A DNA stretch of 64,000 bases from an uncultured Aeromonadales bacterium (GTDB lineage Bacteria > Pseudomonadota > Gammaproteobacteria > Enterobacterales > Succinivibrionaceae), in assembly GCA_902782145.1 (NCBI GenBank), contig CACZLZ010000001.1, forward strand, positions 104,237-168,236, given 5' to 3'. Position numbers and translations under genes: made by a program. A model generated the notes under the pieces. That model searched no databases, had not been told where the DNA came from, and saw nothing but the letters and a program-made list of their open reading frames with translations. Below are positions 1-64,000 of the stretch, in pieces (position 1 is the first letter of the stretch; each line of letters starts with the position of its first letter).

Positions 1-71
1 GGGCAACCCGGAAGACACTGAATTCTCCGCCGGAGAGACAAGTCCGGCTTCATAGTTACACCTCCTTGTCG

Positions 72-113
72 AAGGATCATGCGCCGGATACGGTCAGCAT
101 GATCCTTTTTTTT
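72..113 (+). terminator. Rho-independent terminator of a gene left of the window
   Basis: An 11-bp perfect stem (arms at 72-82 and 97-107, 14-nt loop) is followed on the plus strand by a run of eight T. The orientation fits a plus-strand gene ending outside the window and converging on radA. Read on the minus strand there is no T-run, so it is not an obvious radA terminator. Confidence 0.75.
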
Positions 114-145
114 GTGGCCCAGGAAGTGCCACGCCGGGGGGATCT

Positions 146-1531
146 TCAGATAAGATCCGCCAGCTGGGAGATCCGGGACACCGGAACGATCTCCATCCCC
201 GGAACCGGATGAGAGGCTGAGGGGGCGTTGTCCTTGGGAATGACGGCCTTCTTGAAGCCGTGCTTGGCGGCCTCGAAAAGCCGCTCCTGGCCCGAGGGCA
301 CCGGCCGGATCTCCCCGGACAGACCCACCTCACCGAAGCAGATCATGTCCCGGGGCAGGGGCCGGTCCCGGTAACTGGAGATCAGGGCCGCCAGCAGGGG
401 GAGATCTGCGCTGGTCTCCTCCACCCGGACGCCCCCTACCACATTGATGAACACGTCCTGATCATACATGTTCATCCCCGCATGGCGGTGGAGCACCGCC
501 AGGAGCATGGCCAGCCTGCCGCTGTCGGTGCCCACAGTAAGGCGGCGGGCATTGCCGGACTTGTTGGAGTCGGCCAGGGCCTGCAGCTCCACCAGCATGG
601 GCCGGGTGCCCTCCCACACCGCCATGACACAGGAGCCCGGACTGATCTCCTCTGACCGGTTGAGGAAAATGGCCGAGGGGTTGCTGATCTCCCGCATGCC
701 GCCACCGGTCATGGCGAAGACACCGATCTCGTTGACGGCGCCAAAGCGGTTCTTGAGGCACCGGAGGGTCCGGAACCGGGAGTCGCTGTCCCCCTCCAGG
801 AGAATGGAGCAGTCCACGCAGTGCTCCAGGATCTTGGGGCCGGCCAGAGTGCCGTCCTTGGTCACATGGCCCACCATGAACACGGCGATCTCCCGAGTTT
901 TGGCCAGCCGTGTCAGCACTGCGGCGCACTCCCGGACCTGGGAGACCGATCCCGGGGCCGAGGCGATGTCGTCCAGGTGCATCACCTGGATGGAGTCAAT
1001 GACCACGATCTGGGGTTTGAGCTCCTCCACAAAGGCGACAATGTTCTCCACCGAGGTCTCCGAGACCACATTCAGCTGATCCACGGGCAGCTGCAGCCGC
1101 CGGGCCCTGAGGGCCACCTGCTGCAGGGACTCCTCCCCGGTGACATACAGCACCCTGAACTGGGCAGCCAGGTGACACATGGTCTGGAGCAGCAGTGTGC
1201 TCTTGCCCGCACCCGGGTGCCCACCCACGATCATGGCCGCCCCGGGGATAATGCCGCCCCCCAGCACCCGGTCAAACTCCCGGAAGGTGGAGGAGAAGCG
1301 GTACTGCTGCTCAGTGCTGATCTCGCTGAGCTTCTGGATCCGGGAAGTCAGGGAGCCGGCAAAGCCCAGCCGATCCTGGCTGCGGGAGGCACCGCCAGAA
1401 CGGGGCGGATCCCGGGGGATCCTGAACTCCGTGATGCAGTTCCACTGCCCGCACTCACTGCACTGCCCCTGCCATTTGCTGAACTCGGCCCCGCAGTTGG
1501 AGCAGACGTATGCCACCTTAGACTTTGCCAC
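146..1531 (-). CDS. radA: DNA repair protein RadA
   Basis: RadA is a RecA-like ATPase/helicase that promotes branch migration of recombination intermediates in the cytoplasm. The 461 aa match the usual family length. Visible features are an N-terminal C4 zinc finger (Cys10, 13, 24, 27), Walker A GGHPGAGKS at 103-111, the RadA-specific KNRFG motif, and a C-terminal Lon-like domain. The start is MAKSKVAYVC, directly before the zinc finger as in E. coli RadA. It is divergent from caxA across 168 bp. Identification is secure. Confidence 0.97.
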   Translation of the reverse strand: MAKSKVAYVCSNCGAEFSKWQGQCSECGQWNCITEFRIPRDPPRSGGASRSQDRLGFAGSLTSRIQKLSEISTEQQYRFSSTFREFDRVLGGGIIPGAAMIVGGHPGAGKSTLLLQTMCHLAAQFRVLYVTGEESLQQVALRARRLQLPVDQLNVVSETSVENIVAFVEELKPQIVVIDSIQVMHLDDIASAPGSVSQVRECAAVLTRLAKTREIAVFMVGHVTKDGTLAGPKILEHCVDCSILLEGDSDSRFRTLRCLKNRFGAVNEIGVFAMTGGGMREISNPSAIFLNRSEEISPGSCVMAVWEGTRPMLVELQALADSNKSGNARRLTVGTDSGRLAMLLAVLHRHAGMNMYDQDVFINVVGGVRVEETSADLPLLAALISSYRDRPLPRDMICFGEVGLSGEIRPVPSGQERLFEAAKHGFKKAVIPKDNAPSASHPVPGMEIVPVSRISQLADLI

Positions 1532-1626
1532 TGAAACTCCCTGTCACGCTATCCCGGTACCCGCCGGCTTGCACCCTCATTATGGTATTTTCCCCCTCTC
1601 TGCTAAAATCTCCACTGTGTTTTTCC

Positions 1627-1655
1627 GGGGCGGACCTGACCGGCGGTGCCGCCCC
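1627..1655 (+). promoter_or_regulatory. Hairpin in the caxA leader
   Basis: A perfect 7-bp inverted repeat (GGGGCGG / CCGCCCC) lies in the 168-bp radA-caxA divergent region, about 45 bp before the caxA start. No T-run follows, so it is not a terminator. A TAAAAT -10-like hexamer lies just upstream near 1604, which would put the hairpin in the caxA 5' leader. No function is assigned. Confidence 0.3.
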
Positions 1656-1699
1656 GGCTCTCCTTTACGCCGGCCTCCAGAACATTATAGGAGTTCAAT

Positions 1700-2731
1700 A
1701 TGTTACTGGCATCCCTTGTCATGATAATCGCCATTGCCGCCCTGGTGAAAAGCGCTGATCTGTTTGTGGATGGCGCCTCGGGCACGGCCAAATATCTGGG
1801 CATGTCAGATTTTCTCATCGGCATGATCATCGTGGGCTTCGGCACCTCGGCCCCGGAGCTGCTGGTCTCCGCCAACGCCTCCCTGGGCGGGCAGGGTGAT
1901 CTGTCCCTGGGAAACGCCTACGGATCCAACATCGCCAACATCGCACTGATCCTGGGCCTGACAGCGGTGATCTCCCCGGTGGCGGTCCAGAGGAAGATCA
2001 TCTCCTCGGAGATGGTGCGCCTGCTCCTGGCAACCCTGGTTTCCATCTACCTGCTGTGGGATCACCAGATCTCCCGGTATGACGCCGCTGTCATGCTGCT
2101 GCTGTTCGCGATCTTCATGATCATGTCCGCAGTGAAGTCCTACCGGGATAGCCGGAAGGAGGCAGGGGCTCCTGGATCGGAGGCTTTGGACACAGCATCG
2201 GCTGAGTCTGACGGCGCCAAGGATGAAGAAGGCAGCAAACCCCAGAGCATCGGGCGGGAGCTGATCAAGTTGTTCACCGGCCTGGCAATTCTGGTTATCA
2301 GCTCCAAGGCCCTGGTCTGGGGCGCAGTGGAGATCGCCACCGCTCTGGGGATCAGCAGTCTCATCATCGGTCTCACCGTGGTGGCCGTAGGCACCTCCCT
2401 GCCGGAGCTGGCATCCTCCCTGGCCGCGTCCATCAAGGGCCGCAATGACATGGTCATCGGCAACATTGTGGGATCCAACATGTTCAACACCCTGGCGGTG
2501 GTTGGTCTTGCAGGTGCCATCCGGGAGTTCTCCGCCGGTGACGCCATCCTGATCCGGGATGTGTCAGTCATGACCACCCTCACAGTGCTGCTGATCCTGT
2601 TCAGCCTGCCCCGGAAGAATGCCCCCGCCGGCAGTATCTGCCGGTGGAAGGGCGTGACGCTCTGCGGGATCTACGTCCTCTACACCGCCTATCTGATCTG
2701 GGACGCCATGGGAGCCGCCGGCGCCCATTAG
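1700..2731 (+). CDS. caxA: Calcium/sodium antiporter CaxA/YrbG family
   Basis: Inner-membrane cation exchanger of the Ca/Na antiporter superfamily, 343 aa. The two internal alpha-repeats that form the ion site are both present: GFGTSAPELLVSANAS with GSNIAN in the first half, and VAVGTSLPELASSLAAS with GSNMFN in the second. Strongly hydrophobic helices surround them, and an acidic cytoplasmic loop (about residues 155-180) separates the halves. The start is supported by a TAGGAG ribosome-binding site 5-6 nt before ATG. It is a single gene, convergent with purH. Confidence 0.93.
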   Translation: MLLASLVMIIAIAALVKSADLFVDGASGTAKYLGMSDFLIGMIIVGFGTSAPELLVSANASLGGQGDLSLGNAYGSNIANIALILGLTAVISPVAVQRKIISSEMVRLLLATLVSIYLLWDHQISRYDAAVMLLLFAIFMIMSAVKSYRDSRKEAGAPGSEALDTASAESDGAKDEEGSKPQSIGRELIKLFTGLAILVISSKALVWGAVEIATALGISSLIIGLTVVAVGTSLPELASSLAASIKGRNDMVIGNIVGSNMFNTLAVVGLAGAIREFSAGDAILIRDVSVMTTLTVLLILFSLPRKNAPAGSICRWKGVTLCGIYVLYTAYLIWDAMGAAGAH

Positions 2732-2922
2732 TCAGGCCGGGGATCCGGGGAATTTAAGGAAGCCCAGGAGTTTCCGGTAGGCACCCGCTGAAATTCCCCC
2801 TTCCCTGGTGTGCAGTTCCTAAAACTTTCCCGGCAGAGCCTTGTCTGCCACCTTCCCGGCAGTGCCTCTCCCCTGACACCCTCCCAGCCTCAATACCGCA
2901 GATCTGTGGATCTTCAGATCGC

Positions 2923-2950
2923 CTGACAGCAGGCTGAACTCTGCTGTCAG
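2923..2950. repeat. Strong inverted repeat in the caxA-purH intergenic region
   Basis: The 500-bp convergent gap 2732-3231 holds no credible gene but several inverted repeats. The best is a 10-bp perfect stem with an 8-nt loop at 2923-2950. Others are a 6-bp stem at 2901-2920 and a 9-bp stem with a long loop (arms 2747-2755 and 2791-2799). None has a proper T-run. They may be bidirectional transcription stops or an intergenic repeat element. Confidence 0.5.
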
Positions 2951-3166
2951 CAACACAGCGCCCGCAAAGCCGGCCGCTGTTTCCTGAACGCCGGCGTCAG
3001 CACCATCCGTCCCACGCCTCCCGGCCTGCCCTTCCCGAAGGCTCCAACGCCGATCTGCTAACCTCAAAACTCACCAGCACCAGCCAGGCTCACCCAGCAA
3101 ATTACCTGCACCCGCCCGGCGCTCTCCCGATCCCCGGTCTCCAACCCAGTCCCCTGAAAACAGCAA

Positions 3167-3190
3167 GGCCCCACCGCCAGGGGTGAGGCC
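3167..3190 (-). terminator. Probable purH terminator
   Basis: A hairpin GGCC-x-CACC / GGTG-x-GGCC with one mismatch lies 42-65 bp beyond the purH stop. A second stem (CCTGCC/GGCAGG, about 3201-3217) sits between it and the gene. Read on the minus strand it is followed by a T-rich TTGCTGTTTT stretch. Confidence 0.45.
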
Positions 3191-3231
3191 AAGAGAGCTC
3201 CTGCCCTGATAGGCAGGAAAGGATCCACAGA

Positions 3232-4821
3232 TCAGTGTCTGAAGTGGCGCATGCCGGTGAAGACCATGACCATGTTGTGCTCGTCGGCAGCCTGGATCAC
3301 CTCCTCATCCCGGATGGATCCGCCGGGCTGGATCACGCACTGGATCCCGCACTTGGCGGCGGCGTCAATGCCGTCACGGAAGGGGAAGAAGGCATCGGAG
3401 GCCATGACCGAGCCGCTGACCTCAAGCTTCTCCTCCCGGGCCTTGATCCCGGCGATCTCAGCAGAATACACCCGGCTCATCTGGCCGGCGCCGATGCCGA
3501 TGGTCATGCGATCCTTGGAATAGACAATGGCGTTGGACTTGACGAACTTGCACACCTTCCAGCAGAACAGCAGTTCCTCCAGCTCAGACTGGGTAGGTTT
3601 CCTCTTGGTCACCACCTTCAGATCGGCCAGCTCCACCATGCCCAGATCCCGATCCTGCACCAGCAGTCCGCCGTTGACCCGGCGGCAGTCCATGGAGGGC
3701 TTCTTCTCACCCCAGAAGCCGCATTCCAGAAGCCGCACGTTCTTCTTCTGGGACACTGCCTGACGGGCGGCCTCGCTGATCTTGGGGGCGATGATCACCT
3801 CACAGAACTGCCCGGCGACGATCTTGCCGGCAGTCTCCCCGTCCAGTTCGCGGTTGAAAGCGATGATCCCGCCGAAAGCGGAGGTGGGATCAGTTCGGAA
3901 GGCCTTGGCATAGGCCTCGCCGATGTCGGCACCCAATGCCACACCGCAGGGGTTGGCATGCTTGACGATGACACAGGCGGGCTCGCTGAACTGCTTCACG
4001 CACTCCAAAGCGGCATCAGTGTCGGAGATGTTGTTGTAGGACAGAGCCTTGCCCTGGAGCTGTTTGGCGGTGGCCACATTGGCCTCGGTGTTGTCCTTCT
4101 CCACATAGAAGGCGGCGGCCTGGTGGGCGTTCTCACCATAGCGCATGTCCTGCTGCTTGATGAACTGCAGGTTCAATGTCCGGGGGAACTTGGAGTCGGC
4201 GCTGGTCTCCTCGGGAATGCCATAGCTGGGAACCCGGGTGCCGAAATAGTTGGCGATCATGCCGTCATACATGGCAGTGTGCTCAAAGGCAGCCACCGCC
4301 AGATCAAACCTGGTCTCCAGGGTCAGGGAGTTGCCGTTGGCGTCCATCTCGGCGATGACCCGGTCATAGTCAGATGACCGCACCACAATGGCCACATCCC
4401 GGTGGTTCTTGGCAGCAGCCCGGACCATGGTGGGACCGCCGATGTCAATGTTCTCCACCGCCTTCTCCAGGGTGCAGGCGGGATCAGCCACCGTGGCGGC
4501 AAAGGGATACAGGTTCACAGCCACCAGATCAATGGGGGGAATGCCATGCTCTGCCATGACTGCGTCATCCACGCCCCGGCGGCCCAGAATGCCCCCGTGG
4601 ATCTTGGGATGCAGTGTCTTGACCCGGCCGTCCATCATTTCCGGGAAACCGGTGTAGGCTCCCACCTCGGTCACGGGAATGCCGGCCTCGGAAAGAAGCC
4701 GCGCAGTGCCGCCGGTGGACAGGATTTCGACACCCCTGGAGGAGAGGGCCCGGGCAAAATCGGCAATGCCGGTCTTGTCGGATACGCTGATCAGAGCTCT
4801 GCGGATAGGACGGTTATCCAT
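3232..4821 (-). CDS. purH: Bifunctional AICAR transformylase/IMP cyclohydrolase PurH
   Basis: Catalyses the last two steps of de novo IMP synthesis. The start at [18 protein letters not shown] aligns with E. coli PurH; an upstream TTG is in frame but would add 17 unrelated residues and fall in the leader hairpin. The protein is 529 aa. The N-terminal MGS-like cyclohydrolase domain includes STGGTARLL and [14 protein letters not shown]; the C-terminal transformylase domain includes KHANPCG. purD is not adjacent on the downstream side, which faces caxA. The leader carries attenuator-like features, annotated separately. Confidence 0.97.
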
Positions 4822-4854
4822 GATATTTAAAATTCCTGGCAAAGAGAAAAAAGA

Positions 4855-4909
4855 AAAACCCTCCCGGAGCAAACAGTCTCCGGAAGGGAGGGGACCGGGG
4901 ATCCCTCCC
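4855..4909 (-). promoter_or_regulatory. Attenuator-like structure in the purH leader
   Basis: Read on the minus strand, a CCCTCCC segment can pair in two ways. It can pair with a GGGAGGG segment upstream of it (near 4903-4909), or with a GGGAGGG segment downstream (4859-4865). The second pairing, extended by CCGGAG/CTCCGG, is followed at once by TTTTTCTTTTTTCTC, giving an intrinsic terminator about 35 nt before the purH start. Mutually exclusive pairing between a promoter and its gene is the layout of a transcription attenuator. It could also simply be a terminator for upstream readthrough. Confidence 0.5.
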
Positions 4910-4922
4910 CAAAACGGCTGTG

Positions 4923-4951
4923 ATTATAGCCGAAATGTGATCTGTGTGCAA
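4923..4951 (-). promoter_or_regulatory. purH promoter
   Basis: Minus-strand TTGCAC (-35, 4946-4951) and a perfect TATAAT (-10, 4923-4928) are separated by 17 nt. The predicted start near 4915 places the whole hairpin system of 4855-4909 inside the transcript leader. No convincing PurR operator was recognised. Confidence 0.6.
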
Positions 4952-5233
4952 ATTTTAACCCCTGACACCGTCCCGATCTTGCCCTTCCGGGAAGGGATCA
5001 GTCCCGGATCACCGGGAGGGGTGACGGCCGGAGAAGATCCGGCGGATGATCCTGCGGGCAACCCCGGAGGAACGGCAGTGAAAGGATGATGCTCCCAGCC
5101 GGTGGCCAATTGCCAGCGGCCCGTGATCCGTGACCCGTGGCACCTGCTCCATAACCGGTGGCAGACAGAGGGCGGACAGCGGGACGCGATCCGGAGAGGA
5201 CTCCGGATCAGGCAGTGATAAGGGAACGCGCCG

Positions 5234-6304
5234 TCAGCGCCGGGGAAGGTAGTTCTGGGGGTTCACAGCCTGACCCCGGTAGCGGATCTCAAAGTGCAGG
5301 TTCACGGTGTTGGAGTCCGTATCCCCCATGCGGGCGATGACCTGCCCGGACTTCACGTCCTGCAGCTCCTTCACCAGGATCCGGTCATTGTGGGCATAAG
5401 CCGAAAGATAATCATCATTATGCTTGATGATGATGAGGTTGCCATAGCCCCTCAGGGCGCTGCCGGCGTAAACCACCTTGCCCGAGGCGGCCGCCTTGAT
5501 GTTCTGGCCCTTCTTGCCGGCAATGTTGATCCCCTTGGCCGCCCCGGTGGCGGAGAAGCCCCGGATCAGGGTGCCGTAGGTGGGCCACTGCCAGGTGAGC
5601 CGGGAGCGGCTGTTGTAGGCGGGCTTCTGGCTGGGAACCTCAATGGTCCTGCCGGAAGAGGGTGCCGGGGAAGCCTGGGAATGTCCAGCCCCTGATGCCG
5701 GGGCGGCGGGCGGCGCTGCCGGGATCCGGGCACCGGAAGGCGCCGAGGAGGAGGATGAAGATCGGGACGCACCCTGGGAGGGCGGCGGCACCGGAACATT
5801 CCCGGGACGGGCAGCAGAGGAGGATGACGGGGAGGAGCCGGAAGATCCGCTCCGGGGGGCGGCCCGCTCAAAGGCCGGCTTTTTGGGATCCAGGATCAGC
5901 AGCTGGCCGGCATTGATGGCATAGGGAGGGGAGAGATGGTTGATCCGGGCCATCTGCTCCACGCTCTTGCCGTGGCGCCGGGCCACGCTGAACAGGGTGT
6001 CCCCGGGGCGGACCCGGTAGACATTGCGGACATTCAGGCGGCCGATGCGCACCAGAAGCACATCCCCGGGGTGGATCACCGCATTGGCGGGATCCAGTTT
6101 GTTGATCAGGGCCAGTGTCCGGTAGTCAAGACCGTTGGCAAAGGCGATGGAGAACAGGGTGTCCCCCCGGCGGACCACATAGTGATCCCCGTCCACTGCC
6201 TGACGGACAGCAGATGACCGCGGGGCCTCGCCGGAGGTGGAGAAGCAGCCCCCCAGGGCCAGGACGGAGGCCAGGGACACAGGGATCAGGGTTCGGAATT
6301 TCAT
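5234..6304 (-). CDS. nlpD: Murein hydrolase activator NlpD
   Basis: Outer-membrane lipoprotein that activates septal amidases. The signal peptide has lipobox LGGC with the lipidated Cys20. Two LysM modules follow (about 40-87 and 94-139, each with GDTLFS), then a Ser/Pro/Ala-rich linker and a C-terminal M23/LytM domain. The LytM metal ligands are degenerate (GINIAG where active enzymes have a zinc-binding Asp; HFEIR retained), as expected for NlpD-type activators that are not peptidases. It overlaps yqaA by 1 nt (TGATG), so it ends the ftsB-nlpD operon. No rpoS follows as it does in E. coli; purH is next. Confidence 0.93.
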   Translation of the reverse strand: MKFRTLIPVSLASVLALGGCFSTSGEAPRSSAVRQAVDGDHYVVRRGDTLFSIAFANGLDYRTLALINKLDPANAVIHPGDVLLVRIGRLNVRNVYRVRPGDTLFSVARRHGKSVEQMARINHLSPPYAINAGQLLILDPKKPAFERAAPRSGSSGSSPSSSSAARPGNVPVPPPSQGASRSSSSSSAPSGARIPAAPPAAPASGAGHSQASPAPSSGRTIEVPSQKPAYNSRSRLTWQWPTYGTLIRGFSATGAAKGINIAGKKGQNIKAAASGKVVYAGSALRGYGNLIIIKHNDDYLSAYAHNDRILVKELQDVKSGQVIARMGDTDSNTVNLHFEIRYRGQAVNPQNYLPRR

Positions 6305-6930
6305 CAGGATCTCAGCTTGTATATCAGGATCGCCACCGCCACGGCGGCCAGTGTCAGCCAGCCCAGGATATCAATGTACCGGCGGATCTTCTCAGCCATG
6401 GGCTTGCCTCCCAGGCGGATAACCCCGGCCTCCAGATAAAACCGCGCCCCCCGGCCCAGCACCGACACCAGGATGAACAACGGCAGGGACAGCTGGGAGG
6501 TGATATCCCAGAAGCCCACCATGGCCGAGGAGGCCATCATGCCGGTGGTCACGGCAATGACCTTGTAGGGCACCGGGGTGAAAGCCCCCACCGCCACAAA
6601 GAGGATCCCGAACTCATGGAACCATTTCTCAATGACGTCCACATGGCGCATCAGGTTCAAGGACTCAAAAATGTCCCGCACCAGCACATCCCACAGGTAA
6701 TAACCCATCAGGTAGCCCACCACGGCCCCCAGCACTGAGAACAGCACTGCCACAAAGGCAATGCGGAAGGATTTCTTGGGCCGGGCCAGGCACATGGGGA
6801 TGAGCATGGCGTCCACGGGCAGCGGCCAGAAAATGGACTCGATGAAGGAGTTGGCCGCCATGAAGAACATGGCCCGGGGATGGGCCGAAAGTTCAATGCA
6901 GTAGTCGTAGATCCGCTGGAAGAGCTTCAT
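6304..6930 (-). CDS. yqaA: DedA-family membrane protein YqaA
   Basis: Small integral membrane protein (208 aa) of the YqaA branch of the SNARE-associated/DedA family. It has four to five hydrophobic segments and the motif EFGILFVAVGAFTPVPYKVIA, in which the G-x-F-x-P-x-P-Y-K pattern is typical of the group. The family is linked to membrane lipid/ion homeostasis. It overlaps pcm by 4 nt and nlpD by 1 nt, implying translational coupling in the operon. Confidence 0.85.
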   Translation of the reverse strand: MKLFQRIYDYCIELSAHPRAMFFMAANSFIESIFWPLPVDAMLIPMCLARPKKSFRIAFVAVLFSVLGAVVGYLMGYYLWDVLVRDIFESLNLMRHVDVIEKWFHEFGILFVAVGAFTPVPYKVIAVTTGMMASSAMVGFWDITSQLSLPLFILVSVLGRGARFYLEAGVIRLGGKPMAEKIRRYIDILGWLTLAAVAVAILIYKLRS

Positions 6931-7556
6931 GATCCCACAGCCTCACCGGGGATCAGGGGCACAAAGTTCACCCCGCCCAGGGAGCGGCTGGTGATCTGGC
7001 CGCCGGGATCCTTGCTGTAGACCATGAGCTCCTGGCGCTCGGTGCCCACGGGGATCACCAGGAGTCCCCCGGGTGCCAGCTGCTCCAGCAGGGCCGGAGG
7101 CACCGCCGGCGCGGCGGCGGTGACCATGACAGCGTCAAAGGGGGCATAGGTCTTCCACCCCAGGCAGCCGTCACCACACAGGGCCTTGAAATTGTAGATC
7201 TCAAGTTTGTACAGCCGGCGGATGGCATCCAGGTGGATGTTCCGGATCCGCTCCACGGTGTACACCTTCTCCACCAGCCGTGAGAGCACTGCGGTCTGGT
7301 AGCCGGATCCGGTGCCGATCTCCAGCACCGTGGCGGGACGGCACTTCATGATGGCGTCAGTCATCCGGGCCACCGTGGAGGGCTTGGAAATGGTCTGACC
7401 CCCGCCGATGGGCAGGGCCCTGGCAGTCAGGGCACTGCTGCCGAAGGAGCTGTCCACAAAGCGCTCCCGGGGGAGATCCATGGCCTCCAGCACCGCAGGA
7501 TCCACCTGGACCGTCTCACCCAGTTCCCTGAGCCAGGGAGGGAGGCGGGAACTCAC
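6927..7556 (-). CDS. pcm: Protein-L-isoaspartate O-methyltransferase
   Basis: Repairs isoaspartyl residues in damaged proteins using S-adenosylmethionine. The 209 aa match the E. coli protein. Visible features are REKFVD-like [10 protein letters not shown], the [11 protein letters not shown] substrate loop, SAM-binding motif [16 protein letters not shown], and FVPLIPGEA at the C-terminus. The 4-nt overlaps with ispF upstream and yqaA downstream put it in the same operon. Gammaproteobacteria often have surE and truD here; both are absent. Confidence 0.95.
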
Positions 7557-8041
7557 GGGTTCTTCCTGCTCAGCAGTGCCACAGCCTCGCAGGCGATCCC
7601 CTCGCCCCGGCCGGGAAAGCCCAGTTTCTCCGTGGTGGTGGCCTTGAAGTTGACACAGTCCATGTCCACCTGCAGATCCTCAGCGGTGCGCTCCCGCATG
7701 AGATCAATGTGAGGACGCATCTTCGGGGCCTGGGCAATGATGGTCACGTCGGCATTGACAATCTCATAGCCCAGCTCATGGACACGGTGCACCACCTCCC
7801 GGAGCAGAACCCGGCTGTCAGCCCCACGGAAGGCCTCATCGGTGTCCGGGAACAGTTTGCCGATATCCCCCAGGGCAGCAGCCCCCAGGATGGCATCCAT
7901 CAGAGCATGGAGGGCCACGTCACCGTCAGAATGGGCAATAAGACCCCGGCTGTGGGGGATGGACACCCCGCCAATGGTCACGGCCCCGCCGTCACCGAAC
8001 CTGTGAACGTCAAACCCGTGTCCGATCCTAAACAATGCCAT
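7553..8041 (-). CDS. ispF: 2-C-methyl-D-erythritol 2,4-cyclodiphosphate synthase
   Basis: MEP-pathway enzyme that cyclises CDP-ME-2-phosphate in isoprenoid synthesis. The 162 aa are of normal length. The zinc-binding DVHRFG motif near residue 10 and the [17 protein letters not shown] segment are diagnostic. The start overlaps ispD by 14 bp, and the two enzymes act near each other in the same pathway. The stop overlaps pcm. Confidence 0.97.
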
Positions 8042-8714
8042 TTCTCCTATGCCCTTCCAGAATAAACTCCGCCAACTCCAGATCTCCCTGGCTGGTGATC
8101 TTGATGTTGTCCGCCCTGCCCGCCACCGCCAGGGGACGGCAACCCGCCAGCTCCATGGCGGAAGACTCGTCAGTCACTTTAAGACCCCGGGAGGCGGCAT
8201 CCTCCAGGGCCTGCAGCAGTTCAGTGCGGCGGAACATCTGGGGGGTCAGGGCATGGTAAAGACCGTTCCGATCCACCGTGCCCTGGATCAGCATGTCCTC
8301 ACCGGCGCGCTTCATGGTGTCCCGGACCGGGGCGCACAGGAGCCCCCCGTCCCGGGAGATGGCCTCCTCTGCCAGAAGGCGCAGATCACCTCCCGTAAGG
8401 CAGGGCCGCGCCGCATCGTGAACCATCACCCACTCCGCCTCCGAGCACCAAAGGCCTGCCAGCACCGAGTCGCAGCGCTCCGCGCCCCCGGGCGCCCGGA
8501 TCAGCCGGGGATCCCGGGACACCGGCAGGGAGTCAAAATAGGGATCCCCCTCCTTCAGGCAGACAATGACCCGGGAGATCAGGGGGGAGTTCAGGAAGAT
8601 CTCCAGTGTCCGCTGGAGCACCGTCTTCCCGGCCAGCTGAAGATATTGCTTGGGGACGGCAGATCCCATGCGCCGGCCGATGCCGGCTGCGGGAATGACC
8701 GCGTCAATTGCCAT
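8028..8714 (-). CDS. ispD: 2-C-methyl-D-erythritol 4-phosphate cytidylyltransferase
   Basis: Transfers CMP to MEP, the third MEP-pathway step. The start at [17 protein letters not shown] aligns with the nucleotide-binding glycine-rich loop; the longer open frame upstream is only the shadow of ftsB. The 228 aa contain the [16 protein letters not shown] signature and VMVHDAARP. It overlaps ftsB by 11 bp and ispF by 14 bp. Confidence 0.97.
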
Positions 8715-9012
8715 TGGTGGCCTTCCTTTTCCGGGAGTCGGCACGGGGGATGAAGCGCACAAAGGTCTCATTCTGGCGGATGTACCCGAAATCCGACCGG
8801 GCGATCTCCTCGATCCCCTCATAGCCCTCCTGGAGATCCCGGATCTCCGAGGTGATGAGGTTGTTCCGATCCAGCAATGCATGGTTCTCCGCCTCCAGCA
8901 CCGCAATCCGGTGCTGGAGCTCCTTGTAGTCCTTCCAGCCGTTCTTCCCGTACCAGAAGTTGTACATGGTGCCTGCCAGCACCAGGCAGAGCACAAAGGT
9001 GAAGATGCGCAT
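8704..9012 (-). CDS. ftsB: Cell division protein FtsB
   Basis: Bitopic divisome protein that pairs with FtsL and FtsQ. The 102 aa contain one N-terminal transmembrane helix (about 3-20), then a coiled coil with heptad leucines (LQHRIAVLEAENHALLDRN) and the conserved tail IEEIARSDFGYIRQNETF. It is first in the operon ftsB-ispD-ispF-pcm-yqaA-nlpD. A strong inverted repeat lies just before it. Confidence 0.95.
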   Translation of the reverse strand: MRIFTFVLCLVLAGTMYNFWYGKNGWKDYKELQHRIAVLEAENHALLDRNNLITSEIRDLQEGYEGIEEIARSDFGYIRQNETFVRFIPRADSRKRKATNGN

Positions 9013-9033
9013 CCTGTGACCCCATGAAAGCGG

Positions 9034-9076
9034 ATCTCAGGTTTTGCCCCGGCGTCTCCGGAGAAAAACCTGAGAT
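9034..9076 (-). promoter_or_regulatory. 12-bp inverted repeat in front of ftsB
   Basis: Perfect 12-bp arms (9034-9045 and 9065-9076, ATCTCAGGTTTT and its complement) are separated by 19 nt. The element lies between the eno terminator and the ftsB start, so it would be in the ftsB leader or act as a second eno terminator. On the minus strand the first arm runs into a T-rich tract. Confidence 0.4.
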
Positions 9077-9080
9077 TGCT

Positions 9081-9104
9081 AAAAGCCGCGGCACTGCCGC
9101 GGCT
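9081..9104 (-). terminator. eno terminator
   Basis: A GC-rich 9-bp perfect stem (AGCCGCGGC / GCCGCGGCT, 3-nt loop) is followed on the minus strand by TTTT. It lies 32 bp beyond the eno stop. Confidence 0.8.
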
Positions 9105-9135
9105 TCACTTGCAATTAAAAGCGTAAGCTCAGATC

Positions 9136-12177
<3,042 letters not shown>

Positions 12178-12279
12178 TCACAGGGGCGCCGGCAGGACGG
12201 GCATACCAGGAAAAATGCCGGAAGGACTTGGGAAGACTTGTCCGCCAGAGGGACGCCAAACAGAAAAAATACCGCCGAT

Positions 12280-12308
12280 AATATAGCAAATTTGCCCCTG
12301 ACTGACAA
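12280..12308 (-). promoter_or_regulatory. pyrG promoter
   Basis: Minus-strand TTGTCA (12303-12308) and TATATT (12280-12285) are separated by 17 nt, each five of six to consensus. This predicts a start near 12273 and a leader of about 105 nt. Confidence 0.65.
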
Positions 12309-12673
12309 AGAGTTTTGCTGATCCGGGGAGGACGTCACGGAAAAGTCCCGGGCTCCTGATCTGTGGATCCCCTGGGCAGATCAGAAACGGGAGCCGGAGG
12401 CTGAAAAGGCCTGTCACAACCGGAGCCCGCCGGCAAAACAGCACCCAGGGATCCGCAACAACCGGCAACGGGCACCTGAAATGAAAGCAGGGAAAGGCGG
12501 CCGGGTCAGGTCAGATCTGAAGAATACAGAACACAGCTCCGCCCTGGACAGTGAATGGTGGGATCCGGGAAGTTCTGCGGGATCTCCCGGGAGCGCACAG
12601 CTCCCGGAGGATGCCGGCTCCAGGAAGGGTGGAAGGAGGCATGAGATCAGATCCCCTGCCCATCACCGCCCGG
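12309..12673. other. Non-coding gap between relA and pyrG
   Basis: No credible gene is seen. The gap holds an 8-bp inverted repeat CTGATCTG/CAGATCAG (about 12356-12383) that contains GATCTGTGGATC, a 12-mer also found at 2901 and, inverted, at 3222. It also holds a 7-bp hairpin CCGGGAG/CTCCCGG near 12586-12606 downstream of relA, with no T-run. GGATCC occurs three times. Confidence 0.5.
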
Positions 12674-14914
12674 TCACAGGCGCTTGGCGCTGATGACATC
12701 CTCGATCTGGTTGATCCGGGAGATGATCTTGCTCAGATCACTGACATTGTAGACCTCCAGATCCACGTCAATGTCCGCAGTCTGGGTCTTGATGTTGGAC
12801 TTGGACCGGACACCCATGACATTGACCCGCTCGTTGGCGATCACCGTGGTGATGTCCCGGAGCAGGCCCGGCCGGTCACCGGCGATGATCCGCAGTGTCA
12901 GGGTGTAGCCCTGGGAGTAGTTCACCGCCCAGTTGGCCTCCACCACCCGCTCGGGGCTCAGGCGGCACTGATCGGCAAACTTGACGCAGTCCACCCGGTG
13001 GATGGTGATCCCCCGGCCGTGGGTGATGAAGCCGGCAATGTCATCCCCGGGAACCGGACGGCAGTGGCGGCACATGTGGCTCATGAGGTTGCCCACGCCG
13101 TTGATCACAATGTTCCCGGAGTCCTTGTTCTTGTCCTGGCGGGGAGCGGGGGCAGATCCGCCCTCGAACCGGTCAAGGATGGACTGATCCTCTTCCTCGG
13201 CCTTGGCCACGGTGCCCTTGAGCCCCAGCTCCATGTAACTTATCAGCTGGTTGATCTTGATGATCCCCGCGCCGATATTGACGATGAGATCCTCGGTGCT
13301 CTGCAGGTTGTAATGGGCGCAGGCCCGCTCCAGGGCCTCGTCCAGCTGGCGGCGCTCCACCTCAAGGCCGTTGCGGTCCAGCTCCCGGTCCAGGATCTCC
13401 CGTCCGGCCTCCAGGTTCTTCTCCCGATCCAGGCGCTTGAACCAGGCCGACACCTTGGACCGGGCCTTGGAGGTTTTCAGGAAGCCGTTGTTGGGATTGA
13501 GCCAGTCGCGGCTGGGATTAGGCTCCTTCTGGGTGAGGATCTCCACCTGCTCACCGGTCTGCAGCTGATAGGTGAAAGGGACGATCTTGCCGTTAACCTT
13601 GGCCCCCACGCACCGGTGGCCGATCATGGAGTGGATCTGGTAGGCCATGTCCAGGGGAGTGGCGCCGTTGGGCAGATCCACCACGTCCCCCTTGGGGGTG
13701 AACACATAGACCCGATCCTCAAAGACCTGGGTCTTGAACTCCTCCACCAGGGTGCCGGACTCCACCATGTCCTCCTGCCAGGACAGCAGGTGGCGCAGCC
13801 AGGCTATCCGCTCCTCGTAGGAGGAATCAGTGCTGCTCTTGTTCTCCTTGTATTTCCAGTGGGCAGCCACCCCCAGCTCCGCATCCTGGTGCATCTTCTC
13901 GGTGCGGATCTGGATCTCCACGGCCTTGCCGCCCCGGCCCAGCACCACAGTGTGGATGGACTGGTAGCCGTTGGGCTTGGGGTTGGCCACATAGTCATCA
14001 AACTCCTTGGGAATGTGGTGCCACCTGGTGTGCACCACCCCCAGGGCCGCATAGCAGTCGGAAAGCTCCCGGGTGATGATCCGCACCGCCCGGACGTCAT
14101 ACAGCTCATGGAAGTCCAGGTGCTTCTTCTGCATTTTGCGCCAGATACTGTAGATGTGCTTGGGCCGGCCGTAAACCTCGGCCTTGATCCCCGAAGCCTC
14201 CAGGGCAGCCCGGAGCTCGGCGGTGAACTCGTTGATGTAGTTCTCCCGGTCAATGCGCTTCTCATCCAGGAGGTTGGCGATCTGGCGGTAGGTGGCCGGA
14301 TGCAGATAACGGAAGGCCAGATCCTCCAGCTCCCACTTCAGCTGGCCGATGCCCAGGCGGTTGGCCAGGGGGGCATAGATGGAGGCGCTCTCCTTGGCGG
14401 CAAGCACCCGGGTCTCCTCATCAGCGTTCTTCACCTCCCGGAGGTAGGCGATGCGCTCGGAGAGCTTGATCACCACGGAGCGGATATCCTCCACCATGGC
14501 GATGAGCATACGGCGCACATTGTCGATCTGGGCCTCAGTGGGCTGTCCGTCCAGGCCCATGTTCTGCAGGAAGCGGATGGCCTCCATGTCAATGGCACCC
14601 TTGAGGATGGAGGTCACCAGCTGGGGGAAGCTCTTCTCCACCATCTCGACGGTCAGGAGCTTCTCGGTGTAATGGGTGTAGAGCACCGCCACCTGGAGGG
14701 TGGCAATGTCCATGTGCAAGGTCTGGAGAAGGCCGATCATCTCGGCGCTGCGCCGCTGCAGGCGCTCCTCCAGCTGACGGTCAGGACACAGCTGGCTGCA
14801 GTAGCTGAAGGTGTCCAGGAGCGTCTGACGATCCTCCTCCCCCAGGTTCAGGGACTCCTTCCACCGGGGAAGGCTGAACTTCATCTTGTCGTGAGTTTCT
14901 CGAATCGCAACCAT
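12674..14914 (-). CDS. relA: (p)ppGpp synthetase RelA
   Basis: Ribosome-associated alarmone synthetase of the stringent response. The start MVAIRETHDKMKF aligns with E. coli RelA (MVAVR...), giving 746 aa. The N-terminal hydrolase-like domain lacks the HDxxED motif, so it should be synthetase-only. Next come the synthetase domain (HELYDVRAVRI, NPKPNGYQSIHTVV), TGS (RVYVFTPKGDVVDLP), a helical region, a zinc-finger domain (CRHCRPVPGDDI) and a C-terminal ACT/RRM domain. It is adjacent to pyrG as in E. coli. Confidence 0.97.
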   Translation of the reverse strand: MVAIRETHDKMKFSLPRWKESLNLGEEDRQTLLDTFSYCSQLCPDRQLEERLQRRSAEMIGLLQTLHMDIATLQVAVLYTHYTEKLLTVEMVEKSFPQLVTSILKGAIDMEAIRFLQNMGLDGQPTEAQIDNVRRMLIAMVEDIRSVVIKLSERIAYLREVKNADEETRVLAAKESASIYAPLANRLGIGQLKWELEDLAFRYLHPATYRQIANLLDEKRIDRENYINEFTAELRAALEASGIKAEVYGRPKHIYSIWRKMQKKHLDFHELYDVRAVRIITRELSDCYAALGVVHTRWHHIPKEFDDYVANPKPNGYQSIHTVVLGRGGKAVEIQIRTEKMHQDAELGVAAHWKYKENKSSTDSSYEERIAWLRHLLSWQEDMVESGTLVEEFKTQVFEDRVYVFTPKGDVVDLPNGATPLDMAYQIHSMIGHRCVGAKVNGKIVPFTYQLQTGEQVEILTQKEPNPSRDWLNPNNGFLKTSKARSKVSAWFKRLDREKNLEAGREILDRELDRNGLEVERRQLDEALERACAHYNLQSTEDLIVNIGAGIIKINQLISYMELGLKGTVAKAEEEDQSILDRFEGGSAPAPRQDKNKDSGNIVINGVGNLMSHMCRHCRPVPGDDIAGFITHGRGITIHRVDCVKFADQCRLSPERVVEANWAVNYSQGYTLTLRIIAGDRPGLLRDITTVIANERVNVMGVRSKSNIKTQTADIDVDLEVYNVSDLSKIISRINQIEDVISAKRL

Positions 14915-15101
14915 GAAACCAATTCCGCAGCACAAACCGGACAGGCCGGATCGGATTGCCGTCCGGCCATCCCCCGGGTTCCCGAAGGGCAGGACATGCT
15001 CCCGCCGCCGCTGACCGGGCCCGGCGCAAAGCGCGGAGGACAAAAAAGCCGCAGCAGGAAGATATCCGGGGAGTCCGCAGGACCGCTCCTCCCCCAGGGC
15101 A

Positions 15102-15110
15102 AGTATAACA
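15102..15110 (-). promoter_or_regulatory. Extended -10 promoter of relA
   Basis: Minus-strand TGTTATACT is an extended -10 element (TGn plus TATACT) without a recognisable -35 box. It predicts a leader of about 180 nt to the relA start. Confidence 0.45.
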
Positions 15111-15290
15111 CACTCACGCCCCCGGTTCCCGGGTGCCGGTCATGGCCGCCCGGGAGGTGATCAATCCTGCCAGCCCCCAGACATCAGACTGCCAGGAAGC
15201 AGCAATGTTCCCCGGATCCGGCATGTTGGCGGGACCAGGACGCAATTCTTTGATCCCGTCCCGGTTCCCGGAGTAAGCCGTCCGGGCGGC

Positions 15291-15321
15291 GTGACAGATC
15301 CCGCCGATCCTCTGCTAGAAT
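15291..15321 (+). promoter_or_regulatory. Possible promoter of the exported-protein/CHASE2 pair
   Basis: GTGACA (15291-15296) and TAGAAT (15316-15321) have 19-nt spacing, slightly long. They lie about 100 bp before the coding start, which has an AGGAG ribosome-binding site. The rest of the 512-bp relA/15427 divergent gap shows no gene. Confidence 0.35.
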
Positions 15322-15426
15322 CACCCCCTGAAGCCCCGGATCTGCACCCCCGAGCAACAACCACGGCCTCTGCAAACCGGGGATCCGGAACAGACCGGAT
15401 CCACCCCCATTCCCCCAGGAGATCCC

Positions 15427-16470
15427 ATGACAGTCCTCCCCGCCCGGCTACTGGCCTCAGCAGTGCTCCTTGCCGCCCTGTCCCCTGCCCTGGTTCCCGC
15501 CGCCCAGGCGGCCTCCCGGGCCGGGGCCGCCGGCTATGTGGTGCCCCTGGAGGGCATGGACCGGGAATGTCCCTACCGGATCATCCCGAAAGGCGGGAAT
15601 GACGGGCTCTGCCCGGAGGAGCTGGAGACAGACGTGGCTCCAGGAGACCGGGTGATCCCCGGGGAAGGGGTGGTGATGCAGTATGTCCCGGACAGTGCCG
15701 GGGAGGATCCGGAGGAGTTCACCGCCCCCTTTGAGATCCCCGCCCCGGAGAAGAAGGACGGTTACATCTTCTCCCTGGTGACGGCCATTGCCGGATCCGG
15801 GGAGGAGAGTGTTCAACTCACCGCCAACCGGAGCGCCGGGACCAGCCCTGATCCCGCAGCCACCCCTTCCGGCTCCGGAAGCAGTTCCGGCGGGCACCTC
15901 CGGGTGGCCATGGCGGGCTCCCTGCCGCCGGCGGTCTCCGCCGTGGTGCGCCTGTGCCATGAACATCCCCGCCCCGGCCGGAAGGATCCTGGGGAAGGCT
16001 GTCCCGGACTCCTGATCATCAGCGGCCCGGATGAGCTGACGGCGGAGGGATCCTACAGCTTTGCCGAGATCAGCTTCCAGGGCGGGATCCGGCCCCGGGG
16101 CGTGTGCGCCCTGGGTGCGGAGACGGCAAGGGCGGCGGACACCGGAGCCGGCGGTGAGCGCCAGGGGACAGATCAGGGGTCTCCGGAGTCCTGCAGCGCC
16201 ACCGTCATGCCCCTGGGCGGTCCCGGGGAAACCTCCCGGGCTGATCTGCTCATCAGCAGCAAAGCCCTGGATCCGGAGCTCTGCCGGCGGCTCCTAGCCT
16301 CCACAGCGGCTCCGGCACCGGATCCCGCCCCTGATCCCACAGCAGCTCTGGCACCTGCCCCAGCCACCGATCCCTCGGCTAAGCCCTCCGCTGCATCCGC
16401 TTCCGCTCAGTCTCCGGACAGGGAACTCTGGCGCCTGAGGATCAGCATCACCGCAGCTCCCCTCCCGTGA
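15427..16470 (+). CDS. Exported protein of unknown function, paired with a CHASE2 protein
   Basis: 347 aa with a cleavable signal peptide (hydrophobic 7-22, AQA-A site near 27-29), so periplasmic or surface-located. It has two pairs of cysteines in the first third (CPYRI, GLCPEE) and others later (RLCHE, GCPGL), and a C-terminal Ala/Pro/Asp-rich stretch (about 295-335). The segment DVAPGDRVIPGEGVVMQY resembles the beta-strand pattern of FecR-type periplasmic domains, but only weakly. Its stop overlaps the GTG of the next gene (GTGA), so the two are coupled. It plausibly provides an extracytoplasmic ligand or partner for the CHASE2 sensor. Confidence 0.6.
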   Translation: MTVLPARLLASAVLLAALSPALVPAAQAASRAGAAGYVVPLEGMDRECPYRIIPKGGNDGLCPEELETDVAPGDRVIPGEGVVMQYVPDSAGEDPEEFTAPFEIPAPEKKDGYIFSLVTAIAGSGEESVQLTANRSAGTSPDPAATPSGSGSSSGGHLRVAMAGSLPPAVSAVVRLCHEHPRPGRKDPGEGCPGLLIISGPDELTAEGSYSFAEISFQGGIRPRGVCALGAETARAADTGAGGERQGTDQGSPESCSATVMPLGGPGETSRADLLISSKALDPELCRRLLASTAAPAPDPAPDPTAALAPAPATDPSAKPSAASASAQSPDRELWRLRISITAAPLP

Positions 16471-18173
16471 AACCTTTTTCCGCCCGCCGGATCCTCTTGC
16501 CGGCCCGCCGGTGGCTCAGGCGCCTTCTGGGGTTGGTGGCGGCGCACCTCGGGCTTTTCCGTCTCCGGCGGACGGTGTTCACCGTGAACCTGATCCTGAT
16601 GGCCCTGATCAGCGCCTGCCTGTTCCATCCGGACAGCTTCGGCTTTGCCAGCCAGGCCCTGAACTACTCCTACGACAGCCTCACCCATGAGAACTACCGC
16701 TGGGCGGTATTGGAGGGCAACGAAAGCGCGCCTCTGGCGGACAGCATCAGACTGGTGCTCTTCGACAGCCGGACCTACAACAGCAGTTACACCTCGGGCT
16801 TCTGGACTCCAAGGGGCCTTGCCGGGGAAACACTGCTGGGGGTCCTCCGGCGGGGCGCCCGGACCGTGATCTTCGACTTCTCCTTCCGGCGGCGTGCCCC
16901 GGTGGTGCTCCGGGACGGCGTGCCCTATGACGATGATCTGGCCTTCATAGCCTCCTTCCGCCAGGCGGCCCAGGAGGCCCGGGATGCCGGGGCGCTGATC
17001 CTGCTGCCGGAAACGGAATGGCCGGAGATCCGGGACATCGTCCGGGAGTTTCCCGGCGCCGTGCGCTTTGCCTGCTTCGGGGCCTACCGGACCGGGGATG
17101 ACGGCACCGTGCGGAAGGCCCGGTGGCATGATCCGGAGCACGGCACCCTGTCGGCGGCCCTGGAGGCCTATGTGCACCAGAACTTTCCCCCGGAGAGCCG
17201 GGAGGAGGCACGGCAGGAGATCTTCCGTCTCCTGGACGGGAACCTCCAGGCACCCCGCCTCCTGCCCCCGGAAAAGGCTGCGCTCCTGGCCGGTGACAGC
17301 CAGTCCGCCTCCCGGATCGTCTTCCGCCTGCTGCCCCGGGAGGCAGTGCGGGCCGTGGATCCCGAAGCCAAAGTCCGGAGCCGGGGCACCGTCTTCCATC
17401 CCTCTCAGCTGAAAGGCACATCCCTCCGTCCGGATCTCACCGGCAAAATCGTCCTCATGGGCACCGACAACAGCGAGATCGGAGACATGCACCGGACGGT
17501 CTTCGGGGAGATCAGCGGGGTTTACATCCTGGCCAACATCGTCAACATGACGGAAAGGGATCTGTTCTGCCGCCAGGATCTGATCCTGGATCTGGCACTG
17601 GTGGCCGCCGTGATCCTGTCCTTCAGCCTGATCTTCGCCTACCTGCCGGCGGTGCTGACCCTGATATGCACCCTGCTGTTCACCTTCATCTCCCCCATGA
17701 TCAGCCAGGCGGTGTACAACCACACCTTCTTCTTCTGCGATATCTGGCTGGCGGTGGTGCTGGTGGGCGGCCTGAACTCCGTCTACGGCATGCTGGACAA
17801 CGTGACCCAGCTCCTGGAGTACTTCAGGGAGCGCCTTAGGATCCGGAAAAGGAGGCATCAGGAAGCAGCTGGGGGATCCGGCGGGACGGATGCAGCAACT
17901 GGGGAAAGGAGTTCCGGAGAAACGGCAGAAGGGAATGCCAAAGGCGCCTCCGGTGCGGCGGCAGAGAGTTCCAGCAACCTGACTGCAAAGAGTTCCGTAA
18001 CACCGGCCGCAGACAGTTCCGGCATCCTGGCCCCTGGCAGCTCAGGTGACTTAACCGCAGAGAGTACCGGAAGAAGTTCTCCGGCGGTGCCGGACTCCGG
18101 ATCCAGTGGCAGAACAGGTGCGGGATCTGGCGGCCGGTCAGATCCCGGATCCGGGCTCAGCCCTGGGATCTGA
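16467..18173 (+). CDS. CHASE2-domain membrane protein without an output domain
   Basis: 568 aa starting at GTG within a GTGA overlap. One transmembrane segment (about 34-50) precedes a large periplasmic CHASE2-like sensor (including LVLFDSRTY, GARTVIFDFSF and GKIVLMGTDNSEIGDMHRTVFGEISG). Three closely spaced transmembrane helices follow (about 372-445), the CHASE2 layout. CHASE2 normally feeds a kinase, cyclase or diguanylate cyclase. Here the cytoplasmic tail is only a short basic coiled segment and about 100 residues of Ser/Gly/Ala-rich repeats (…SSG… units). The end overlaps barA convergently by 17 bp. Confidence 0.7.
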   Translation: MKPFSARRILLPARRWLRRLLGLVAAHLGLFRLRRTVFTVNLILMALISACLFHPDSFGFASQALNYSYDSLTHENYRWAVLEGNESAPLADSIRLVLFDSRTYNSSYTSGFWTPRGLAGETLLGVLRRGARTVIFDFSFRRRAPVVLRDGVPYDDDLAFIASFRQAAQEARDAGALILLPETEWPEIRDIVREFPGAVRFACFGAYRTGDDGTVRKARWHDPEHGTLSAALEAYVHQNFPPESREEARQEIFRLLDGNLQAPRLLPPEKAALLAGDSQSASRIVFRLLPREAVRAVDPEAKVRSRGTVFHPSQLKGTSLRPDLTGKIVLMGTDNSEIGDMHRTVFGEISGVYILANIVNMTERDLFCRQDLILDLALVAAVILSFSLIFAYLPAVLTLICTLLFTFISPMISQAVYNHTFFFCDIWLAVVLVGGLNSVYGMLDNVTQLLEYFRERLRIRKRRHQEAAGGSGGTDAATGERSSGETAEGNAKGASGAAAESSSNLTAKSSVTPAADSSGILAPGSSGDLTAESTGRSSPAVPDSGSSGRTGAGSGGRSDPGSGLSPGI

Positions 18174-21000
18174 GCTCCTCCATCCAGGAGGCGCTCTGCT
18201 TCTTGGTCATCTCCAGAATGTCATCCAATTCATACAGCTCCGGCTCCACATCCGCAATCCTCTTCCCGCCCCTGAGGCTCACCTCCACCAGATTGCAGAT
18301 CTTCTGCACCTTGGGCATGCCGCAGTAGGCGGCCCCGCCCGCCATCTTGTGCACCAGGCGGATCATCTCCCCGGGCTGGATGGAGTCCTTCCGGCTGATG
18401 GCATCCTGCACCGGCTGGATGGAGGACAGGAACATCTCCAGCATCTCCAATGCCAGATCCTTTTTGCCCGCAGCCTGGCGCAAGGCCAGTTCCCGATCCC
18501 GGATCTTGGGCTCCCGCTCCTTCAGGAAGTCGTCATGGAGCTCCTCCTGATCCCCGGTGGCAGTGGAGGACAGATCCCCGATCCGATCCAGAAGCTTCTC
18601 CAATGCGTCCTCGTCAATGGGCTTGGACATATACTCGTTCATGCCCAGTTTCATAAGCCGCTCCCGCTCCCCGGGAATGGCCAGGGCGGTCACCGCCACC
18701 ACCGGGGTGGCGGCATTGCTGCCGTGCTCGTCGTTGCGGATATGGTTCAGGGCGCTGATCCCGTCCATCACCGGCATCTGAATATCCATGAAGATCACGT
18801 CATAAGTCTTGGTGCGGCACAACTCCACCGCCTGGGATCCGCTGGCAGCCCCGTCCACAGCGGTGACCCGCTCCCCCAGGAGGGCGGTGATGAGCTTCAG
18901 GTTCGCCTGGTTGTCATCCACGGCCAGGACGCACATGTTCCGGCGCACCGGAGTCTTCACTGCCGGCTCATCCGCCGGGGGCTCCAGGCTGTCAGCGTTG
19001 TTCAGCCGGCGGCTGAAGCAGTCCAGCAGCCGCTCGGGGATCACCGGCTTGATCAGGCAGTCAAAGGCGCCCATCCGGCGGTAACGGCCGTTGATCTCCA
19101 CATCATGGGAGTTGGAGAGCACCACAAAGGGCGCATCATGAGGAAGTTTGTCCAGGATATCCGCCACCTCGTGCCGATCGGCCTTGTCACTGACCGCCAC
19201 CACGGAAATGAAGAAGTCCTGCACCGGCAGGGTGCGCACCGCATCCGCCGAGGAGAGGGCAAAGACCCGCATGTTCCAGTCGGTCATCATCTGCCTGACC
19301 GACTCCCGGGCCCACTCATTGTCATCAATGAGCAGGACATTCAGGTTCTGCATATAAGGGATGATGGGGTTCTGCTCCCCGGGCATCTGGGCCAGTTCCA
19401 GGGGGATGGTGGTGACAAAGATGGAGCCCTTCCCCACCTGGGACCGCACCGTGATCCCTCCGCCCATGAGGTTCACCAGCTTCTGGGTGATCACCAGACC
19501 CAGGCCCGTGCCCCCGAAGGTGCGGGAGATGGAGCTGTTGGCCTGTGTGAAGGGCTGGAACAGGCGCTGCTGCTGGGAGGGGCTGATGCCGATCCCGGTG
19601 TCCCGGACCGTGAACTCCACATGGATCTTCCTGGCGTCCCCGTCCTCCTGGCCCTCGGACTTGCTGTGGGTCAGACGCACGGTGACATTCACGGAGCCCG
19701 ACTCGGAGAACTTCACCGCATTGGACACCAGGTTCAGGATGATCTGCTGGAGCCGCAGGGGATCACCCACCAGAAGGTAGGGGATCCGCTGGGCGATGTA
19801 GAGGGAGAGATCCACCCCCTTCTCGTGGGCCGAGGGGGCCATGAGCATCATGGTCTCCTCCACCGTGTCCCGGATACTGAAGGGGATCTTCTCAAAGGTG
19901 AGCTTCCCGGCCTCCAGTTTGGAGAAGTCCAGGATGTTGTTGATGATCCCCAGCAGGTTCTTGGCCGAACGCTCAATAGTGACCAGGTACTCATACTGGG
20001 AGGTGGTGAGCTTGCTTTTCAGCAGCTGCCGGGTGAAGCCGATGACGCCGTTAAGGGGGGTGCGCAGTTCATGGGACATGTTGGCCAAGAAGTCGGTCTT
20101 GACCTTGGCAGCCTCCTGGGCCTGGCGCTTGGCCAGCTCCAGCTCCACATTCTGGATCTCCAGCTGATCTGCCGTCTGCCGGAGATCCGAGGTGGCCTGC
20201 TCAATGTTCTGCTGCATCTCGTTGTGGTAGGCCGCAATGGATCGGGCCATGCCGTTGATCCCCGAGCGCAGGCGCTCCAGCTCACCGTACATGCCGCCGG
20301 TGATCCGGGTGTCCAGCTGACCGTCCTTGATGGAGTAGATGGCCTTGATCATGCGGTTGATGGGCTCCACCACCTCCTTGATGAGGTTGGTGGCGAAAAT
20401 CAGCGCCAGCACCAGGCCTGAGAGCACCACAAAGAGGGACAGGGTGAGATCCTTGTAGAGGGCAAGCCTGGCGGGATTGGTGCTGATGCGCACGCACACA
20501 AAGCCCCGGACAATCAGCTCGCTGGGTAGCCGGGAGTTGATCTGGATCCCCTTGATGTATCCCTGGGAGTCCCGGGTGATCTCCGAGAAGATAGGAGTCT
20601 TCATGATGATGCTGTCCTTGGAGAAGCGGACGCTGGTGTAGAGGGAGAGCATCTCCGAGCCATTCTCGTCAAACTTCTCAGCAAAGGCCGCATAGTTGGA
20701 GGCGGCGTAGACTCCGCCGGACTCATCCAGCACCACAATGCTCTCAATCAGCTCCGAGTGCTTCCGGTGCACATAGTCGATGATCTTCCTGATGGTCAGC
20801 TGATCATCGTCGCTGAAGGGGCTCTCCAGGGCCAGTGTCATGGGCTCAATGATGCTCAGGCCGTCCTGGACAATGCTGTTCTCTATCTGGTTGTAGCGGT
20901 TGAACATGTAGTTGCCCGCAAAGAAGAGGCCGATGAAGACCACCGGAAGAAGGGTGTAGACAATCACCCGGGAACGCAGTCCGTATCTTTTGAAGGCCAT
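18157..21000 (-). CDS. barA: Hybrid sensor histidine kinase BarA
   Basis: 947 aa tripartite hybrid kinase like E. coli BarA, which drives UvrY and the Csr small RNAs. Domain order: TM1 (about 13-30), periplasmic sensor, TM2 (about 180-200), HAMP, coiled coil, HisKA with SHELRTPLNG (His near 310), HATPase (DTGIGISPSQQQRLFQPF, GGTGLGLVI), a degenerate receiver-like region, a receiver with VIFMDIQMPVMDG (Asp near 737), and a C-terminal HPt (LVHKMAGGAAYCG, His near 884). Location near relA matches E. coli. An extended -10 (TGGTATCAT) lies about 40 bp upstream. Confidence 0.92.
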   Translation of the reverse strand: MAFKRYGLRSRVIVYTLLPVVFIGLFFAGNYMFNRYNQIENSIVQDGLSIIEPMTLALESPFSDDDQLTIRKIIDYVHRKHSELIESIVVLDESGGVYAASNYAAFAEKFDENGSEMLSLYTSVRFSKDSIIMKTPIFSEITRDSQGYIKGIQINSRLPSELIVRGFVCVRISTNPARLALYKDLTLSLFVVLSGLVLALIFATNLIKEVVEPINRMIKAIYSIKDGQLDTRITGGMYGELERLRSGINGMARSIAAYHNEMQQNIEQATSDLRQTADQLEIQNVELELAKRQAQEAAKVKTDFLANMSHELRTPLNGVIGFTRQLLKSKLTTSQYEYLVTIERSAKNLLGIINNILDFSKLEAGKLTFEKIPFSIRDTVEETMMLMAPSAHEKGVDLSLYIAQRIPYLLVGDPLRLQQIILNLVSNAVKFSESGSVNVTVRLTHSKSEGQEDGDARKIHVEFTVRDTGIGISPSQQQRLFQPFTQANSSISRTFGGTGLGLVITQKLVNLMGGGITVRSQVGKGSIFVTTIPLELAQMPGEQNPIIPYMQNLNVLLIDDNEWARESVRQMMTDWNMRVFALSSADAVRTLPVQDFFISVVAVSDKADRHEVADILDKLPHDAPFVVLSNSHDVEINGRYRRMGAFDCLIKPVIPERLLDCFSRRLNNADSLEPPADEPAVKTPVRRNMCVLAVDDNQANLKLITALLGERVTAVDGAASGSQAVELCRTKTYDVIFMDIQMPVMDGISALNHIRNDEHGSNAATPVVAVTALAIPGERERLMKLGMNEYMSKPIDEDALEKLLDRIGDLSSTATGDQEELHDDFLKEREPKIRDRELALRQAAGKKDLALEMLEMFLSSIQPVQDAISRKDSIQPGEMIRLVHKMAGGAAYCGMPKVQKICNLVEVSLRGGKRIADVEPELYELDDILEMTKKQSASWMEELRSQG

Positions 21001-21037
21001 GGGAAATCCTGCCGCGCATCAACTGAAGATCAGGGTG

Positions 21038-21046
21038 ATGATACCA
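21038..21046 (-). promoter_or_regulatory. Extended -10 promoter of barA
   Basis: Minus-strand TGGTATCAT is positioned about 40 bp before the barA ATG. No -35 box is evident. The rest of the 284-bp gap to the ABC genes shows no gene. Confidence 0.4.
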
Positions 21047-21284
21047 AAATCAGCCCGGAAATAGCCTGACGGGGATCAGAAAGAGGCCCGCCGGGCCGCT
21101 GCCCGGGGGAAGGCTCCCGGCACCCAGCAGCGCCTTCCGGAGGATCCGGAAACCCGGGGCGGCCTGGACAAGGAAAGCTCATGGACATGGATATGGACCG
21201 GATCGGAAACGGCAGAGGCGCCATGGTGGGAGCACCGGGAAGCCCCCGGACACAGGGCGGCGGGAAAAATGGTAACATTTCCCC

Positions 21285-23015
21285 ATGTTCAGAAGTGTTT
21301 TCCGCTACTGGCGCTACGCCCTGCCGGCGGCGCTGCTGATGGTGCTGGAGGTCCTGGCGGATCTGTGGCAGCCCCGGCTCATGGCCGAAATTGTGGATCA
21401 GGGGATCCTGGGACTGGAGGGCAGCGGCGGCGCCTCTGCGGACATCATCCGATCCACCGGCCTGGTGATGCTGGCGGTCACCTTCGGGGGCTGCCTGTGC
21501 GGCGTCCTCAGCGGCGCCTGTGCCAGCGTCTTCAGCCAGTGCGCCGCCCACGGGATCCGCCGGGAGTGCTTCAGCACCGTCATGAAGTTCTCCCCCCGGG
21601 AGATCCAGGAGTTCACCGCCGGCAGCCTGCTGACCCGCTGCACCCAGGACGCCGCCCAGATCCAGATGACCCTGGCCCAGGCGGTGCGGGGCGGGGTGCG
21701 CTGCCTGATGTTCCTGGGGGCCGGCAGTGCCGCCCTCCTGGCCATGTCCCCGGACTTTGCCCTGGTCATGGCCATTGCGGTGCCCCTGGTGATCCTGGAA
21801 ACCGTCTTTGTGCTCCGCCGGGCCTCCCCCCTCTTCACCCGGACCCAGGAAAGCCTGGACCGGCTCAACACCGTGATCCGGGAGAGCGTTGAGGGGATCC
21901 GGATCATCAAGGCCTGCGCCGGAGAGGAGCGGGAGGAACGGAAGTTCACCGGCGCCAGCCGGGATCTCTCGGATCTCCAGTTCCGCACCGCCGTGCTGCT
22001 GTGCACCCTGCATCCGGTGATGAACATCGTGCTGAACCTGGCCGCCGCCGGGATCATCCAGATCGGCGCCTTCCAGGTGGAGGCCGGGGCCCTGGCCCCG
22101 GGGGCGGTCATCGCCGGCGTCACCTACGCCTCCCAGATCCTCATGTCCCTGCTGATGGCGGCCATGCTCTTCCAGTCGGCAAGCCGGGGCGCCGCATCCG
22201 CCGCCAGGATCAGCCAGGTGCTCCGGTGCCAGGCCACCTCCCGGGGCGGGAACGTCACCTCCGGAAGCCGGAAAGGGGAGGTGGAGTTCCGGAATGTCAC
22301 CTTCAGTTATCCCGGGCGCAGCGCCCCGGCCCTGGAAAAGGCCTCCTTCACCATCGGCCGGGGGCAGTTCCTGGCCATCCTGGGCAGCACCGGCAGCGGC
22401 AAGTCCACCATTGCCCGGCTGCTCCTGGGGTTCCATGAGCCGGATGAGGGGCAGATCCTGGTGGAGGGCACGGACACCCGGGAGTTTGACCGCACGGCCC
22501 TGAGGACCTGCATTGCCGCGGTGCTCCAGGACTGCCGGATCTTCCGGGGCACCGTGGCCGCCAACATCGCCGCCGGCGGCAATGAGGAGGATCTGGAGGG
22601 GATAAGGAGAGCCGCAGAGCTGGCCCAGGCCGACAGTTTTATCAGCGCCCTGCCCGAAGGCTACCGGACTTTCCTCCCGGGAGGCGGGGCCGGGCTTTCC
22701 GGGGGACAGCGCCAGCGCATTGCCATCGCCCGGGCGTTGTACCGGCACCAGGATATCCTGCTCCTGGACGACTCCTTCAGCGCCCTGGACAGCGAGACCG
22801 AAGCCAGGGTCCGGGAGGGGATCCGGAAGTCCTGCCGGGACATGACCCGGATCATCATCACCCAGCGGGCCGCCACAGTCCGGGATGCAGATCTGATCCT
22901 GGTGCTGGATCGGGGCCGGATCTGCGCCGCCGGCACCCACAGGGAGCTGGCCGCCTCATCCCCGGAATACCGGGCCATCCTCAGTTCCCAGGAGGAGGAA
23001 AGCCATGAAAGCTGA
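21285..23015 (+). CDS. ABC exporter half-transporter, degenerate-site subunit
   Basis: 576 aa ABC transporter of the multidrug/lipid exporter type: N-terminal six-helix membrane domain (about 1-310), then an ATPase domain with Walker A GSTGSGKSTIA, signature LSGGQRQRIAIARAL and Walker B ILLLDDSFSALD. The catalytic glutamate after Walker B is replaced by Asp (DD), as in the non-catalytic site of heterodimeric exporters such as BmrCD or TM287/288. No clear ribosome-binding site precedes the ATG; a GGGAAA/TTTCCC inverted repeat lies immediately upstream. It overlaps the next gene by 11 bp. Substrate unknown. Confidence 0.88.
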   Translation: MFRSVFRYWRYALPAALLMVLEVLADLWQPRLMAEIVDQGILGLEGSGGASADIIRSTGLVMLAVTFGGCLCGVLSGACASVFSQCAAHGIRRECFSTVMKFSPREIQEFTAGSLLTRCTQDAAQIQMTLAQAVRGGVRCLMFLGAGSAALLAMSPDFALVMAIAVPLVILETVFVLRRASPLFTRTQESLDRLNTVIRESVEGIRIIKACAGEEREERKFTGASRDLSDLQFRTAVLLCTLHPVMNIVLNLAAAGIIQIGAFQVEAGALAPGAVIAGVTYASQILMSLLMAAMLFQSASRGAASAARISQVLRCQATSRGGNVTSGSRKGEVEFRNVTFSYPGRSAPALEKASFTIGRGQFLAILGSTGSGKSTIARLLLGFHEPDEGQILVEGTDTREFDRTALRTCIAAVLQDCRIFRGTVAANIAAGGNEEDLEGIRRAAELAQADSFISALPEGYRTFLPGGGAGLSGGQRQRIAIARALYRHQDILLLDDSFSALDSETEARVREGIRKSCRDMTRIIITQRAATVRDADLILVLDRGRICAAGTHRELAASSPEYRAILSSQEEESHES

Positions 23016-25023
23016 GCAGACACCACCTCCCGGAGGGGTGCTCCGGGGGCGGCGGATCTCCCCCATGGAGCAGGCGGCGGAAAAGCCTGCCAGCATGCGG
23101 GGCAGCGCCGCAAGGTTTCTGGAATATTTCCGCCGGGAGGCCTTCCGGACGGCACTCCTCTTCCTCCTGGCATCCCTGGCCACCGCCGCGGCGGTGACCG
23201 CCCCGGTGATGCAGGGCCAGGCGGTGGACGCCCTGGTAGACGGCTGCTTCGGGAAGGTGCCGGAGCTGCTGGAGTTCATGTGCCTGCTGTACCTGCTCTC
23301 CTCCGGCGCCACCGCCCTCCAGGGGGTGATCACCGCCTCCCTGGGGCGGCGGATCATCCTCCGGCTCCGGGAGGAGATCTTCCGCCGTACCGTGAGCCTC
23401 CCGGTGCGATCAGCCGAGTCCATGTCCCGGGGGGATCTGATCAGCCGCATGACCAATGACGCCGACAACGTGTCCGGGGCCGTGTCCTCCGCCCTCTCCT
23501 CCCTGTTCGGCAGCCTCTTGACCCTGGTTGGCAGCGCCGCTGTCATGTTCTGGATGTGCCCGCCCCTGGCATTGCTCACCTGCTCCTCAGTGCTGCTGTC
23601 CGGGGTGATCACCCGGCTCATCACCCGTACCGCCCGCAAGTATTTTCTCCTGCGCCAGAAACTGCTGGGGGAGATCAGCGGGATCACCGAAGACGCCATC
23701 AGCGGCTTTGACACAGTTGCCGCCTGCTGCCTGCAGGAGCGGCGCCGGGAGGAGTTCATCAGCAAGTCCCGGGAGCTGGCCGAGGCGGGGATCCGGGCCG
23801 AGGTGGCCGCCAGCAGCATGGGCCCCCTGATGAACGGCGTTGCCAACCTCACCTTCCTGGTGGTGGCCGTGGGCGGCGCCTGGTGCGCCCTTGAAGGCTG
23901 GATCACCGTGGGGGTGATCTCCGCCTTCATCATCTACTCCAAGCAGTTCACCCGGCCGGTGAGCGAGATCTCCATGCTGTGGAGCCAGATCCAGACCGCC
24001 CTGGCAGGTGCCGAACGGATCTTCGCCGTGCTGGACATGGAGGGAGAGGAAACCGCCGGCGGGGAAGAGAAGAAGGAAGTTCCTGCCGGTGGCAGCAAAG
24101 GAGACAGTTCAGGAGACCGTGGATCAGACGGAGCCGGCGCCCGCCCGGACGGCCAGCGGGCAGTCCTGGACGATCCGGAAGATCTGAGACAGTCTCCCGG
24201 GACCGGATACGGAAAGGACGCACTTCCGGAAACCAGCGGCACCAGTGCCGGATCGGTGTGCCCGCCCCGATCCCTGAGATCTGGTGCCCCGGCAGTGACC
24301 TTCTCCCATGTCACCTTCTCCTATGAGCCCGGACGCCCGGTGATCCGGGACTTCTCCCTGGAGATCCCCCCGGGGGGACGCATCGCCCTGGTGGGAGCCA
24401 CGGGATCCGGCAAGTCCACGGTCATCAACCTGCTGCTCCGGTTCTGCGAGCCGGACTCCGGCCGGATCCTCCTGGACGGACAGGATATCCGGGACTTCCC
24501 GGTCCGGGATCTCCGGCGCCGCATGGGGGTGGTTCTCCAGGAAACCCACCTCTTCACTGACACGGTCCGGCGCAACCTGTCCTACGCCCGGGAGGAGGCT
24601 GCGGACAGTGAGATCCTGGAGGCGGCCCGGGCGGCGGGGCTTCTGGACTTCATCACCTCCCTGCCCCAGGGGCTGGACACGGTGCTGGAAAGCGCCGGTG
24701 AGCGCCTGTCCCAGGGCCAGCGGCAGCTTTTTGCCATCTGCCGGGCACTGCTGGCCCGGCCGGACATGCTGATCATGGACGAAGCCACCTCCTGCGTGGA
24801 CACCATGACGGAAAAGCGTGTCCAGGAGGCCACCAGCGCTCTGCTGGGCATGGGCACCAGCCTCGTGGTGGCCCACCGGCTGTCAACAGTGCGCAGTGCC
24901 GACCGGATTGTGGTGATGGATCAGGGGATCATTGCCGAGACGGGAACCCATGAGGAGCTCATGGCCCTGCAGGGCAAATACAGCACCCTGTGCCGCCTGC
25001 AGATGCTGGGAAAGGAGATCTGA
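23005..25023 (+). CDS. ABC exporter half-transporter, catalytic subunit
   Basis: 672 aa partner of the preceding gene. A six-helix membrane domain (about 40-340) and ATPase domain have Walker A GATGSGKSTVI, variant signature LSQGQRQLFAI and Walker B LIMDEATSCVD with the catalytic Glu intact. Together the two genes give one consensus and one degenerate ATP site. Between the domains sits an unusual low-complexity insert of about 85 residues (about 350-435, Gly/Ser/Glu-rich). It ends convergently with the polymerase operon. Confidence 0.88.
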   Translation: MKAEQTPPPGGVLRGRRISPMEQAAEKPASMRGSAARFLEYFRREAFRTALLFLLASLATAAAVTAPVMQGQAVDALVDGCFGKVPELLEFMCLLYLLSSGATALQGVITASLGRRIILRLREEIFRRTVSLPVRSAESMSRGDLISRMTNDADNVSGAVSSALSSLFGSLLTLVGSAAVMFWMCPPLALLTCSSVLLSGVITRLITRTARKYFLLRQKLLGEISGITEDAISGFDTVAACCLQERRREEFISKSRELAEAGIRAEVAASSMGPLMNGVANLTFLVVAVGGAWCALEGWITVGVISAFIIYSKQFTRPVSEISMLWSQIQTALAGAERIFAVLDMEGEETAGGEEKKEVPAGGSKGDSSGDRGSDGAGARPDGQRAVLDDPEDLRQSPGTGYGKDALPETSGTSAGSVCPPRSLRSGAPAVTFSHVTFSYEPGRPVIRDFSLEIPPGGRIALVGATGSGKSTVINLLLRFCEPDSGRILLDGQDIRDFPVRDLRRRMGVVLQETHLFTDTVRRNLSYAREEAADSEILEAARAAGLLDFITSLPQGLDTVLESAGERLSQGQRQLFAICRALLARPDMLIMDEATSCVDTMTEKRVQEATSALLGMGTSLVVAHRLSTVRSADRIVVMDQGIIAETGTHEELMALQGKYSTLCRLQMLGKEI

Positions 25024-25092
25024 CGCCGGAGACCGGGTGAAATGACCGGGAAGGAAAAGCGGGAAAAGGAAAGAGCCGGCCGGCTGGCAGGA

Positions 25093-26343
25093 TCAGGACA
25101 GGAAGTAGTCATACTCCAGGATCCGCTCCTCCATGGCCGGCGCCGGGGTGCCCATGAGCAGATCCATGCCGAAGACCCCGGCAAAATAGGAGAACAGGCT
25201 CCCCCGGTACAGCTCCAGCATCAGACGGCTGAAGCAGTTCCTGAGATCCTGGGCATGATCAAAGCGGCACATGAACTCGTCATGAACCGTGACCACGTCA
25301 AACTCGGAATCCGGCAGTGCCCGGACCGCCTCCCCCAGGGCCTGGTGGTATTTCCGGGGCAGGCAGTCGCCGTCCTCGGTGAACTCCAGGATCCTGAGGG
25401 ACGCCATGCCCGTGGCCCGGTAAGAGCTGAAGATGTCCGCGGCCCGGCTGCTGCTGAAGGACACCCGGTCGGAGCCGTCCGGCACCGGCACCAGGGTGCT
25501 GAAACGCCGCCGGTAGGTCTGGTTGCGCCCGCAGCGGCGCACCAGCTCCCGCAGGATGTAGGCGTCCAGGGAATGGGTGAGGTTGGCCCCGATCCCCCGG
25601 GTGCCTTCACTGCCCCGGGGCAGACAGCCGGGAAGGTTGGGGCACACCTTCACGGAATTCCGCCGGCCGGTCTCATCCTCCCAGTACACGGAAGCGGACA
25701 CGCTGCGGTCAAAGTTCTCCACCACCTGCACCACCTCCAGATGATCCGGTAAGGTCCAGCGGTAGCTCCTGGCCGTGGGATCCCAGGCCTCCAGGCATGC
25801 GGCCCGGAAGCAGTCCGGACAGGGGAGCATGTCCCGGTAAACCCGGAAGAACAGATCCGCCCGGCCCGGTCCCAGAAGTTTCCGGGCCTCGGCCACGCCG
25901 CCGTAGTTGTAGGGCACCACGGCCTTTTTCATCTCATCCCTGGTCAGTCCCCCGGAAGCCTCGGCCAATGCGCTGTACACGTCTGAAGGGGTGTTGTCCA
26001 GAAGCCCGATGCAGGCCAGGGCCGTCTGATCCTTCATGCCCAGGGACAGCAGCAGGATCCCGCTCTGGCGGGTGTCCATGTGCACCATATACCCGGAGGA
26101 TCCCCGATCCTGGGAGTCGGCCACGGCTCTGGCGATGCGCATCACCGACAGCAGATCCTCGCCGTCATTGAGCCCCGTCTGGCGGCACCACTCCCGTGCC
26201 CGGGCAGGATCCAGCAACTGCCGGTAGTAGTCATCCTCCAGCAGGGCCAGCCCGTTGTCCAGCTGCTCCTGGATGGTCCGGCCACCCAGGCAGATCTTTC
26301 CCAGTTCCCGGGTGAGCGTCGCAGAGCTGTCAAGGATCCTCAC
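25093..26343 (-). CDS. T7/N4-family RNA polymerase, catalytic C-terminal subunit
   Basis: 416 aa, GTG start with a GAGGAG ribosome-binding site 8 nt upstream. It matches the palm/fingers half of single-subunit RNA polymerases. Asp90 in HMDTRQSGI corresponds to T7 Asp537. Lys139 and Tyr147 in KKAVVPYNYGG keep the exact spacing of T7 Lys631/Tyr639. IGANLTHSLDAYILR matches the T7 segment with HS-x-D-x3-LR. His354-Asp355 in VTVHDEF corresponds to T7 His811/Asp812. Even the C-terminus (ERILEYDYFLS) resembles T7's RDILESDFAFA. The N-terminal half is a separate upstream gene (26415-27326), the layout of phage N4 RNAPII. It should transcribe DNA as a heterodimer; promoter and role are unknown. Confidence 0.85.
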   Translation of the reverse strand: MRILDSSATLTRELGKICLGGRTIQEQLDNGLALLEDDYYRQLLDPARAREWCRQTGLNDGEDLLSVMRIARAVADSQDRGSSGYMVHMDTRQSGILLLSLGMKDQTALACIGLLDNTPSDVYSALAEASGGLTRDEMKKAVVPYNYGGVAEARKLLGPGRADLFFRVYRDMLPCPDCFRAACLEAWDPTARSYRWTLPDHLEVVQVVENFDRSVSASVYWEDETGRRNSVKVCPNLPGCLPRGSEGTRGIGANLTHSLDAYILRELVRRCGRNQTYRRRFSTLVPVPDGSDRVSFSSSRAADIFSSYRATGMASLRILEFTEDGDCLPRKYHQALGEAVRALPDSEFDVVTVHDEFMCRFDHAQDLRNCFSRLMLELYRGSLFSYFAGVFGMDLLMGTPAPAMEERILEYDYFLS

Positions 26344-26414
26344 AGTCAGAACTCCTCAGCATAAGCCGTCAGAAGTCTCCGGTCGCAGCGGCCGGAGCGC
26401 CTCCGGCAGCACCC

Positions 26415-27326
26415 TCATCCCAGAACCGGCAGGGACGCATGGATCCGGGACACCGAGCCCCCGGAGCCTGAGGGCCGGACAAACCGGATCTCCGCCGGAT
26501 CTGCCGACTCAATGAGATTCCGGATCTGGCGGCAGGAGGTATAGTTGGCAGCACCCTCCCGGACATAGACCCTGCCCCGCCAGTCCTGCTTCAGGGAGGC
26601 CCGGAAGTAATCCTGGCCTGCCAGTTCGGCAAACATGGGGATGATCCTGGCAGTGCGTTCCCGGTGACGCCGGATCTTGTCCGGATCGGCTCCGGTGGCC
26701 AGGGGCAGCGTGCCCACGCTGTCCCACACATAGGAGGAGATCCTGAGCCGCGGCCGGGACAGGAGCTTCATGATCTCAGGGCAGCGGTCGCCCCGGGCGT
26801 TGGCCACCCGGGAAAGAAGGGATCCGGTGAGTTCGCACTTGTCATAGACGGAGCTCCTGGCAGAGCGGAAGCGCCGGCTGGCCTCCACGGGGCACTGAAC
26901 CACGCAGCGGCACTGCATGTCATTGGACGCATCCCGTCTGAGGCGCAGGACACCCAGTTTGGTCAGGGTCTCAAAGATGAAGCCCTTAAGCCGGGCGTTG
27001 CAGGTGAACATGGCAAAGACATCCCGGACCAGATCAGCCAGTTCGCTGAAATCCAGATCCGGCAGCAGGGAATAGAGCCTCTGGGCGGTGTCGCAGGTGC
27101 GCTCGCACACCACGGCGGCCTGCTCGGTGATGAGTCCGGAGCGGTGGCTGACAAAACCGCACATGGAGTCAGTGCTGGCCGGAGCGGACCAGCCGGCGGT
27201 CCACCGGTTCTCCAGGGAGCGGATAAGGGCTGAGATAAAGCCATTCTGCTCGATGAAATCCGCAAACCATCTGACCCGGGGACTGCCTCCGGTCTCCATG
27301 GGAAACTCATTGCCGGCATAGTTCAT
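26415..27326 (-). CDS. T7/N4-family RNA polymerase, N-terminal subunit
   Basis: 303 aa. The ATG at 27326 is chosen because of AAGGAG 6 nt upstream; an earlier in-frame ATG at 27395 lacks one. The C-terminal part carries DWRGRVY (248-254), the DxxGR motif of T7 RNA polymerase (DWRGRVY around T7 Asp421), preceded by a basic helix IRRHRERTARIIPMF like T7's. The remaining N-terminal region is shorter than in T7 and not otherwise recognised. It ends with its own stop 71 nt before the catalytic subunit. The split lies between DxxGR and motif A, as in N4 RNAPII (two subunits of similar size, from recall). A 194-bp gap upstream contains two TTGACA hexamers but no clear -10. Confidence 0.8.
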   Translation of the reverse strand: MNYAGNEFPMETGGSPRVRWFADFIEQNGFISALIRSLENRWTAGWSAPASTDSMCGFVSHRSGLITEQAAVVCERTCDTAQRLYSLLPDLDFSELADLVRDVFAMFTCNARLKGFIFETLTKLGVLRLRRDASNDMQCRCVVQCPVEASRRFRSARSSVYDKCELTGSLLSRVANARGDRCPEIMKLLSRPRLRISSYVWDSVGTLPLATGADPDKIRRHRERTARIIPMFAELAGQDYFRASLKQDWRGRVYVREGAANYTSCRQIRNLIESADPAEIRFVRPSGSGGSVSRIHASLPVLG

Positions 27327-27520
27327 GACTTTCTCCTTCCTGGGCTGCGGCTGCAGCCTCCACCTGTCAAAGGGCGCACCGTCATTGGTTGTCATCCGGA
27401 CAGCATGGATGGGAAACAGTCACCTGTTCAAAATCTGTCCGTTGTCAAAAAAATCCACTGAAAGCGACAGTACGCACAGTTTTGCAGAGCCGGAGCACCG
27501 CCAGGGAGCGGAGCTGAACT

Positions 27521-28051
27521 TCACCATTCATCCAACTGATCCCTGCCCGGGCTGAGACGGTTCAGGATCTCCCGGCGCATCTGGCTGGTGAGTTCTATCC
27601 CGTTACCTTCGTGGAGGGTTCTGATGTCCCGCAGCGCCCGATCCAGAAGCGCCTCATCAGACTCAAGGGGATGGCTCTTTCTTAACTCCCTCACAAATTC
27701 GGTGAGGTGCTCAACAGTGCTCTCATCAGCGGCATTGATGAGCCCGTTGGCCATGGCCCGGGAGGCGTGGACACAGAAGGAGGCCAGGTTGGACACCGTG
27801 GCGGTGAGATCATCCACCACCGAGCCGTCGCCGCTCCGGCCGGAGCTGCTGCGGAAGGACGGCAGGGAAGATCCGGAGGATCCATTCCGGGGTCCCCGCA
27901 GGGTCTCATAGCGCTCCTCCGACTCGATCTCCGCCCGGATGCTGCCGATCTTCATGCTCTCGGAGCCGTTCCTGGCGGCAGAGCACAGATCCTTGAAGGC
28001 TGATCCCAGGTTAGACAGAAAATCAGCCAGATCATCACCTGCGTCTCTCAT
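27521..28051 (-). CDS. Small viperin-operon protein B1
   Basis: 176 aa, no family recognised, no signal peptide. The N-terminus carries the module NLGSAFKDLCSAARNGSE followed by SMKIGSI, present in all four small proteins of this operon. Then come a Ser/Arg-rich linker, a second helical part with SFCVHASRAMANGL, and the end MRREILNRLSPGRDQ. It is a diverged paralogue of B2. The ribosome-binding region (AGGAGAAGGAGAAA) is nearly identical to that of B2, so the duplication includes upstream DNA. Cytoplasmic; role unknown, possibly a regulator or sensor for the viperin/polymerase. Confidence 0.75.
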   Translation of the reverse strand: MRDAGDDLADFLSNLGSAFKDLCSAARNGSESMKIGSIRAEIESEERYETLRGPRNGSSGSSLPSFRSSSGRSGDGSVVDDLTATVSNLASFCVHASRAMANGLINAADESTVEHLTEFVRELRKSHPLESDEALLDRALRDIRTLHEGNGIELTSQMRREILNRLSPGRDQLDEW

Positions 28052-28155
28052 GGTGTTTCTCCTTCTCCTGTTGCTGTCTGTTGGCAGATCCTGCGGCCTT
28101 GCGGATCCCGTCCGGGAGAACCCGGCACCCGGCTCCCGGATGGGGTCACTGTCCC

Positions 28156-28455
28156 CTAGAGGTAGTCCTCGTAATCCGGCCCCAGGATCTCCCGGAGACG
28201 GCTCTCGCTCAGAGTGGATTTCCGGACGGTGTCCTGCAGCTCCTCATGGGCACGGATGAGGGTGCCCTTGGAGGAGATCTTCAGGGCCTCCGAATAGTTC
28301 CTGGCGGCCGAGGACAGATCCGACAGCGTCTGACCGGCATTCCGGCCAAGTTCCACCGGCAGGAGATCCCTGCCGGAGCGGCGGGATGCTGGACTGTCGG
28401 CGCTCCGCTCAGCCACCGGGTAAAATTCGCTGTCATCGCGGTCACTGCTGCTCAT
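28156..28455 (-). CDS. Small viperin-operon protein A1
   Basis: 99 aa, unrecognised, hydrophilic and helical. The central segment NAGQTLSDLSSAARNYSE and ALKIS is the same module as in the B proteins. The C-terminal half (TVRKSTLSE, RLREILGPDYEDYL) is almost identical to A2, also at DNA level. The ATG overlaps the B2 stop by 4 nt (ATGA), so translation is coupled. A radical-SAM modified precursor was considered but is not favoured because the viperin-type enzyme acts on nucleotides. Confidence 0.75.
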   Translation of the reverse strand: MSSSDRDDSEFYPVAERSADSPASRRSGRDLLPVELGRNAGQTLSDLSSAARNYSEALKISSKGTLIRAHEELQDTVRKSTLSESRLREILGPDYEDYL

Positions 28456-29060
28456 TTGTTCTTCCTCCTGTTAAATTTCAGAGAACGCAACTCAAAAGGA
28501 TCTGGTAAAGAAAATCCAGGCTCTTCAGTCCCTCCTTTCCCGGGGCAAACATTGCGTGTCCGGTTCAGGACTTCCTGTCGCATCTGTCTGGTGAGCACGG
28601 ATCCCTTACCGTATTTCTCTTCAAAGCCCTTCAGAACACTCTCCAGGATCTCCTCATCAGAACTGCTGGAGCCATTGGATTTGATCATTTTCACGGTTTC
28701 AGCAAAATAACGGATGTTAGCATTGGCTGCGGCATTGGAGACTCCGGAGCCCAGAGATCTGGCGGTATGAACGCAGAAGGATGCCAGATTGGCCACCGTG
28801 GCAAAGAGATTTTCCGCCGGCGAGTCGTCGTTACTGCTGCAAGGGGTGCTCCTCCTGCCTGAGGAAAAGGAGGGGCTGACAGATCTTCTCTCCCTGGGAT
28901 GGCCGTGAAGACTTTCATAGCGCTCCTCAGTCACGATTTCATGCCGGATGCTGCCGATCTTCATGCTCTCCGAGCTATTTCTGGCAGAGGAGCACAGATC
29001 CCGGAAGGCGGAGCCCAGGTTAGACAGAACATCTTCCAGTAAATTTCCTGATCCTCTCAT
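28452..29060 (-). CDS. Small viperin-operon protein B2
   Basis: 202 aa; the ATG at 29060 has GGAGAAGGAGAAA upstream, like B1. It begins MRGSGNLLEDVLSN, then the shared module NLGSAFRDLCSSARNSSE and SMKIGSIRHEI. A Ser-rich linker, SFCVHTARSLGSGVSNAAA, and MRQEVLNR correspond to the same parts of B1. It has a longer basic C-terminal tail (ending RRKNK) than B1. No known family recognised. Confidence 0.75.
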   Translation of the reverse strand: MRGSGNLLEDVLSNLGSAFRDLCSSARNSSESMKIGSIRHEIVTEERYESLHGHPRERRSVSPSFSSGRRSTPCSSNDDSPAENLFATVANLASFCVHTARSLGSGVSNAAANANIRYFAETVKMIKSNGSSSSDEEILESVLKGFEEKYGKGSVLTRQMRQEVLNRTRNVCPGKGGTEEPGFSLPDPFELRSLKFNRRKNK

Positions 29061-29184
29061 GATATTTCTCCTTCTCCTGAAGTGACTGATCCATGCTCCC
29101 CGATTTTGATCCTGATCCTGATCTTGATCCCCAGGCCACCCGGGGAAAACCGGCGCTCCGGATCTCCCAGACGCGGCCGATCCC

Positions 29185-29484
29185 CTAGAGGTAGTCCTCA
29201 TAGTCCGGCCCCAGGATCTCCCGGAGACGGCGCTCGCTCAGGGTGGATTTCCGGACGGTGTCCTGCAGTGCCTCATGGGCACGGATAAGGGTGCCCTTGG
29301 AGGAGATCTTCAGGGCCTCCGAATAGTTCCGGGCGGCCGAGGACAGATCCGAGAGTGCATGCCCTGCGTTCCGGCCGAACTCCACCGGCATGAGATCCCT
29401 GCCGGAACGCCTGACAGCGGAACTGCTGCCTCTCCGCTCGGCCACCGGAAAAAAATCCCTGTCGTTGAAGTTGCTGCTGCTCAT
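29185..29484 (-). CDS. Small viperin-operon protein A2
   Basis: 99 aa, same length as A1. The ATG at 29484 (MSSSNFND) is preceded by GAGGAGAAAGGA; an earlier in-frame start is not supported. It carries the module NAGHALSDLSSAARNYSE and the C-terminus GPDYEDYL shared with A1. It is first after the viperin gene (84-bp gap). A 124-bp gap to B2 contains short GATCCT direct repeats. Confidence 0.75.
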   Translation of the reverse strand: MSSSNFNDRDFFPVAERRGSSSAVRRSGRDLMPVEFGRNAGHALSDLSSAARNYSEALKISSKGTLIRAHEALQDTVRKSTLSERRLREILGPDYEDYL

Positions 29485-29568
29485 GTCCTTTCTCCTCTGA
29501 AAATTCGCTGTCATTCTTCCGGTGCCACAGACACCTGAACCGCCTGTCGCACCAGGAGCCGTCCCGCC

Positions 29569-30534
29569 TCAGACGGCGACCGCCGCCGTGCTCATGTCAC
29601 TGTAGCGGGACAGGTACAGTTCCCGGTCGAAGCCCAGCCGCTCAAGGCCCCGTCTCACATCTTCCCTGAGGCAGTCAGCGGCAGGAACATAACTGGTGTT
29701 CACCGTGTCATCCACCAGGCAGCCATTGGCATCAATCATGAGGTAGCCGCCCCTGAGGGTGGTCTCGATCACCGCATGGCATCCGCCCTCAAGCTGCCGC
29801 ATAACCGTGGAGTCACTGCGGATCTCTGCCCCGCCCACATTGCGCCTGACGAAGGCGGCATACTCCTCCAGGGAGATCCCCAGATGGCAGTTGCTGAAGT
29901 CGCCGTTGTCAAAGCGCATCATCTTCAGGATCTTCCAGCGGGACACCGGAAGGCTGCTGATCTCACCGCCCAGGATCTCATCCTTGTTCAGGGAGGACAC
30001 CACCGTGTTGACCTTGATCCGGCATAAGGGGTTGACATCCCGGATCAGGGACATGATCCGGCGGATCCGCTCCCGGGTGAGGAGTCCCCCGGAGGCAGTG
30101 CAGCGGCCCAGGCGCCTCATGGTGTCCGGATCAAAGCTGTCCAGGGAAAGGCCCACAGTGTCCAGCAGAGGGACGTTTTCCCGGATCCACTGATCAGTCA
30201 TCAGATAGCCGTTGGAGATCACCGACACCCGGTGCCCCAGATCCCGGCAGTAGCACACCAGATCATGGAAGAACCGCACCATCAGTGGCTCGCCTCCGGC
30301 CAGGTTGAAACTGCATCCGGGAAAGGCCCGGCTGCAGTTGTCCACAATCCGCTTCCAGCTGTCCAGCCTCAAGGAGCGGCGGCACTGGAACTTGGCAAAG
30401 CAGTGGGCGCAGCGGTAGTTGCAGTGCTCCAGGAGGTGCAGATTGAACTTGACTGCACCACCCAGGGAGCCGGGACGGATCCCGGATCTGACTCCGGTTC
30501 CCTCAGCTGATGACCTGGTGCTGTGCTTGTCCAT
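29569..30534 (-). CDS. Prokaryotic viperin (radical SAM ddhNTP synthase)
   Basis: 321 aa; start MDKHSTRSS with AAGGAGG 7 nt upstream. The radical SAM cluster motif is CNYRCAHC (Cys38, 42, 45), then GGEP (80-83) and ISNGY (106-110). Viperin-specific matches run to the C-terminus: LDTVGLSLDSFD (animal LDILAISCDSFD), KVNTVVSSLNKDE (KINSVINRFNVEE), PVSRWKILK (PVRWKVFQ, with the nucleotide-contacting Arg/Lys), YLMIDANG, and LGFDRELYLSR (SGFDEKMFLKR). No SPASM cluster. Viperins convert NTPs to 3'-deoxy-3',4'-didehydro-NTPs, chain terminators of viral polymerases. It leads the operon ending with the T7-type polymerase; which nucleotide is used cannot be told. Confidence 0.85.
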   Translation of the reverse strand: MDKHSTRSSAEGTGVRSGIRPGSLGGAVKFNLHLLEHCNYRCAHCFAKFQCRRSLRLDSWKRIVDNCSRAFPGCSFNLAGGEPLMVRFFHDLVCYCRDLGHRVSVISNGYLMTDQWIRENVPLLDTVGLSLDSFDPDTMRRLGRCTASGGLLTRERIRRIMSLIRDVNPLCRIKVNTVVSSLNKDEILGGEISSLPVSRWKILKMMRFDNGDFSNCHLGISLEEYAAFVRRNVGGAEIRSDSTVMRQLEGGCHAVIETTLRGGYLMIDANGCLVDDTVNTSYVPAADCLREDVRRGLERLGFDRELYLSRYSDMSTAAVAV

Positions 30535-30690
30535 TTCCGACCCTCCTTTTTCCGCTGAACACGGGATGGTGCCGCTAAGTAATAGAACAAGCTCCGTGCC
30601 ACAATCGGGAAAACTGGCAAAAACGCTGTCAGATCAAGGATCTATACACATTAAGTCTTCTGCGCGCCCTCCCAATACTCACCCATTTGA

Positions 30691-30706
30691 TATTATTTTC
30701 ATAATA
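30691..30706 (-). promoter_or_regulatory. AT-rich control region upstream of the viperin operon
   Basis: The gap 30535-30825 contains no gene. Its segment about 30650-30730 is much more AT-rich than its surroundings and contains a perfect palindrome TATTAT-tttc-ATAATA (30691-30706), suitable as promoter/operator DNA. No confident -35/-10 pair could be chosen. The leader would be about 150 nt. Confidence 0.4.
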
Positions 30707-30825
30707 CTATTTATTGTTTTTGATTATTGAATCTTCCGTACCTCATGCGGCCACCAGCTCATGCCAGCCAGCCTCAGAGGGATCGGACCGGATCCAGGTA
30801 TCTTCCGGATCGGCAAAAACGGCGC

Positions 30826-30854
30826 AAAAAAAAAAGCCCCCGCACAGCGGGAGC
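30826..30854 (-). terminator. Porin terminator
   Basis: Stem GCTCCCGC / GCGGGGGC (one G-T pair, 3-nt loop) followed on the minus strand by ten T, 50 bp beyond the porin stop. It should also insulate the viperin operon from porin transcription. Confidence 0.85.
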
Positions 30855-30903
30855 CCCAAGTCGGATATGTGCGGTCCGGAGATCCGGACCTTGTGTGTAT
30901 GAA

Positions 30904-31965
30904 TCAGAAATTGTAGATAAAGCCCAGGGTGAGCAGATTGGCGGTCTTCTTATTAAAGGCAGCCTTGAAGCGGTGCTCACCTTCAACGTAGAGCACGGAG
31001 TTGGTAGTCACGTTGAAGTCAATGCCGATGTTGTAGAAGGATGACAGGCGCTTGCTCCGGCTGTTCACATTGGGAGCCTGCTTGGTGAGATCCTTGTCAT
31101 GGTTCCAAATGTAGGCAAAGGAGCCGTAGAAGGAGAATGCCTGGCCGGGAGTAGTGTAGGAAAGCACAGTGTTCACACCGCTGCCCTTGTAGGTGTTCTG
31201 CAACTTGCCGTAGTTGTACACCACAGCACCGTAAACGCCGGGAGCTCCCCTGGTTCCGTAGTAAACGGAGCCGGCGACCTCTTCCTTGTCAGCACCCTGG
31301 TAGAAGTTCCGGACCATGTTCCATCTGCTGTCACGGCCCTCATAGTGGTTGTAGCCCAGCCAGAAGCCCAGGGGATCATCGCCAAGATCAAAGGCATAGC
31401 CCACGCTGGTGCCCACGCCGTAGCTCAGATCATCATTGGTGTCACGGAAGCGGTAGGAAGCCAGGAAAGAGAGTCCCCCGTGCTTGAGTTCATAGATTGC
31501 CTGGCCGTCCTGGCGTCCACCGTAGTCATTTCCGGTGAAGCCCCAGTAGGTCACGCCTCTCTTACCCCAGTTCCAGAAGATATCGGTGACCTTGGTGACG
31601 CGGTAGAAGGCATCCTCCAAACGGCCAAAGGTCAGTTTGCCGAAATCCTTGAAGTCAAAACCGGCATAGCCGTAACGGATCTTGATGGTGTTGTTGGCAT
31701 TGTTGGTCTCCTGGGCCTGGAGATCGTACATCAGGTAGCCGAAGACTGAGAGGTTGTCATTGACCTTGGTGGTGCCGCTGGCGCCAAGACGGGCGGTGCC
31801 GGCCAGACGGTGGTTGGCATCAGCGTCATTGTTCTGCAGATCCACCTTCATACGGCCAATGATGTTCAGGGTGGTGCCCTCATTGCTGTAAACATTGGCG
31901 GCTTCGGCACCGGAGGCGGCCACAGTCAGAACTGCGGCGGCAAGAAGTGATAATTTAGTGTTCAT
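30904..31965 (-). CDS. Outer-membrane general porin (OmpC/OmpF-like)
   Basis: 353 aa with signal peptide (MNTKLSLLAAAVLTVAASGAEA), cleaved before ANVY. The mature start NVYSNEGTTLNIIGRMKVD, the GKLTFGRLEDAFY strand near residue 110, and the C-terminal aromatic LTLGFIYNF (for BAM recognition) identify a 16-strand trimeric porin. Nonspecific diffusion of small solutes. Porins are also common phage receptors, of interest between two defence loci. Long AT-rich upstream region with palindromes suggests regulated expression. Confidence 0.92.
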   Translation of the reverse strand: MNTKLSLLAAAVLTVAASGAEAANVYSNEGTTLNIIGRMKVDLQNNDADANHRLAGTARLGASGTTKVNDNLSVFGYLMYDLQAQETNNANNTIKIRYGYAGFDFKDFGKLTFGRLEDAFYRVTKVTDIFWNWGKRGVTYWGFTGNDYGGRQDGQAIYELKHGGLSFLASYRFRDTNDDLSYGVGTSVGYAFDLGDDPLGFWLGYNHYEGRDSRWNMVRNFYQGADKEEVAGSVYYGTRGAPGVYGAVVYNYGKLQNTYKGSGVNTVLSYTTPGQAFSFYGSFAYIWNHDKDLTKQAPNVNSRSKRLSSFYNIGIDFNVTTNSVLYVEGEHRFKAAFNKKTANLLTLGFIYNF

Positions 31966-31997
31966 TTTCTTTTCCTAGTTAGTTTCTGTTGTTATGA

Positions 31998-32022
31998 ATA
32001 ACCTAGTGATCATATAGGTTAT
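31998..32022 (-). promoter_or_regulatory. Palindrome in the porin promoter region
   Basis: ATAACCTA and TAGGTTAT form an 8-bp inverted repeat around a TGATCA core, 33-57 bp before the porin start. A second inverted repeat CATAAC/GTTATG lies at 32079-32097. Both look like operator sites. The AT-rich gap 31966-32171 carries no gene. Confidence 0.45.
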
Positions 32023-32171
32023 GTAGATATATATTAGACCAAACAGACACAAAGCGCAATGTTTTTTGAGCCTCATCACATAACGGCGTATGTTATGCCA
32101 TTTAATCAAAAAAGCAACAGTTTGATAAAAATTAACCAGTAGACAGCATTCAGAAGGAGTGAGAAAAGGAT

Positions 32172-32206
32172 AAAAAAAGGCCGGAGCCACACTCTGATGG
32201 CTCCGG
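32172..32206 (-). terminator. Terminator of the CRISPR-Cas effector operon
   Basis: A 9-bp perfect stem CCGGAGCCA / TGGCTCCGG with an 8-nt loop, followed on the minus strand by CC and seven T, 22 bp beyond the last cas gene. Confidence 0.85.
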
Positions 32207-32227
32207 ACCATAGACAATGACTTGATG

Positions 32228-34747
32228 TTATTTCATGCTGGCAAGCACTTTTGCTATCTGATATTTGTACTTGCCCTTCTTCTTCACGGCCTGAATAAAC
32301 TCCTTCACCTCTGCGTCAAACTGCTCATTGTTCTTCCTCAGCTTGGCGATGTACTCACACAGCGGGATCAAGGCCGGTTCATCCTGACTCTCAGTGTCCA
32401 TGCCCAGCCGCTTGAGCATCTGGTAGCAGGTGGTGATTTCAAGGTAGTCCCCGGGGATCAGACCCGCATCAGCTTTATCTTTCAGTGACTCCCTGAGGGA
32501 CGGACACCCAAAGGCTGTGGCCAGAATAAACATGGGATCCTGGGAGGAATCAAAGACATCCTTGAATTCACCCGGGGTTGCTGACACCGTCTTTTTCGCA
32601 GGTGCAACAGACGGCGCCAGTTTGGCCCGCCGTTTCAGGAGTTCTTCGAACTTGCTCTGAGTGAAGTCCTTCTCCTGCCGCCGGCAGTCCGCAGCATAAC
32701 CATCATGCTTGCCACCAGGATAAAAACCACCTTCCGCCGGTGTGTTGTTGAAGTCCTTTGCAATTTCCGCAAACTCATTGGTGCGATCTGCAGTTGTGGG
32801 GAACTTGTTGTACACCTTGTCGCTGAGAGCATTCTCATCAACCCTGGCGTTTTCCAGGTAGGCTTTAACAGCTTCTGAAGTCTTCCACCGGGCAACACCG
32901 TCGTCCTTTTCATTCTTCACGAAGGGATATTCCCTGCCCATCAGCTCTTCAAATGCGGTGATGCAGTATCCCACCAGATCTTCCTTAGGAAGATCCAGGA
33001 CACCGGGAAGAAGCAGATTTCCGTCAGTCAGATATTCGGGAATGTGAATGCTGTCCCCAGTGATCTTCATCTGAACAGCCCCGGCGCCCATAGGCTTGGC
33101 ATGACCAAGGCGATGATAAAGCCCAGGATCTGAACTGTTGCCAAAGGTCATCACCCACAGAAGTGCTCCCAGCTCCGCCGGTTTCAGATTGTGAAAGACG
33201 ACGCTTCCAGCAAAGGATGCGCCCCTGTCCACAAAGTCTATCCTGGTCTGGACCTTCACGTTGTCATTGTTGGCATTCTCCCTGGCAAGTTCAAGATCCT
33301 TTCTGACCTTATAGATCTTGCGCCCGGCTATGAGATTTCCCTTGCTGTACTTCTCCCGGAAGCCGAAGTCGCCCAGATAAGCCTCATAGAATGTGGGCTT
33401 GGGTTCACCCATCACATAAGTCTTCTGGAACACTCCGGGAACCGTGGATGAGCGGAGATCCGAAAAGCCGATCCGGCTGCCCAGAGATCCTTCGGGAGCA
33501 TTCTTGCGGACGCAGCCAAACATCAGATCTGCCAGATCATAAGCCTCTTCACCAGGGACAGATGAATTCCCGTAAAAATTCTTGTAGTTGTCATTAATCA
33601 AATCACCGACGGATCTGTCTGCCACCTTCCGTACAACCTGGCAGAAACCCAGAGCGCCTTTGCCACTACTGCTTTTAGGCATGAGGTACCATACAGGGAA
33701 TCCATACTTCCGGTTCATGCGGCTGCGGACATAATTGAAGAGGTTCTCTTCCTTGACCCCGCTGTCATCGGCCTTCACCAGGGCCATGGAATCATTGAGA
33801 TCGGACACCAGATAGTCTGGCAGCTTCTGCCAGTCGCCGGTCCTGTGCGCAGTCTCAGAATCAACATAGAAAAAGTAATCCGTGAAGTGGTTGGCCTTGG
33901 GATTAGGCTTGTTTGGAGAACCATCATTGGAAATGTTTTTGTCCATGAACAGGAACATTCCGGGAACGGCCCCTGGCTTGTCTGAGTTCAGGGAAATTTC
34001 CGTTACCTCCTTCCAGGTGGTTTTCCTTGCCGGCTCCCCTTTATCAAGTTTCTTCCGCTGCTGTGCCGAATAACCTTCCTTTTTCTCTAGGACTGCGTAA
34101 AGCAAAGGCATGGGTTCATCCTCACCCAGACCAAGCACCCCATACAGTTTCCGGTACTTCTCCTTTGCTGTCATGGTTGCAGCTTCTGCCGGCGTCACAT
34201 TGAGGATCCGGCCAAGGGATTCTGCCGAAACGGAAGCCGAGACAGGCTTGTCGTCAGGTTCGGCAACAGCAGCAAGATATTCCCAGGTGCCCGGAGCATT
34301 TACCTTAGGGCGGACAAAAACAGGTGCCAGATCAAACCGGCTCTTTTCTCCCTTCACATCACTGATGCTTAGGCGGAAGGCATGCTTCCGGTCATGGAAA
34401 AAGCTCATTCTGCAGAAGGAAACAATTTCCAGGGCATTTCTCAGCATGCCCTTGACGCTGCTTCCGGGAATTACATACCGGCCTTCATGATCCTTCTCCC
34501 AGATGAGGTGCTTCACCCCGCTCTTGTCCGCCATCTCAACCCGGTGGCCCACGCAGAGCGGAGAACTGTTGGTAAGCTCATAGTCAATGCGGCCTGAAAT
34601 GCCGTCTTCAAAGGGAATATCACTGGAAACCTGATCGGCCCAACCTGGTCTGAAAAACCACGATGAAACCGGAGCAAAATTGTAGGGAACAACTATGGGG
34701 GTTCTCTGACGCCTCACAGGAGTCTTGTTTCGCAAATTGTTTTCCAT
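32228..34747 (-). CDS. Type III-D RAMP protein, TIGR03986-like
   Basis: 839 aa, the last gene of the effector operon. RAMP features are IPGSSVKGMLRNALEIVSF (113-131 approx.) and a later glycine-rich loop HRLGHAKPMGAGAVQMKI. The size and the RGMLR-type motif fit the large TIGR03986 RAMP family found in type III-D loci. It is probably a multi-domain Cas7-like backbone part of the interference complex, with a lysine-rich C-terminal region. Base composition is noticeably less GC-rich than the neighbours. Confidence 0.65.
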   Translation of the reverse strand: MENNLRNKTPVRRQRTPIVVPYNFAPVSSWFFRPGWADQVSSDIPFEDGISGRIDYELTNSSPLCVGHRVEMADKSGVKHLIWEKDHEGRYVIPGSSVKGMLRNALEIVSFCRMSFFHDRKHAFRLSISDVKGEKSRFDLAPVFVRPKVNAPGTWEYLAAVAEPDDKPVSASVSAESLGRILNVTPAEAATMTAKEKYRKLYGVLGLGEDEPMPLLYAVLEKKEGYSAQQRKKLDKGEPARKTTWKEVTEISLNSDKPGAVPGMFLFMDKNISNDGSPNKPNPKANHFTDYFFYVDSETAHRTGDWQKLPDYLVSDLNDSMALVKADDSGVKEENLFNYVRSRMNRKYGFPVWYLMPKSSSGKGALGFCQVVRKVADRSVGDLINDNYKNFYGNSSVPGEEAYDLADLMFGCVRKNAPEGSLGSRIGFSDLRSSTVPGVFQKTYVMGEPKPTFYEAYLGDFGFREKYSKGNLIAGRKIYKVRKDLELARENANNDNVKVQTRIDFVDRGASFAGSVVFHNLKPAELGALLWVMTFGNSSDPGLYHRLGHAKPMGAGAVQMKITGDSIHIPEYLTDGNLLLPGVLDLPKEDLVGYCITAFEELMGREYPFVKNEKDDGVARWKTSEAVKAYLENARVDENALSDKVYNKFPTTADRTNEFAEIAKDFNNTPAEGGFYPGGKHDGYAADCRRQEKDFTQSKFEELLKRRAKLAPSVAPAKKTVSATPGEFKDVFDSSQDPMFILATAFGCPSLRESLKDKADAGLIPGDYLEITTCYQMLKRLGMDTESQDEPALIPLCEYIAKLRKNNEQFDAEVKEFIQAVKKKGKYKYQIAKVLASMK

Positions 34748-34752
34748 TTCTC

Positions 34753-35313
34753 CTAAGCCTCCCTGCTGAAACCGATGAACTGCTGGACATAAGGCTCGAT
34801 CCGGCCGGCATCCTCACTGCTCATGCGGTACCAGTTCCGGTAGCAGATCTTGCCCTTCACCCCGTTGCGGTGCGCCAGATCCTGCCGGACACACACCGAA
34901 AGATCCGTGCACACCATGTCCTTCCCCCCGGATCCGTCGCAGGTGTAGACATTCAGGAGAAACCGGGTGCCGGCGATCCGCCGGATCTTCAGAGTCTGGC
35001 CCAGATCTGCAAGATAAAACTCCGCCTCCTGGATCCGGCCTTTTTTCTCTTTCAGAGCACCCAGCTCCAGTTTGAGCCCGGCCTCCACACAGTCAGAGAA
35101 CATGATCCAGTGATCCACCTCAGTCCTGCCGTCAATGAATTTGGAGAGTTCAGCCAGCAGCGCATCCTCTCCATCTGGCTGACTGGAGGTGACCTCAAGC
35201 CTCCGAACCTCGTGTCCGGCCAAAGCCTCCTGCTCCCCGGCGGAAGTCTCACTCATCAGTTCGTCTGTGCCCCGGACCAGGGCATCAAGCTCTTCCTTGG
35301 ATAGTTCAGTCAT
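34753..35313 (-). CDS. Csx19-like type III-D accessory protein
   Basis: 186 aa with ATG at 35313 (AGGAGGACAGCC upstream), overlapping the previous gene's stop by 8 nt. No diagnostic motif; position between a TIGR03986-like RAMP and Csx10/Cas7 genes and size are those of Csx19 (TIGR03984). Aromatic/charged C-terminus (KICYRNWYRMSSEDAGRIEPY). Assignment rests on gene order. Confidence 0.4.
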   Translation of the reverse strand: MTELSKEELDALVRGTDELMSETSAGEQEALAGHEVRRLEVTSSQPDGEDALLAELSKFIDGRTEVDHWIMFSDCVEAGLKLELGALKEKKGRIQEAEFYLADLGQTLKIRRIAGTRFLLNVYTCDGSGGKDMVCTDLSVCVRQDLAHRNGVKGKICYRNWYRMSSEDAGRIEPYVQQFIGFSREA

Positions 35314-36838
35314 GGCTGTCCTCCTGGCAGTCAGTTCCGGTGAAGACGGCGGTGTCCCGGCCGGATCCCGCACAGATATTCAGAAACCCGTTTTTCAGAT
35401 CATAGATGGTGTCCTCAAAGGACTTCATGATCGCAGCATCCTTCAGATCGTGGAAACGCTGGGGTCGCAGGCGGATGTTCACAGTGAAGGAGGGATCCAC
35501 CAGCCGCACCTGGCCGAAAAGCCCGGAAGGCATGACTCCCCCGGTGAACCTGTCGATCCGGTTGTGCATGCGGGTGATCATGGACCGGCATTCCACCACC
35601 GCATCGCTGACCATCAGGGCTCCGGAACGTGACAGCTTCTGATCCCCGGGATCATTCACCCCGAAGAGCCGGTAATAAGGCTCAAGCTCAGCAGGCGGCG
35701 TCTCATTGTTCAGCAGGGCCCTGAGCATTGCTGCTGGATCCCTGTGGTTCTCATCACCCGTGCCCGCAAACATTTTCGCGTTCCGGAGAAAATGGTACAT
35801 GGTCCGGTGGGCCAGGATCCCCTTGATGGTGCTGCCGGGAATGACTATCTGGGCAATCTGATCCTGGTATTTGCTGCCGTTCCACCGCAGGCGGGTCTCC
35901 GAGTAGCAGTGCTGCACATTGTTCTCGTCACTGGCCTCCCCTTTCATGAACCCGAATTCCCTTTCCTGGGAGGCTCCCCTGAAGTTCTTCCTGGAAGAAC
36001 TGCCGGTGCCAACCCGCATGGTTCCCTGGGAGCTCAGGCGGATATTCCAGGAGCGGGAGGGGGCAAATGCCACATCGGCAGGTGGATCCACAGCAACCTG
36101 GCGCTCCAGCAGAAACTCCCGCATCTTCCGGGCCATCTCGCCAGGCCTGTCCTTCCAGGCCTCCAGATCAAAGATCTCCACCTTCTGGCCAATGACCTTC
36201 AGCCTGCCCTGGCCGTTGGCAGTCTTGGATCCCAGGGAGAAATACCCGGAACGGAAGAACTCCAGAAACCTGAGACACGTCTCCTGCTCCTCCAGGGTCT
36301 TCAGTTCAAACCGGACATCAAAGGCAAAGCGCAGCCCCGTGGGCAGCACCTTGCTGTGGTACAGGGCGCCGTCATGGCAGACCCGGCGGGCATTCAGACG
36401 GCAGTGGGGACGGACATAGTCGTTCTCGGCGGCCTTGCTGACCAGGCGGTACACCGGATCATCCCCGACAGCATGATCCAAAGGCAGGAGCAGGCCGTCC
36501 CGGGACTGCCCAGGAAGGCGGGAGTTGCTGTCCAAAAGCAGGCCGTCGGACAGGATGATCCGGGAGGCCATTGATTTCCCTTGCCGATCATCGGCATAAC
36601 CGAACCATTCACCAGGCTGCACCTTCAGAGACCTATTGTCAGGATCGCTGGCATTCAGGGTCTGCATTCCCTCGATGACACTCCGCCACACGCCGGTCAG
36701 GGAAGTTGCCGGCAAATAGGGAAGATCGTTCCAGTCCCGGGCCAGGGAGTCGCTGGACAGGAGATCCCGGTCACCGGAGCAGACGGCCAGAGGAGAAACG
36801 GTTTCAACGGCGACACGCGCCAGCATTATGATCTTCAT
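35306..36838 (-). CDS. Double Cas7 (Csm3-like) RAMP protein
   Basis: 510 aa with two RAMP/Cas7 units. Unit 1: LPYLPATSLTGVWRSVIEG near 40-60, and glycine-rich YFSLGSKTANGQGRLKV near 200-215. Unit 2: IVIPGSTIKGILAHRTMYHF near 335-355, and HNRIDRFTGG near 435. The RIDR-x-TG motif contains the Asp expected to cut target RNA in Csm3/Cmr4-type subunits. It likely contributes two adjacent backbone positions, as fused Cas7 proteins do in III-D complexes. Confidence 0.7.
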   Translation of the reverse strand: MKIIMLARVAVETVSPLAVCSGDRDLLSSDSLARDWNDLPYLPATSLTGVWRSVIEGMQTLNASDPDNRSLKVQPGEWFGYADDRQGKSMASRIILSDGLLLDSNSRLPGQSRDGLLLPLDHAVGDDPVYRLVSKAAENDYVRPHCRLNARRVCHDGALYHSKVLPTGLRFAFDVRFELKTLEEQETCLRFLEFFRSGYFSLGSKTANGQGRLKVIGQKVEIFDLEAWKDRPGEMARKMREFLLERQVAVDPPADVAFAPSRSWNIRLSSQGTMRVGTGSSSRKNFRGASQEREFGFMKGEASDENNVQHCYSETRLRWNGSKYQDQIAQIVIPGSTIKGILAHRTMYHFLRNAKMFAGTGDENHRDPAAMLRALLNNETPPAELEPYYRLFGVNDPGDQKLSRSGALMVSDAVVECRSMITRMHNRIDRFTGGVMPSGLFGQVRLVDPSFTVNIRLRPQRFHDLKDAAIMKSFEDTIYDLKNGFLNICAGSGRDTAVFTGTDCQEDSHD

Positions 36839-36851
36839 AATCTCATCTCTC

Positions 36852-38549
36852 CTACATATTCCTCATTTCCCGGGAAAGCCGTGTGAGCTCTCCGGGTTTA
36901 GAAAGATCAAAGAGCCTCAGTTTGTCGAAGGCAAGTTTGAGGGCACCGAGTCTGCTGTCCCCGGCAATCTTCAGGAACTCCTTGGCAAAGGTGGTGTTGG
37001 CATTGTCCTTCCAGGCAAAATGAACATCCCAGGTGGTGCGGTTGGTCTCCCGCTGCTTCTCCGTGTCGCCCTTAAGCTTGTCTTCAACACTCCCGTGTTC
37101 AGCCGCGCAGTACTTAAGCTCGCGTCCGTCGTCAGATCCGCCCCTAATGACCGCCTCATGGATCTGGGACCACTGGCTGTTGTTGGGACCGTAATCGGCT
37201 TCTCCAGCGGCACCGCCCTGGAAGGCGGCACTGTTACACTGCCGGGCCTGGAGATAGAGATCCCGGATCACTTCGATGATGTCTGCTGCCTCCCTTCTGA
37301 AGCCAATAAGCTTCCAATCAGCCTCAGATCTTCTGGCGACATAGTCTTCCAGATAGCCGTACTCACCCTCGCAGGCTTCGGCACAGGCTGCACCTCCCGT
37401 CTTCCCGGCCATGGGGATCCGAAGCTCCGGGAAGAGTTCACTGCCCGGCTTCCCCGGCTCAAGGATCTCCCGGTCAATCCAGGCGGGATTCACCAGCACC
37501 CTGCCCAGACCCTGATGGCGTCCCAGGCCGATGCCCTCCCGGGCAATCTTCACCAGATCCGCTGTATCCAGGGAGCCGCCATTCTTCAGTTCGAAGGCGA
37601 TGATGCTGCCCCGCTTCACCAGGCACTTCTCCCCGTCATAGCCGTTGCGCTTGCGGTTGAAACTCCGGATCCTGGAGGTGCGGATAAAGGACTTTTCCGG
37701 ACAGAAGGTACATTTGCCCGTCTGATCATCCCCCAGCCACAGGTTGGAGGCCTGGGGCACAAAGGTTCCGGCACCGCTGGCAAGATCCACAAACTCAACG
37801 TCGCTGAGGCACCAGAGGCAAAGCCGATCTCCCAGGTTTGCCGGCGCATGGAATGCCGCATCCACGGCGCCAGATGTCTGTTCCTGATCCAGCAGTTCCA
37901 GCCGCACCCGGCCGAACTCACTGGAGCGGCACTTGCCAATGCGGATCACGGAGTTCAGGAAGGAGGTGATCTCCCCTGCCAGTTCCGGATCCCCGGCAAC
38001 GTCCTGGGGAATGTCCGCATAGCCCCAGAACACAGTGCCCGGCTCAATGAAGTTCAGGGTGAAGAGCTGGCTGTCCGATGCAGTCTTGGTTGTGCGGTCA
38101 ATGGCGGTCTTGGTGACAGAGCTCCGGCGGACCGAATGCCTGCCTCCCACTGAGTTCAGGTAGCCCGACCGGACCTGATTCAGCTGCTTCTCACCCTGCT
38201 GCGTGGCCGCCCGGTTCACATAGGGTGCCACACCTTCCTCAGTACCCTTCTCATAATACAGGCAGCTGGGGGCAGGCAGGACGGCCAGCCCCTCGTCCGT
38301 CAGGGGGAGGGCATTGGCAAAGACTGCCTCGTTGTTCTGAAAAAGCCGATCCAGGATCTGCTGCCGCTCCTTATTTTCCCGGGCATAGCCCCGGTAGAGT
38401 CTTCCCGCCAGGGCGCCGGCAACGGCGCTGCCGGGAATGCAGTCCAGGCAGATCTGGCTGTAGTCGCTGCTGTGGCTGGCACTCATGGACACCGGATCCA
38501 GAAGCACTGCCCTGTAGTAATATCTCCTGCTTGCGCTTTCTGTAGCCAT
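36852..38549 (-). CDS. csx10: Csx10-like Cas5-type RAMP protein
   Basis: 565 aa. An N-terminal RAMP segment YYYRAVLLDPVSMSA and CIPGSAVAGALAGRLYR, a glycine-rich segment VIRIGKCRSSEFGRVRLEL (about 192-210), a CxxC pair near residue 285 (KCTFCPE), and a second RAMP-like half with GLGRHQGLGRVLVNP. The R-IGK-RSS-FGRV pattern is the Csx10 hallmark; Csx10 marks subtype III-D and takes the Cas5 position at the crRNA 5' tag. Confidence 0.7.
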   Translation of the reverse strand: MATESASRRYYYRAVLLDPVSMSASHSSDYSQICLDCIPGSAVAGALAGRLYRGYARENKERQQILDRLFQNNEAVFANALPLTDEGLAVLPAPSCLYYEKGTEEGVAPYVNRAATQQGEKQLNQVRSGYLNSVGGRHSVRRSSVTKTAIDRTTKTASDSQLFTLNFIEPGTVFWGYADIPQDVAGDPELAGEITSFLNSVIRIGKCRSSEFGRVRLELLDQEQTSGAVDAAFHAPANLGDRLCLWCLSDVEFVDLASGAGTFVPQASNLWLGDDQTGKCTFCPEKSFIRTSRIRSFNRKRNGYDGEKCLVKRGSIIAFELKNGGSLDTADLVKIAREGIGLGRHQGLGRVLVNPAWIDREILEPGKPGSELFPELRIPMAGKTGGAACAEACEGEYGYLEDYVARRSEADWKLIGFRREAADIIEVIRDLYLQARQCNSAAFQGGAAGEADYGPNNSQWSQIHEAVIRGGSDDGRELKYCAAEHGSVEDKLKGDTEKQRETNRTTWDVHFAWKDNANTTFAKEFLKIAGDSRLGALKLAFDKLRLFDLSKPGELTRLSREMRNM

Positions 38550-38551
38550 CC

Positions 38552-39328
38552 TCAGTCCTCCATTGGCACCAGTTTCCAGATGCAGCGCCCGAATCCCCGG
38601 CGCCGCTTCCCGCCGATCTCGGTGATCAGGGCTGCCACATCACCGAACATACCGGCGATCTGCCGCAGATCCTCCGCCCTCACCGGCATGGCCTTCTCCT
38701 GATCCGGATAGGGAGCGTCCAGGGAAAGCTCGGCATGCAGGTGCAGGGGCACCACCACCTCCATGGTTCTGAGGCTTTTGTCCCCGGCGGTGCCCGTAAT
38801 TTTGTCAATGGCCGTGTTCTTGATGGTGGTAAACAGGTGCTCAGCGCCTCCAGAGTCGGCGATTCCAGAGCGGGTGATCCGCTCCCGCACTCCCGGGGGA
38901 ATAGCACCGTTGGAGAAGTGGATGAGCCCCTCAGTCAGAAGCTCGTCTGCAACACTTGCCGTACCTATCCCACCGTTGTCGTCACCGGTTTCTGCGCCGG
39001 TGCTGTCCTCCATCTTCCCGAGCCCGGTATTCCGTGTGCTCAGTTTTGCCCCGGGACGGCCGAAGATCAGCCCGGTCAGTTCCTTGGCAAACTCTTCCCG
39101 GCTGATCCCGCGGGTATTGAAGGCGTCAAACCATCCGGCCTCGGCTGCACTGGCAAAGGCCTCCCGGAACACACCTTTCAGGGACTTGCCGGGAACATAG
39201 GGAAAACCGCTGCTGTCCCTGAGGACTGACTCGTCACTGTAGGCGCCACTTTCCCTGCCGGTACCCACAAACCAGTAACCGAGAAAACTGACTGTCAAAT
39301 CATATTTCACAAGCGAACTGTCCGGCAT
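38552..39328 (-). CDS. Csm3-like Cas7 subunit
   Basis: 258 aa single RAMP: FPYVPGKSLKGVFREAFASA (about 42-61), catalytic-type TAIDKITGTA (Asp in the D-x2-TG context), and a glycine-rich loop IGGKRRRGFGRCIWKL near the C-terminus. Expected crRNA-binding backbone subunit with RNase activity at 6-nt intervals. It starts 2 nt after the cas10 stop, tightly coupled. Confidence 0.8.
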   Translation of the reverse strand: MPDSSLVKYDLTVSFLGYWFVGTGRESGAYSDESVLRDSSGFPYVPGKSLKGVFREAFASAAEAGWFDAFNTRGISREEFAKELTGLIFGRPGAKLSTRNTGLGKMEDSTGAETGDDNGGIGTASVADELLTEGLIHFSNGAIPPGVRERITRSGIADSGGAEHLFTTIKNTAIDKITGTAGDKSLRTMEVVVPLHLHAELSLDAPYPDQEKAMPVRAEDLRQIAGMFGDVAALITEIGGKRRRGFGRCIWKLVPMED

Positions 39329-39330
39329 TG

Positions 39331-41253
39331 TCAGATCTCCTCATCATCCCAATAGTTCTCACCCAGTTCCTGACTGTCCTTCCGCATTTTCGTCAGAGGG
39401 CCTCCGCTGATGTAATGGTGTGCGACGATCAGATCATCCAGGACGGAGAACTTCCTAGCAGTACCGTCATGCTTCCCAGCCGGACGCACAAACCGCGACT
39501 CCAATCCGCGGTCACTGCCGAAATCGGGACTGGCCATGTTCATCCGGGACCAGGCATAGACCCACCGGTTCATGCGGTCCGCTAACTCCTCAACATTCTT
39601 CATGTAATCCCGGTTGGCCATCAGGCGGAACTCCCGCTGCCACTCGTCCACATCCCCGTTCATCATGTGCCCGGTGATCTGCCTGAGACCGGCAAAGATC
39701 TTGGAACGTGTCCGCTCATCTCCAGCAGTCACCGCATCCCTGATATCCTCAAGGGTGAGGATCCTGTCCCTTGCCTCGTCTGCAAACTCATCCCGGCAGA
39801 CAAAATAGACACAGTCACCGGTGCTGATCGCTGTGTTCTCAGAGCCCGTGAATGTCCGGGTGCGTCCGGTGCTGATCAGGCTGTCAACGTTTAAGGTCGC
39901 AGCCGCCGTGGACATCCTGAAGACCGCCACTGCCGAATAGAGGCGTGAACTGCCGTCCCCGCCGCCACCGTACAGTTCAGAGCAGATCAGTCTACGTTCC
40001 TCCGGAGTGTAGTCCCCGTCCCCGGGCCGGAGCTTGGTGAGTTTCTTGGCCCGCTCCGCCAGCCCATCCACCAGGCGGATGCTGTTGAAGAAGGGGTGGG
40101 ATTTCTTGTTGAAGAGGATCCCGCCGCTGGCTGTCAGATAGGGGGGCAGCCCGCCACCCTCAAGAACCTTCTTTAGCAGTTCGTTCTTTAGGATCGCTTC
40201 GCGGGAGGCTAGGCGGAACTCCCGGCAGTAGTCGATGACAAAGTCATAGGCATATTTGGGATCCACCAGCACCGTGAGATCATCGCCGCCCACCACCAGG
40301 GGCCGGAAAACCGGCACCCGATCCGGACTGTCCACGGAAAAGCCTGCCCGGCGTAGCATCTCCCCGGTGGCCTTCTGCACCGCCCTGATGGTCACATCCT
40401 CCAGCATTTCGGAGAACCGGCGCATCTCGGTGCTGTAGTCGTCCCTATCTCTGTCCTTCAGATGCTCCCGGAGCTTCATCAGGATCTGGCCCATGCCATT
40501 GCCGTCCAGATGGATCAGGGCAATGTCGTTCTCACTCCGGGATCTGCTGAAACTGTCAAAAGTGTCCTTCAGGCAGTTGATCACCTCATCCCGATCTGTG
40601 CACTCTCCCAGAGCTTTGTCATAAAGGCGGTACTGCAACCAGTCATACCGCCCGCTTAACAACATCTGCCGGATCCTCACAGTGGGCAGATCCTGATACT
40701 CCCCCCCTTTGGTCCGGACGGCCGCAGATCCGGTCCGGGGAGTCGACTGCACCACCGCCGTGGCCCTGGGAAAGGGCACCGGGGAAGTGCTGGCACTCTG
40801 CTGCAGGGCACTAAAGGCCGCCTTCAGAAGGCCGTGAAAATCCCCCTTCTGAACCTTGAGATCCTTGTCATCATCCGTCACCAGGGCGTCACAGTAGGCC
40901 ATCTCCGGGAAGGCCTCCTGAAAAAACAGCAGCCACCAGGTGCGCAGTTTCCGGAGCAGTTCAGGACTGTCACTCCAGCAGTAGAAGGCACCGCCCTTGG
41001 CCCGGGTGAAACGGATCTGGATCTTGGGGTTGCCGCTGGCCTCGGGTTTAAAGATCGCCAGATCGGATAGATCGGCCAGACCTGCCTTCTCCAGGACGCC
41101 GAAAAGCATGCTCTGCGTGGAATCATCCATCAGACCGGCCAGGGCGTTGCTTATCTCCACCACATTCCTGAGCTTTCCGGCCCGTCCCAGATAAGCCTGG
41201 ATAGACTTGGCCTCAAAAAGATAAATACCCGTCACTCTGCTCTTCCTCTTCAC
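39331..41253 (-). CDS. cas10: Cas10 with cyclase-type palm but no HD domain
   Basis: 640 aa; GTG start. It begins directly with the palm-domain hallmark GIYLFEAKSIQAYLGRAGKL, with no N-terminal HD nuclease. A degenerate palm part (IALIHLDGNGMG near 245-254) and the active palm VVGGDDLTVL (GGDD 322-325) are visible. The GGDD motif predicts cyclic oligoadenylate synthesis after target binding. DNA cleavage is unlikely without HD. No cOA-responsive CARF protein lies in the window. First gene of the effector operon. Confidence 0.85.
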   Translation of the reverse strand: MKRKSRVTGIYLFEAKSIQAYLGRAGKLRNVVEISNALAGLMDDSTQSMLFGVLEKAGLADLSDLAIFKPEASGNPKIQIRFTRAKGGAFYCWSDSPELLRKLRTWWLLFFQEAFPEMAYCDALVTDDDKDLKVQKGDFHGLLKAAFSALQQSASTSPVPFPRATAVVQSTPRTGSAAVRTKGGEYQDLPTVRIRQMLLSGRYDWLQYRLYDKALGECTDRDEVINCLKDTFDSFSRSRSENDIALIHLDGNGMGQILMKLREHLKDRDRDDYSTEMRRFSEMLEDVTIRAVQKATGEMLRRAGFSVDSPDRVPVFRPLVVGGDDLTVLVDPKYAYDFVIDYCREFRLASREAILKNELLKKVLEGGGLPPYLTASGGILFNKKSHPFFNSIRLVDGLAERAKKLTKLRPGDGDYTPEERRLICSELYGGGGDGSSRLYSAVAVFRMSTAAATLNVDSLISTGRTRTFTGSENTAISTGDCVYFVCRDEFADEARDRILTLEDIRDAVTAGDERTRSKIFAGLRQITGHMMNGDVDEWQREFRLMANRDYMKNVEELADRMNRWVYAWSRMNMASPDFGSDRGLESRFVRPAGKHDGTARKFSVLDDLIVAHHYISGGPLTKMRKDSQELGENYWDDEEI

Positions 41254-41403
41254 ACACTTCCCAGGATCCGCCCCGGCGCCCGGGACCGGATCACACAGCC
41301 GCCATCCACTCCGTTAGGAGGGCTGAACAACGGATGCTATGCCTCCAGCCGCCATTCTGCAAGAAACAGCCGCAGTAACACGCCAGAAAAACAGCATCTG
41401 TCA

Positions 41404-41417
41404 CAAACAGACACAAA
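41404..41417 (-). promoter_or_regulatory. 14-bp sequence shared with the porin upstream region
   Basis: CAAACAGACACAAA occurs here, in the 202-bp gap between cas2 and cas10, and again at 32040-32053 upstream of the porin, in the same orientation relative to the downstream minus-strand gene. Both sites are intergenic. It may be a binding site of a common regulator; no convincing -35/-10 boxes for cas10 were identified. Confidence 0.4.
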
Positions 41418-41455
41418 ACACGGCACAGATCACACTCAAACCGGGCATCCCAGGT

Positions 41456-41749
41456 TCACAGCACATTGGTGGAGGAGAAATCCGCCGCATCCCTGCCGAT
41501 CCAGAGGATATCCGGCTGGGAGCACATGTCCCTGACATCCCCGGCCTGGACAAAAATCACCGTGGCCTCGGGCTCCGGACTGATCAGCTCCGTCAGTTCC
41601 CGCCTGAGGCTTGCCAGCTCCCGCTCCGTGAGCCGGCAGCAGAAGACCGAATACTGCAACCGCTCCCCGTGGCCCTCCAGGAACTTGCACACCCGGCGCC
41701 GCAGTTTGTCATCGGAAACGTCATAGGCAACAATATGAAATTTTCGCAC
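41456..41749 (-). CDS. cas2: Cas2
   Basis: 97 aa; the N-terminal strand HIVAYDVSDDKLRRRVCKFLE has the YD-x2-D-x2-RR pattern of Cas2, followed by GERLQYSVFCC. Structural partner of Cas1 in spacer integration. It follows the Cas4-Cas1 gene by 48 bp on the same strand. Confidence 0.92.
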   Translation of the reverse strand: MRKFHIVAYDVSDDKLRRRVCKFLEGHGERLQYSVFCCRLTERELASLRRELTELISPEPEATVIFVQAGDVRDMCSQPDILWIGRDAADFSSTNVL

Positions 41750-41797
41750 TGTGCTCCCTCCCCTGGATCATTCCTGCCCGGCCTGCTGTCTTCCGCC

Positions 41798-43516
41798 CTA
41801 TCTGGTCTCCATGCCCTGGTACCGGTCCAGCTCTCCCCGGAGGACCTTGCACAGGATCTTGACCTGCAGGGTGAAGCACCGGCGCCAGCTGACCTTGTAA
41901 CCGAACTCGGGATGGGTGATCAGGCTCTGAACCTTGTTCTCATAAAGTCTGATGAACTTCTTCCGGGCCTCGGGGACCATGGTGCATCTGACAGCGATCT
42001 GCTCACCGTTTTCCCCTTGCCGGTATTCAAAGGTGAAGTCTCCTGGAGTCAGGTAATTCCGGGAAACAATGTTGATCACCATGGAGTCCACCACCAGGGG
42101 CCGGAACTCCTCCATAATGTCCAGCACCAGGGCCGGCTTGCTGCTGCGCTGGGAGTGGAGGAAGCCGATCCACAGGCTGAGCCCCTCAGCCAGCACCGCT
42201 GCGGTGAGATCCCGCTCCAGGAGCGCATAGCCGAAGGACAGCATGGAGTTCACCGGATCCCGGGGCGGCTTCCGGTTGCGTCCGTCCATGACAAAGCCGC
42301 CCTGGCGGGCGACAAACCGGGACAGACCGTCCATGTAAATGGCCGCGGCCTCACCCTCATAGCCCATGATGGTGGCGGGCTCCCGGGCCCGGAGCACCCG
42401 CTTCTGCAGGCGCATGAGCCGGGAGGAGACATCCTTCCAGTAGTCATGATCGGGAAGGTTTCTCAGGTTCCTGAGGATCAGCACCCTCTGGTTGTGGATC
42501 TTGGACTTGATCATGGAGCCGCCGATGGCTGCGGCGGAGCCGGGATCGGTGGCGCAGAGGATCTGGCCCCTGAGGGAAATGGCGTTGCGGACCCCCAGGC
42601 GGCTGCCGGATGTCATGCCGTAAAACCAGCCGTTGGAGGAATAGTAAAGTACCGGGATCTCCTGATCGCACAGCTGGCGCAAGGCCTGGGTGGTGACCTG
42701 GATGTTGCCCATGAGCACCAGGCTGCCCACCTCACCCAGGGGCTTGGAGATCTCCTTCTCCTCAGTCCGGATCACCAGCTTCTCCCCGGAGATCCCCACC
42801 CGGGCTCCGTTGGTGGTGATGTAAAAGGGCTCCCGATCCTCCCGGGGGGCAAAGAAGGAGCGGCGCATCTCCCCGGACATCTCGTCATAGCCCAGAAGGA
42901 CATTCCCCTCGTCCGGCAGGCAGATCCCGGCGATCCGGCAGGAGTCGCACACTGCGGAGGCGTCCTTGGCCACCGGTGCCCTGGCGGATCGGATCAGTTC
43001 ATAAACCCCGTTGAGCAGCCGGACCAGCTCCGTCATGTCATGCTCAGTGATCTCCACCTGTTCGCACAAGGTGCCCCGGCGGCTGCGGATAAGCCCGGTG
43101 GAGCAGCCGATGCCGTTCTGCTCCAGGACATAGGAGTCAAAGGCCAGGCGGAGCCGGCACTCCTCCGCTGACATGGTGCCGCTGAGGACCAGGATGGCCA
43201 GGGCCCCGCTGGGCAGTGCGCACAGCGGAATAACCGAGCGCAGGAGCTGATCCCGGGAAGTCATGCGCAGGATCTCGTGGAGGACCGCCCGGCTGCCGTC
43301 CTCCAGATCAAGCTCAATATCCATGGGCGGCGGAGGCTCGTCGGGCTCATCAGAACGGAGGGCACTCTCATCGTGGAAGCGCAGCCAGCACTCCCGGCGG
43401 CACCGGCGGTAGGCCAACACCAGATCCGGGGAAATGGCAAAGGCGGTGTTGATCTCCTTCCGGGCCTCCTGGGCCAGCTTGTCAGGCTCCGGAAGCGTGT
43501 TCTCCTGGCTTTCCAT
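41798..43516 (-). CDS. cas4-cas1: Cas4-Cas1 fusion
   Basis: 572 aa. The N-terminal about 200 residues look like Cas4: Cys39 in YRRCRRECW and a C-terminal CDSCRIAGIC cluster (Cys190, 193, 199) for an Fe-S centre; the middle has LEDGSRAVLHEIL and weak nuclease-like motifs. The C-terminal about 360 residues are Cas1: YITTNGARVGISGEKLVI, Glu387 in GYEGEAAAIYMDGL, His454 in FLHSQRS, and LDIMEEFRPLVVD. Such fusions are typical of type I-G/I-U adaptation modules, unusual beside III-D. Start has GGAGGAG upstream. Spacers may be PAM-selected by Cas4 before integration. Confidence 0.82.
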   Translation of the reverse strand: MESQENTLPEPDKLAQEARKEINTAFAISPDLVLAYRRCRRECWLRFHDESALRSDEPDEPPPPMDIELDLEDGSRAVLHEILRMTSRDQLLRSVIPLCALPSGALAILVLSGTMSAEECRLRLAFDSYVLEQNGIGCSTGLIRSRRGTLCEQVEITEHDMTELVRLLNGVYELIRSARAPVAKDASAVCDSCRIAGICLPDEGNVLLGYDEMSGEMRRSFFAPREDREPFYITTNGARVGISGEKLVIRTEEKEISKPLGEVGSLVLMGNIQVTTQALRQLCDQEIPVLYYSSNGWFYGMTSGSRLGVRNAISLRGQILCATDPGSAAAIGGSMIKSKIHNQRVLILRNLRNLPDHDYWKDVSSRLMRLQKRVLRAREPATIMGYEGEAAAIYMDGLSRFVARQGGFVMDGRNRKPPRDPVNSMLSFGYALLERDLTAAVLAEGLSLWIGFLHSQRSSKPALVLDIMEEFRPLVVDSMVINIVSRNYLTPGDFTFEYRQGENGEQIAVRCTMVPEARKKFIRLYENKVQSLITHPEFGYKVSWRRCFTLQVKILCKVLRGELDRYQGMETR

Positions 43517-43553
43517 GGCTTAGCTCCTCCCATGATCCAGAACACTAAATTAA

Positions 43554-43593
43554 CAGTCCCGGACCGGGGTTTTCCAGCGGCGGGGACTGAAAC
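43554..43593 (+). CRISPR. Solitary CRISPR-repeat-like element
   Basis: A 40-nt element begins with CAGTCCC and ends with GGGACTGAAAC. The 7-nt ends are perfect inverted repeats and the GAAAC terminus is typical of CRISPR repeats. It sits 38 bp from the cas4-cas1 start, where a leader/array would be expected. No second copy follows within the 46 bp before the helicase gene, and none was noticed elsewhere in the window, so it is a solo or relic repeat rather than an array. Confidence 0.5.
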
Positions 43594-43639
43594 ATGACTG
43601 CCGGCACAGATAACTTGGCTGAAAATTGATAGGCTTCAC

Positions 43640-46375
43640 ATGATGGGGATCCCATGTCCACGCTGGAGGGAAGAAAGGCAATTGGACCGCACGGATAACG
43701 CAGACAGCCCGGGGAAATGCATATCCCTGGAGGCCTTTGCCGCCTCCTACCGGGGGCATATCCCCGGCGCCGGGACGGTGGCCGCCGGGCCGTGCTCCAG
43801 TCTGAGATCCCCGGCAGACGCTTTCCCGGAAAGCGCCGGGGATCAGCGGCCGCCCCTGATCCTGACCCCCTCCCAGAAAACCCTCATCACCATGATTAGC
43901 CGTTTCCTGGAGCAGGACTCCGCTGACGTCTTCATCCTGAAGGGCTACGCCGGCACCGGCAAGAGCACCGTGCTGGCCCTCATCAGCGACTACTTCGCTT
44001 CCCTGGGGGAAAGTGGCGCCGGCTTCAGCCTGTTCGCCCCCACAGGCAAGGCCGCCATGGTGCTGCACCAGCTCACCGGCTGTCCCCGCTGCACCACCGT
44101 CCACCGGGGGATCTACGACACCCCCACCATCAGGAAGGGATCCGGCACCACCCGGGACTTTGACTCGGGGTTCAGCGCCGACGAGGCGGCCCGGCGCAGC
44201 CAGGAGCAGGGCAAGCCGGAGCTGGAGACCTTTGTCTCCGGGGAAGACGGCATGGCCCGGCGGAAATACATCGTCCCCCTGCGGCCTCTGCCTCCGCTGC
44301 CGGAGGGCCGGAAGCAGACCGGGCATGTGTTCATCTTTGACGAGGCCTCCATGATAGGCAACGCCTACAGCGAGATGGACACCTTCCGCTTCGGATCGGG
44401 GTGCCTCCTGGACGATATCATGGCATACACCCGGTGCGGGGAGTCCTCGGGCCACCGGAACCGGATCATCTTCTGCGGGGATCCGGCCCAGCTGTTTCCG
44501 GTGAAAATGAACATGTCCCCGGCCCTGACCAGGGAGTACCTGGCGGAGCACTATCAGGTGACGGCCCAGGAATATGAGCTTACCGACGTGATCAGGCAGG
44601 ACGCTGGCAGTTCCATCCTGGGCAATGCCACGGAGATCCGGGAGTCCATCCGCCGGGGCAGTTACCTGGAGCTTAAGATCACCCCCGGCAGAGACGTGAC
44701 CCTGCTGACCGACAGCATCCGCACCGGAAGGAGCAACACCATCCCGGAGGATATCCTGACCTCCCCCAGCTATGATCCCCGGATCCAGGACGAGATCATC
44801 CGGATCTGCTTTGCCGTGTGCGGCAACCGGGTGCTCAGCTCCTGTGAGTTCCTCACCTTCAGCAACCGGGAAGCATACGAGATCAACAGCCGGATGCGGC
44901 AGCACATCTTCGGGGCCTGCGCCCCGCTGCTGGCGAAGAAAGACAAGTTGCTGGTGGTGCAGAACACCTACCTCCAGGACGAGATCTACCTGGCCAACGG
45001 CGCCTTTGTCCAGGTGGCGGAGATCCTGCCCCAGCATTTTGAGGTGCGCCAGCATGTCAAACTCCTGCGCCGGGATCTGCCGCCGGGATCTGAGAGGGAT
45101 CTCCTGCTGACGGCCGCCGATCAGGATCATGTCCGGACAGATGTCACCCTTAGGGTCCAGCGGGTGCACCTGCGGAAGAAGGAGCCCAGCGGCAGCATTG
45201 TGGACTTTGACTGCTGGATCCTGCTCAATGATCTCCTGTGCGACGAGCCCGAACTGCCCCTCCATGAGCGGCGCGCCCTGCAGATCTACATCAACTCCCA
45301 TCTCCGGAACCCGGATCACAGCTCCCAGGACTACCTCAATGCCGTCAGCCTCCGGGAAGCGGTGCGGGTCCGCTACGGCTACGCCATCACCTGCCACAAG
45401 GCCCAGGGCAACGAATGGGACAATGTGTTCCTCTACGCCCTGAGCAACAGCCGGAAGGGCTCGGAGGATCTGTTCCACTGGTACTATACTGCCGTCACCC
45501 GGGCCAAGAAGCGGCTGTTTGTCATCAACCCCCAGCAGATCTCCCGCTTCTCCAACATCAAGATCATCACCCCGGGCTATGATCCCCTGGATGATGTCAG
45601 GCCGGTGATCCCGGATCTCACCGGCGCCGGCGGACGTTCCGGACCTGGAGCCGGGGCCGTGCCCGCCCCAGCAGACAATGCCCCCGGACAGGGATCCGGA
45701 CTGGCTCAGAATGCGCCCTTCTCCCGGGATCCCGGTAAGATCCCGCCCCCGGCCGCTGCGCCGGTTCTGGAGCAGGGGGACATGATGCGCCTGGGGATCG
45801 TCAGCCGGCAGTCCCTGCTATGGTGGATGGCGGAGCAGATCCACCAGGCCCTGCACCCCCTGGGCATGACCCTGGTGAAGGCGACCCACCACCAGAACCA
45901 GGAGCGCTACACCGTGAGTCTCCCGGCGGGGGGAAGCGCCGAGCTGCTGGCGTACTACAACAAGAAGCAGGAAATTACCAAATGCCAGTTCCTGGGATCC
46001 CCGGCTCTGCCCCCGGGAACAGCGGAGGCTCTGGCGGGTCTCACCGGAAAGATCTATCCCCGGCAGGAAGTCACCGAGGCGGAGATCCACCTGACCGAGG
46101 CCGAAACCGAGATCCTGGACAAGTTCCGGGAAGTGGCCCAGGGGATCGGCGGTCAGCTCACCCTCCGGCAGAAGTCCGGCTACTGCCTGACGGTGACCGT
46201 CACCCGGGATCTGCCTGACCGCCTCACCGGCAGGAAGATCTGCGAGCACTGCCGTGCCAACATCTATTTCAACTCCCAGGGCGCAGTGACCAAATTCTGC
46301 ACTGCGGAAAACAATTCCGGTGCCCTGGTGCAGGATTTCAACACAGCAGTAGGGAAACTCACCTCATCATGTTAG
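43640..46375 (+). CDS. RecD/UvrD-type superfamily 1 helicase
   Basis: 911 aa. Helicase motifs: Walker A GYAGTGKST (102-110), motif Ia FAPTGKAA, Walker B HVFIFDEASMI, GDPAQLFPV (motif III), and the UvrD_C_2 end TCHKAQGNEWDNVFLYAL with YYTAVTRAKKRL. About 200 C-terminal residues follow a Pro/Gly linker and are unrecognised (two LTGK/LTGR segments). DNA unwinding role predicted. The ATG at 43640 has a poor ribosome-binding site; a TTG at 43682 is an alternative. Divergent from cas4-cas1, and overlapping the Csb2-like gene by 7 bp, so probably part of the CRISPR locus. Confidence 0.8.
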   Translation: MMGIPCPRWREERQLDRTDNADSPGKCISLEAFAASYRGHIPGAGTVAAGPCSSLRSPADAFPESAGDQRPPLILTPSQKTLITMISRFLEQDSADVFILKGYAGTGKSTVLALISDYFASLGESGAGFSLFAPTGKAAMVLHQLTGCPRCTTVHRGIYDTPTIRKGSGTTRDFDSGFSADEAARRSQEQGKPELETFVSGEDGMARRKYIVPLRPLPPLPEGRKQTGHVFIFDEASMIGNAYSEMDTFRFGSGCLLDDIMAYTRCGESSGHRNRIIFCGDPAQLFPVKMNMSPALTREYLAEHYQVTAQEYELTDVIRQDAGSSILGNATEIRESIRRGSYLELKITPGRDVTLLTDSIRTGRSNTIPEDILTSPSYDPRIQDEIIRICFAVCGNRVLSSCEFLTFSNREAYEINSRMRQHIFGACAPLLAKKDKLLVVQNTYLQDEIYLANGAFVQVAEILPQHFEVRQHVKLLRRDLPPGSERDLLLTAADQDHVRTDVTLRVQRVHLRKKEPSGSIVDFDCWILLNDLLCDEPELPLHERRALQIYINSHLRNPDHSSQDYLNAVSLREAVRVRYGYAITCHKAQGNEWDNVFLYALSNSRKGSEDLFHWYYTAVTRAKKRLFVINPQQISRFSNIKIITPGYDPLDDVRPVIPDLTGAGGRSGPGAGAVPAPADNAPGQGSGLAQNAPFSRDPGKIPPPAAAPVLEQGDMMRLGIVSRQSLLWWMAEQIHQALHPLGMTLVKATHHQNQERYTVSLPAGGSAELLAYYNKKQEITKCQFLGSPALPPGTAEALAGLTGKIYPRQEVTEAEIHLTEAETEILDKFREVAQGIGGQLTLRQKSGYCLTVTVTRDLPDRLTGRKICEHCRANIYFNSQGAVTKFCTAENNSGALVQDFNTAVGKLTSSC

Positions 46376-49062
46376 CGATCGAGATCATAGACTACGGCCA
46401 CGGCTCCGCCGCGGACAGGAATAACAACGCCAAGCTCCTGGGAACCGGGGGACTGGCACTGCACATCTATGATCCCGCGCTGCTGATCTTTATTCTCCTC
46501 CGGGGGATGCTCAAGTCCACCTCCAGATCCCGTGACCTGGTCATGGAGCTCCTGCACCTGGCCATGGAGCAGCCGCTCATCTGGAGCTACGATCAGCACA
46601 CCAAGGCGGACTCAGTGTGCTTCTTCTTCAGCCTGATGAGGTACGGCAGTCTCATTCCCCTCCAGCGGATGCTGAACAACGGCTGCCGGGGAACCACCCT
46701 GGAGGCCACGGCCCAGGAAATCACCGGACACCCCCTGGGAGGGATCTTCCTGGCGCCCTTTGAGCGCCAGGATCTGGACATGCTCGCAAGGGAAAGGCTG
46801 ATGGATTTCGTCAACGGAACCACCCTGGGATCGGATCTCCTGAGTGTCAGGAACTGCGGGCGGAAACTCCAGGTGAAGATCCTGCCCGAAGGCGCTGTGA
46901 ACAGGATCCTGAGTCTCTGGGACGGCTCCATGGAGCATCTGCCGGATCTGGCCGGGGATCTGATGGTCAAGTCCCCCTACTATTCGAAGGACAACTGGTT
47001 CCCGGTAAGGGGAGAACTGTTCAAATACTGCATCACCGCCGGCTCCCACCCCTCTGTCACCAAGGTCATCACCTTCACCGACACGCTGCACAAGACCCTG
47101 GTGAAGCACGTGACCTCCAGCACCAGTGATCCGGAGCTCATCCGCCTGGTCACCGGAATGCAGCCGGATCAGAGCCTTCCCGACGACAGCAACAGCCATA
47201 TCCACATCCTGCCCATTGTGGGAGATGGGGAGAAAATTGTAGGTGCCGCACTGTGGCTCCGGGAGGAGTTCTCCAACCGGCTCCGCTCCCTCCTCAGACG
47301 GGAGCTGCTCCTGAAATACGGCCCGGAGTCCATGACCCTGGCCCCGGTGAACTGCGCCCGGTTCCTGGCCAACCTCAACCTGAACCTGCTGCGGCCCTTC
47401 GCCCAGCTGGCAGGATGCTCCTGTGTCTGGCGGACCCTGACCCCCTTTGTTCCCCCCAGGTTTGTGAAAAAGACCGGTGCCAACAGTATCGAGGGGCAGA
47501 TTGCGAAGGAGCTCCGGGATCTGGGGATCACCGCCGGGATCCGGAGCATCCGGGTGCTGTTTCTGGAAAACGACGCCACCATCCTGAACCGGGGTGACCG
47601 GAAGCCCAAGGTGCCCATCAGGTTCTCCGTGAAAATTGAGTTCGCCCGCTTGGTAACGGGACCCATAATGCTGGGCTACGGCTCCCGCTTCGGCATGGGG
47701 ATGTTCTACTGCGTCCCCGGAGAGGCGCCCTCGGAGCCCCAGCCCAGCCCCGTCGTCGGTCTGGAAACGTGGACCGAAGAGGAGGAGCTTCCAGAGATCC
47801 GCAATGATGCCTGGAGCCAGCTGGTTGCCAGCGGGGGAAATCTGGAAAGATGGACCGGCGGCCTTGAGGATATCTGCGGCAATGACACACCGGCCCCAGC
47901 CCCGGGCACAGAGCCGAAAGCAGATACAGCAATGGCGCCGGGATCCGTCAGTTCTCCCCAGCCCAGTCTCTCGCCGGACAGTCCCACTCTCCACGATGCC
48001 ATGGCCCGGCCGGATGACACCATGAAACAGCATGGCTCACCGATCCCGGAGGATACCGGCGGCCAGGGCACACCCTCATCAGCCCGGGGCAGGAAGCTAG
48101 GCTCCGGCAGCACTCCCCAGTTCATGATCAACCCGGCCATAGCCATCCCCCGGAGCGGCACTGCTGCCAGCGGATCCTTCAAACTGGAGCAGATCCTGTC
48201 CCAGTGCCGGCGCTCACGGAAAAGATCCCGGAACAAAGACAGTGCCACAACCGGCATGGCTGAGAATGGCAGTCCAGGCACCCGACTGAACCCGGACAGT
48301 TCGCCGTACCCTGACGGCTCACCATATCCGGAGACACAGCCTCCTCCTGACAATTCACCCTATCCGGACGGCGGCTCACCCTTTACTGAGAGACCGCCCC
48401 TGCCCCGGTCATCACGTTCCCCGGACAATTCACCCTATCCGGACGGCGGCTCGCCCTTTACCGAGAGACCGTCCCAGCCCCGGTCAACCCACTCCCCGGA
48501 CAGTTCACCCTATCCGGACGGCGACTCGCCCTTTGCCGAGAGACCGCCCCAGTCCAGATCAGCACCCGATCCGGAGGATGATCCGCCAGTCCCGGCTACA
48601 GATCACCAGCAGGAGCATGAATTTGCGCAGGAAGAGGAGCGTCCCGCCTCCGGGTCGCCCTCACCCTTCGCCTTTTCCTTTTTTCCCGCCCCCTCCGTGA
48701 AGCCCCGGAGTGAATTCCGCTCCTTCCTGCTGGAAAAATACCTGACCTCATCCTCCCCGGCCAGATCCGGAGATTCATCCGGAGAGCAGGATTCCGGATC
48801 CTGGCAGGATCCCGAGTATGATGAAGAGGAGGATGAACCCGGAGACGATAAGCCCGAAGCGGCAGAGAAGATGTTAAGCATCCTCCCGGATCTCCCGGAA
48901 CCAGAGGAGAGCGCTGAAACCGGCACTGGAGAGAAGGATGCTCCCGGAGATCAGGAGTCCACTTCCCAGGATAACCGGCAGGCCTCCCCGGAAAAGGAAA
49001 AGCCTTTCCGGACCTTCAAACTGGAGAGTTTCCTGACCAGCCTGAAAAAGAACCGGCAATAA
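46369..49062 (+). CDS. Csb2/Cas6-like RAMP protein with long disordered tail
   Basis: 897 aa. The globular part is about 1-450. Its end VWRTLTPFVPPRF ... VKIEFARLVTGPIMLGYG then SRFGMGMFYCVP (about 430-448) has the W-x-S/T-x-TP and G-rich LG-G-x-FG-GLF patterns of Csb2, the Cas5-Cas6 fusion of type I-G. As no other Cas6 is present, it may process crRNA. The remaining about 450 residues are Pro/Ser/Asp/Glu-rich and include three 25-aa repeats. Three short motifs recur: FKLEQIL, FLLEKYL and FKLESFL, the last at the very C-terminus. Function of the tail unknown. Confidence 0.5.
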   Translation: MLAIEIIDYGHGSAADRNNNAKLLGTGGLALHIYDPALLIFILLRGMLKSTSRSRDLVMELLHLAMEQPLIWSYDQHTKADSVCFFFSLMRYGSLIPLQRMLNNGCRGTTLEATAQEITGHPLGGIFLAPFERQDLDMLARERLMDFVNGTTLGSDLLSVRNCGRKLQVKILPEGAVNRILSLWDGSMEHLPDLAGDLMVKSPYYSKDNWFPVRGELFKYCITAGSHPSVTKVITFTDTLHKTLVKHVTSSTSDPELIRLVTGMQPDQSLPDDSNSHIHILPIVGDGEKIVGAALWLREEFSNRLRSLLRRELLLKYGPESMTLAPVNCARFLANLNLNLLRPFAQLAGCSCVWRTLTPFVPPRFVKKTGANSIEGQIAKELRDLGITAGIRSIRVLFLENDATILNRGDRKPKVPIRFSVKIEFARLVTGPIMLGYGSRFGMGMFYCVPGEAPSEPQPSPVVGLETWTEEEELPEIRNDAWSQLVASGGNLERWTGGLEDICGNDTPAPAPGTEPKADTAMAPGSVSSPQPSLSPDSPTLHDAMARPDDTMKQHGSPIPEDTGGQGTPSSARGRKLGSGSTPQFMINPAIAIPRSGTAASGSFKLEQILSQCRRSRKRSRNKDSATTGMAENGSPGTRLNPDSSPYPDGSPYPETQPPPDNSPYPDGGSPFTERPPLPRSSRSPDNSPYPDGGSPFTERPSQPRSTHSPDSSPYPDGDSPFAERPPQSRSAPDPEDDPPVPATDHQQEHEFAQEEERPASGSPSPFAFSFFPAPSVKPRSEFRSFLLEKYLTSSSPARSGDSSGEQDSGSWQDPEYDEEEDEPGDDKPEAAEKMLSILPDLPEPEESAETGTGEKDAPGDQESTSQDNRQASPEKEKPFRTFKLESFLTSLKKNRQ
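48349..48573 (+). repeat. Three 75-bp tandem repeats in the Csb2-like tail
   Basis: Units start at 48349, 48424 and 48499, each encoding SPYPDGGSPF-type 25-aa repeats (DNSPYPDGGSPFTERP...). A degenerate partial unit precedes them (from about 48297). Near-identity of the DNA suggests recent slippage expansion. Confidence 0.85.
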
Positions 49063-49173
49063 CCGAAGCCGGGCGGAACCAAAGGCGGACAGTAACAGAA
49101 ATTCAGGCGGCAGGAGATGCAGATCAGATCTGAAATTCTCCCATAAGATCGGGTGGAAGGTCGTGAGGGCACC

Positions 49174-49188
49174 CCGTGCGTTGCACGG
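49174..49188 (+). terminator. Possible terminator after the helicase/Csb2-like operon
   Basis: Hairpin CCGTGC-gtt-GCACGG followed by an A/T-rich stretch with TTTT (about 49198) and TTTTTT (about 49211), 112 bp beyond the stop. The gap 49063-49433 has no gene. Confidence 0.35.
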
Positions 49189-49276
49189 ATTCTGCGGATT
49201 TTAAACGGCGTTTTTTCCCGGCCGGATCCGGGAAAATTCTAGGCCGCGGATCCTGATCCGGCCAGACCTGCCGCTC

Positions 49277-49306
49277 AAAAAAAAATCCTCCCGGAAACAT
49301 GGAGGA
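49277..49306 (-). terminator. Terminator of the HD-GYP gene
   Basis: Stem TCCTCC / GGAGGA with a 9-nt loop, followed on the minus strand by nine T. It lies about 130 bp beyond the HD-GYP stop. Confidence 0.65.
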
Positions 49307-49433
49307 GCTCCTTGGTACAAAACGTCAAACGCAGATCTGATCAGGGGGATCTGATCTGCGGCAGAGCCAGGCAGATGATCCGCCCGGGAAGCCATCAGAT
49401 CCGGCAGTCAGATCCCGCGCCGGATCTCCGAGC

Positions 49434-50297
49434 TCAGAGATCCTGCCTCTTCTTCACGCAGTCAATGAAAATGTCCGTGAGATCCGGATCGAACTGGGTT
49501 CCCCTGCCCTCCTTGATGATCTCAATGGCCTTGATCTTGGGGAAGGGCTCCTTGTACACCCGGGGTGACACCAGGGCGTCATAAACGTCAGCCAAAGCCA
49601 TGACCCGGGCCTCCAGGGGGATCTGATCCCCGGACATGCCCGTGGGATAACCCCTGCCGTCATAGCGCTCATGATGGAACAGGGCAATGTTGTAGGCAAT
49701 GGAGAAGTAGTTGCGATCGTTCAGATCCTTGATGCAGCGGTGGATCAGATCGGCACCGAACTCGGAATGCTTCTTCATGACCTCATACTCCACGGCAGAC
49801 AGTTTGCCAGGCTTGTTCAGCACATTGTCGGGGATCTTGATCTTGCCCACGTCATGGAGGGGGGCGGCTTCCTTGACCTTTTCAATGTAGGCCTGGGTCA
49901 CCTGGGGGAACTTGGGATTGCCGGCCATACCGTTCAGCAGCATCTCCACCAGGTTGGCAGTGCGGACAATGTGACCGCCGGTGCTGGAGTCCCGCTCCTC
50001 AATCACGTCGGCAATGGTCTTGATCATATGATGCTGCAGGGAGAGGATCCGCCGGCTCTGATTCTCCAGCCGCCGCACCGCCAGGAGCACCAGGGGGAGC
50101 AGGAAAAAGAGCCCCAGCACCGTGCTGCTGATCAGCACCCACTCGGTGGGATTCTGCTCCATGTTCCGGAAGAGAAAGTAGCACAGAACGGCAGAAAGGA
50201 TCATCACCGATGAAATTTTGACACACGAGACCACCACACTGCCGGGATTAAGAATATCCTCGGTGAACTCTTCTCCAAGCCTTCCTTTTGACTTCAT
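49434..50297 (-). CDS. HD-GYP domain phosphodiesterase, membrane-bound
   Basis: 287 aa. Two transmembrane helices (about 28-45 and 55-75), then an HD-GYP domain: HIVRTANLVEML, the metal-binding HDVGKIKIPD, and HHERYDGRGYP (canonical GYP). Expected to hydrolyse cyclic di-GMP or a related cyclic dinucleotide at the inner membrane. No GGDEF protein is seen in the window. Followed upstream by the SpoIIE/STAS pair on the same strand, 100 bp away. Confidence 0.88.
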   Translation of the reverse strand: MKSKGRLGEEFTEDILNPGSVVVSCVKISSVMILSAVLCYFLFRNMEQNPTEWVLISSTVLGLFFLLPLVLLAVRRLENQSRRILSLQHHMIKTIADVIEERDSSTGGHIVRTANLVEMLLNGMAGNPKFPQVTQAYIEKVKEAAPLHDVGKIKIPDNVLNKPGKLSAVEYEVMKKHSEFGADLIHRCIKDLNDRNYFSIAYNIALFHHERYDGRGYPTGMSGDQIPLEARVMALADVYDALVSPRVYKEPFPKIKAIEIIKEGRGTQFDPDLTDIFIDCVKKRQDL

Positions 50298-50397
50298 AGC
50301 AGAATATAACCTCTACTGTCCTCACAATCTATCCAATCACCAGCCGATCCTGCACCGGCCGTCCCGTCCCCGGCAGTTCCTGCCGGGAAGTAGCATG

Positions 50398-52554
50398 CTA
50401 AAAAAACTTCTTCACCGTCAGCACGTTCTGGCAGTTCCGGTACTCATATTTCATCTCATCCACCAGCCTCTTGACCATCATGATCCCCAGACCGCCGATC
50501 TCCCGCTCATCCGCCTCCAGGGAGACGTCCGGATCAGTGCACTGGAGGGGATTGAAGGGTTTGCCGCTGTCGGCAAAGGAGACATCAATGGAAGCGGGCT
50601 GGGCGCCGCAGGAGATCTCCACGTGCACATCCCCCACCTCGGGCACATAGGCATAGTTGACAATGTTGCTGAAGATCTCATCCACCACCACGCACATCTG
50701 GTGCTTTATGCGCTTGGAGCAGTCCTGGGCGTCCAGGAAGTCCGTCACCATGGCGGTGACCGGCTCCAACTGGTCCATGGTGGATTTGACAGTGATGCTT
50801 CTGGCAGGCATGTCTTGGTCCTTCAGCTCAAACTTCTTATCATAGGTGACGCACAGCATGGTGATATCGTCAAACTGCGGCGCGTCCTGGACGAAACCGT
50901 TCACACTGCTGAAAACCGCCTCGCAGAGCTTTCGGGGGCCGGGCTCCTGCACGGAGTTCAGAGCCTGGACGGTCCGCTCCAGACCGTAAAGCTCCAGGCT
51001 TTCCCCGGTGGCCTCCGCCACACCGTCGGTGTACAGGAAGACGCAGGATCCGGGCTCCAGGGTAATCTCATACTGGCGGTACTTGATCCCCGGCATGCCG
51101 CCCACCACAAAGTCATGCTTGTCCTTCAGGATCTCGAAGATCCCTCCAGGATGGCGCACAATGGGAAACTCATGGCCGGCATTGGCGGCGGTGAGGACGC
51201 CGGTGCACAGATCAAGGATGCCCGTCCACACCGTGACAAACATCTCCTCCCGGTTGTTGCGGCAGATGGCCTCGTTGACCTCAGTCAGGGCGGCGGAGGG
51301 GCTCATGCCCTCCATGAGGGCATTGCGCAGCAGCAGTTTGGCCATCATCATGAACAGCGCAGCCGGCACCCCCTTGCCGGAGACATCGGCGATCACCAGT
51401 CCCAGGTGGCTGCTGTCCAGGAGGAAATAGTCATAAAAGTCGCCGCCCACTTCCTTGGCCGGCTCCATGATGGCATAGATGTCAAAGTCATCCCGGTCGG
51501 GAAAGGCGGGAAAGGTGCTGGGCAACATGTCCGCCTGGATCCGGGTGGCCAGGGAGAGCTCCGTCTGGATGCGCTCCTTCTCGGCAGTCATGGTGGTCAG
51601 GTGATCCTCAAACTCCGAGATGTTGTTCTCCATGTCGGCCATCACATGAACCAGACTCCTGAGCTCTGTCCCGGCTCTGATGTTCAGACCGGCGAAGTGA
51701 TCCTTGGAGTCGACATTGTTGATCTTGTCCCGGACATAGCCCATGGCGGCCGCTGCGATGCGGTTGATGGGATCCACGATCCGGCGCCGCAGGTGGAGCA
51801 CCTCCGCCACCGTCCACAGCCCCACCAGGAGCATCATGGAAAGGGAGAAATAGAAGATGAAGGTGCAAATACTGTGGGTCAGTTCCCGGAGGGTCACATC
51901 AGCTAGAACGAAGGCGATGATTTTCCCCTCGGCGTTGCGCAGGGGATAGCCGCTGGTGCAGATCCAGCCCCAGCGCTCGGTGTTGTCGATACTGTAGTGG
52001 TAGGTGTCCAGCCCCCAGTTGAGGAACTCGTCAATCTCCTCGTCCTCAACCGGCTCCCAGTCGCCGGGATACATGCCTGTGTCCTCGTTCTCATCAGGAT
52101 CGACAATGTAAACCAGGGCTTTGGTCTTGGGATCGTAGACTCCGATGTAGACGCCGAACAGATCGCTGTTGTTCAGAAAATCATCCATGTAGTCCTTGAT
52201 CTTCTGATAGCCGTCCTCAGCGTAGATATCATAGAACTTCCGCCGGACCTCCTCGGTGTAAACATTCCGGCGGTCCTCATCGGACAGGGTGTGGTAGCGG
52301 GCCATGACCCGGTTGACTATGGACTCCAGTTCCTCGGAATGATCCTTGAGGGCGATGGTGGCGGTGCGGGCCAGATTGTGGGAGAGGGCGATGTACTGAT
52401 CGGTCAGGGCCACCACATACATGGCAAGCCCCACCGCCAGGGCGATGAGGCCGTGGAGGATGGCTCCAAAGGCAGTGGATCGGAAGACAATGGTGGAGAC
52501 GGAAAGGGAATGATCCCTGCCGGCTTTTCCGCTGACAGTGTCGGCACTGGCCAT
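50398..52554 (-). CDS. SpoIIE/RsbU-type phosphatase fused to an anti-sigma kinase domain
   Basis: 718 aa. TM1 (about 33-52), periplasmic sensor about 53-215, TM2 (about 228-250), a HAMP-like segment, then a PP2C/SpoIIE phosphatase (DIYAIMEPAKEVGGDFYDYF, ADVSGKGVPAALFM, EFDDITMLCV-like FDDITMLCVTY), and a C-terminal HATPase of the RsbW type (VDEIFSNIVNYAYVP, GGLGIMMVKRLVDE). It carries both phosphatase and kinase for the STAS protein encoded immediately upstream: a compact partner-switching module. No sigma factor is encoded nearby. Confidence 0.87.
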   Translation of the reverse strand: MASADTVSGKAGRDHSLSVSTIVFRSTAFGAILHGLIALAVGLAMYVVALTDQYIALSHNLARTATIALKDHSEELESIVNRVMARYHTLSDEDRRNVYTEEVRRKFYDIYAEDGYQKIKDYMDDFLNNSDLFGVYIGVYDPKTKALVYIVDPDENEDTGMYPGDWEPVEDEEIDEFLNWGLDTYHYSIDNTERWGWICTSGYPLRNAEGKIIAFVLADVTLRELTHSICTFIFYFSLSMMLLVGLWTVAEVLHLRRRIVDPINRIAAAAMGYVRDKINNVDSKDHFAGLNIRAGTELRSLVHVMADMENNISEFEDHLTTMTAEKERIQTELSLATRIQADMLPSTFPAFPDRDDFDIYAIMEPAKEVGGDFYDYFLLDSSHLGLVIADVSGKGVPAALFMMMAKLLLRNALMEGMSPSAALTEVNEAICRNNREEMFVTVWTGILDLCTGVLTAANAGHEFPIVRHPGGIFEILKDKHDFVVGGMPGIKYRQYEITLEPGSCVFLYTDGVAEATGESLELYGLERTVQALNSVQEPGPRKLCEAVFSSVNGFVQDAPQFDDITMLCVTYDKKFELKDQDMPARSITVKSTMDQLEPVTAMVTDFLDAQDCSKRIKHQMCVVVDEIFSNIVNYAYVPEVGDVHVEISCGAQPASIDVSFADSGKPFNPLQCTDPDVSLEADEREIGGLGIMMVKRLVDEMKYEYRNCQNVLTVKKFF

Positions 52555-52563
52555 AATGGCACG

Positions 52564-52860
52564 CTATTCGATGGTCAGGATGCCGGAAAAGCCCGTGATG
52601 TCAAAGATCTCCATGATCACGTCATTGACGTGGACAACCTTCATGCCGCCGCGGCCGTTCATGATCTTCTGCACGCTGAGCAGCACCCGAAGGCAGGCGG
52701 AGGACATGTAGTCAAGCTTCTCCATGTCCAGCGTCAGGGTCTCAACACCGACAAGCGCGCTCTTCAGTTCCACATCGAAGTTGGGAGCAGTGATGCTGTC
52801 AATCCGGCCGGACAGATAAATCACAAGATCCGTTCCGTTCTTAACTTTGTCGATAATCAT
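52564..52860 (-). CDS. STAS-domain anti-sigma factor antagonist
   Basis: 98 aa if started at MIIDKVKNGTDLVIYLSGRID; a GTG 13 codons earlier (52899) is possible. The phosphorylatable Ser lies in LDYMSSACLRVLLSVQK, typical of SpoIIAA/RsbV. It should be phosphorylated and dephosphorylated by the neighbouring SpoIIE/HATPase protein, 9 bp downstream in the same transcript. Confidence 0.9.
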   Translation of the reverse strand: MIIDKVKNGTDLVIYLSGRIDSITAPNFDVELKSALVGVETLTLDMEKLDYMSSACLRVLLSVQKIMNGRGGMKVVHVNDVIMEIFDITGFSGILTIE

Positions 52861-53025
52861 GGTATTGCAAATCTCCAGGGTAAGCTGCCACTCAGTCACC
52901 GGTTCTCAAATCCGGCATGCCTTTCCGGCGGCAGCACGGTCCCGCCCATGGCCGGAGCACCGGTCCGCCGTCCAGGCAGAGTGCGGGAATGAAACATGCC
53001 TTAGTCAATGCTAGCAAATCCACAT

Positions 53026-53035
53026 ACTTATAAGT
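53026..53035. promoter_or_regulatory. Palindrome in the STAS upstream gap
   Basis: A perfect 10-bp palindrome ACTTATAAGT lies in the 407-bp gap 52861-53267. It may include a -10 (TATAAG) for the STAS operon, but no spaced -35 was found. GC-rich inverted repeats (CCGG-rich, about 53155-53215) lie closer to 53268. No gene is seen. Confidence 0.3.
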
Positions 53036-53267
53036 GAGAAGTTGTTCGCAAGTTGACACCCGGCGCCGCCAGGTGCCACGCTCTCTGCATGATAAACAAA
53101 CAGGCAGGAATAAACCAAACTCACTGAGGATCGGGCGCACTCACCGGGGGCTGCCGGCCCTCCCGGATCTCCGGATCAGGTCCGGTTGCCCGGACCGGCC
53201 CCCCGGGGGACTCCCGCCGGATCTCGTCCAGAAAGGCCGCACAGATCTCCCGGAAGGATGCCCCTCT

Positions 53268-54947
53268 TCAGTCCGGGGTGACGATGGCACCCACCGATCC
53301 CAAAAGGAGGAACAGCAGGCTTCCCCCCAGAATGCAGCCTCCCTGGAAGCCCAGTTCCCGGATGAAGCCCGTCAGGGTGAGGGGCCGGCCGTCAGCGCCG
53401 GTCTTACCGGTGAGGAACATGTTCAGCAGGCCGATTTTCCGGTCCTCAGGCCGGCCGATCAGCTTCAGGGAGCCGTCCGGCTGCACGGCACGGATCACAG
53501 GATGCTCATAGACATCCTGGCGGATCCCCTTGCCGAAGTAGAGTAGCACCAGAAAAGCCGCGAGCACATACCAAGCAGCCCCGTACTCCGGGCGGAAGTT
53601 GGCCATGAAGGGCTCACCGCCCATGATCAGAAGCCGGATCAGGGCAGCGGGGAAAACCGGCAGGAAGACGGTGATCAGGATATTGATGATCATCACCAGG
53701 ATGCGCCAGAAACCGTAAAACTGCAGCCGGACCTGAGCCGGCGCGCCGTCCGGCCCGGGCTCAAAGAACACAGGGGTGTTGTCATAGGGGTTCTTCAGAA
53801 TGTCCCGCCCCTCAGTCACCGTGAGGAGTCCGTCCTTCCGGGTGGCTGCGGACACCTGGGAGCGCAGCACCTTCCTGCGGCGCACCATCTTGGCGTTTTT
53901 GCTGAAGATGGCAAAGATGATGATCCCGGGCACAACTGTAAGGCCCAGGGCCTCGGAGGGCGCAAAATAGCACAGTGCCAGCACCAGGATCAGCAGGGTA
54001 TACACCGTAGGCTCCACCAGCCAGGGATAGGTCAACCGCTCCCGGCCGGTGCTGGCCACCATGCGCCCAGTCTGACCATTCATCACGGCGGTGAAATTCC
54101 CCTGCCGGATGATGTACACCGGAAGCAGGGCGGAAAGCACAAACAGATCCCCGGTCTTAAGGCCGATGTCCACCCCCGAAGTCTGCATGATCCTGCACAC
54201 CTCGGGACGGAAATCCTCCGTAACCTCCTCGGCAATGCGCTTTGCGGTCTCCGCATCGGACAGATCGGCAAACTTGACCCGGGATCCCGCGATCACCCCC
54301 AGTTCAAAGGGACGGACTCCAGTCCAGTCAAAGGGCTCGGCGTCATTCAGCACCAGGTTGTCAAACTGCCGGGAGGTATTCACCGCCGTACCGTTCAGAA
54401 AGCCCGAGCAGTGGTAGCGCCGATCGGTTCCCGCCCGGGAGATCTCCGCCGACACCGGTCCCCGGGCAAGCTGATAAGGGAGATAGTAGCCGCACAGCCG
54501 GGACACGTTGGCGGCAACGGCCCTGCCTTCCGGCGTGTTCAGATGGGCCCGCCCCCAGGCGAGCATACGCTCCCGGGCCTCCTCAGGGGTGATGAAAAAG
54601 GGAATGATAAGTTCTGGAAGCACTGCAGGATCCATGAACTCCCGGCGTAGCAGTTTGCTGCCGCAGAAGTCACAGGTCTCAAGGGCCTCCCCCTCAGGAA
54701 AGACAACCCTGGCACCGCAGGTGCTGCAGGCGTATTCCACCAGGGGGACATCCTGGCTGGAAAGGGCGGCCACAGTACTGTCCCGCTGGAGCTGCCGCCA
54801 CCGGCTCAGCTCAGAGCGGAAGGACTGAACACCTGTGACCTCACCACAGTGGGGACAGGCAAAACTCTGGCGCTGAATGTCAAAGAAGGCCGGAGCGCCG
54901 CAGTTGCGGCAGAAGATCCGCAGGGGATCCTGGTGCTGATGATCCAT
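53268..54947 (-). CDS. Zinc-ribbon membrane protein of unknown function
   Basis: 559 aa; ATG at 54947 with GGAGTG upstream. The N-terminus has two zinc ribbons: CRNCGAPAFFDIQRQSFACPHCG and, after a linker, CSTCGARVVF...CDFCGSKLL. The middle domain (about 110-280, PELIIPFFITPEEARERML, YLPYQLARGPVSAEI) resembles TFIIB-type zinc-ribbon proteins. About four transmembrane helices follow (near 315-350, 420-445, 470-490, 535-555). A similar but smaller zinc-ribbon membrane gene lies upstream on the same strand. Function unknown. Confidence 0.7.
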   Translation of the reverse strand: MDHQHQDPLRIFCRNCGAPAFFDIQRQSFACPHCGEVTGVQSFRSELSRWRQLQRDSTVAALSSQDVPLVEYACSTCGARVVFPEGEALETCDFCGSKLLRREFMDPAVLPELIIPFFITPEEARERMLAWGRAHLNTPEGRAVAANVSRLCGYYLPYQLARGPVSAEISRAGTDRRYHCSGFLNGTAVNTSRQFDNLVLNDAEPFDWTGVRPFELGVIAGSRVKFADLSDAETAKRIAEEVTEDFRPEVCRIMQTSGVDIGLKTGDLFVLSALLPVYIIRQGNFTAVMNGQTGRMVASTGRERLTYPWLVEPTVYTLLILVLALCYFAPSEALGLTVVPGIIIFAIFSKNAKMVRRRKVLRSQVSAATRKDGLLTVTEGRDILKNPYDNTPVFFEPGPDGAPAQVRLQFYGFWRILVMIINILITVFLPVFPAALIRLLIMGGEPFMANFRPEYGAAWYVLAAFLVLLYFGKGIRQDVYEHPVIRAVQPDGSLKLIGRPEDRKIGLLNMFLTGKTGADGRPLTLTGFIRELGFQGGCILGGSLLFLLLGSVGAIVTPD

Positions 54948-55098
54948 GAAAGTCACTCCATCCCAGAGCAGGATCGGAAGATAGCAGAATGAAAAGCCTC
55001 ACCGGCCGCCACCCGGCCCGGCGGGGACCGCCCCTGGCGGCCCGGAAAACCTGGACTTCCCGGCAGGGACTCACCGGAGCCGGAGCCCCAGGGAACTG

Positions 55099-55395
55099 CT
55101 AGACCTTCCGGTCATGATCCGGATCGGTGCTGGATCCGCAGTAAGGACACACGCTTATGTCCACCGGCCTGAGATCCAGGCATGCCCCGCAACGGGGGCA
55201 CCGGATCCAGCGCCGCATCCACAGGAGGGCCATCACAAAGGCGGTGGCGGAAAGGAGCAGACAGAGGAGCAGCTCCCGGGGAAGAGTACCCTCCTCCACA
55301 GTCGCAAGAGCATATGCGCAGCAACAAAAGCCTCCCAGGCTCAAGGCCAACGATATATAGCCTGCACTCCTGATCTTCTGCGGATCCCGGAACAT
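55099..55395 (-). CDS. Small zinc-ribbon membrane protein
   Basis: 98 aa from MFRDPQKIRSAGY (GGGGGTGAG upstream). Two transmembrane helices (about 10-30 and 38-58) and a C-terminal zinc ribbon CPRCGACLDL...CPYCGSS. It lies 150 bp before the larger zinc-ribbon membrane protein and may act with it. No family name recognised. Confidence 0.65.
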   Translation of the reverse strand: MFRDPQKIRSAGYISLALSLGGFCCCAYALATVEEGTLPRELLLCLLLSATAFVMALLWMRRWIRCPRCGACLDLRPVDISVCPYCGSSTDPDHDRKV

Positions 55396-55691
55396 GATCT
55401 CACCCCCTGCCAGATGTTCACCGCCGTCTTTTTCCGTTTTCCCCGCCACCTACGCCCGCCGGAGATGCCGGCGGGACGCATCATCCCGGTCAGATCGGCC
55501 GGCGCCGGATCACCCTGACCGGGCCTGGTGTCCCGGGCGCTCCAGCCGGAGCAGAGGCAAAGCCTCCTCCCCCGGCCTTACTCCCGGCCATCGATCCGGG
55601 AAACGGCCTGCCGCTCCCCAAGCCGCCTTCCGGACACCCGGAACATTTCCCCCAGGGTGTCTGCCGTGCTTTTGCCGGCGCAAGTGTTAAA

Positions 55692-55720
55692 ATGACCCTG
55701 CGCTCCCGGGAAATTATAAC
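55692..55720 (+). promoter_or_regulatory. Possible promoter of the macrodomain gene
   Basis: ATGACC (55692-55697) and TATAAC (55715-55720) with 17-nt spacing. The leader to the ATG at 55890 would be about 160 nt. The 494-bp divergent gap 55396-55889 contains no convincing gene. Confidence 0.4.
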
Positions 55721-55889
55721 TGAAAGCACAGCGGAAGGTGCTGTCAGGACAAGATGCAGCAGCTCCGGATCCCCCGATCCGGAAAACGGCGGAGGATCGC
55801 TGCCTGCAGCACCCTGCAGCCCGGGGAGCACATCAGATGCTGCCGTCCCCCGGGCGCAGCACAGGCACACAGCAGACGGGGCGTTATCC

Positions 55890-56810
55890 ATGGGACTAAT
55901 CGATATCCGAATAACCGACATCACCAGGCTTGGCACCGATGCCATTGTCAATGCGGCCAACACCGCCCTGCTGCCGGGAGGCGGCGTGTGCGGCGCCATT
56001 TTCGCGGCGGCAGGCTATGATGAACTGGATGAGGCCTGCCGGAAGATCGGACACTGCGCCACCGGATCCGCAGTCATCACCCCGGGGTTCCGCCTGAAGG
56101 CCCGGCACATCATCCACACGGCCGGTCCGATATGGAACGGCGGCAACAGCAATGAGCCGGCCCTGCTGCGCAGCTCCTACCGCAGCTCCCTGGAGCTGGC
56201 AGCACAGAACGGCTGCCGATCGGTGGCTTTCCCCCTGATCTCCGCCGGCATCTACGGCTACCCGGCAGATCTGGCCTGGGAAACCGCCGTCAGCACCTGC
56301 GCCTCCTTCCTGGAGGAATGGGAAGCCCGCAGTCCGGGGAAAACCCTGGACATTGTCTTTGCGGTTCTCACAGCCAGCATGCAGAAGGAGGGAAATCAGG
56401 CCATCCGGAAAAAGGCGCCCCAGTATGCCACCGCAGTCAGGAACGACTGGCAAACCAGTCCCCTGCCCGCCAAAACCGATCATTTCTCCATGACCGCCGC
56501 CCTCACCCCCAGGCAGATGCAGATCCTCCGGCACGGGCACATTCCGGAGGGCATGGAAGACAAATGGTTCAGGTTCATGGAGGGCGACACCCTCTATGCC
56601 CACCGGAGCTGGACCGGGCACTGCATTTACGAGCTCACCTTCCTTCCAGACAGCCAAATCGCCGTGACCGTAAACCGGGATCCGGAACAGTACACAGAGA
56701 CCAGCAGCCAGGCCGATGCCGACAGCCTGGTACGGCTGCTGGAACAGTGGACGAAGGAGCCCCGCTCCCTGTATCCGGCACCGGTGCCAAAGCAGTCTTC
56801 CGGCAGCTGA
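55890..56810 (+). CDS. Macrodomain protein with C-terminal extension
   Basis: 306 aa from [15 protein letters not shown]; the longer open frame upstream lacks a start signal. The macrodomain (about 1-180) shows [17 protein letters not shown] and [10 protein letters not shown], the two ADP-ribose-binding loops, so it likely removes ADP-ribose or acetyl-ADP-ribose. The C-terminal about 115 residues ([16 protein letters not shown] ... [13 protein letters not shown]) form a second, unnamed domain with several Trp. The ribosome-binding site is weak. A regulator or anti-phage role is possible but only by association with the island. Confidence 0.85.
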
Positions 56811-56989
56811 GGCCGCCCAAACGGAAGAGGACATTTCCCGGGACGCCGGCCAGGTGATGCAGGCTCGGAGGATCCGGGCCGGGAACTGTGCTCAAAATCC
56901 ATCGGACCATCGGAGGTGCTCCTGCCCTCCCAGGGGATCTGCCCCGGGATCAGGATCACCCAGACAGTAGTAACAAACAGGAGTTAGCC

Positions 56990-57580
56990 ATGAGTGCAAG
57001 AAAAGATCTGGGGGTGATCCCCGCTGTGTTCCCCATGCCGGTGCTGATGATCGGCACCTATGACGAGAGCGGGACCGTGGATGTGATGAATGCCGCCTGG
57101 GGGCAGATCTGCGAGATGGACCGGGTGCTAGTCTGCCTGAGCCCGGAGCACAAGACCACCGCCAACATCAGAAGCCTGAAGGCCTTCACCGTGGGCATTG
57201 CCGATCTGCCCCATATGAAGGAGGCCGACTTTTTCGGCATTGCCACCGGCAACCGGATGAAGGACAAGTTTGCACGCACCGGCTTTACGGCGGTCAGAAG
57301 CGCCTTTGTCAACGCCCCGGTGGTGGAGGAGTTTCCGGTCACCATGGAATGCCGTCTCCTGGAGCAGGTGGACACCGAGCACCTGAAGGACGTATTCGTG
57401 GGCCAGATCGTGAATGTGACGGCCCGGGAGGAGGTGCTGGACAGCAAAGGTGAAATTGATGCCGGCAAGCTCCAGGCCCTGATCTACGATCCCTTCCGCA
57501 AGGACTACTACGTCACCGGTGACCGGGTGGGCCGGGCCTGGGGAGAGGGAAAGCCCCTGATGAGATCCAGGGAAGAGTGA
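56990..57580 (+). CDS. Flavin reductase-like (flavoredoxin) protein
   Basis: 196 aa from MSARKDLGVIPAVFPMPV, ribosome-binding site AGGAG. FMN-binding split-barrel pattern: PVLMIGTYDESGTVDVMNAAW, VCLSPEHKTTANI, FTVGIADLPHMKEADFFG. Related proteins act as FMN-binding electron carriers or flavin reductases in anaerobes. Single gene between the macrodomain gene and the RNase gene. Confidence 0.88.
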   Translation: MSARKDLGVIPAVFPMPVLMIGTYDESGTVDVMNAAWGQICEMDRVLVCLSPEHKTTANIRSLKAFTVGIADLPHMKEADFFGIATGNRMKDKFARTGFTAVRSAFVNAPVVEEFPVTMECRLLEQVDTEHLKDVFVGQIVNVTAREEVLDSKGEIDAGKLQALIYDPFRKDYYVTGDRVGRAWGEGKPLMRSREE

Positions 57581-57871
57581 GGTAACACTCCGGGCGGGGC
57601 CGGCCTCCCCATGCAGCCGGCATGATCCGGAAGAGCCGGCGCGGGACGGACGGGGCTGGCGCCAAACCGTCAGGCATAGTGAAAGTCTGCCGGCTCAGAT
57701 AGCCCGCCCGGCCTCTGGATCTCCGCAGTCAAGCAGCAGGTGGCTCAGCCGCCAGACAGTTCAGACAAAACCTCCCGGACGGATCTGCCTCCGCCCGGGA
57801 TTTTCCGATTTGCACCCGCCTTACTGATCCCGATCAGGTGCGGGTATTTGGTCACAGGAGAATGTTTTCTG

Positions 57872-60415
57872 ATGAAGCTAGGGTTTGCAGGCGGTGCCCA
57901 GGAGGTTGGCGGAAGTTGCATCTGTCTGAGGATCGGAGACCGGGGGATCCTGCTTGACTCCGGGATCCGGCAGGGGGGAAGCAAGGATCCCCTGCCCGAC
58001 TTCCGGCTGATCCAGGAAATGGGCGGCATTGACATCATACTCATCAGCCATGCCCATATGGATCACATCGGATCCCTGCCCCTCATATCCCGGGCCTACC
58101 CCCAGGCCCCCATTTACATGACCCACATGACCATGGATCTTACCCGGGTGCTTCTCCAGGACTCCCTGAAGATCATGTCCCTCCGGGAAGAGGAGATCCC
58201 CCTTTACGGCGAGCAGGAAGTGGCAGCCATGATGGATCGCATCACACCCCTGCATGAACAGATCGAAAAGGAGATCCTGCCTGGGATCACCGCGATCTTC
58301 TATCCTGCCGGCCACATTGCCGGGGCGGCCTGCATTTATCTGAAGACCCCTGAGGGCTCCGTCTTCTACTCCGGCGATTTTGCCTCCTTTTCCCAGCAGA
58401 CCATTGAGGGGATCCATATTCCCCACCTGAGACCCGATATCTGCATTGTGGAGTCCACTTACGGCGACCGGCTGCATTCAAACCGGCAGGTGGAGGAGAA
58501 CCGGCTGATCCAGCTGGTAAGCGAAGCGGTCACCGCCGGGAAAAAGGTGCTGATCCCCAGTTTTGCCCTGGGACGCTCCCAGGAAGTGATCATGCTGCTC
58601 CGAACGGGCATGAACAAGGGGCTCATCCCCCAGGTTCCGGTTTATGTGGACGGCATGGTCCGGGAGATCTGCCGCATTTACCGTCAGCATCCCACCAGCC
58701 TGAAGAACAAGCTGGCCCGAAGCATCATGAAGGGCTTTGATCCCTTCTATTCCAAGGAGGTGCAGCCGGTTCTGCCCTCAGCCGATCGCCGGGAACTGGT
58801 GGACAAGCCGGGCCCGGCAGTGTTTGTGGCCAGTTCTGGCATGCTCAGCGGCGGACCCAGCGTCCTGTATGCGGAAAAGATCATTGCCCGGGAAGACGGC
58901 CTGATCATTCTCACCGGATATCAGGATGAGGAGGCACCCGGACGGATGCTGATGAATCTTGCCGAATCGGCGGAGGGAGTGCAGTCAGGTGCGGCCTCGG
59001 CCGAGGAAAACGCCTTCACCCTGTCCGGTCACAGCATCCCGGTGCGGGCCAGGGTCTGCAAAGTCGGGCTCTCAGCCCATGGCGACCAGGGCGAGATCCT
59101 GAGCCTGCTGACCCGGCTCAGCCCCCGGGATGTCTTCCTGGTCCACGGTGACGGCACCGCCCTGCCAGCCCTGGCCCGCATGGTGACCGGGGAGCATCTC
59201 CGGGAAGTGCATGTGCCCCGCTGCGGGGAGATCACCGCAGTGTCCTATATGACACCCCGGAAGCAGCAGCCCCGCAGCTGGCCCCAGACCCTCAGGGAGA
59301 CCGGGCTGCCCGATGAGGAGGGGCTGGCAAAGCTCAGGCTGTTTGTGCTGAGACATTACCCCGAACGCCAGTGGACCGCCATTCAGCTGATGGAGATCTG
59401 GAGCGGCAGACCGGCAGGGGATCAGGAGGATATCAATGCCTGGCAGAAACTGCTGCTGGACACCCCCAGCTTCACCTCCAGCGAAACCAGGCTGTTTCTG
59501 TTTCACCCGTCAACTGATGAAGAGCTGACCGCCGCCAGCATGCCCCGGCAGATCAACTTGCAGCAGATCCAGGATCTGGCAACCAGGCACTTCGCCTTTC
59601 TGGGTTTCAAGAAGGTAGGCATTTATCAGGATGAAAAGAAAGTGGTGCTGCGGTTTCTCTTTCCTGACGCCGTTGATCAGGTAGCCTTCCAGGCGGCCGC
59701 TGACCAATTCCAAGAGGAAACCGGCTGGACGGCGACTATCCATCCCGCCACCAACCAGGATTCAGCCCAGCATCTTCTGCGGGCCATGCTTGGAGACCGG
59801 ATAGCCAAGATCAGTTATTTCGAGGCGGAAAGGCGTTATCAGATAACCGTTCCCTGCCGGGATCAGGGAGATCCAGCCATCATTGACAAGTTCCGCTCAG
59901 AAACGGGCTGGACCCTGGAAATTCTGACAGATCCATCCCTCAGCAGAGGAAAAACGCAACCCGGTGTCGGTCCCGCAAACGCCCGTACCCCTTCGAAAGG
60001 ACAGTTGACAGAGCAGAATGCGGCTCTGTCCTATGTGAGAAACTTCTGCTCCAGCGAGGGCATTCCCCTGCAGAAACTGGGGATCAAAAACGATCATCTG
60101 GGCAGGTACCTTGAGCTGACCTTCATCTCACCGGAACTGGGCAGACGGTATGGTGACCAGCTCAGCACCCTGGCAGAGGAAACCGGATGGCGGATTGAGA
60201 TCAGCAATGCGGTGCTGCAGAACATGGTGCTGTCAACCGCCGCCCAAGTTGCAGAAGCAGCCGGGATCGTCCTGAACAGGGGGCCGTCCTACATGCCCAT
60301 GAACCGGGAAGTCCTGCTGAGGGCCTCAGCGGCATCACCTGAGGCGGTCAGTTCAGCAACAGAGGAAATTACTGCCAAGACGGGAATTGCCTGCCGCATA
60401 GTCATTGAGCGCTGA
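57872..60415 (+). CDS. Beta-CASP metallo-beta-lactamase RNase with C-terminal repeats
   Basis: 847 aa; ATG at 57872 with CAGGAG 11 nt upstream (an out-of-frame ATG lies between). The MBL core has the metal motif SHAHMDHIG (His60, His62, Asp64, His65), GHIAGAACIY, and YSGDFASF; the beta-CASP part has IPSFALGRSQEVIMLL and FVASSGMLSGGPS. Such proteins act as RNases. The C-terminal about 240 residues contain four related segments ending in a TGW/TGI-I pattern (ETGWTATI near 613, ETGWTLEI near 673, ETGWRIEI near 768, KTGIACRI near 832), suggesting repeated RNA-binding units. Confidence 0.85.
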   Translation: MKLGFAGGAQEVGGSCICLRIGDRGILLDSGIRQGGSKDPLPDFRLIQEMGGIDIILISHAHMDHIGSLPLISRAYPQAPIYMTHMTMDLTRVLLQDSLKIMSLREEEIPLYGEQEVAAMMDRITPLHEQIEKEILPGITAIFYPAGHIAGAACIYLKTPEGSVFYSGDFASFSQQTIEGIHIPHLRPDICIVESTYGDRLHSNRQVEENRLIQLVSEAVTAGKKVLIPSFALGRSQEVIMLLRTGMNKGLIPQVPVYVDGMVREICRIYRQHPTSLKNKLARSIMKGFDPFYSKEVQPVLPSADRRELVDKPGPAVFVASSGMLSGGPSVLYAEKIIAREDGLIILTGYQDEEAPGRMLMNLAESAEGVQSGAASAEENAFTLSGHSIPVRARVCKVGLSAHGDQGEILSLLTRLSPRDVFLVHGDGTALPALARMVTGEHLREVHVPRCGEITAVSYMTPRKQQPRSWPQTLRETGLPDEEGLAKLRLFVLRHYPERQWTAIQLMEIWSGRPAGDQEDINAWQKLLLDTPSFTSSETRLFLFHPSTDEELTAASMPRQINLQQIQDLATRHFAFLGFKKVGIYQDEKKVVLRFLFPDAVDQVAFQAAADQFQEETGWTATIHPATNQDSAQHLLRAMLGDRIAKISYFEAERRYQITVPCRDQGDPAIIDKFRSETGWTLEILTDPSLSRGKTQPGVGPANARTPSKGQLTEQNAALSYVRNFCSSEGIPLQKLGIKNDHLGRYLELTFISPELGRRYGDQLSTLAEETGWRIEISNAVLQNMVLSTAAQVAEAAGIVLNRGPSYMPMNREVLLRASAASPEAVSSATEEITAKTGIACRIVIER

Positions 60416-60436
60416 ATAAAAAGTGACTAAAAAAAA

Positions 60437-61021
60437 ATGAAAACACCAGCCACAGCAGATCCCAAATCCCAAAGAAGAACGAAAAAAGATGACAAAATAA
60501 ACACAGACAAGCAAATTCCAACGGGATATGGAACATGCCCTCATAACCTCATAGATAAAATTTTAAATAACAGAATCGGTTCTCTAACCATCAATTACGA
60601 ATTTACAAGTTGTCCTTACGCATTTGACGACGAAGGGCGCAAAAAATGGGATAAAGAACGAGCACAAACAAATCCATTTTGGAGAGCTAATAATGTACAG
60701 TCAATTAAACGTATAGAGTTCAAAGTCTTTTTAACAGGACAAGTAACTTCACTAGCTTGCGCCTTTGCGTATTTTGATAAACTAGAGTATGTAAACATTC
60801 AAGATACTTCCAGTATTACTAATATGAGAGAAACCTTCAGAGAGGCCATATCATTCAACCAACCGATTGGAAATTGGGATACATCAAATGTTACAGACAT
60901 GGCAGGAATGTTTTATGATGCAATATCCTTTAACCAACCAATCGGAAACTGGGATACTTCAAAAGCGGGAACTCTTGATATGTTCACAAGAGCAACCTCT
61001 TATCAATACCCTAAACCATGA
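60437..61021 (+). CDS. DUF285/BspA-type repeat protein, short copy
   Basis: 194 aa, AT-rich. No signal peptide; starts with a charged segment, then [20 protein letters not shown] shared with the next gene, and two 25-aa repeats [16 protein letters not shown] of the DUF285 (BspA-like leucine-rich) family. No ribosome-binding site is visible before ATG. The C-terminus stops at YPKP; the downstream DNA in another frame reads PKLRGAE-stop, the conserved ending of its paralogues, so the end is probably frameshifted. Confidence 0.7.
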   Translation: MKTPATADPKSQRRTKKDDKINTDKQIPTGYGTCPHNLIDKILNNRIGSLTINYEFTSCPYAFDDEGRKKWDKERAQTNPFWRANNVQSIKRIEFKVFLTGQVTSLACAFAYFDKLEYVNIQDTSSITNMRETFREAISFNQPIGNWDTSNVTDMAGMFYDAISFNQPIGNWDTSKAGTLDMFTRATSYQYPKP

Positions 61022-61057
61022 ACCACCTAAACTAAGAGGTGCAGAATAAATATTAAA

Positions 61058-61095
61058 GGCAGACTGCTACTCCCGCAGTCTGCCAAATTCTTTTT
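61058..61095 (+). terminator. Terminator after the first DUF285 gene
   Basis: 10-bp perfect stem GGCAGACTGC / GCAGTCTGCC with a 7-nt loop, followed by AAATTCTTTTTC. The same stem recurs at 62263-62287 after the third DUF285 copy. Confidence 0.75.
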
Positions 61096-61136
61096 CTAAT
61101 GCTTATTCTCTTTCATCAACTAGATAAGGTACTTTT

Positions 61137-62120
61137 ATGTACAATAGCAATCCTATACTAAATTCACCAAACGACATCACCGATGAACTTATCAAAAGAA
61201 TAATCAATAACGATTTGGATTCATTGACTATCAACTATGAATTCACAAGATGGTGCAACGAATACGAAAATGCAGACAATTGGAAAAAAGAACAATTTCA
61301 AGCAAATCCTTTCTGGAAAGCAAATAACATAAGTCCTCTAAAACGCATCAAATTTGAGATTAAATTTGGGCGAAATATACATTCTCTCGCAAGTGCCTTT
61401 GAGAACCTTGAAGAACTCGAACAAGTAAATATTAACGGTATTTCAAATGTTACTGATATAAGAGCCATGTTTTTTGGTGCAAAATCCTTTAATCAACCAA
61501 TAGGAAATTGGGACATTTCCAAAGTTACTCATATGAACGCCTTGTTCTGCGGCGCAAAATCATTTAATCAGCCAATTGGCAATTGGAACACTTCTAATGT
61601 TATCAATATGGCAAGCGTGTTTTGCGGTGCAGCGTCCTTCAATCAGCCAATTAGCAACTGGGATACTTCCAATGTTACTCAGATGGCGTGTATGTTCTGC
61701 GATGCAACATCCTTCAATCAGCCCATCGGCAACTGGAATACCTCCAGGGTTACTGATATGAGCAATATGTTCTATTGTGCAAAATCCTTCAATCAGCCTA
61801 TCGGCAACTGGAATACCTCCAGGGTTACTGATATGAGCAGTATGTTCTGCAGTGCAACAGCCTTCAATCAGCCTATCGGCAACTGGAATACCTCCAATGT
61901 CACCTATATGAGTTGGATGTTCTGTGGAGCAGAATCCTTCAATCAGCCCATCGGCAACTGGAATACCTCCAGGGTTACTGATATGAGCAATATGTTCTAT
62001 TGTGCAAAATCCTTCAATCAGCCAATCGGCAACTGGGATACCTCCAATGTCACCGATATGAGTGAGATGTTTGAAGATGCAACATCCTATCGATATCGGA
62101 AACCCCGCGGCGCCGAATAG
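61137..62120 (+). CDS. DUF285/BspA-type repeat protein
   Basis: 327 aa, AT-rich, no signal peptide. The N-terminus ([26 protein letters not shown]) parallels the preceding gene. Then come eight 25-aa repeats [20 protein letters not shown], and the conserved ending [11 protein letters not shown]285 repeats form leucine-rich-like solenoids used for binding or adhesion; without a signal peptide the location is unclear. The nearly identical repeat DNA suggests frequent copy-number change. Confidence 0.8.
61488..62087 (+). repeat. Eight 75-bp tandem repeats inside the DUF285 gene
   Basis: Period is exactly 75 bp. Repeats four and seven are identical over most of their length. Several units are locally more GC-rich than the surrounding gene. 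This points to recombination or slippage among repeats. Confidence 0.85.
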
Positions 62121-62160
62121 CAGGCTCCCAGTCTCCCTGTCAGCCCGATAAGGAGATTTT

Positions 62161-62253
62161 ATGGTTAACCTCGCCCGCCAAACTGCCAATTCTTTCAATA
62201 TGTTCCAAGAGGCAAAATCCTACTCTTTCCCTAAACCACGGGGTGCAAAATAA
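62161..62253 (+). pseudogene. Remnant of a third DUF285 paralogue
   Basis: 31 codons beginning with ATG after a good AAGGAG site, ending FPKPRGAK, the ending of the DUF285 paralogue. The middle (SFNMFQEAKSYSF) is a repeat fragment. Everything between the start and the last repeat appears deleted. It may still be translated as a 30-aa peptide. Confidence 0.55.
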
Positions 62254-62262
62254 ACATCAAAA

Positions 62263-62287
62263 GCAGACTGCTGCCCCCGCAGTCTGC
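62263..62287 (+). terminator. Second copy of the DUF285 hairpin
   Basis: 9-bp perfect stem GCAGACTGC / GCAGTCTGC with a 7-nt loop, matching the hairpin at 61058. No clear T-run follows. Confidence 0.55.
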
Positions 62288-62370
62288 CAATCCACTTATT
62301 CCTCAAGTCGGCTATTCACCACTTTGGCCAAATCGTCCTACTTGCCGAATAACCAAGAACAGGATGTAAC

Positions 62371-63651
62371 ATGGAAACCAAACTTAACAGCAATCCGAAC
62401 AAAACAAAACTGAATATAGCCAACTTTACGTCAAATCTTCCAAATTTCGAAGGACTGTCTTTGCTAGACGGTAAGTATACCATTCAATTGAAAATGAACG
62501 TAAAGTCAGGTGAAGCAGATCTATATATTTGTACCGATAAAAAAGGTAATCGTCATGTAGCCAAGATTTACCGCCGTAAAGATGCTGTTAAGCCTGAGCT
62601 AGTTGAAACTCTGTCTAAACTAAAATCTCCATACATCGCTGAAATTCAGGATTATGGCACAGAGCATGAATATCCCTTTGTTATTCTTCCTTATTTTGTC
62701 AACGGCAGTCTTGCCGGCAAAACCTACAGTTCAGATGAAATCAGAGATGTTATCGTCCCGTGTGTAAGTAACGGTCTCAGATATCTGCATGAGAACGGAA
62801 TTATACACAAGGACATTAAGCCTTCAAATCTTATGATTGCAGATGACGGTGGGAAAATTCTCATAATTGATTTCGGTATAAGTTCTGTCAAATCAGACGG
62901 ACAGTCGGTGATTTTAACAAAAACCGGAATGTCACCGGAATATTCAGCCCCCGAGACATTCAACAATGTTTATCTGACTGAATCGGATTTTTATTCCCTG
63001 GGAATAACTCTTTATGAACTGTTCACCGGACACACGCCCTTTGCGCTTGCAGGAACTCTTTCAGAAGAGCAGATGGCGGCATACGCATCAGTGCAGAACA
63101 TACCATTTTCAGAAAATTTTCCAGAGAGACTTAAACTGCTCATTCAGGGACTTACATACAAGGATTTGAGCAACCGAGGAAAGCAAAACAATCCAAATCG
63201 CCGTTGGAACTGGCAAGACATTGAAAAATGGCTCAATGGTGAAGAAATGACAGTTCCGGGAGAACTGAGCGGATTTGAAAACCAGGCGGATCAACGTACA
63301 GTTTTTACAATACCTTTTGATTTCATCACAGATCGCAACGAAAGAGTAAGATTAAGCAATTTAGCAGATTTTACTTATGCTTTCGGTACTAACTGGGTGA
63401 GAGGAAGAAAGCTGATTGGTCGAGGTTTTGTTTCTGCCTTCTTTAAGAAACAGGATTTATTCGATTTGGCAGATCTAAGCATGGATTGTGAAGAGGCCAA
63501 TGTAACAGGTCCGGCATATTTTCGATTACTGACTCTGCTTGAAAAATATACCGGAAGGGCAAATTTTTACTGGCAAAATAAGGCCTTCGGTAATTTGACT
63601 GAACTATCATCCGAACTATTAAATTCTTGTTATTCCACGATCCCAAACTAG
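62371..63651 (+). CDS. Hanks-type Ser/Thr protein kinase
   Basis: 426 aa, AT-rich. Kinase motifs: VAKIY (ATP-anchoring Lys), HENGIIHKDIKPSN (catalytic loop, Asp active), IDFGISS (DFG) and SPEYSAPE. All catalytic residues are present. The C-terminal about 130 residues are a substrate-binding or regulatory region. The end STIPN-stop is followed in another frame by a long open frame, so the gene is likely frameshifted near 63625-63640. It sits in foreign-looking AT-rich DNA with the DUF285 genes. Confidence 0.8.
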   Translation: METKLNSNPNKTKLNIANFTSNLPNFEGLSLLDGKYTIQLKMNVKSGEADLYICTDKKGNRHVAKIYRRKDAVKPELVETLSKLKSPYIAEIQDYGTEHEYPFVILPYFVNGSLAGKTYSSDEIRDVIVPCVSNGLRYLHENGIIHKDIKPSNLMIADDGGKILIIDFGISSVKSDGQSVILTKTGMSPEYSAPETFNNVYLTESDFYSLGITLYELFTGHTPFALAGTLSEEQMAAYASVQNIPFSENFPERLKLLIQGLTYKDLSNRGKQNNPNRRWNWQDIEKWLNGEEMTVPGELSGFENQADQRTVFTIPFDFITDRNERVRLSNLADFTYAFGTNWVRGRKLIGRGFVSAFFKKQDLFDLADLSMDCEEANVTGPAYFRLLTLLEKYTGRANFYWQNKAFGNLTELSSELLNSCYSTIPN

Positions 63652-64000
63652 AAGACAACTACAAGGAAGTAATAACCTGTCTGCAGGAATGGTATTCAGT
63701 TATGAATCGTAACAGCGAAGGCGATTTGATTAACAAATTGTATCAACTGGCAGATCTCAAACAATACGATTTGAAATCACGGATTATTACACTTTGTTCA
63801 GTTCTGAATCCTGGTATGGAAATAAAAATTGGAGAACGCATCTATAAAAACAGATCAGACTTTAGAAATTTTCTGTCTGAACTGAAAGAATCCGACAACA
63901 CAGGATATCTACAGTATGTATCTGATAATTTAGGAGATTTTGAAAGTTACAGTCTGTGCCCTTTACCTGATTTTTCCTGCGTATTCAAAGAATCGATAAA
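63603..64000 (+). pseudogene. Probable C-terminal continuation of the frameshifted kinase
   Basis: Open frame without a stop to the window edge, in a different frame from the kinase. Its first part LFHDPKLEDNYKEVITCLQE reads as ordinary coding sequence overlapping the kinase end. An internal ATG at 63702 (MNRNSEGDLINKLYQLADL) could start a separate gene, but no good ribosome-binding site precedes it. Truncated by the window. Confidence 0.5.

Follow-up and report, generated by a model that had tools for sequence, protein, structure and literature searches.

How does a bacterial chromosome come to carry, behind a viperin and four small genes, both subunits of a phage-type RNA polymerase, that is, of the class of enzyme which viperins poison? 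ddhNTPs made by viperins inhibit T7 RNA polymerase and terminate phage-type polymerases; to our knowledge no described viperin system has a phage-type polymerase of its own, nor did searches of the open-access literature list one. The 64,000 nucleotides analysed, here called the window, come from a Succinivibrionaceae bacterium and include a hotspot of defence genes that comprises the viperin, PDC-M16A and type III-D genes. All seven reading frames of the initial annotation were confirmed on the minus strand from 30534 to 25093, in the order viperin, A1, B1, A2, B2, RNAP1, RNAP2:

30904..31965, minus strand, porin-like gene, named from its own sequence; it adjoins the viperin in two sister species too
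30833..30857, minus strand, terminator-like hairpin between porin and viperin
29569..30534, minus strand, viperin (SAND) of the radical-SAM nucleotide dehydratase family, by NF038283, pVip and 7n7h
29185..29484, minus strand, small protein A1, 99 aa, tandem repeat D3
28452..29060, minus strand, small protein B1, 202 aa, tandem repeat D4, with a core in common with A
28156..28455, minus strand, small protein A2, 99 aa, 83% identical to A1, overlapping B1 by 4 bases
27521..28051, minus strand, small protein B2, 176 aa, by protein search
26415..27326, minus strand, RNAP1, N4 gp15-like small subunit with a DWRGRVY motif, by L034, profile and fold matches
25093..26343, minus strand, RNAP2, N4 gp16-like large subunit with motifs A, B and C kept, by 6dt7_B, phrog_2051 and L034

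The porin and a histidine kinase flank the run, one at each end, an arrangement shared with the sister species G003. Strand, gene order and the lack of any terminator-like site on the minus strand between the viperin and the final 115 bases of RNAP2 agree with the operon initially proposed; the gap between B2 and RNAP1, however, is with 194 bases the widest in the run and allows separate transcription of the polymerase genes. The small proteins, described as four paralogs, do share a core between A and B, but their genes are laid out as one A-B pair in two tandem copies. Ribosome-binding sites put the probable starts of A1 and B1 at 29484 and 29060. Relatives of A1 occur in 4 of 59 genomes (its own included), all of the host's genus; the 207 candidates of a protein search with B2 held one cluster, 99% identical to B2; and the structure model of A2 (pLDDT 55) was too weak for use. 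No Rfam family was matched in the window. The ABC genes at 21285-25023 were considered as part of the insertion and set aside, similar genes being found elsewhere in sister genomes.

The viperin is what it had been taken for: it scores 227.9 bits against NF038283, where the curated (NCBI) cut-off is 180, matches PADLOC pVip (9e-63) and the solved viperin-like enzyme 7n7h (4e-21), and has the CxxxCxxC radical-SAM motif (CNYRCAHC, residues 38-45). Synthesis of ddhNTPs and protection from phages by this enzyme are predictions. In family profile and motif it resembles the prokaryotic viperins (pVip / SAND) reportedly described by Bernheim et al. in 2021, as cited in PMC9642334; the difference is its polymerase neighbour. 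No viperin was matched in phage records, in viral contigs (queried with a single sequence, a weak test) or in the 33 loci L033-L065. G014 contains a viperin piece, and G537 a second viperin piece.

RNAP2 is readily recognized by its matches to 6dt7_B, the solved N4 RNAP2 (4e-24), to the phrog_2051 RNA polymerase (5e-44) and to the RNAP2 of the 76-kb viral contig L034 (IMGVR_UViG_3300031992_000079; about 34-35% identity, E 2e-83); it is 22% identical to RNAP2 of N4 and 25% to that of Succinivibrionaceae bacterium WG-1. RNAP1, with a probable start at 27326 judged by its ribosome-binding site, is too divergent for a Pfam assignment or a significant pairwise BLAST match to N4 RNAP1 (gp15). It aligns with L034 RNAP1 (27% across 289 aa, E=4e-17) and with a profile built without the window sequence (6.5e-5). 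The top 19 matches of its fold search are all T7-family polymerases, N4 RNAP1 (6dt7_A) first, none of them passing E 0.001, and the model itself is poor (pLDDT 53, low confidence except for about residues 180-280). The assignment to a two-subunit polymerase of the N4 type is thereby upheld, directly for RNAP2 and by way of L034, with weak profile and fold support, for RNAP1.

That the catalytic motifs are intact was borne out as well. Besides motifs A, B and C, RNAP2 retains 32 of the 46 columns conserved in 24 other N4-type RNAP2s (among them D90, R135, K139, Y147, H354 and D355), which is near the values for L034 (36) and WG-1 (30) and therefore points to a protein without decay; residues 12-30, conserved elsewhere, have changed, and those of the nucleotide site resemble the phage enzymes except for S149G. 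The ribosome-binding sites of both genes are fair. RNAP1 lies directly upstream of RNAP2, as in N4; the two subunits are predicted to transcribe DNA as a heterodimer. The likeness to N4 RNAPII (gp15-gp16) thus comprises two subunits, their gene order and the distribution of the motifs between them, whereas the window pair is chromosomal.

To what extent the pair has kept phage company was addressed by comparing 1090 frames with the window; their source was 16 stretches, namely two of N4, 12 viral contigs, a Vibrio phage and WG-1. Matches were confined to the two polymerase subunits, to a shared helicase domain (regions at 43-45 kb) and to two marginal short hits; neither capsid, portal, terminase nor vRNAP was found beside the pair, so that no N4-like prophage is recognized here and the earlier remark that other phage genes are missing holds for N4-like genes. 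An N4 portal was not found in the host genome either, in a search that had no positive control. N4 RNAPII requires the cofactors gp1 and gp2, and it transcribes single-stranded DNA without sequence specificity (PMC4496689). No relatives of gp1 or gp2 were seen in the window among matches to N4 frames of at least 70 aa, a search that may miss such short, fast-evolving proteins. The small proteins were considered as these cofactors and set aside: their sizes fit, but A1 did not align with gp1, B2 matched gp2 in chance pieces only (E=0.02 in a single comparison, weak for short proteins), and A-type proteins occur in sister species lacking the polymerase.

In the RNAP2 tree the window sequence groups with L034 (98/91), and both join P0002 and WG-1 in a clade of four rows (100/99); its branch is long (2.07, vs 1.1 for L034). 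The two genes lie adjacent in L034 as in the window, but the setting there is that of a phage (endolysin, phrog_1297 ATPase, Dda-like helicase). GC3 of the window pair (0.79/0.85) is host-like (eno 0.76, pyrG 0.82); that of the L034 pair is 0.45/0.49 and that of the WG-1 pair 0.19/0.19. Taken as proof of long residence, this argument is weakened by the spread of viral RNAP2 GC3 (0.22 to 0.83 across 32 loci), and a GC-rich donor could explain the value as well. The cluster of the window RNAP2 holds five sequences on three contigs, the longest with 73,458 bases, which, as the host contig measures 168 kb, are probably from other assemblies. In our reading, defence neighbourhoods have likely captured the pair from a phage.

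Does the pairing with a viperin recur? The polymerase is missing from all 13 further viperin neighbourhoods compared, in each of which the viperin scores above the family cut-off and three of which are stretches below 5 kb. Two sister species, G003 and (in the stretch examined) G004, have the porin, viperin and small proteins at this site without the polymerase. Absence of the pairing from related genomes had been named beforehand as a result that would refute the initial proposal, and the check went against it: neither a coupling of viperin and polymerase in a single system nor a fixed association of the two is supported, and the pairing was seen in one species only. Across the class, RNAP2 was found in 3 of 369 genomes including its own, G183 being a weak match (2.5e-9, a frame of 1025 aa) and G168 containing stops. 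In two further genomes of the bacterial family, broken RNAP2 pieces lie near McrBC genes (G037) and near a toxin-antitoxin-like pair (G053).

Within the bacterial family, one further full-length pair was found, independent of that in the window, in WG-1 (GL995199.1). Directly upstream of RNAP1-RNAP2, on the same strand, lie Csx1 (4e-37), PDC-M16B (1e-11) and PDC-M16A (2e-62), the helicase there being interrupted by a stop and a withheld stretch; in contrast to the window, its contig holds no viperin. The notion that this is a phage contig was abandoned because the terminase match lies within an intein/LAGLIDADG protein, whose phage matches are annotated as DarB-like among the matches listed. 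No N4-like genes besides RNAP1, RNAP2 and helicase pieces were found on the contig, no phage record matched Csx1, and at 0.268 the GC content is close to the range of other WG-1 contigs (0.278-0.309). The intein protein resembles those of phages, and the contig could be a mobile element in its own right. That PDC-M16 and Csx1 genes precede the WG-1 pair strengthens the broader notion of recruitment of a polymerase into defence.

What, then, might the pair do? We tentatively favour, at somewhat less than even odds, a captured pair acting as a predicted competitor that jams middle transcription of infecting N4-like phages. Subunits derived from a phage and made together with the viperin would tie up the promoter cofactors of the infecting phage (gp1 and gp2 in N4) or mispair with its subunits, and ddhNTPs would hit the same transcription step in parallel. 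The hotspot would then combine two separate weapons aimed at a single type of polymerase and not form one machine. Full-length subunits in N4 order, kept catalytic motifs, host-like GC3, nearest kin in a viral contig and a defence setting met twice, in the window and in WG-1, speak for this. Against it, the pairing with viperin is repeated in no other genome, a pure decoy has no need of catalytic residues, and the long branch and the changed residues 12-30, the gap upstream of RNAP1, the GC-rich donor alternative and the possible mobile nature of the WG-1 contig all count. PDC-M16A is present in 13 of 56 family genomes, including both with a full-length pair, and that two pairs should share it has a chance of about 5% (78 of 1540 genome pairs), which is not strong. 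Captured viral genes restricting related viruses are known, for example Fv1 in mice; the proposed logic is alike, restriction by the window pair being a prediction.

Nearly as likely, though still doubtful, is a neutral or transient passenger: a fragment of an N4-like phage would have landed in a high-turnover hotspot, unrelated to the viperin and maybe functionless. The empty sister sites and viperin neighbourhoods fit this, and the broken pieces in G037 and G053 document that such insertions occur and decay; yet neither gene is truncated, catalytic residues are kept, codon positions are host-like and ribosome-binding sites fair, the RNAP2 cluster has further members, and WG-1 carries another full-length pair in a defence-type setting. 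Because the WG-1 contig is no longer read as phage, we gave the competitor more weight and the stranded piece less.

Both contigs with full-length pairs hold PDC-M16A plus type III CRISPR genes or Csx1, and N4 RNAPII transcribes single strands without sequence specificity (PMC4496689); a partnership with the PDC-M16 and type III genes rather than with viperin, in which a PDC-M16 helicase would open DNA for the polymerase and the RNA made would feed a type III system, is nonetheless improbable. PDC-M16A of the window (2e-126) lies 17 kb from the pair on the opposite strand, sister species carry it without polymerase, 11 of the 13 genomes encoding it have no full-length pair, and no CRISPR array was seen at 25000-64000. 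Less probable again is a sensor in which early cofactors of an N4-like phage would activate the resident polymerase and so transcription of defence genes or a trigger RNA; it accounts for the kept catalytic residues and the absence of an own cofactor, but sister viperin loci manage without a polymerase. We give slightly less credence still, though a little more than before the WG-1 contig was reassessed, to the reading that a viral polymerase arms an immune system here. Such a system would be the first of its kind, and the WG-1 pair would show the same weapon recruited a second time. A ddhNTP-tolerant polymerase sustaining island expression during viperin activity, as initially suggested, fits strand and order but has become very unlikely: the polymerase genes come last, the nucleotide site is phage-like apart from S149G, and neither gp1 nor gp2, required by N4 RNAPII (PMC4496689), was seen here in what were weak tests. 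Fusion of phage DNA to the chromosome in a draft assembly of 93 contigs can practically be dismissed, since GC3 fits the flanks and not the nearest relatives, porin and histidine kinase are ordered as in G003, and N4-like genes in the window are limited to the two subunits and the helicase domain.

If the pair is functional, bacteria have brought a phage polymerase into their defence neighbourhoods, in one case next to an enzyme that poisons its class; if it is not, the locus nonetheless illustrates clearly that genomes of one bacterial family carry N4-type polymerase genes in both full-length and decayed form. Phage N4 on E. coli K-12 offers a simple system both for captured transcription genes and for the viperin effect on a two-subunit polymerase. 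Elsewhere in the window, the frame at 41339-43171 (plus strand), an earlier synteny marker, is probably antisense to the likely gene at 43516-41798 (minus strand).

The window forms the right-hand end of a contig 168 kb long in the 3.18-Mb draft genome, and it carries a one-strand run of seven genes, in which the viperin gene is followed by two tandem copies of a pair of small proteins (A and B) and by the small (RNAP1, gp15-like) and large (RNAP2, gp16-like) subunits of an N4 RNAPII-type polymerase; polymerase genes from other members of the family, which is taken to be Succinivibrionaceae, are listed with it.

Polymerase loci in the window and in three other family genomes
30534 to 25093, minus strand: viperin, A1, B1, A2, B2, RNAP1, RNAP2, in this order
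L013 275-9418 (Succinivibrionaceae bacterium WG-1, GL995199.1, genome G008), plus strand: Csx1, PDC-M16B/A and RNAP1-RNAP2 in a single one-strand run, an intein protein beyond
L080 about 9622-9840 (genome G037), minus strand: broken N4-type RNAP2 piece near McrBC genes
L081 9050-9301 (genome G053), minus strand: broken N4-type RNAP2 piece near a toxin-antitoxin-like pair

Successive intergenic distances from viperin to RNAP2 are 84, 124, -4, 104, 194 and 71 bases, and each gene is preceded by a purine-rich, ribosome-binding-like stretch. A terminator-like hairpin separates viperin from the porin gene upstream of it; on the strand of the run, no terminator-like site was found between viperin and the last 115 bases of RNAP2. 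The promoters of the run cannot be placed, because the scanned stretch held no sigma-70-like promoter (1.9 expected).

The initial annotation had named a viperin and both halves of a phage-type polymerase, and these assignments hold. The viperin scores above the NCBI family cut-off and matches solved viperin-like enzymes; RNAP2 aligns with N4 RNAP2 over residues 123-416 and also matches a PHROG RNA polymerase family. RNAP1 had no reliable match in Pfam or PHROGs, and BLAST against N4 RNAP1 aligned the motif region only, below significance; its identity follows from a bridging match across 289 residues (E=4e-17) to the RNAP1 of L034, a viral contig. A profile built from 17 other RNAP1s (16 from viral contigs, and that of WG-1) retrieved the window protein at E = 6.5e-5, scaled to 177,635 sequences, and gave no hit to the 500 shuffles or background frames from the window. 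Leaving out L034 weakened the match to E = 0.11, and leaving out WG-1 as well removed it; since the score hangs on these two, the protein is a very divergent RNAP1. The DxRxRxY motif (D248, R250, R252, Y254) is invariant across 16 sequences.

Of 46 conserved columns, the RNAP2 of the window retains 32, that of L034 36 and that of WG-1 30; the partial P0002 relative keeps 20, with 22 gaps. The catalytic residues D90, R135, K139, Y147, H354 and D355 are all retained; the motif B serine is replaced by glycine (S149G) and conserved N-terminal residues are altered. In T7 RNA polymerase we take the counterparts of the polymerase residues to be D537, R627, K631, Y639 and D812. GC3 of the pair (0.79 and 0.85) resembles that of host genes; a donor rich in GC is possible, though it would not be typical, because only one of 32 viral RNAP2 loci reaches 0.83 and none 0.85.

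The 432 phage records that match RNAP2 all show less than 60% identity to it, and a direct protein search, in which the best 7996 candidates were scored, gave nine distant proteins besides the cluster of the window protein itself. Among viral contigs 32 loci match; the best, L034, is a piece of a 76-kb contig whose endolysin, ATPase and Dda-like helicase are common to other N4-like stretches. In a phylogeny of 34 RNAP2 sequences, that of the window groups with L034 (98/91), next to P0002 and WG-1 (100/99) and separate from N4 and its kin, the exact placement being uncertain because of the long branches leading to the window and to WG-1.

The initial annotation had regarded viperin and polymerase as a joint system, and a recurrence of the pairing in related genomes was not borne out: no polymerase match lies near any of 13 other viperin loci (ten from relatives, three from the phylum sample, all above the family cut-off) within the stretches compared, three of which are shorter than 5 kb. 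In the phylum sample, 4 of 398 genomes, the window's own included, have a viperin above the cut-off. The sister species G003 and G004 share the order Csb2-like gene, PDC-M16A-type helicase, a further gene, porin, viperin and A-type small proteins; these stretches lack RNAP1, RNAP2 and the type III-D genes, and RNAP2 is missing from both whole genomes (90% and 74% complete). In G003 a histidine kinase comes next, 78% identical to the window kinase at 18157-21000; the ABC genes are absent there, and the G004 contig stops short of that point. A third genome, G002, has A-type proteins and the histidine kinase, with neither a viperin match nor RNAP2 in the genome. Among 59 genomes, A-type proteins were found in four, the window's own and three others of this genus. 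What is conserved at the site is the block of porin, viperin and small proteins; the polymerase pair and the type III-D genes are additional to it.

A search of 56 family genomes gave four with RNAP2: the gene is present in the window and in WG-1, and as fragments in G037 and G053. The 15.5-kb WG-1 contig carries, on the same strand, Csx1 (4e-37), a frame, a PDC-M16B-like frame bearing TOTE-type S1/CSD domains, a PDC-M16A helicase in pieces (2e-62 and 2e-32, with a stop within the split), a small frame, RNAP1, RNAP2, unknown frames and an intein protein. A terminase match that suggested a phage contig proved intein-driven, and that assignment was dropped; the GC content is close to that of other WG-1 contigs, and the contig may be part of the chromosome or a mobile element. 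In both cases, the sole other full-length pair among the 56 genomes also sits amid genes of defence type. Thirteen of the 56 carry PDC-M16A.

What the pair does can be read in several ways. We tentatively prefer, at rather less than even confidence, that RNAP1-RNAP2 interferes with an infecting N4-like phage, assuming that such phages infect this species. That the pair is a passenger is only slightly less probable; the kept catalytic residues argue for a more active role, be it an immune system armed with a viral polymerase or a link to PDC-M16 and type III genes, both of them readings of low probability. In E. coli, T7 RNA polymerase is inhibited by viperin enzymes, according to PMC9642334, which cites Bernheim et al. 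2021. N4 RNAPII, according to PMC4496689, has gp1 and gp2 as cofactors and without them transcribes denatured DNA non-specifically; self-sufficient transcription of the island by the pair, and with it the earlier proposal of a resistant polymerase keeping island genes expressed, is unlikely because no gp1/gp2-type cofactor was seen. Listings of open-access papers on viperin combined with a polymerase, on N4 RNAPII encoded by bacteria, on viperins of Succinivibrionaceae and on phage polymerases that were domesticated or act as decoys showed no such system.

Elsewhere in the window, type III-D effector genes (three Cas7-like, Csx19, Cas5/Csx10 and Cas10) occupy 32228-41253 on the minus strand; a repeat search of 25000-64000 found no CRISPR-like array. 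The stretch 41798-49062, whose gene order is retained in G003 and G004, holds a 572-aa frame (43516-41798, minus strand) and, on the plus strand, a Csb2/Cas56g-like protein and the PDC-M16A helicase, which has a TOTE TATA-binding-like domain. A tRNA-Ser at 55098-55178 (minus strand), to which ARAGORN assigns an unusual ACT anticodon, is possibly degraded or island-borne. A low-GC stretch encodes, on the plus strand, a DUF285 protein of 75-bp repeats (61137-62120) and a protein kinase (62371-63651) akin to the PD-T4-6/mad6 defence kinases.
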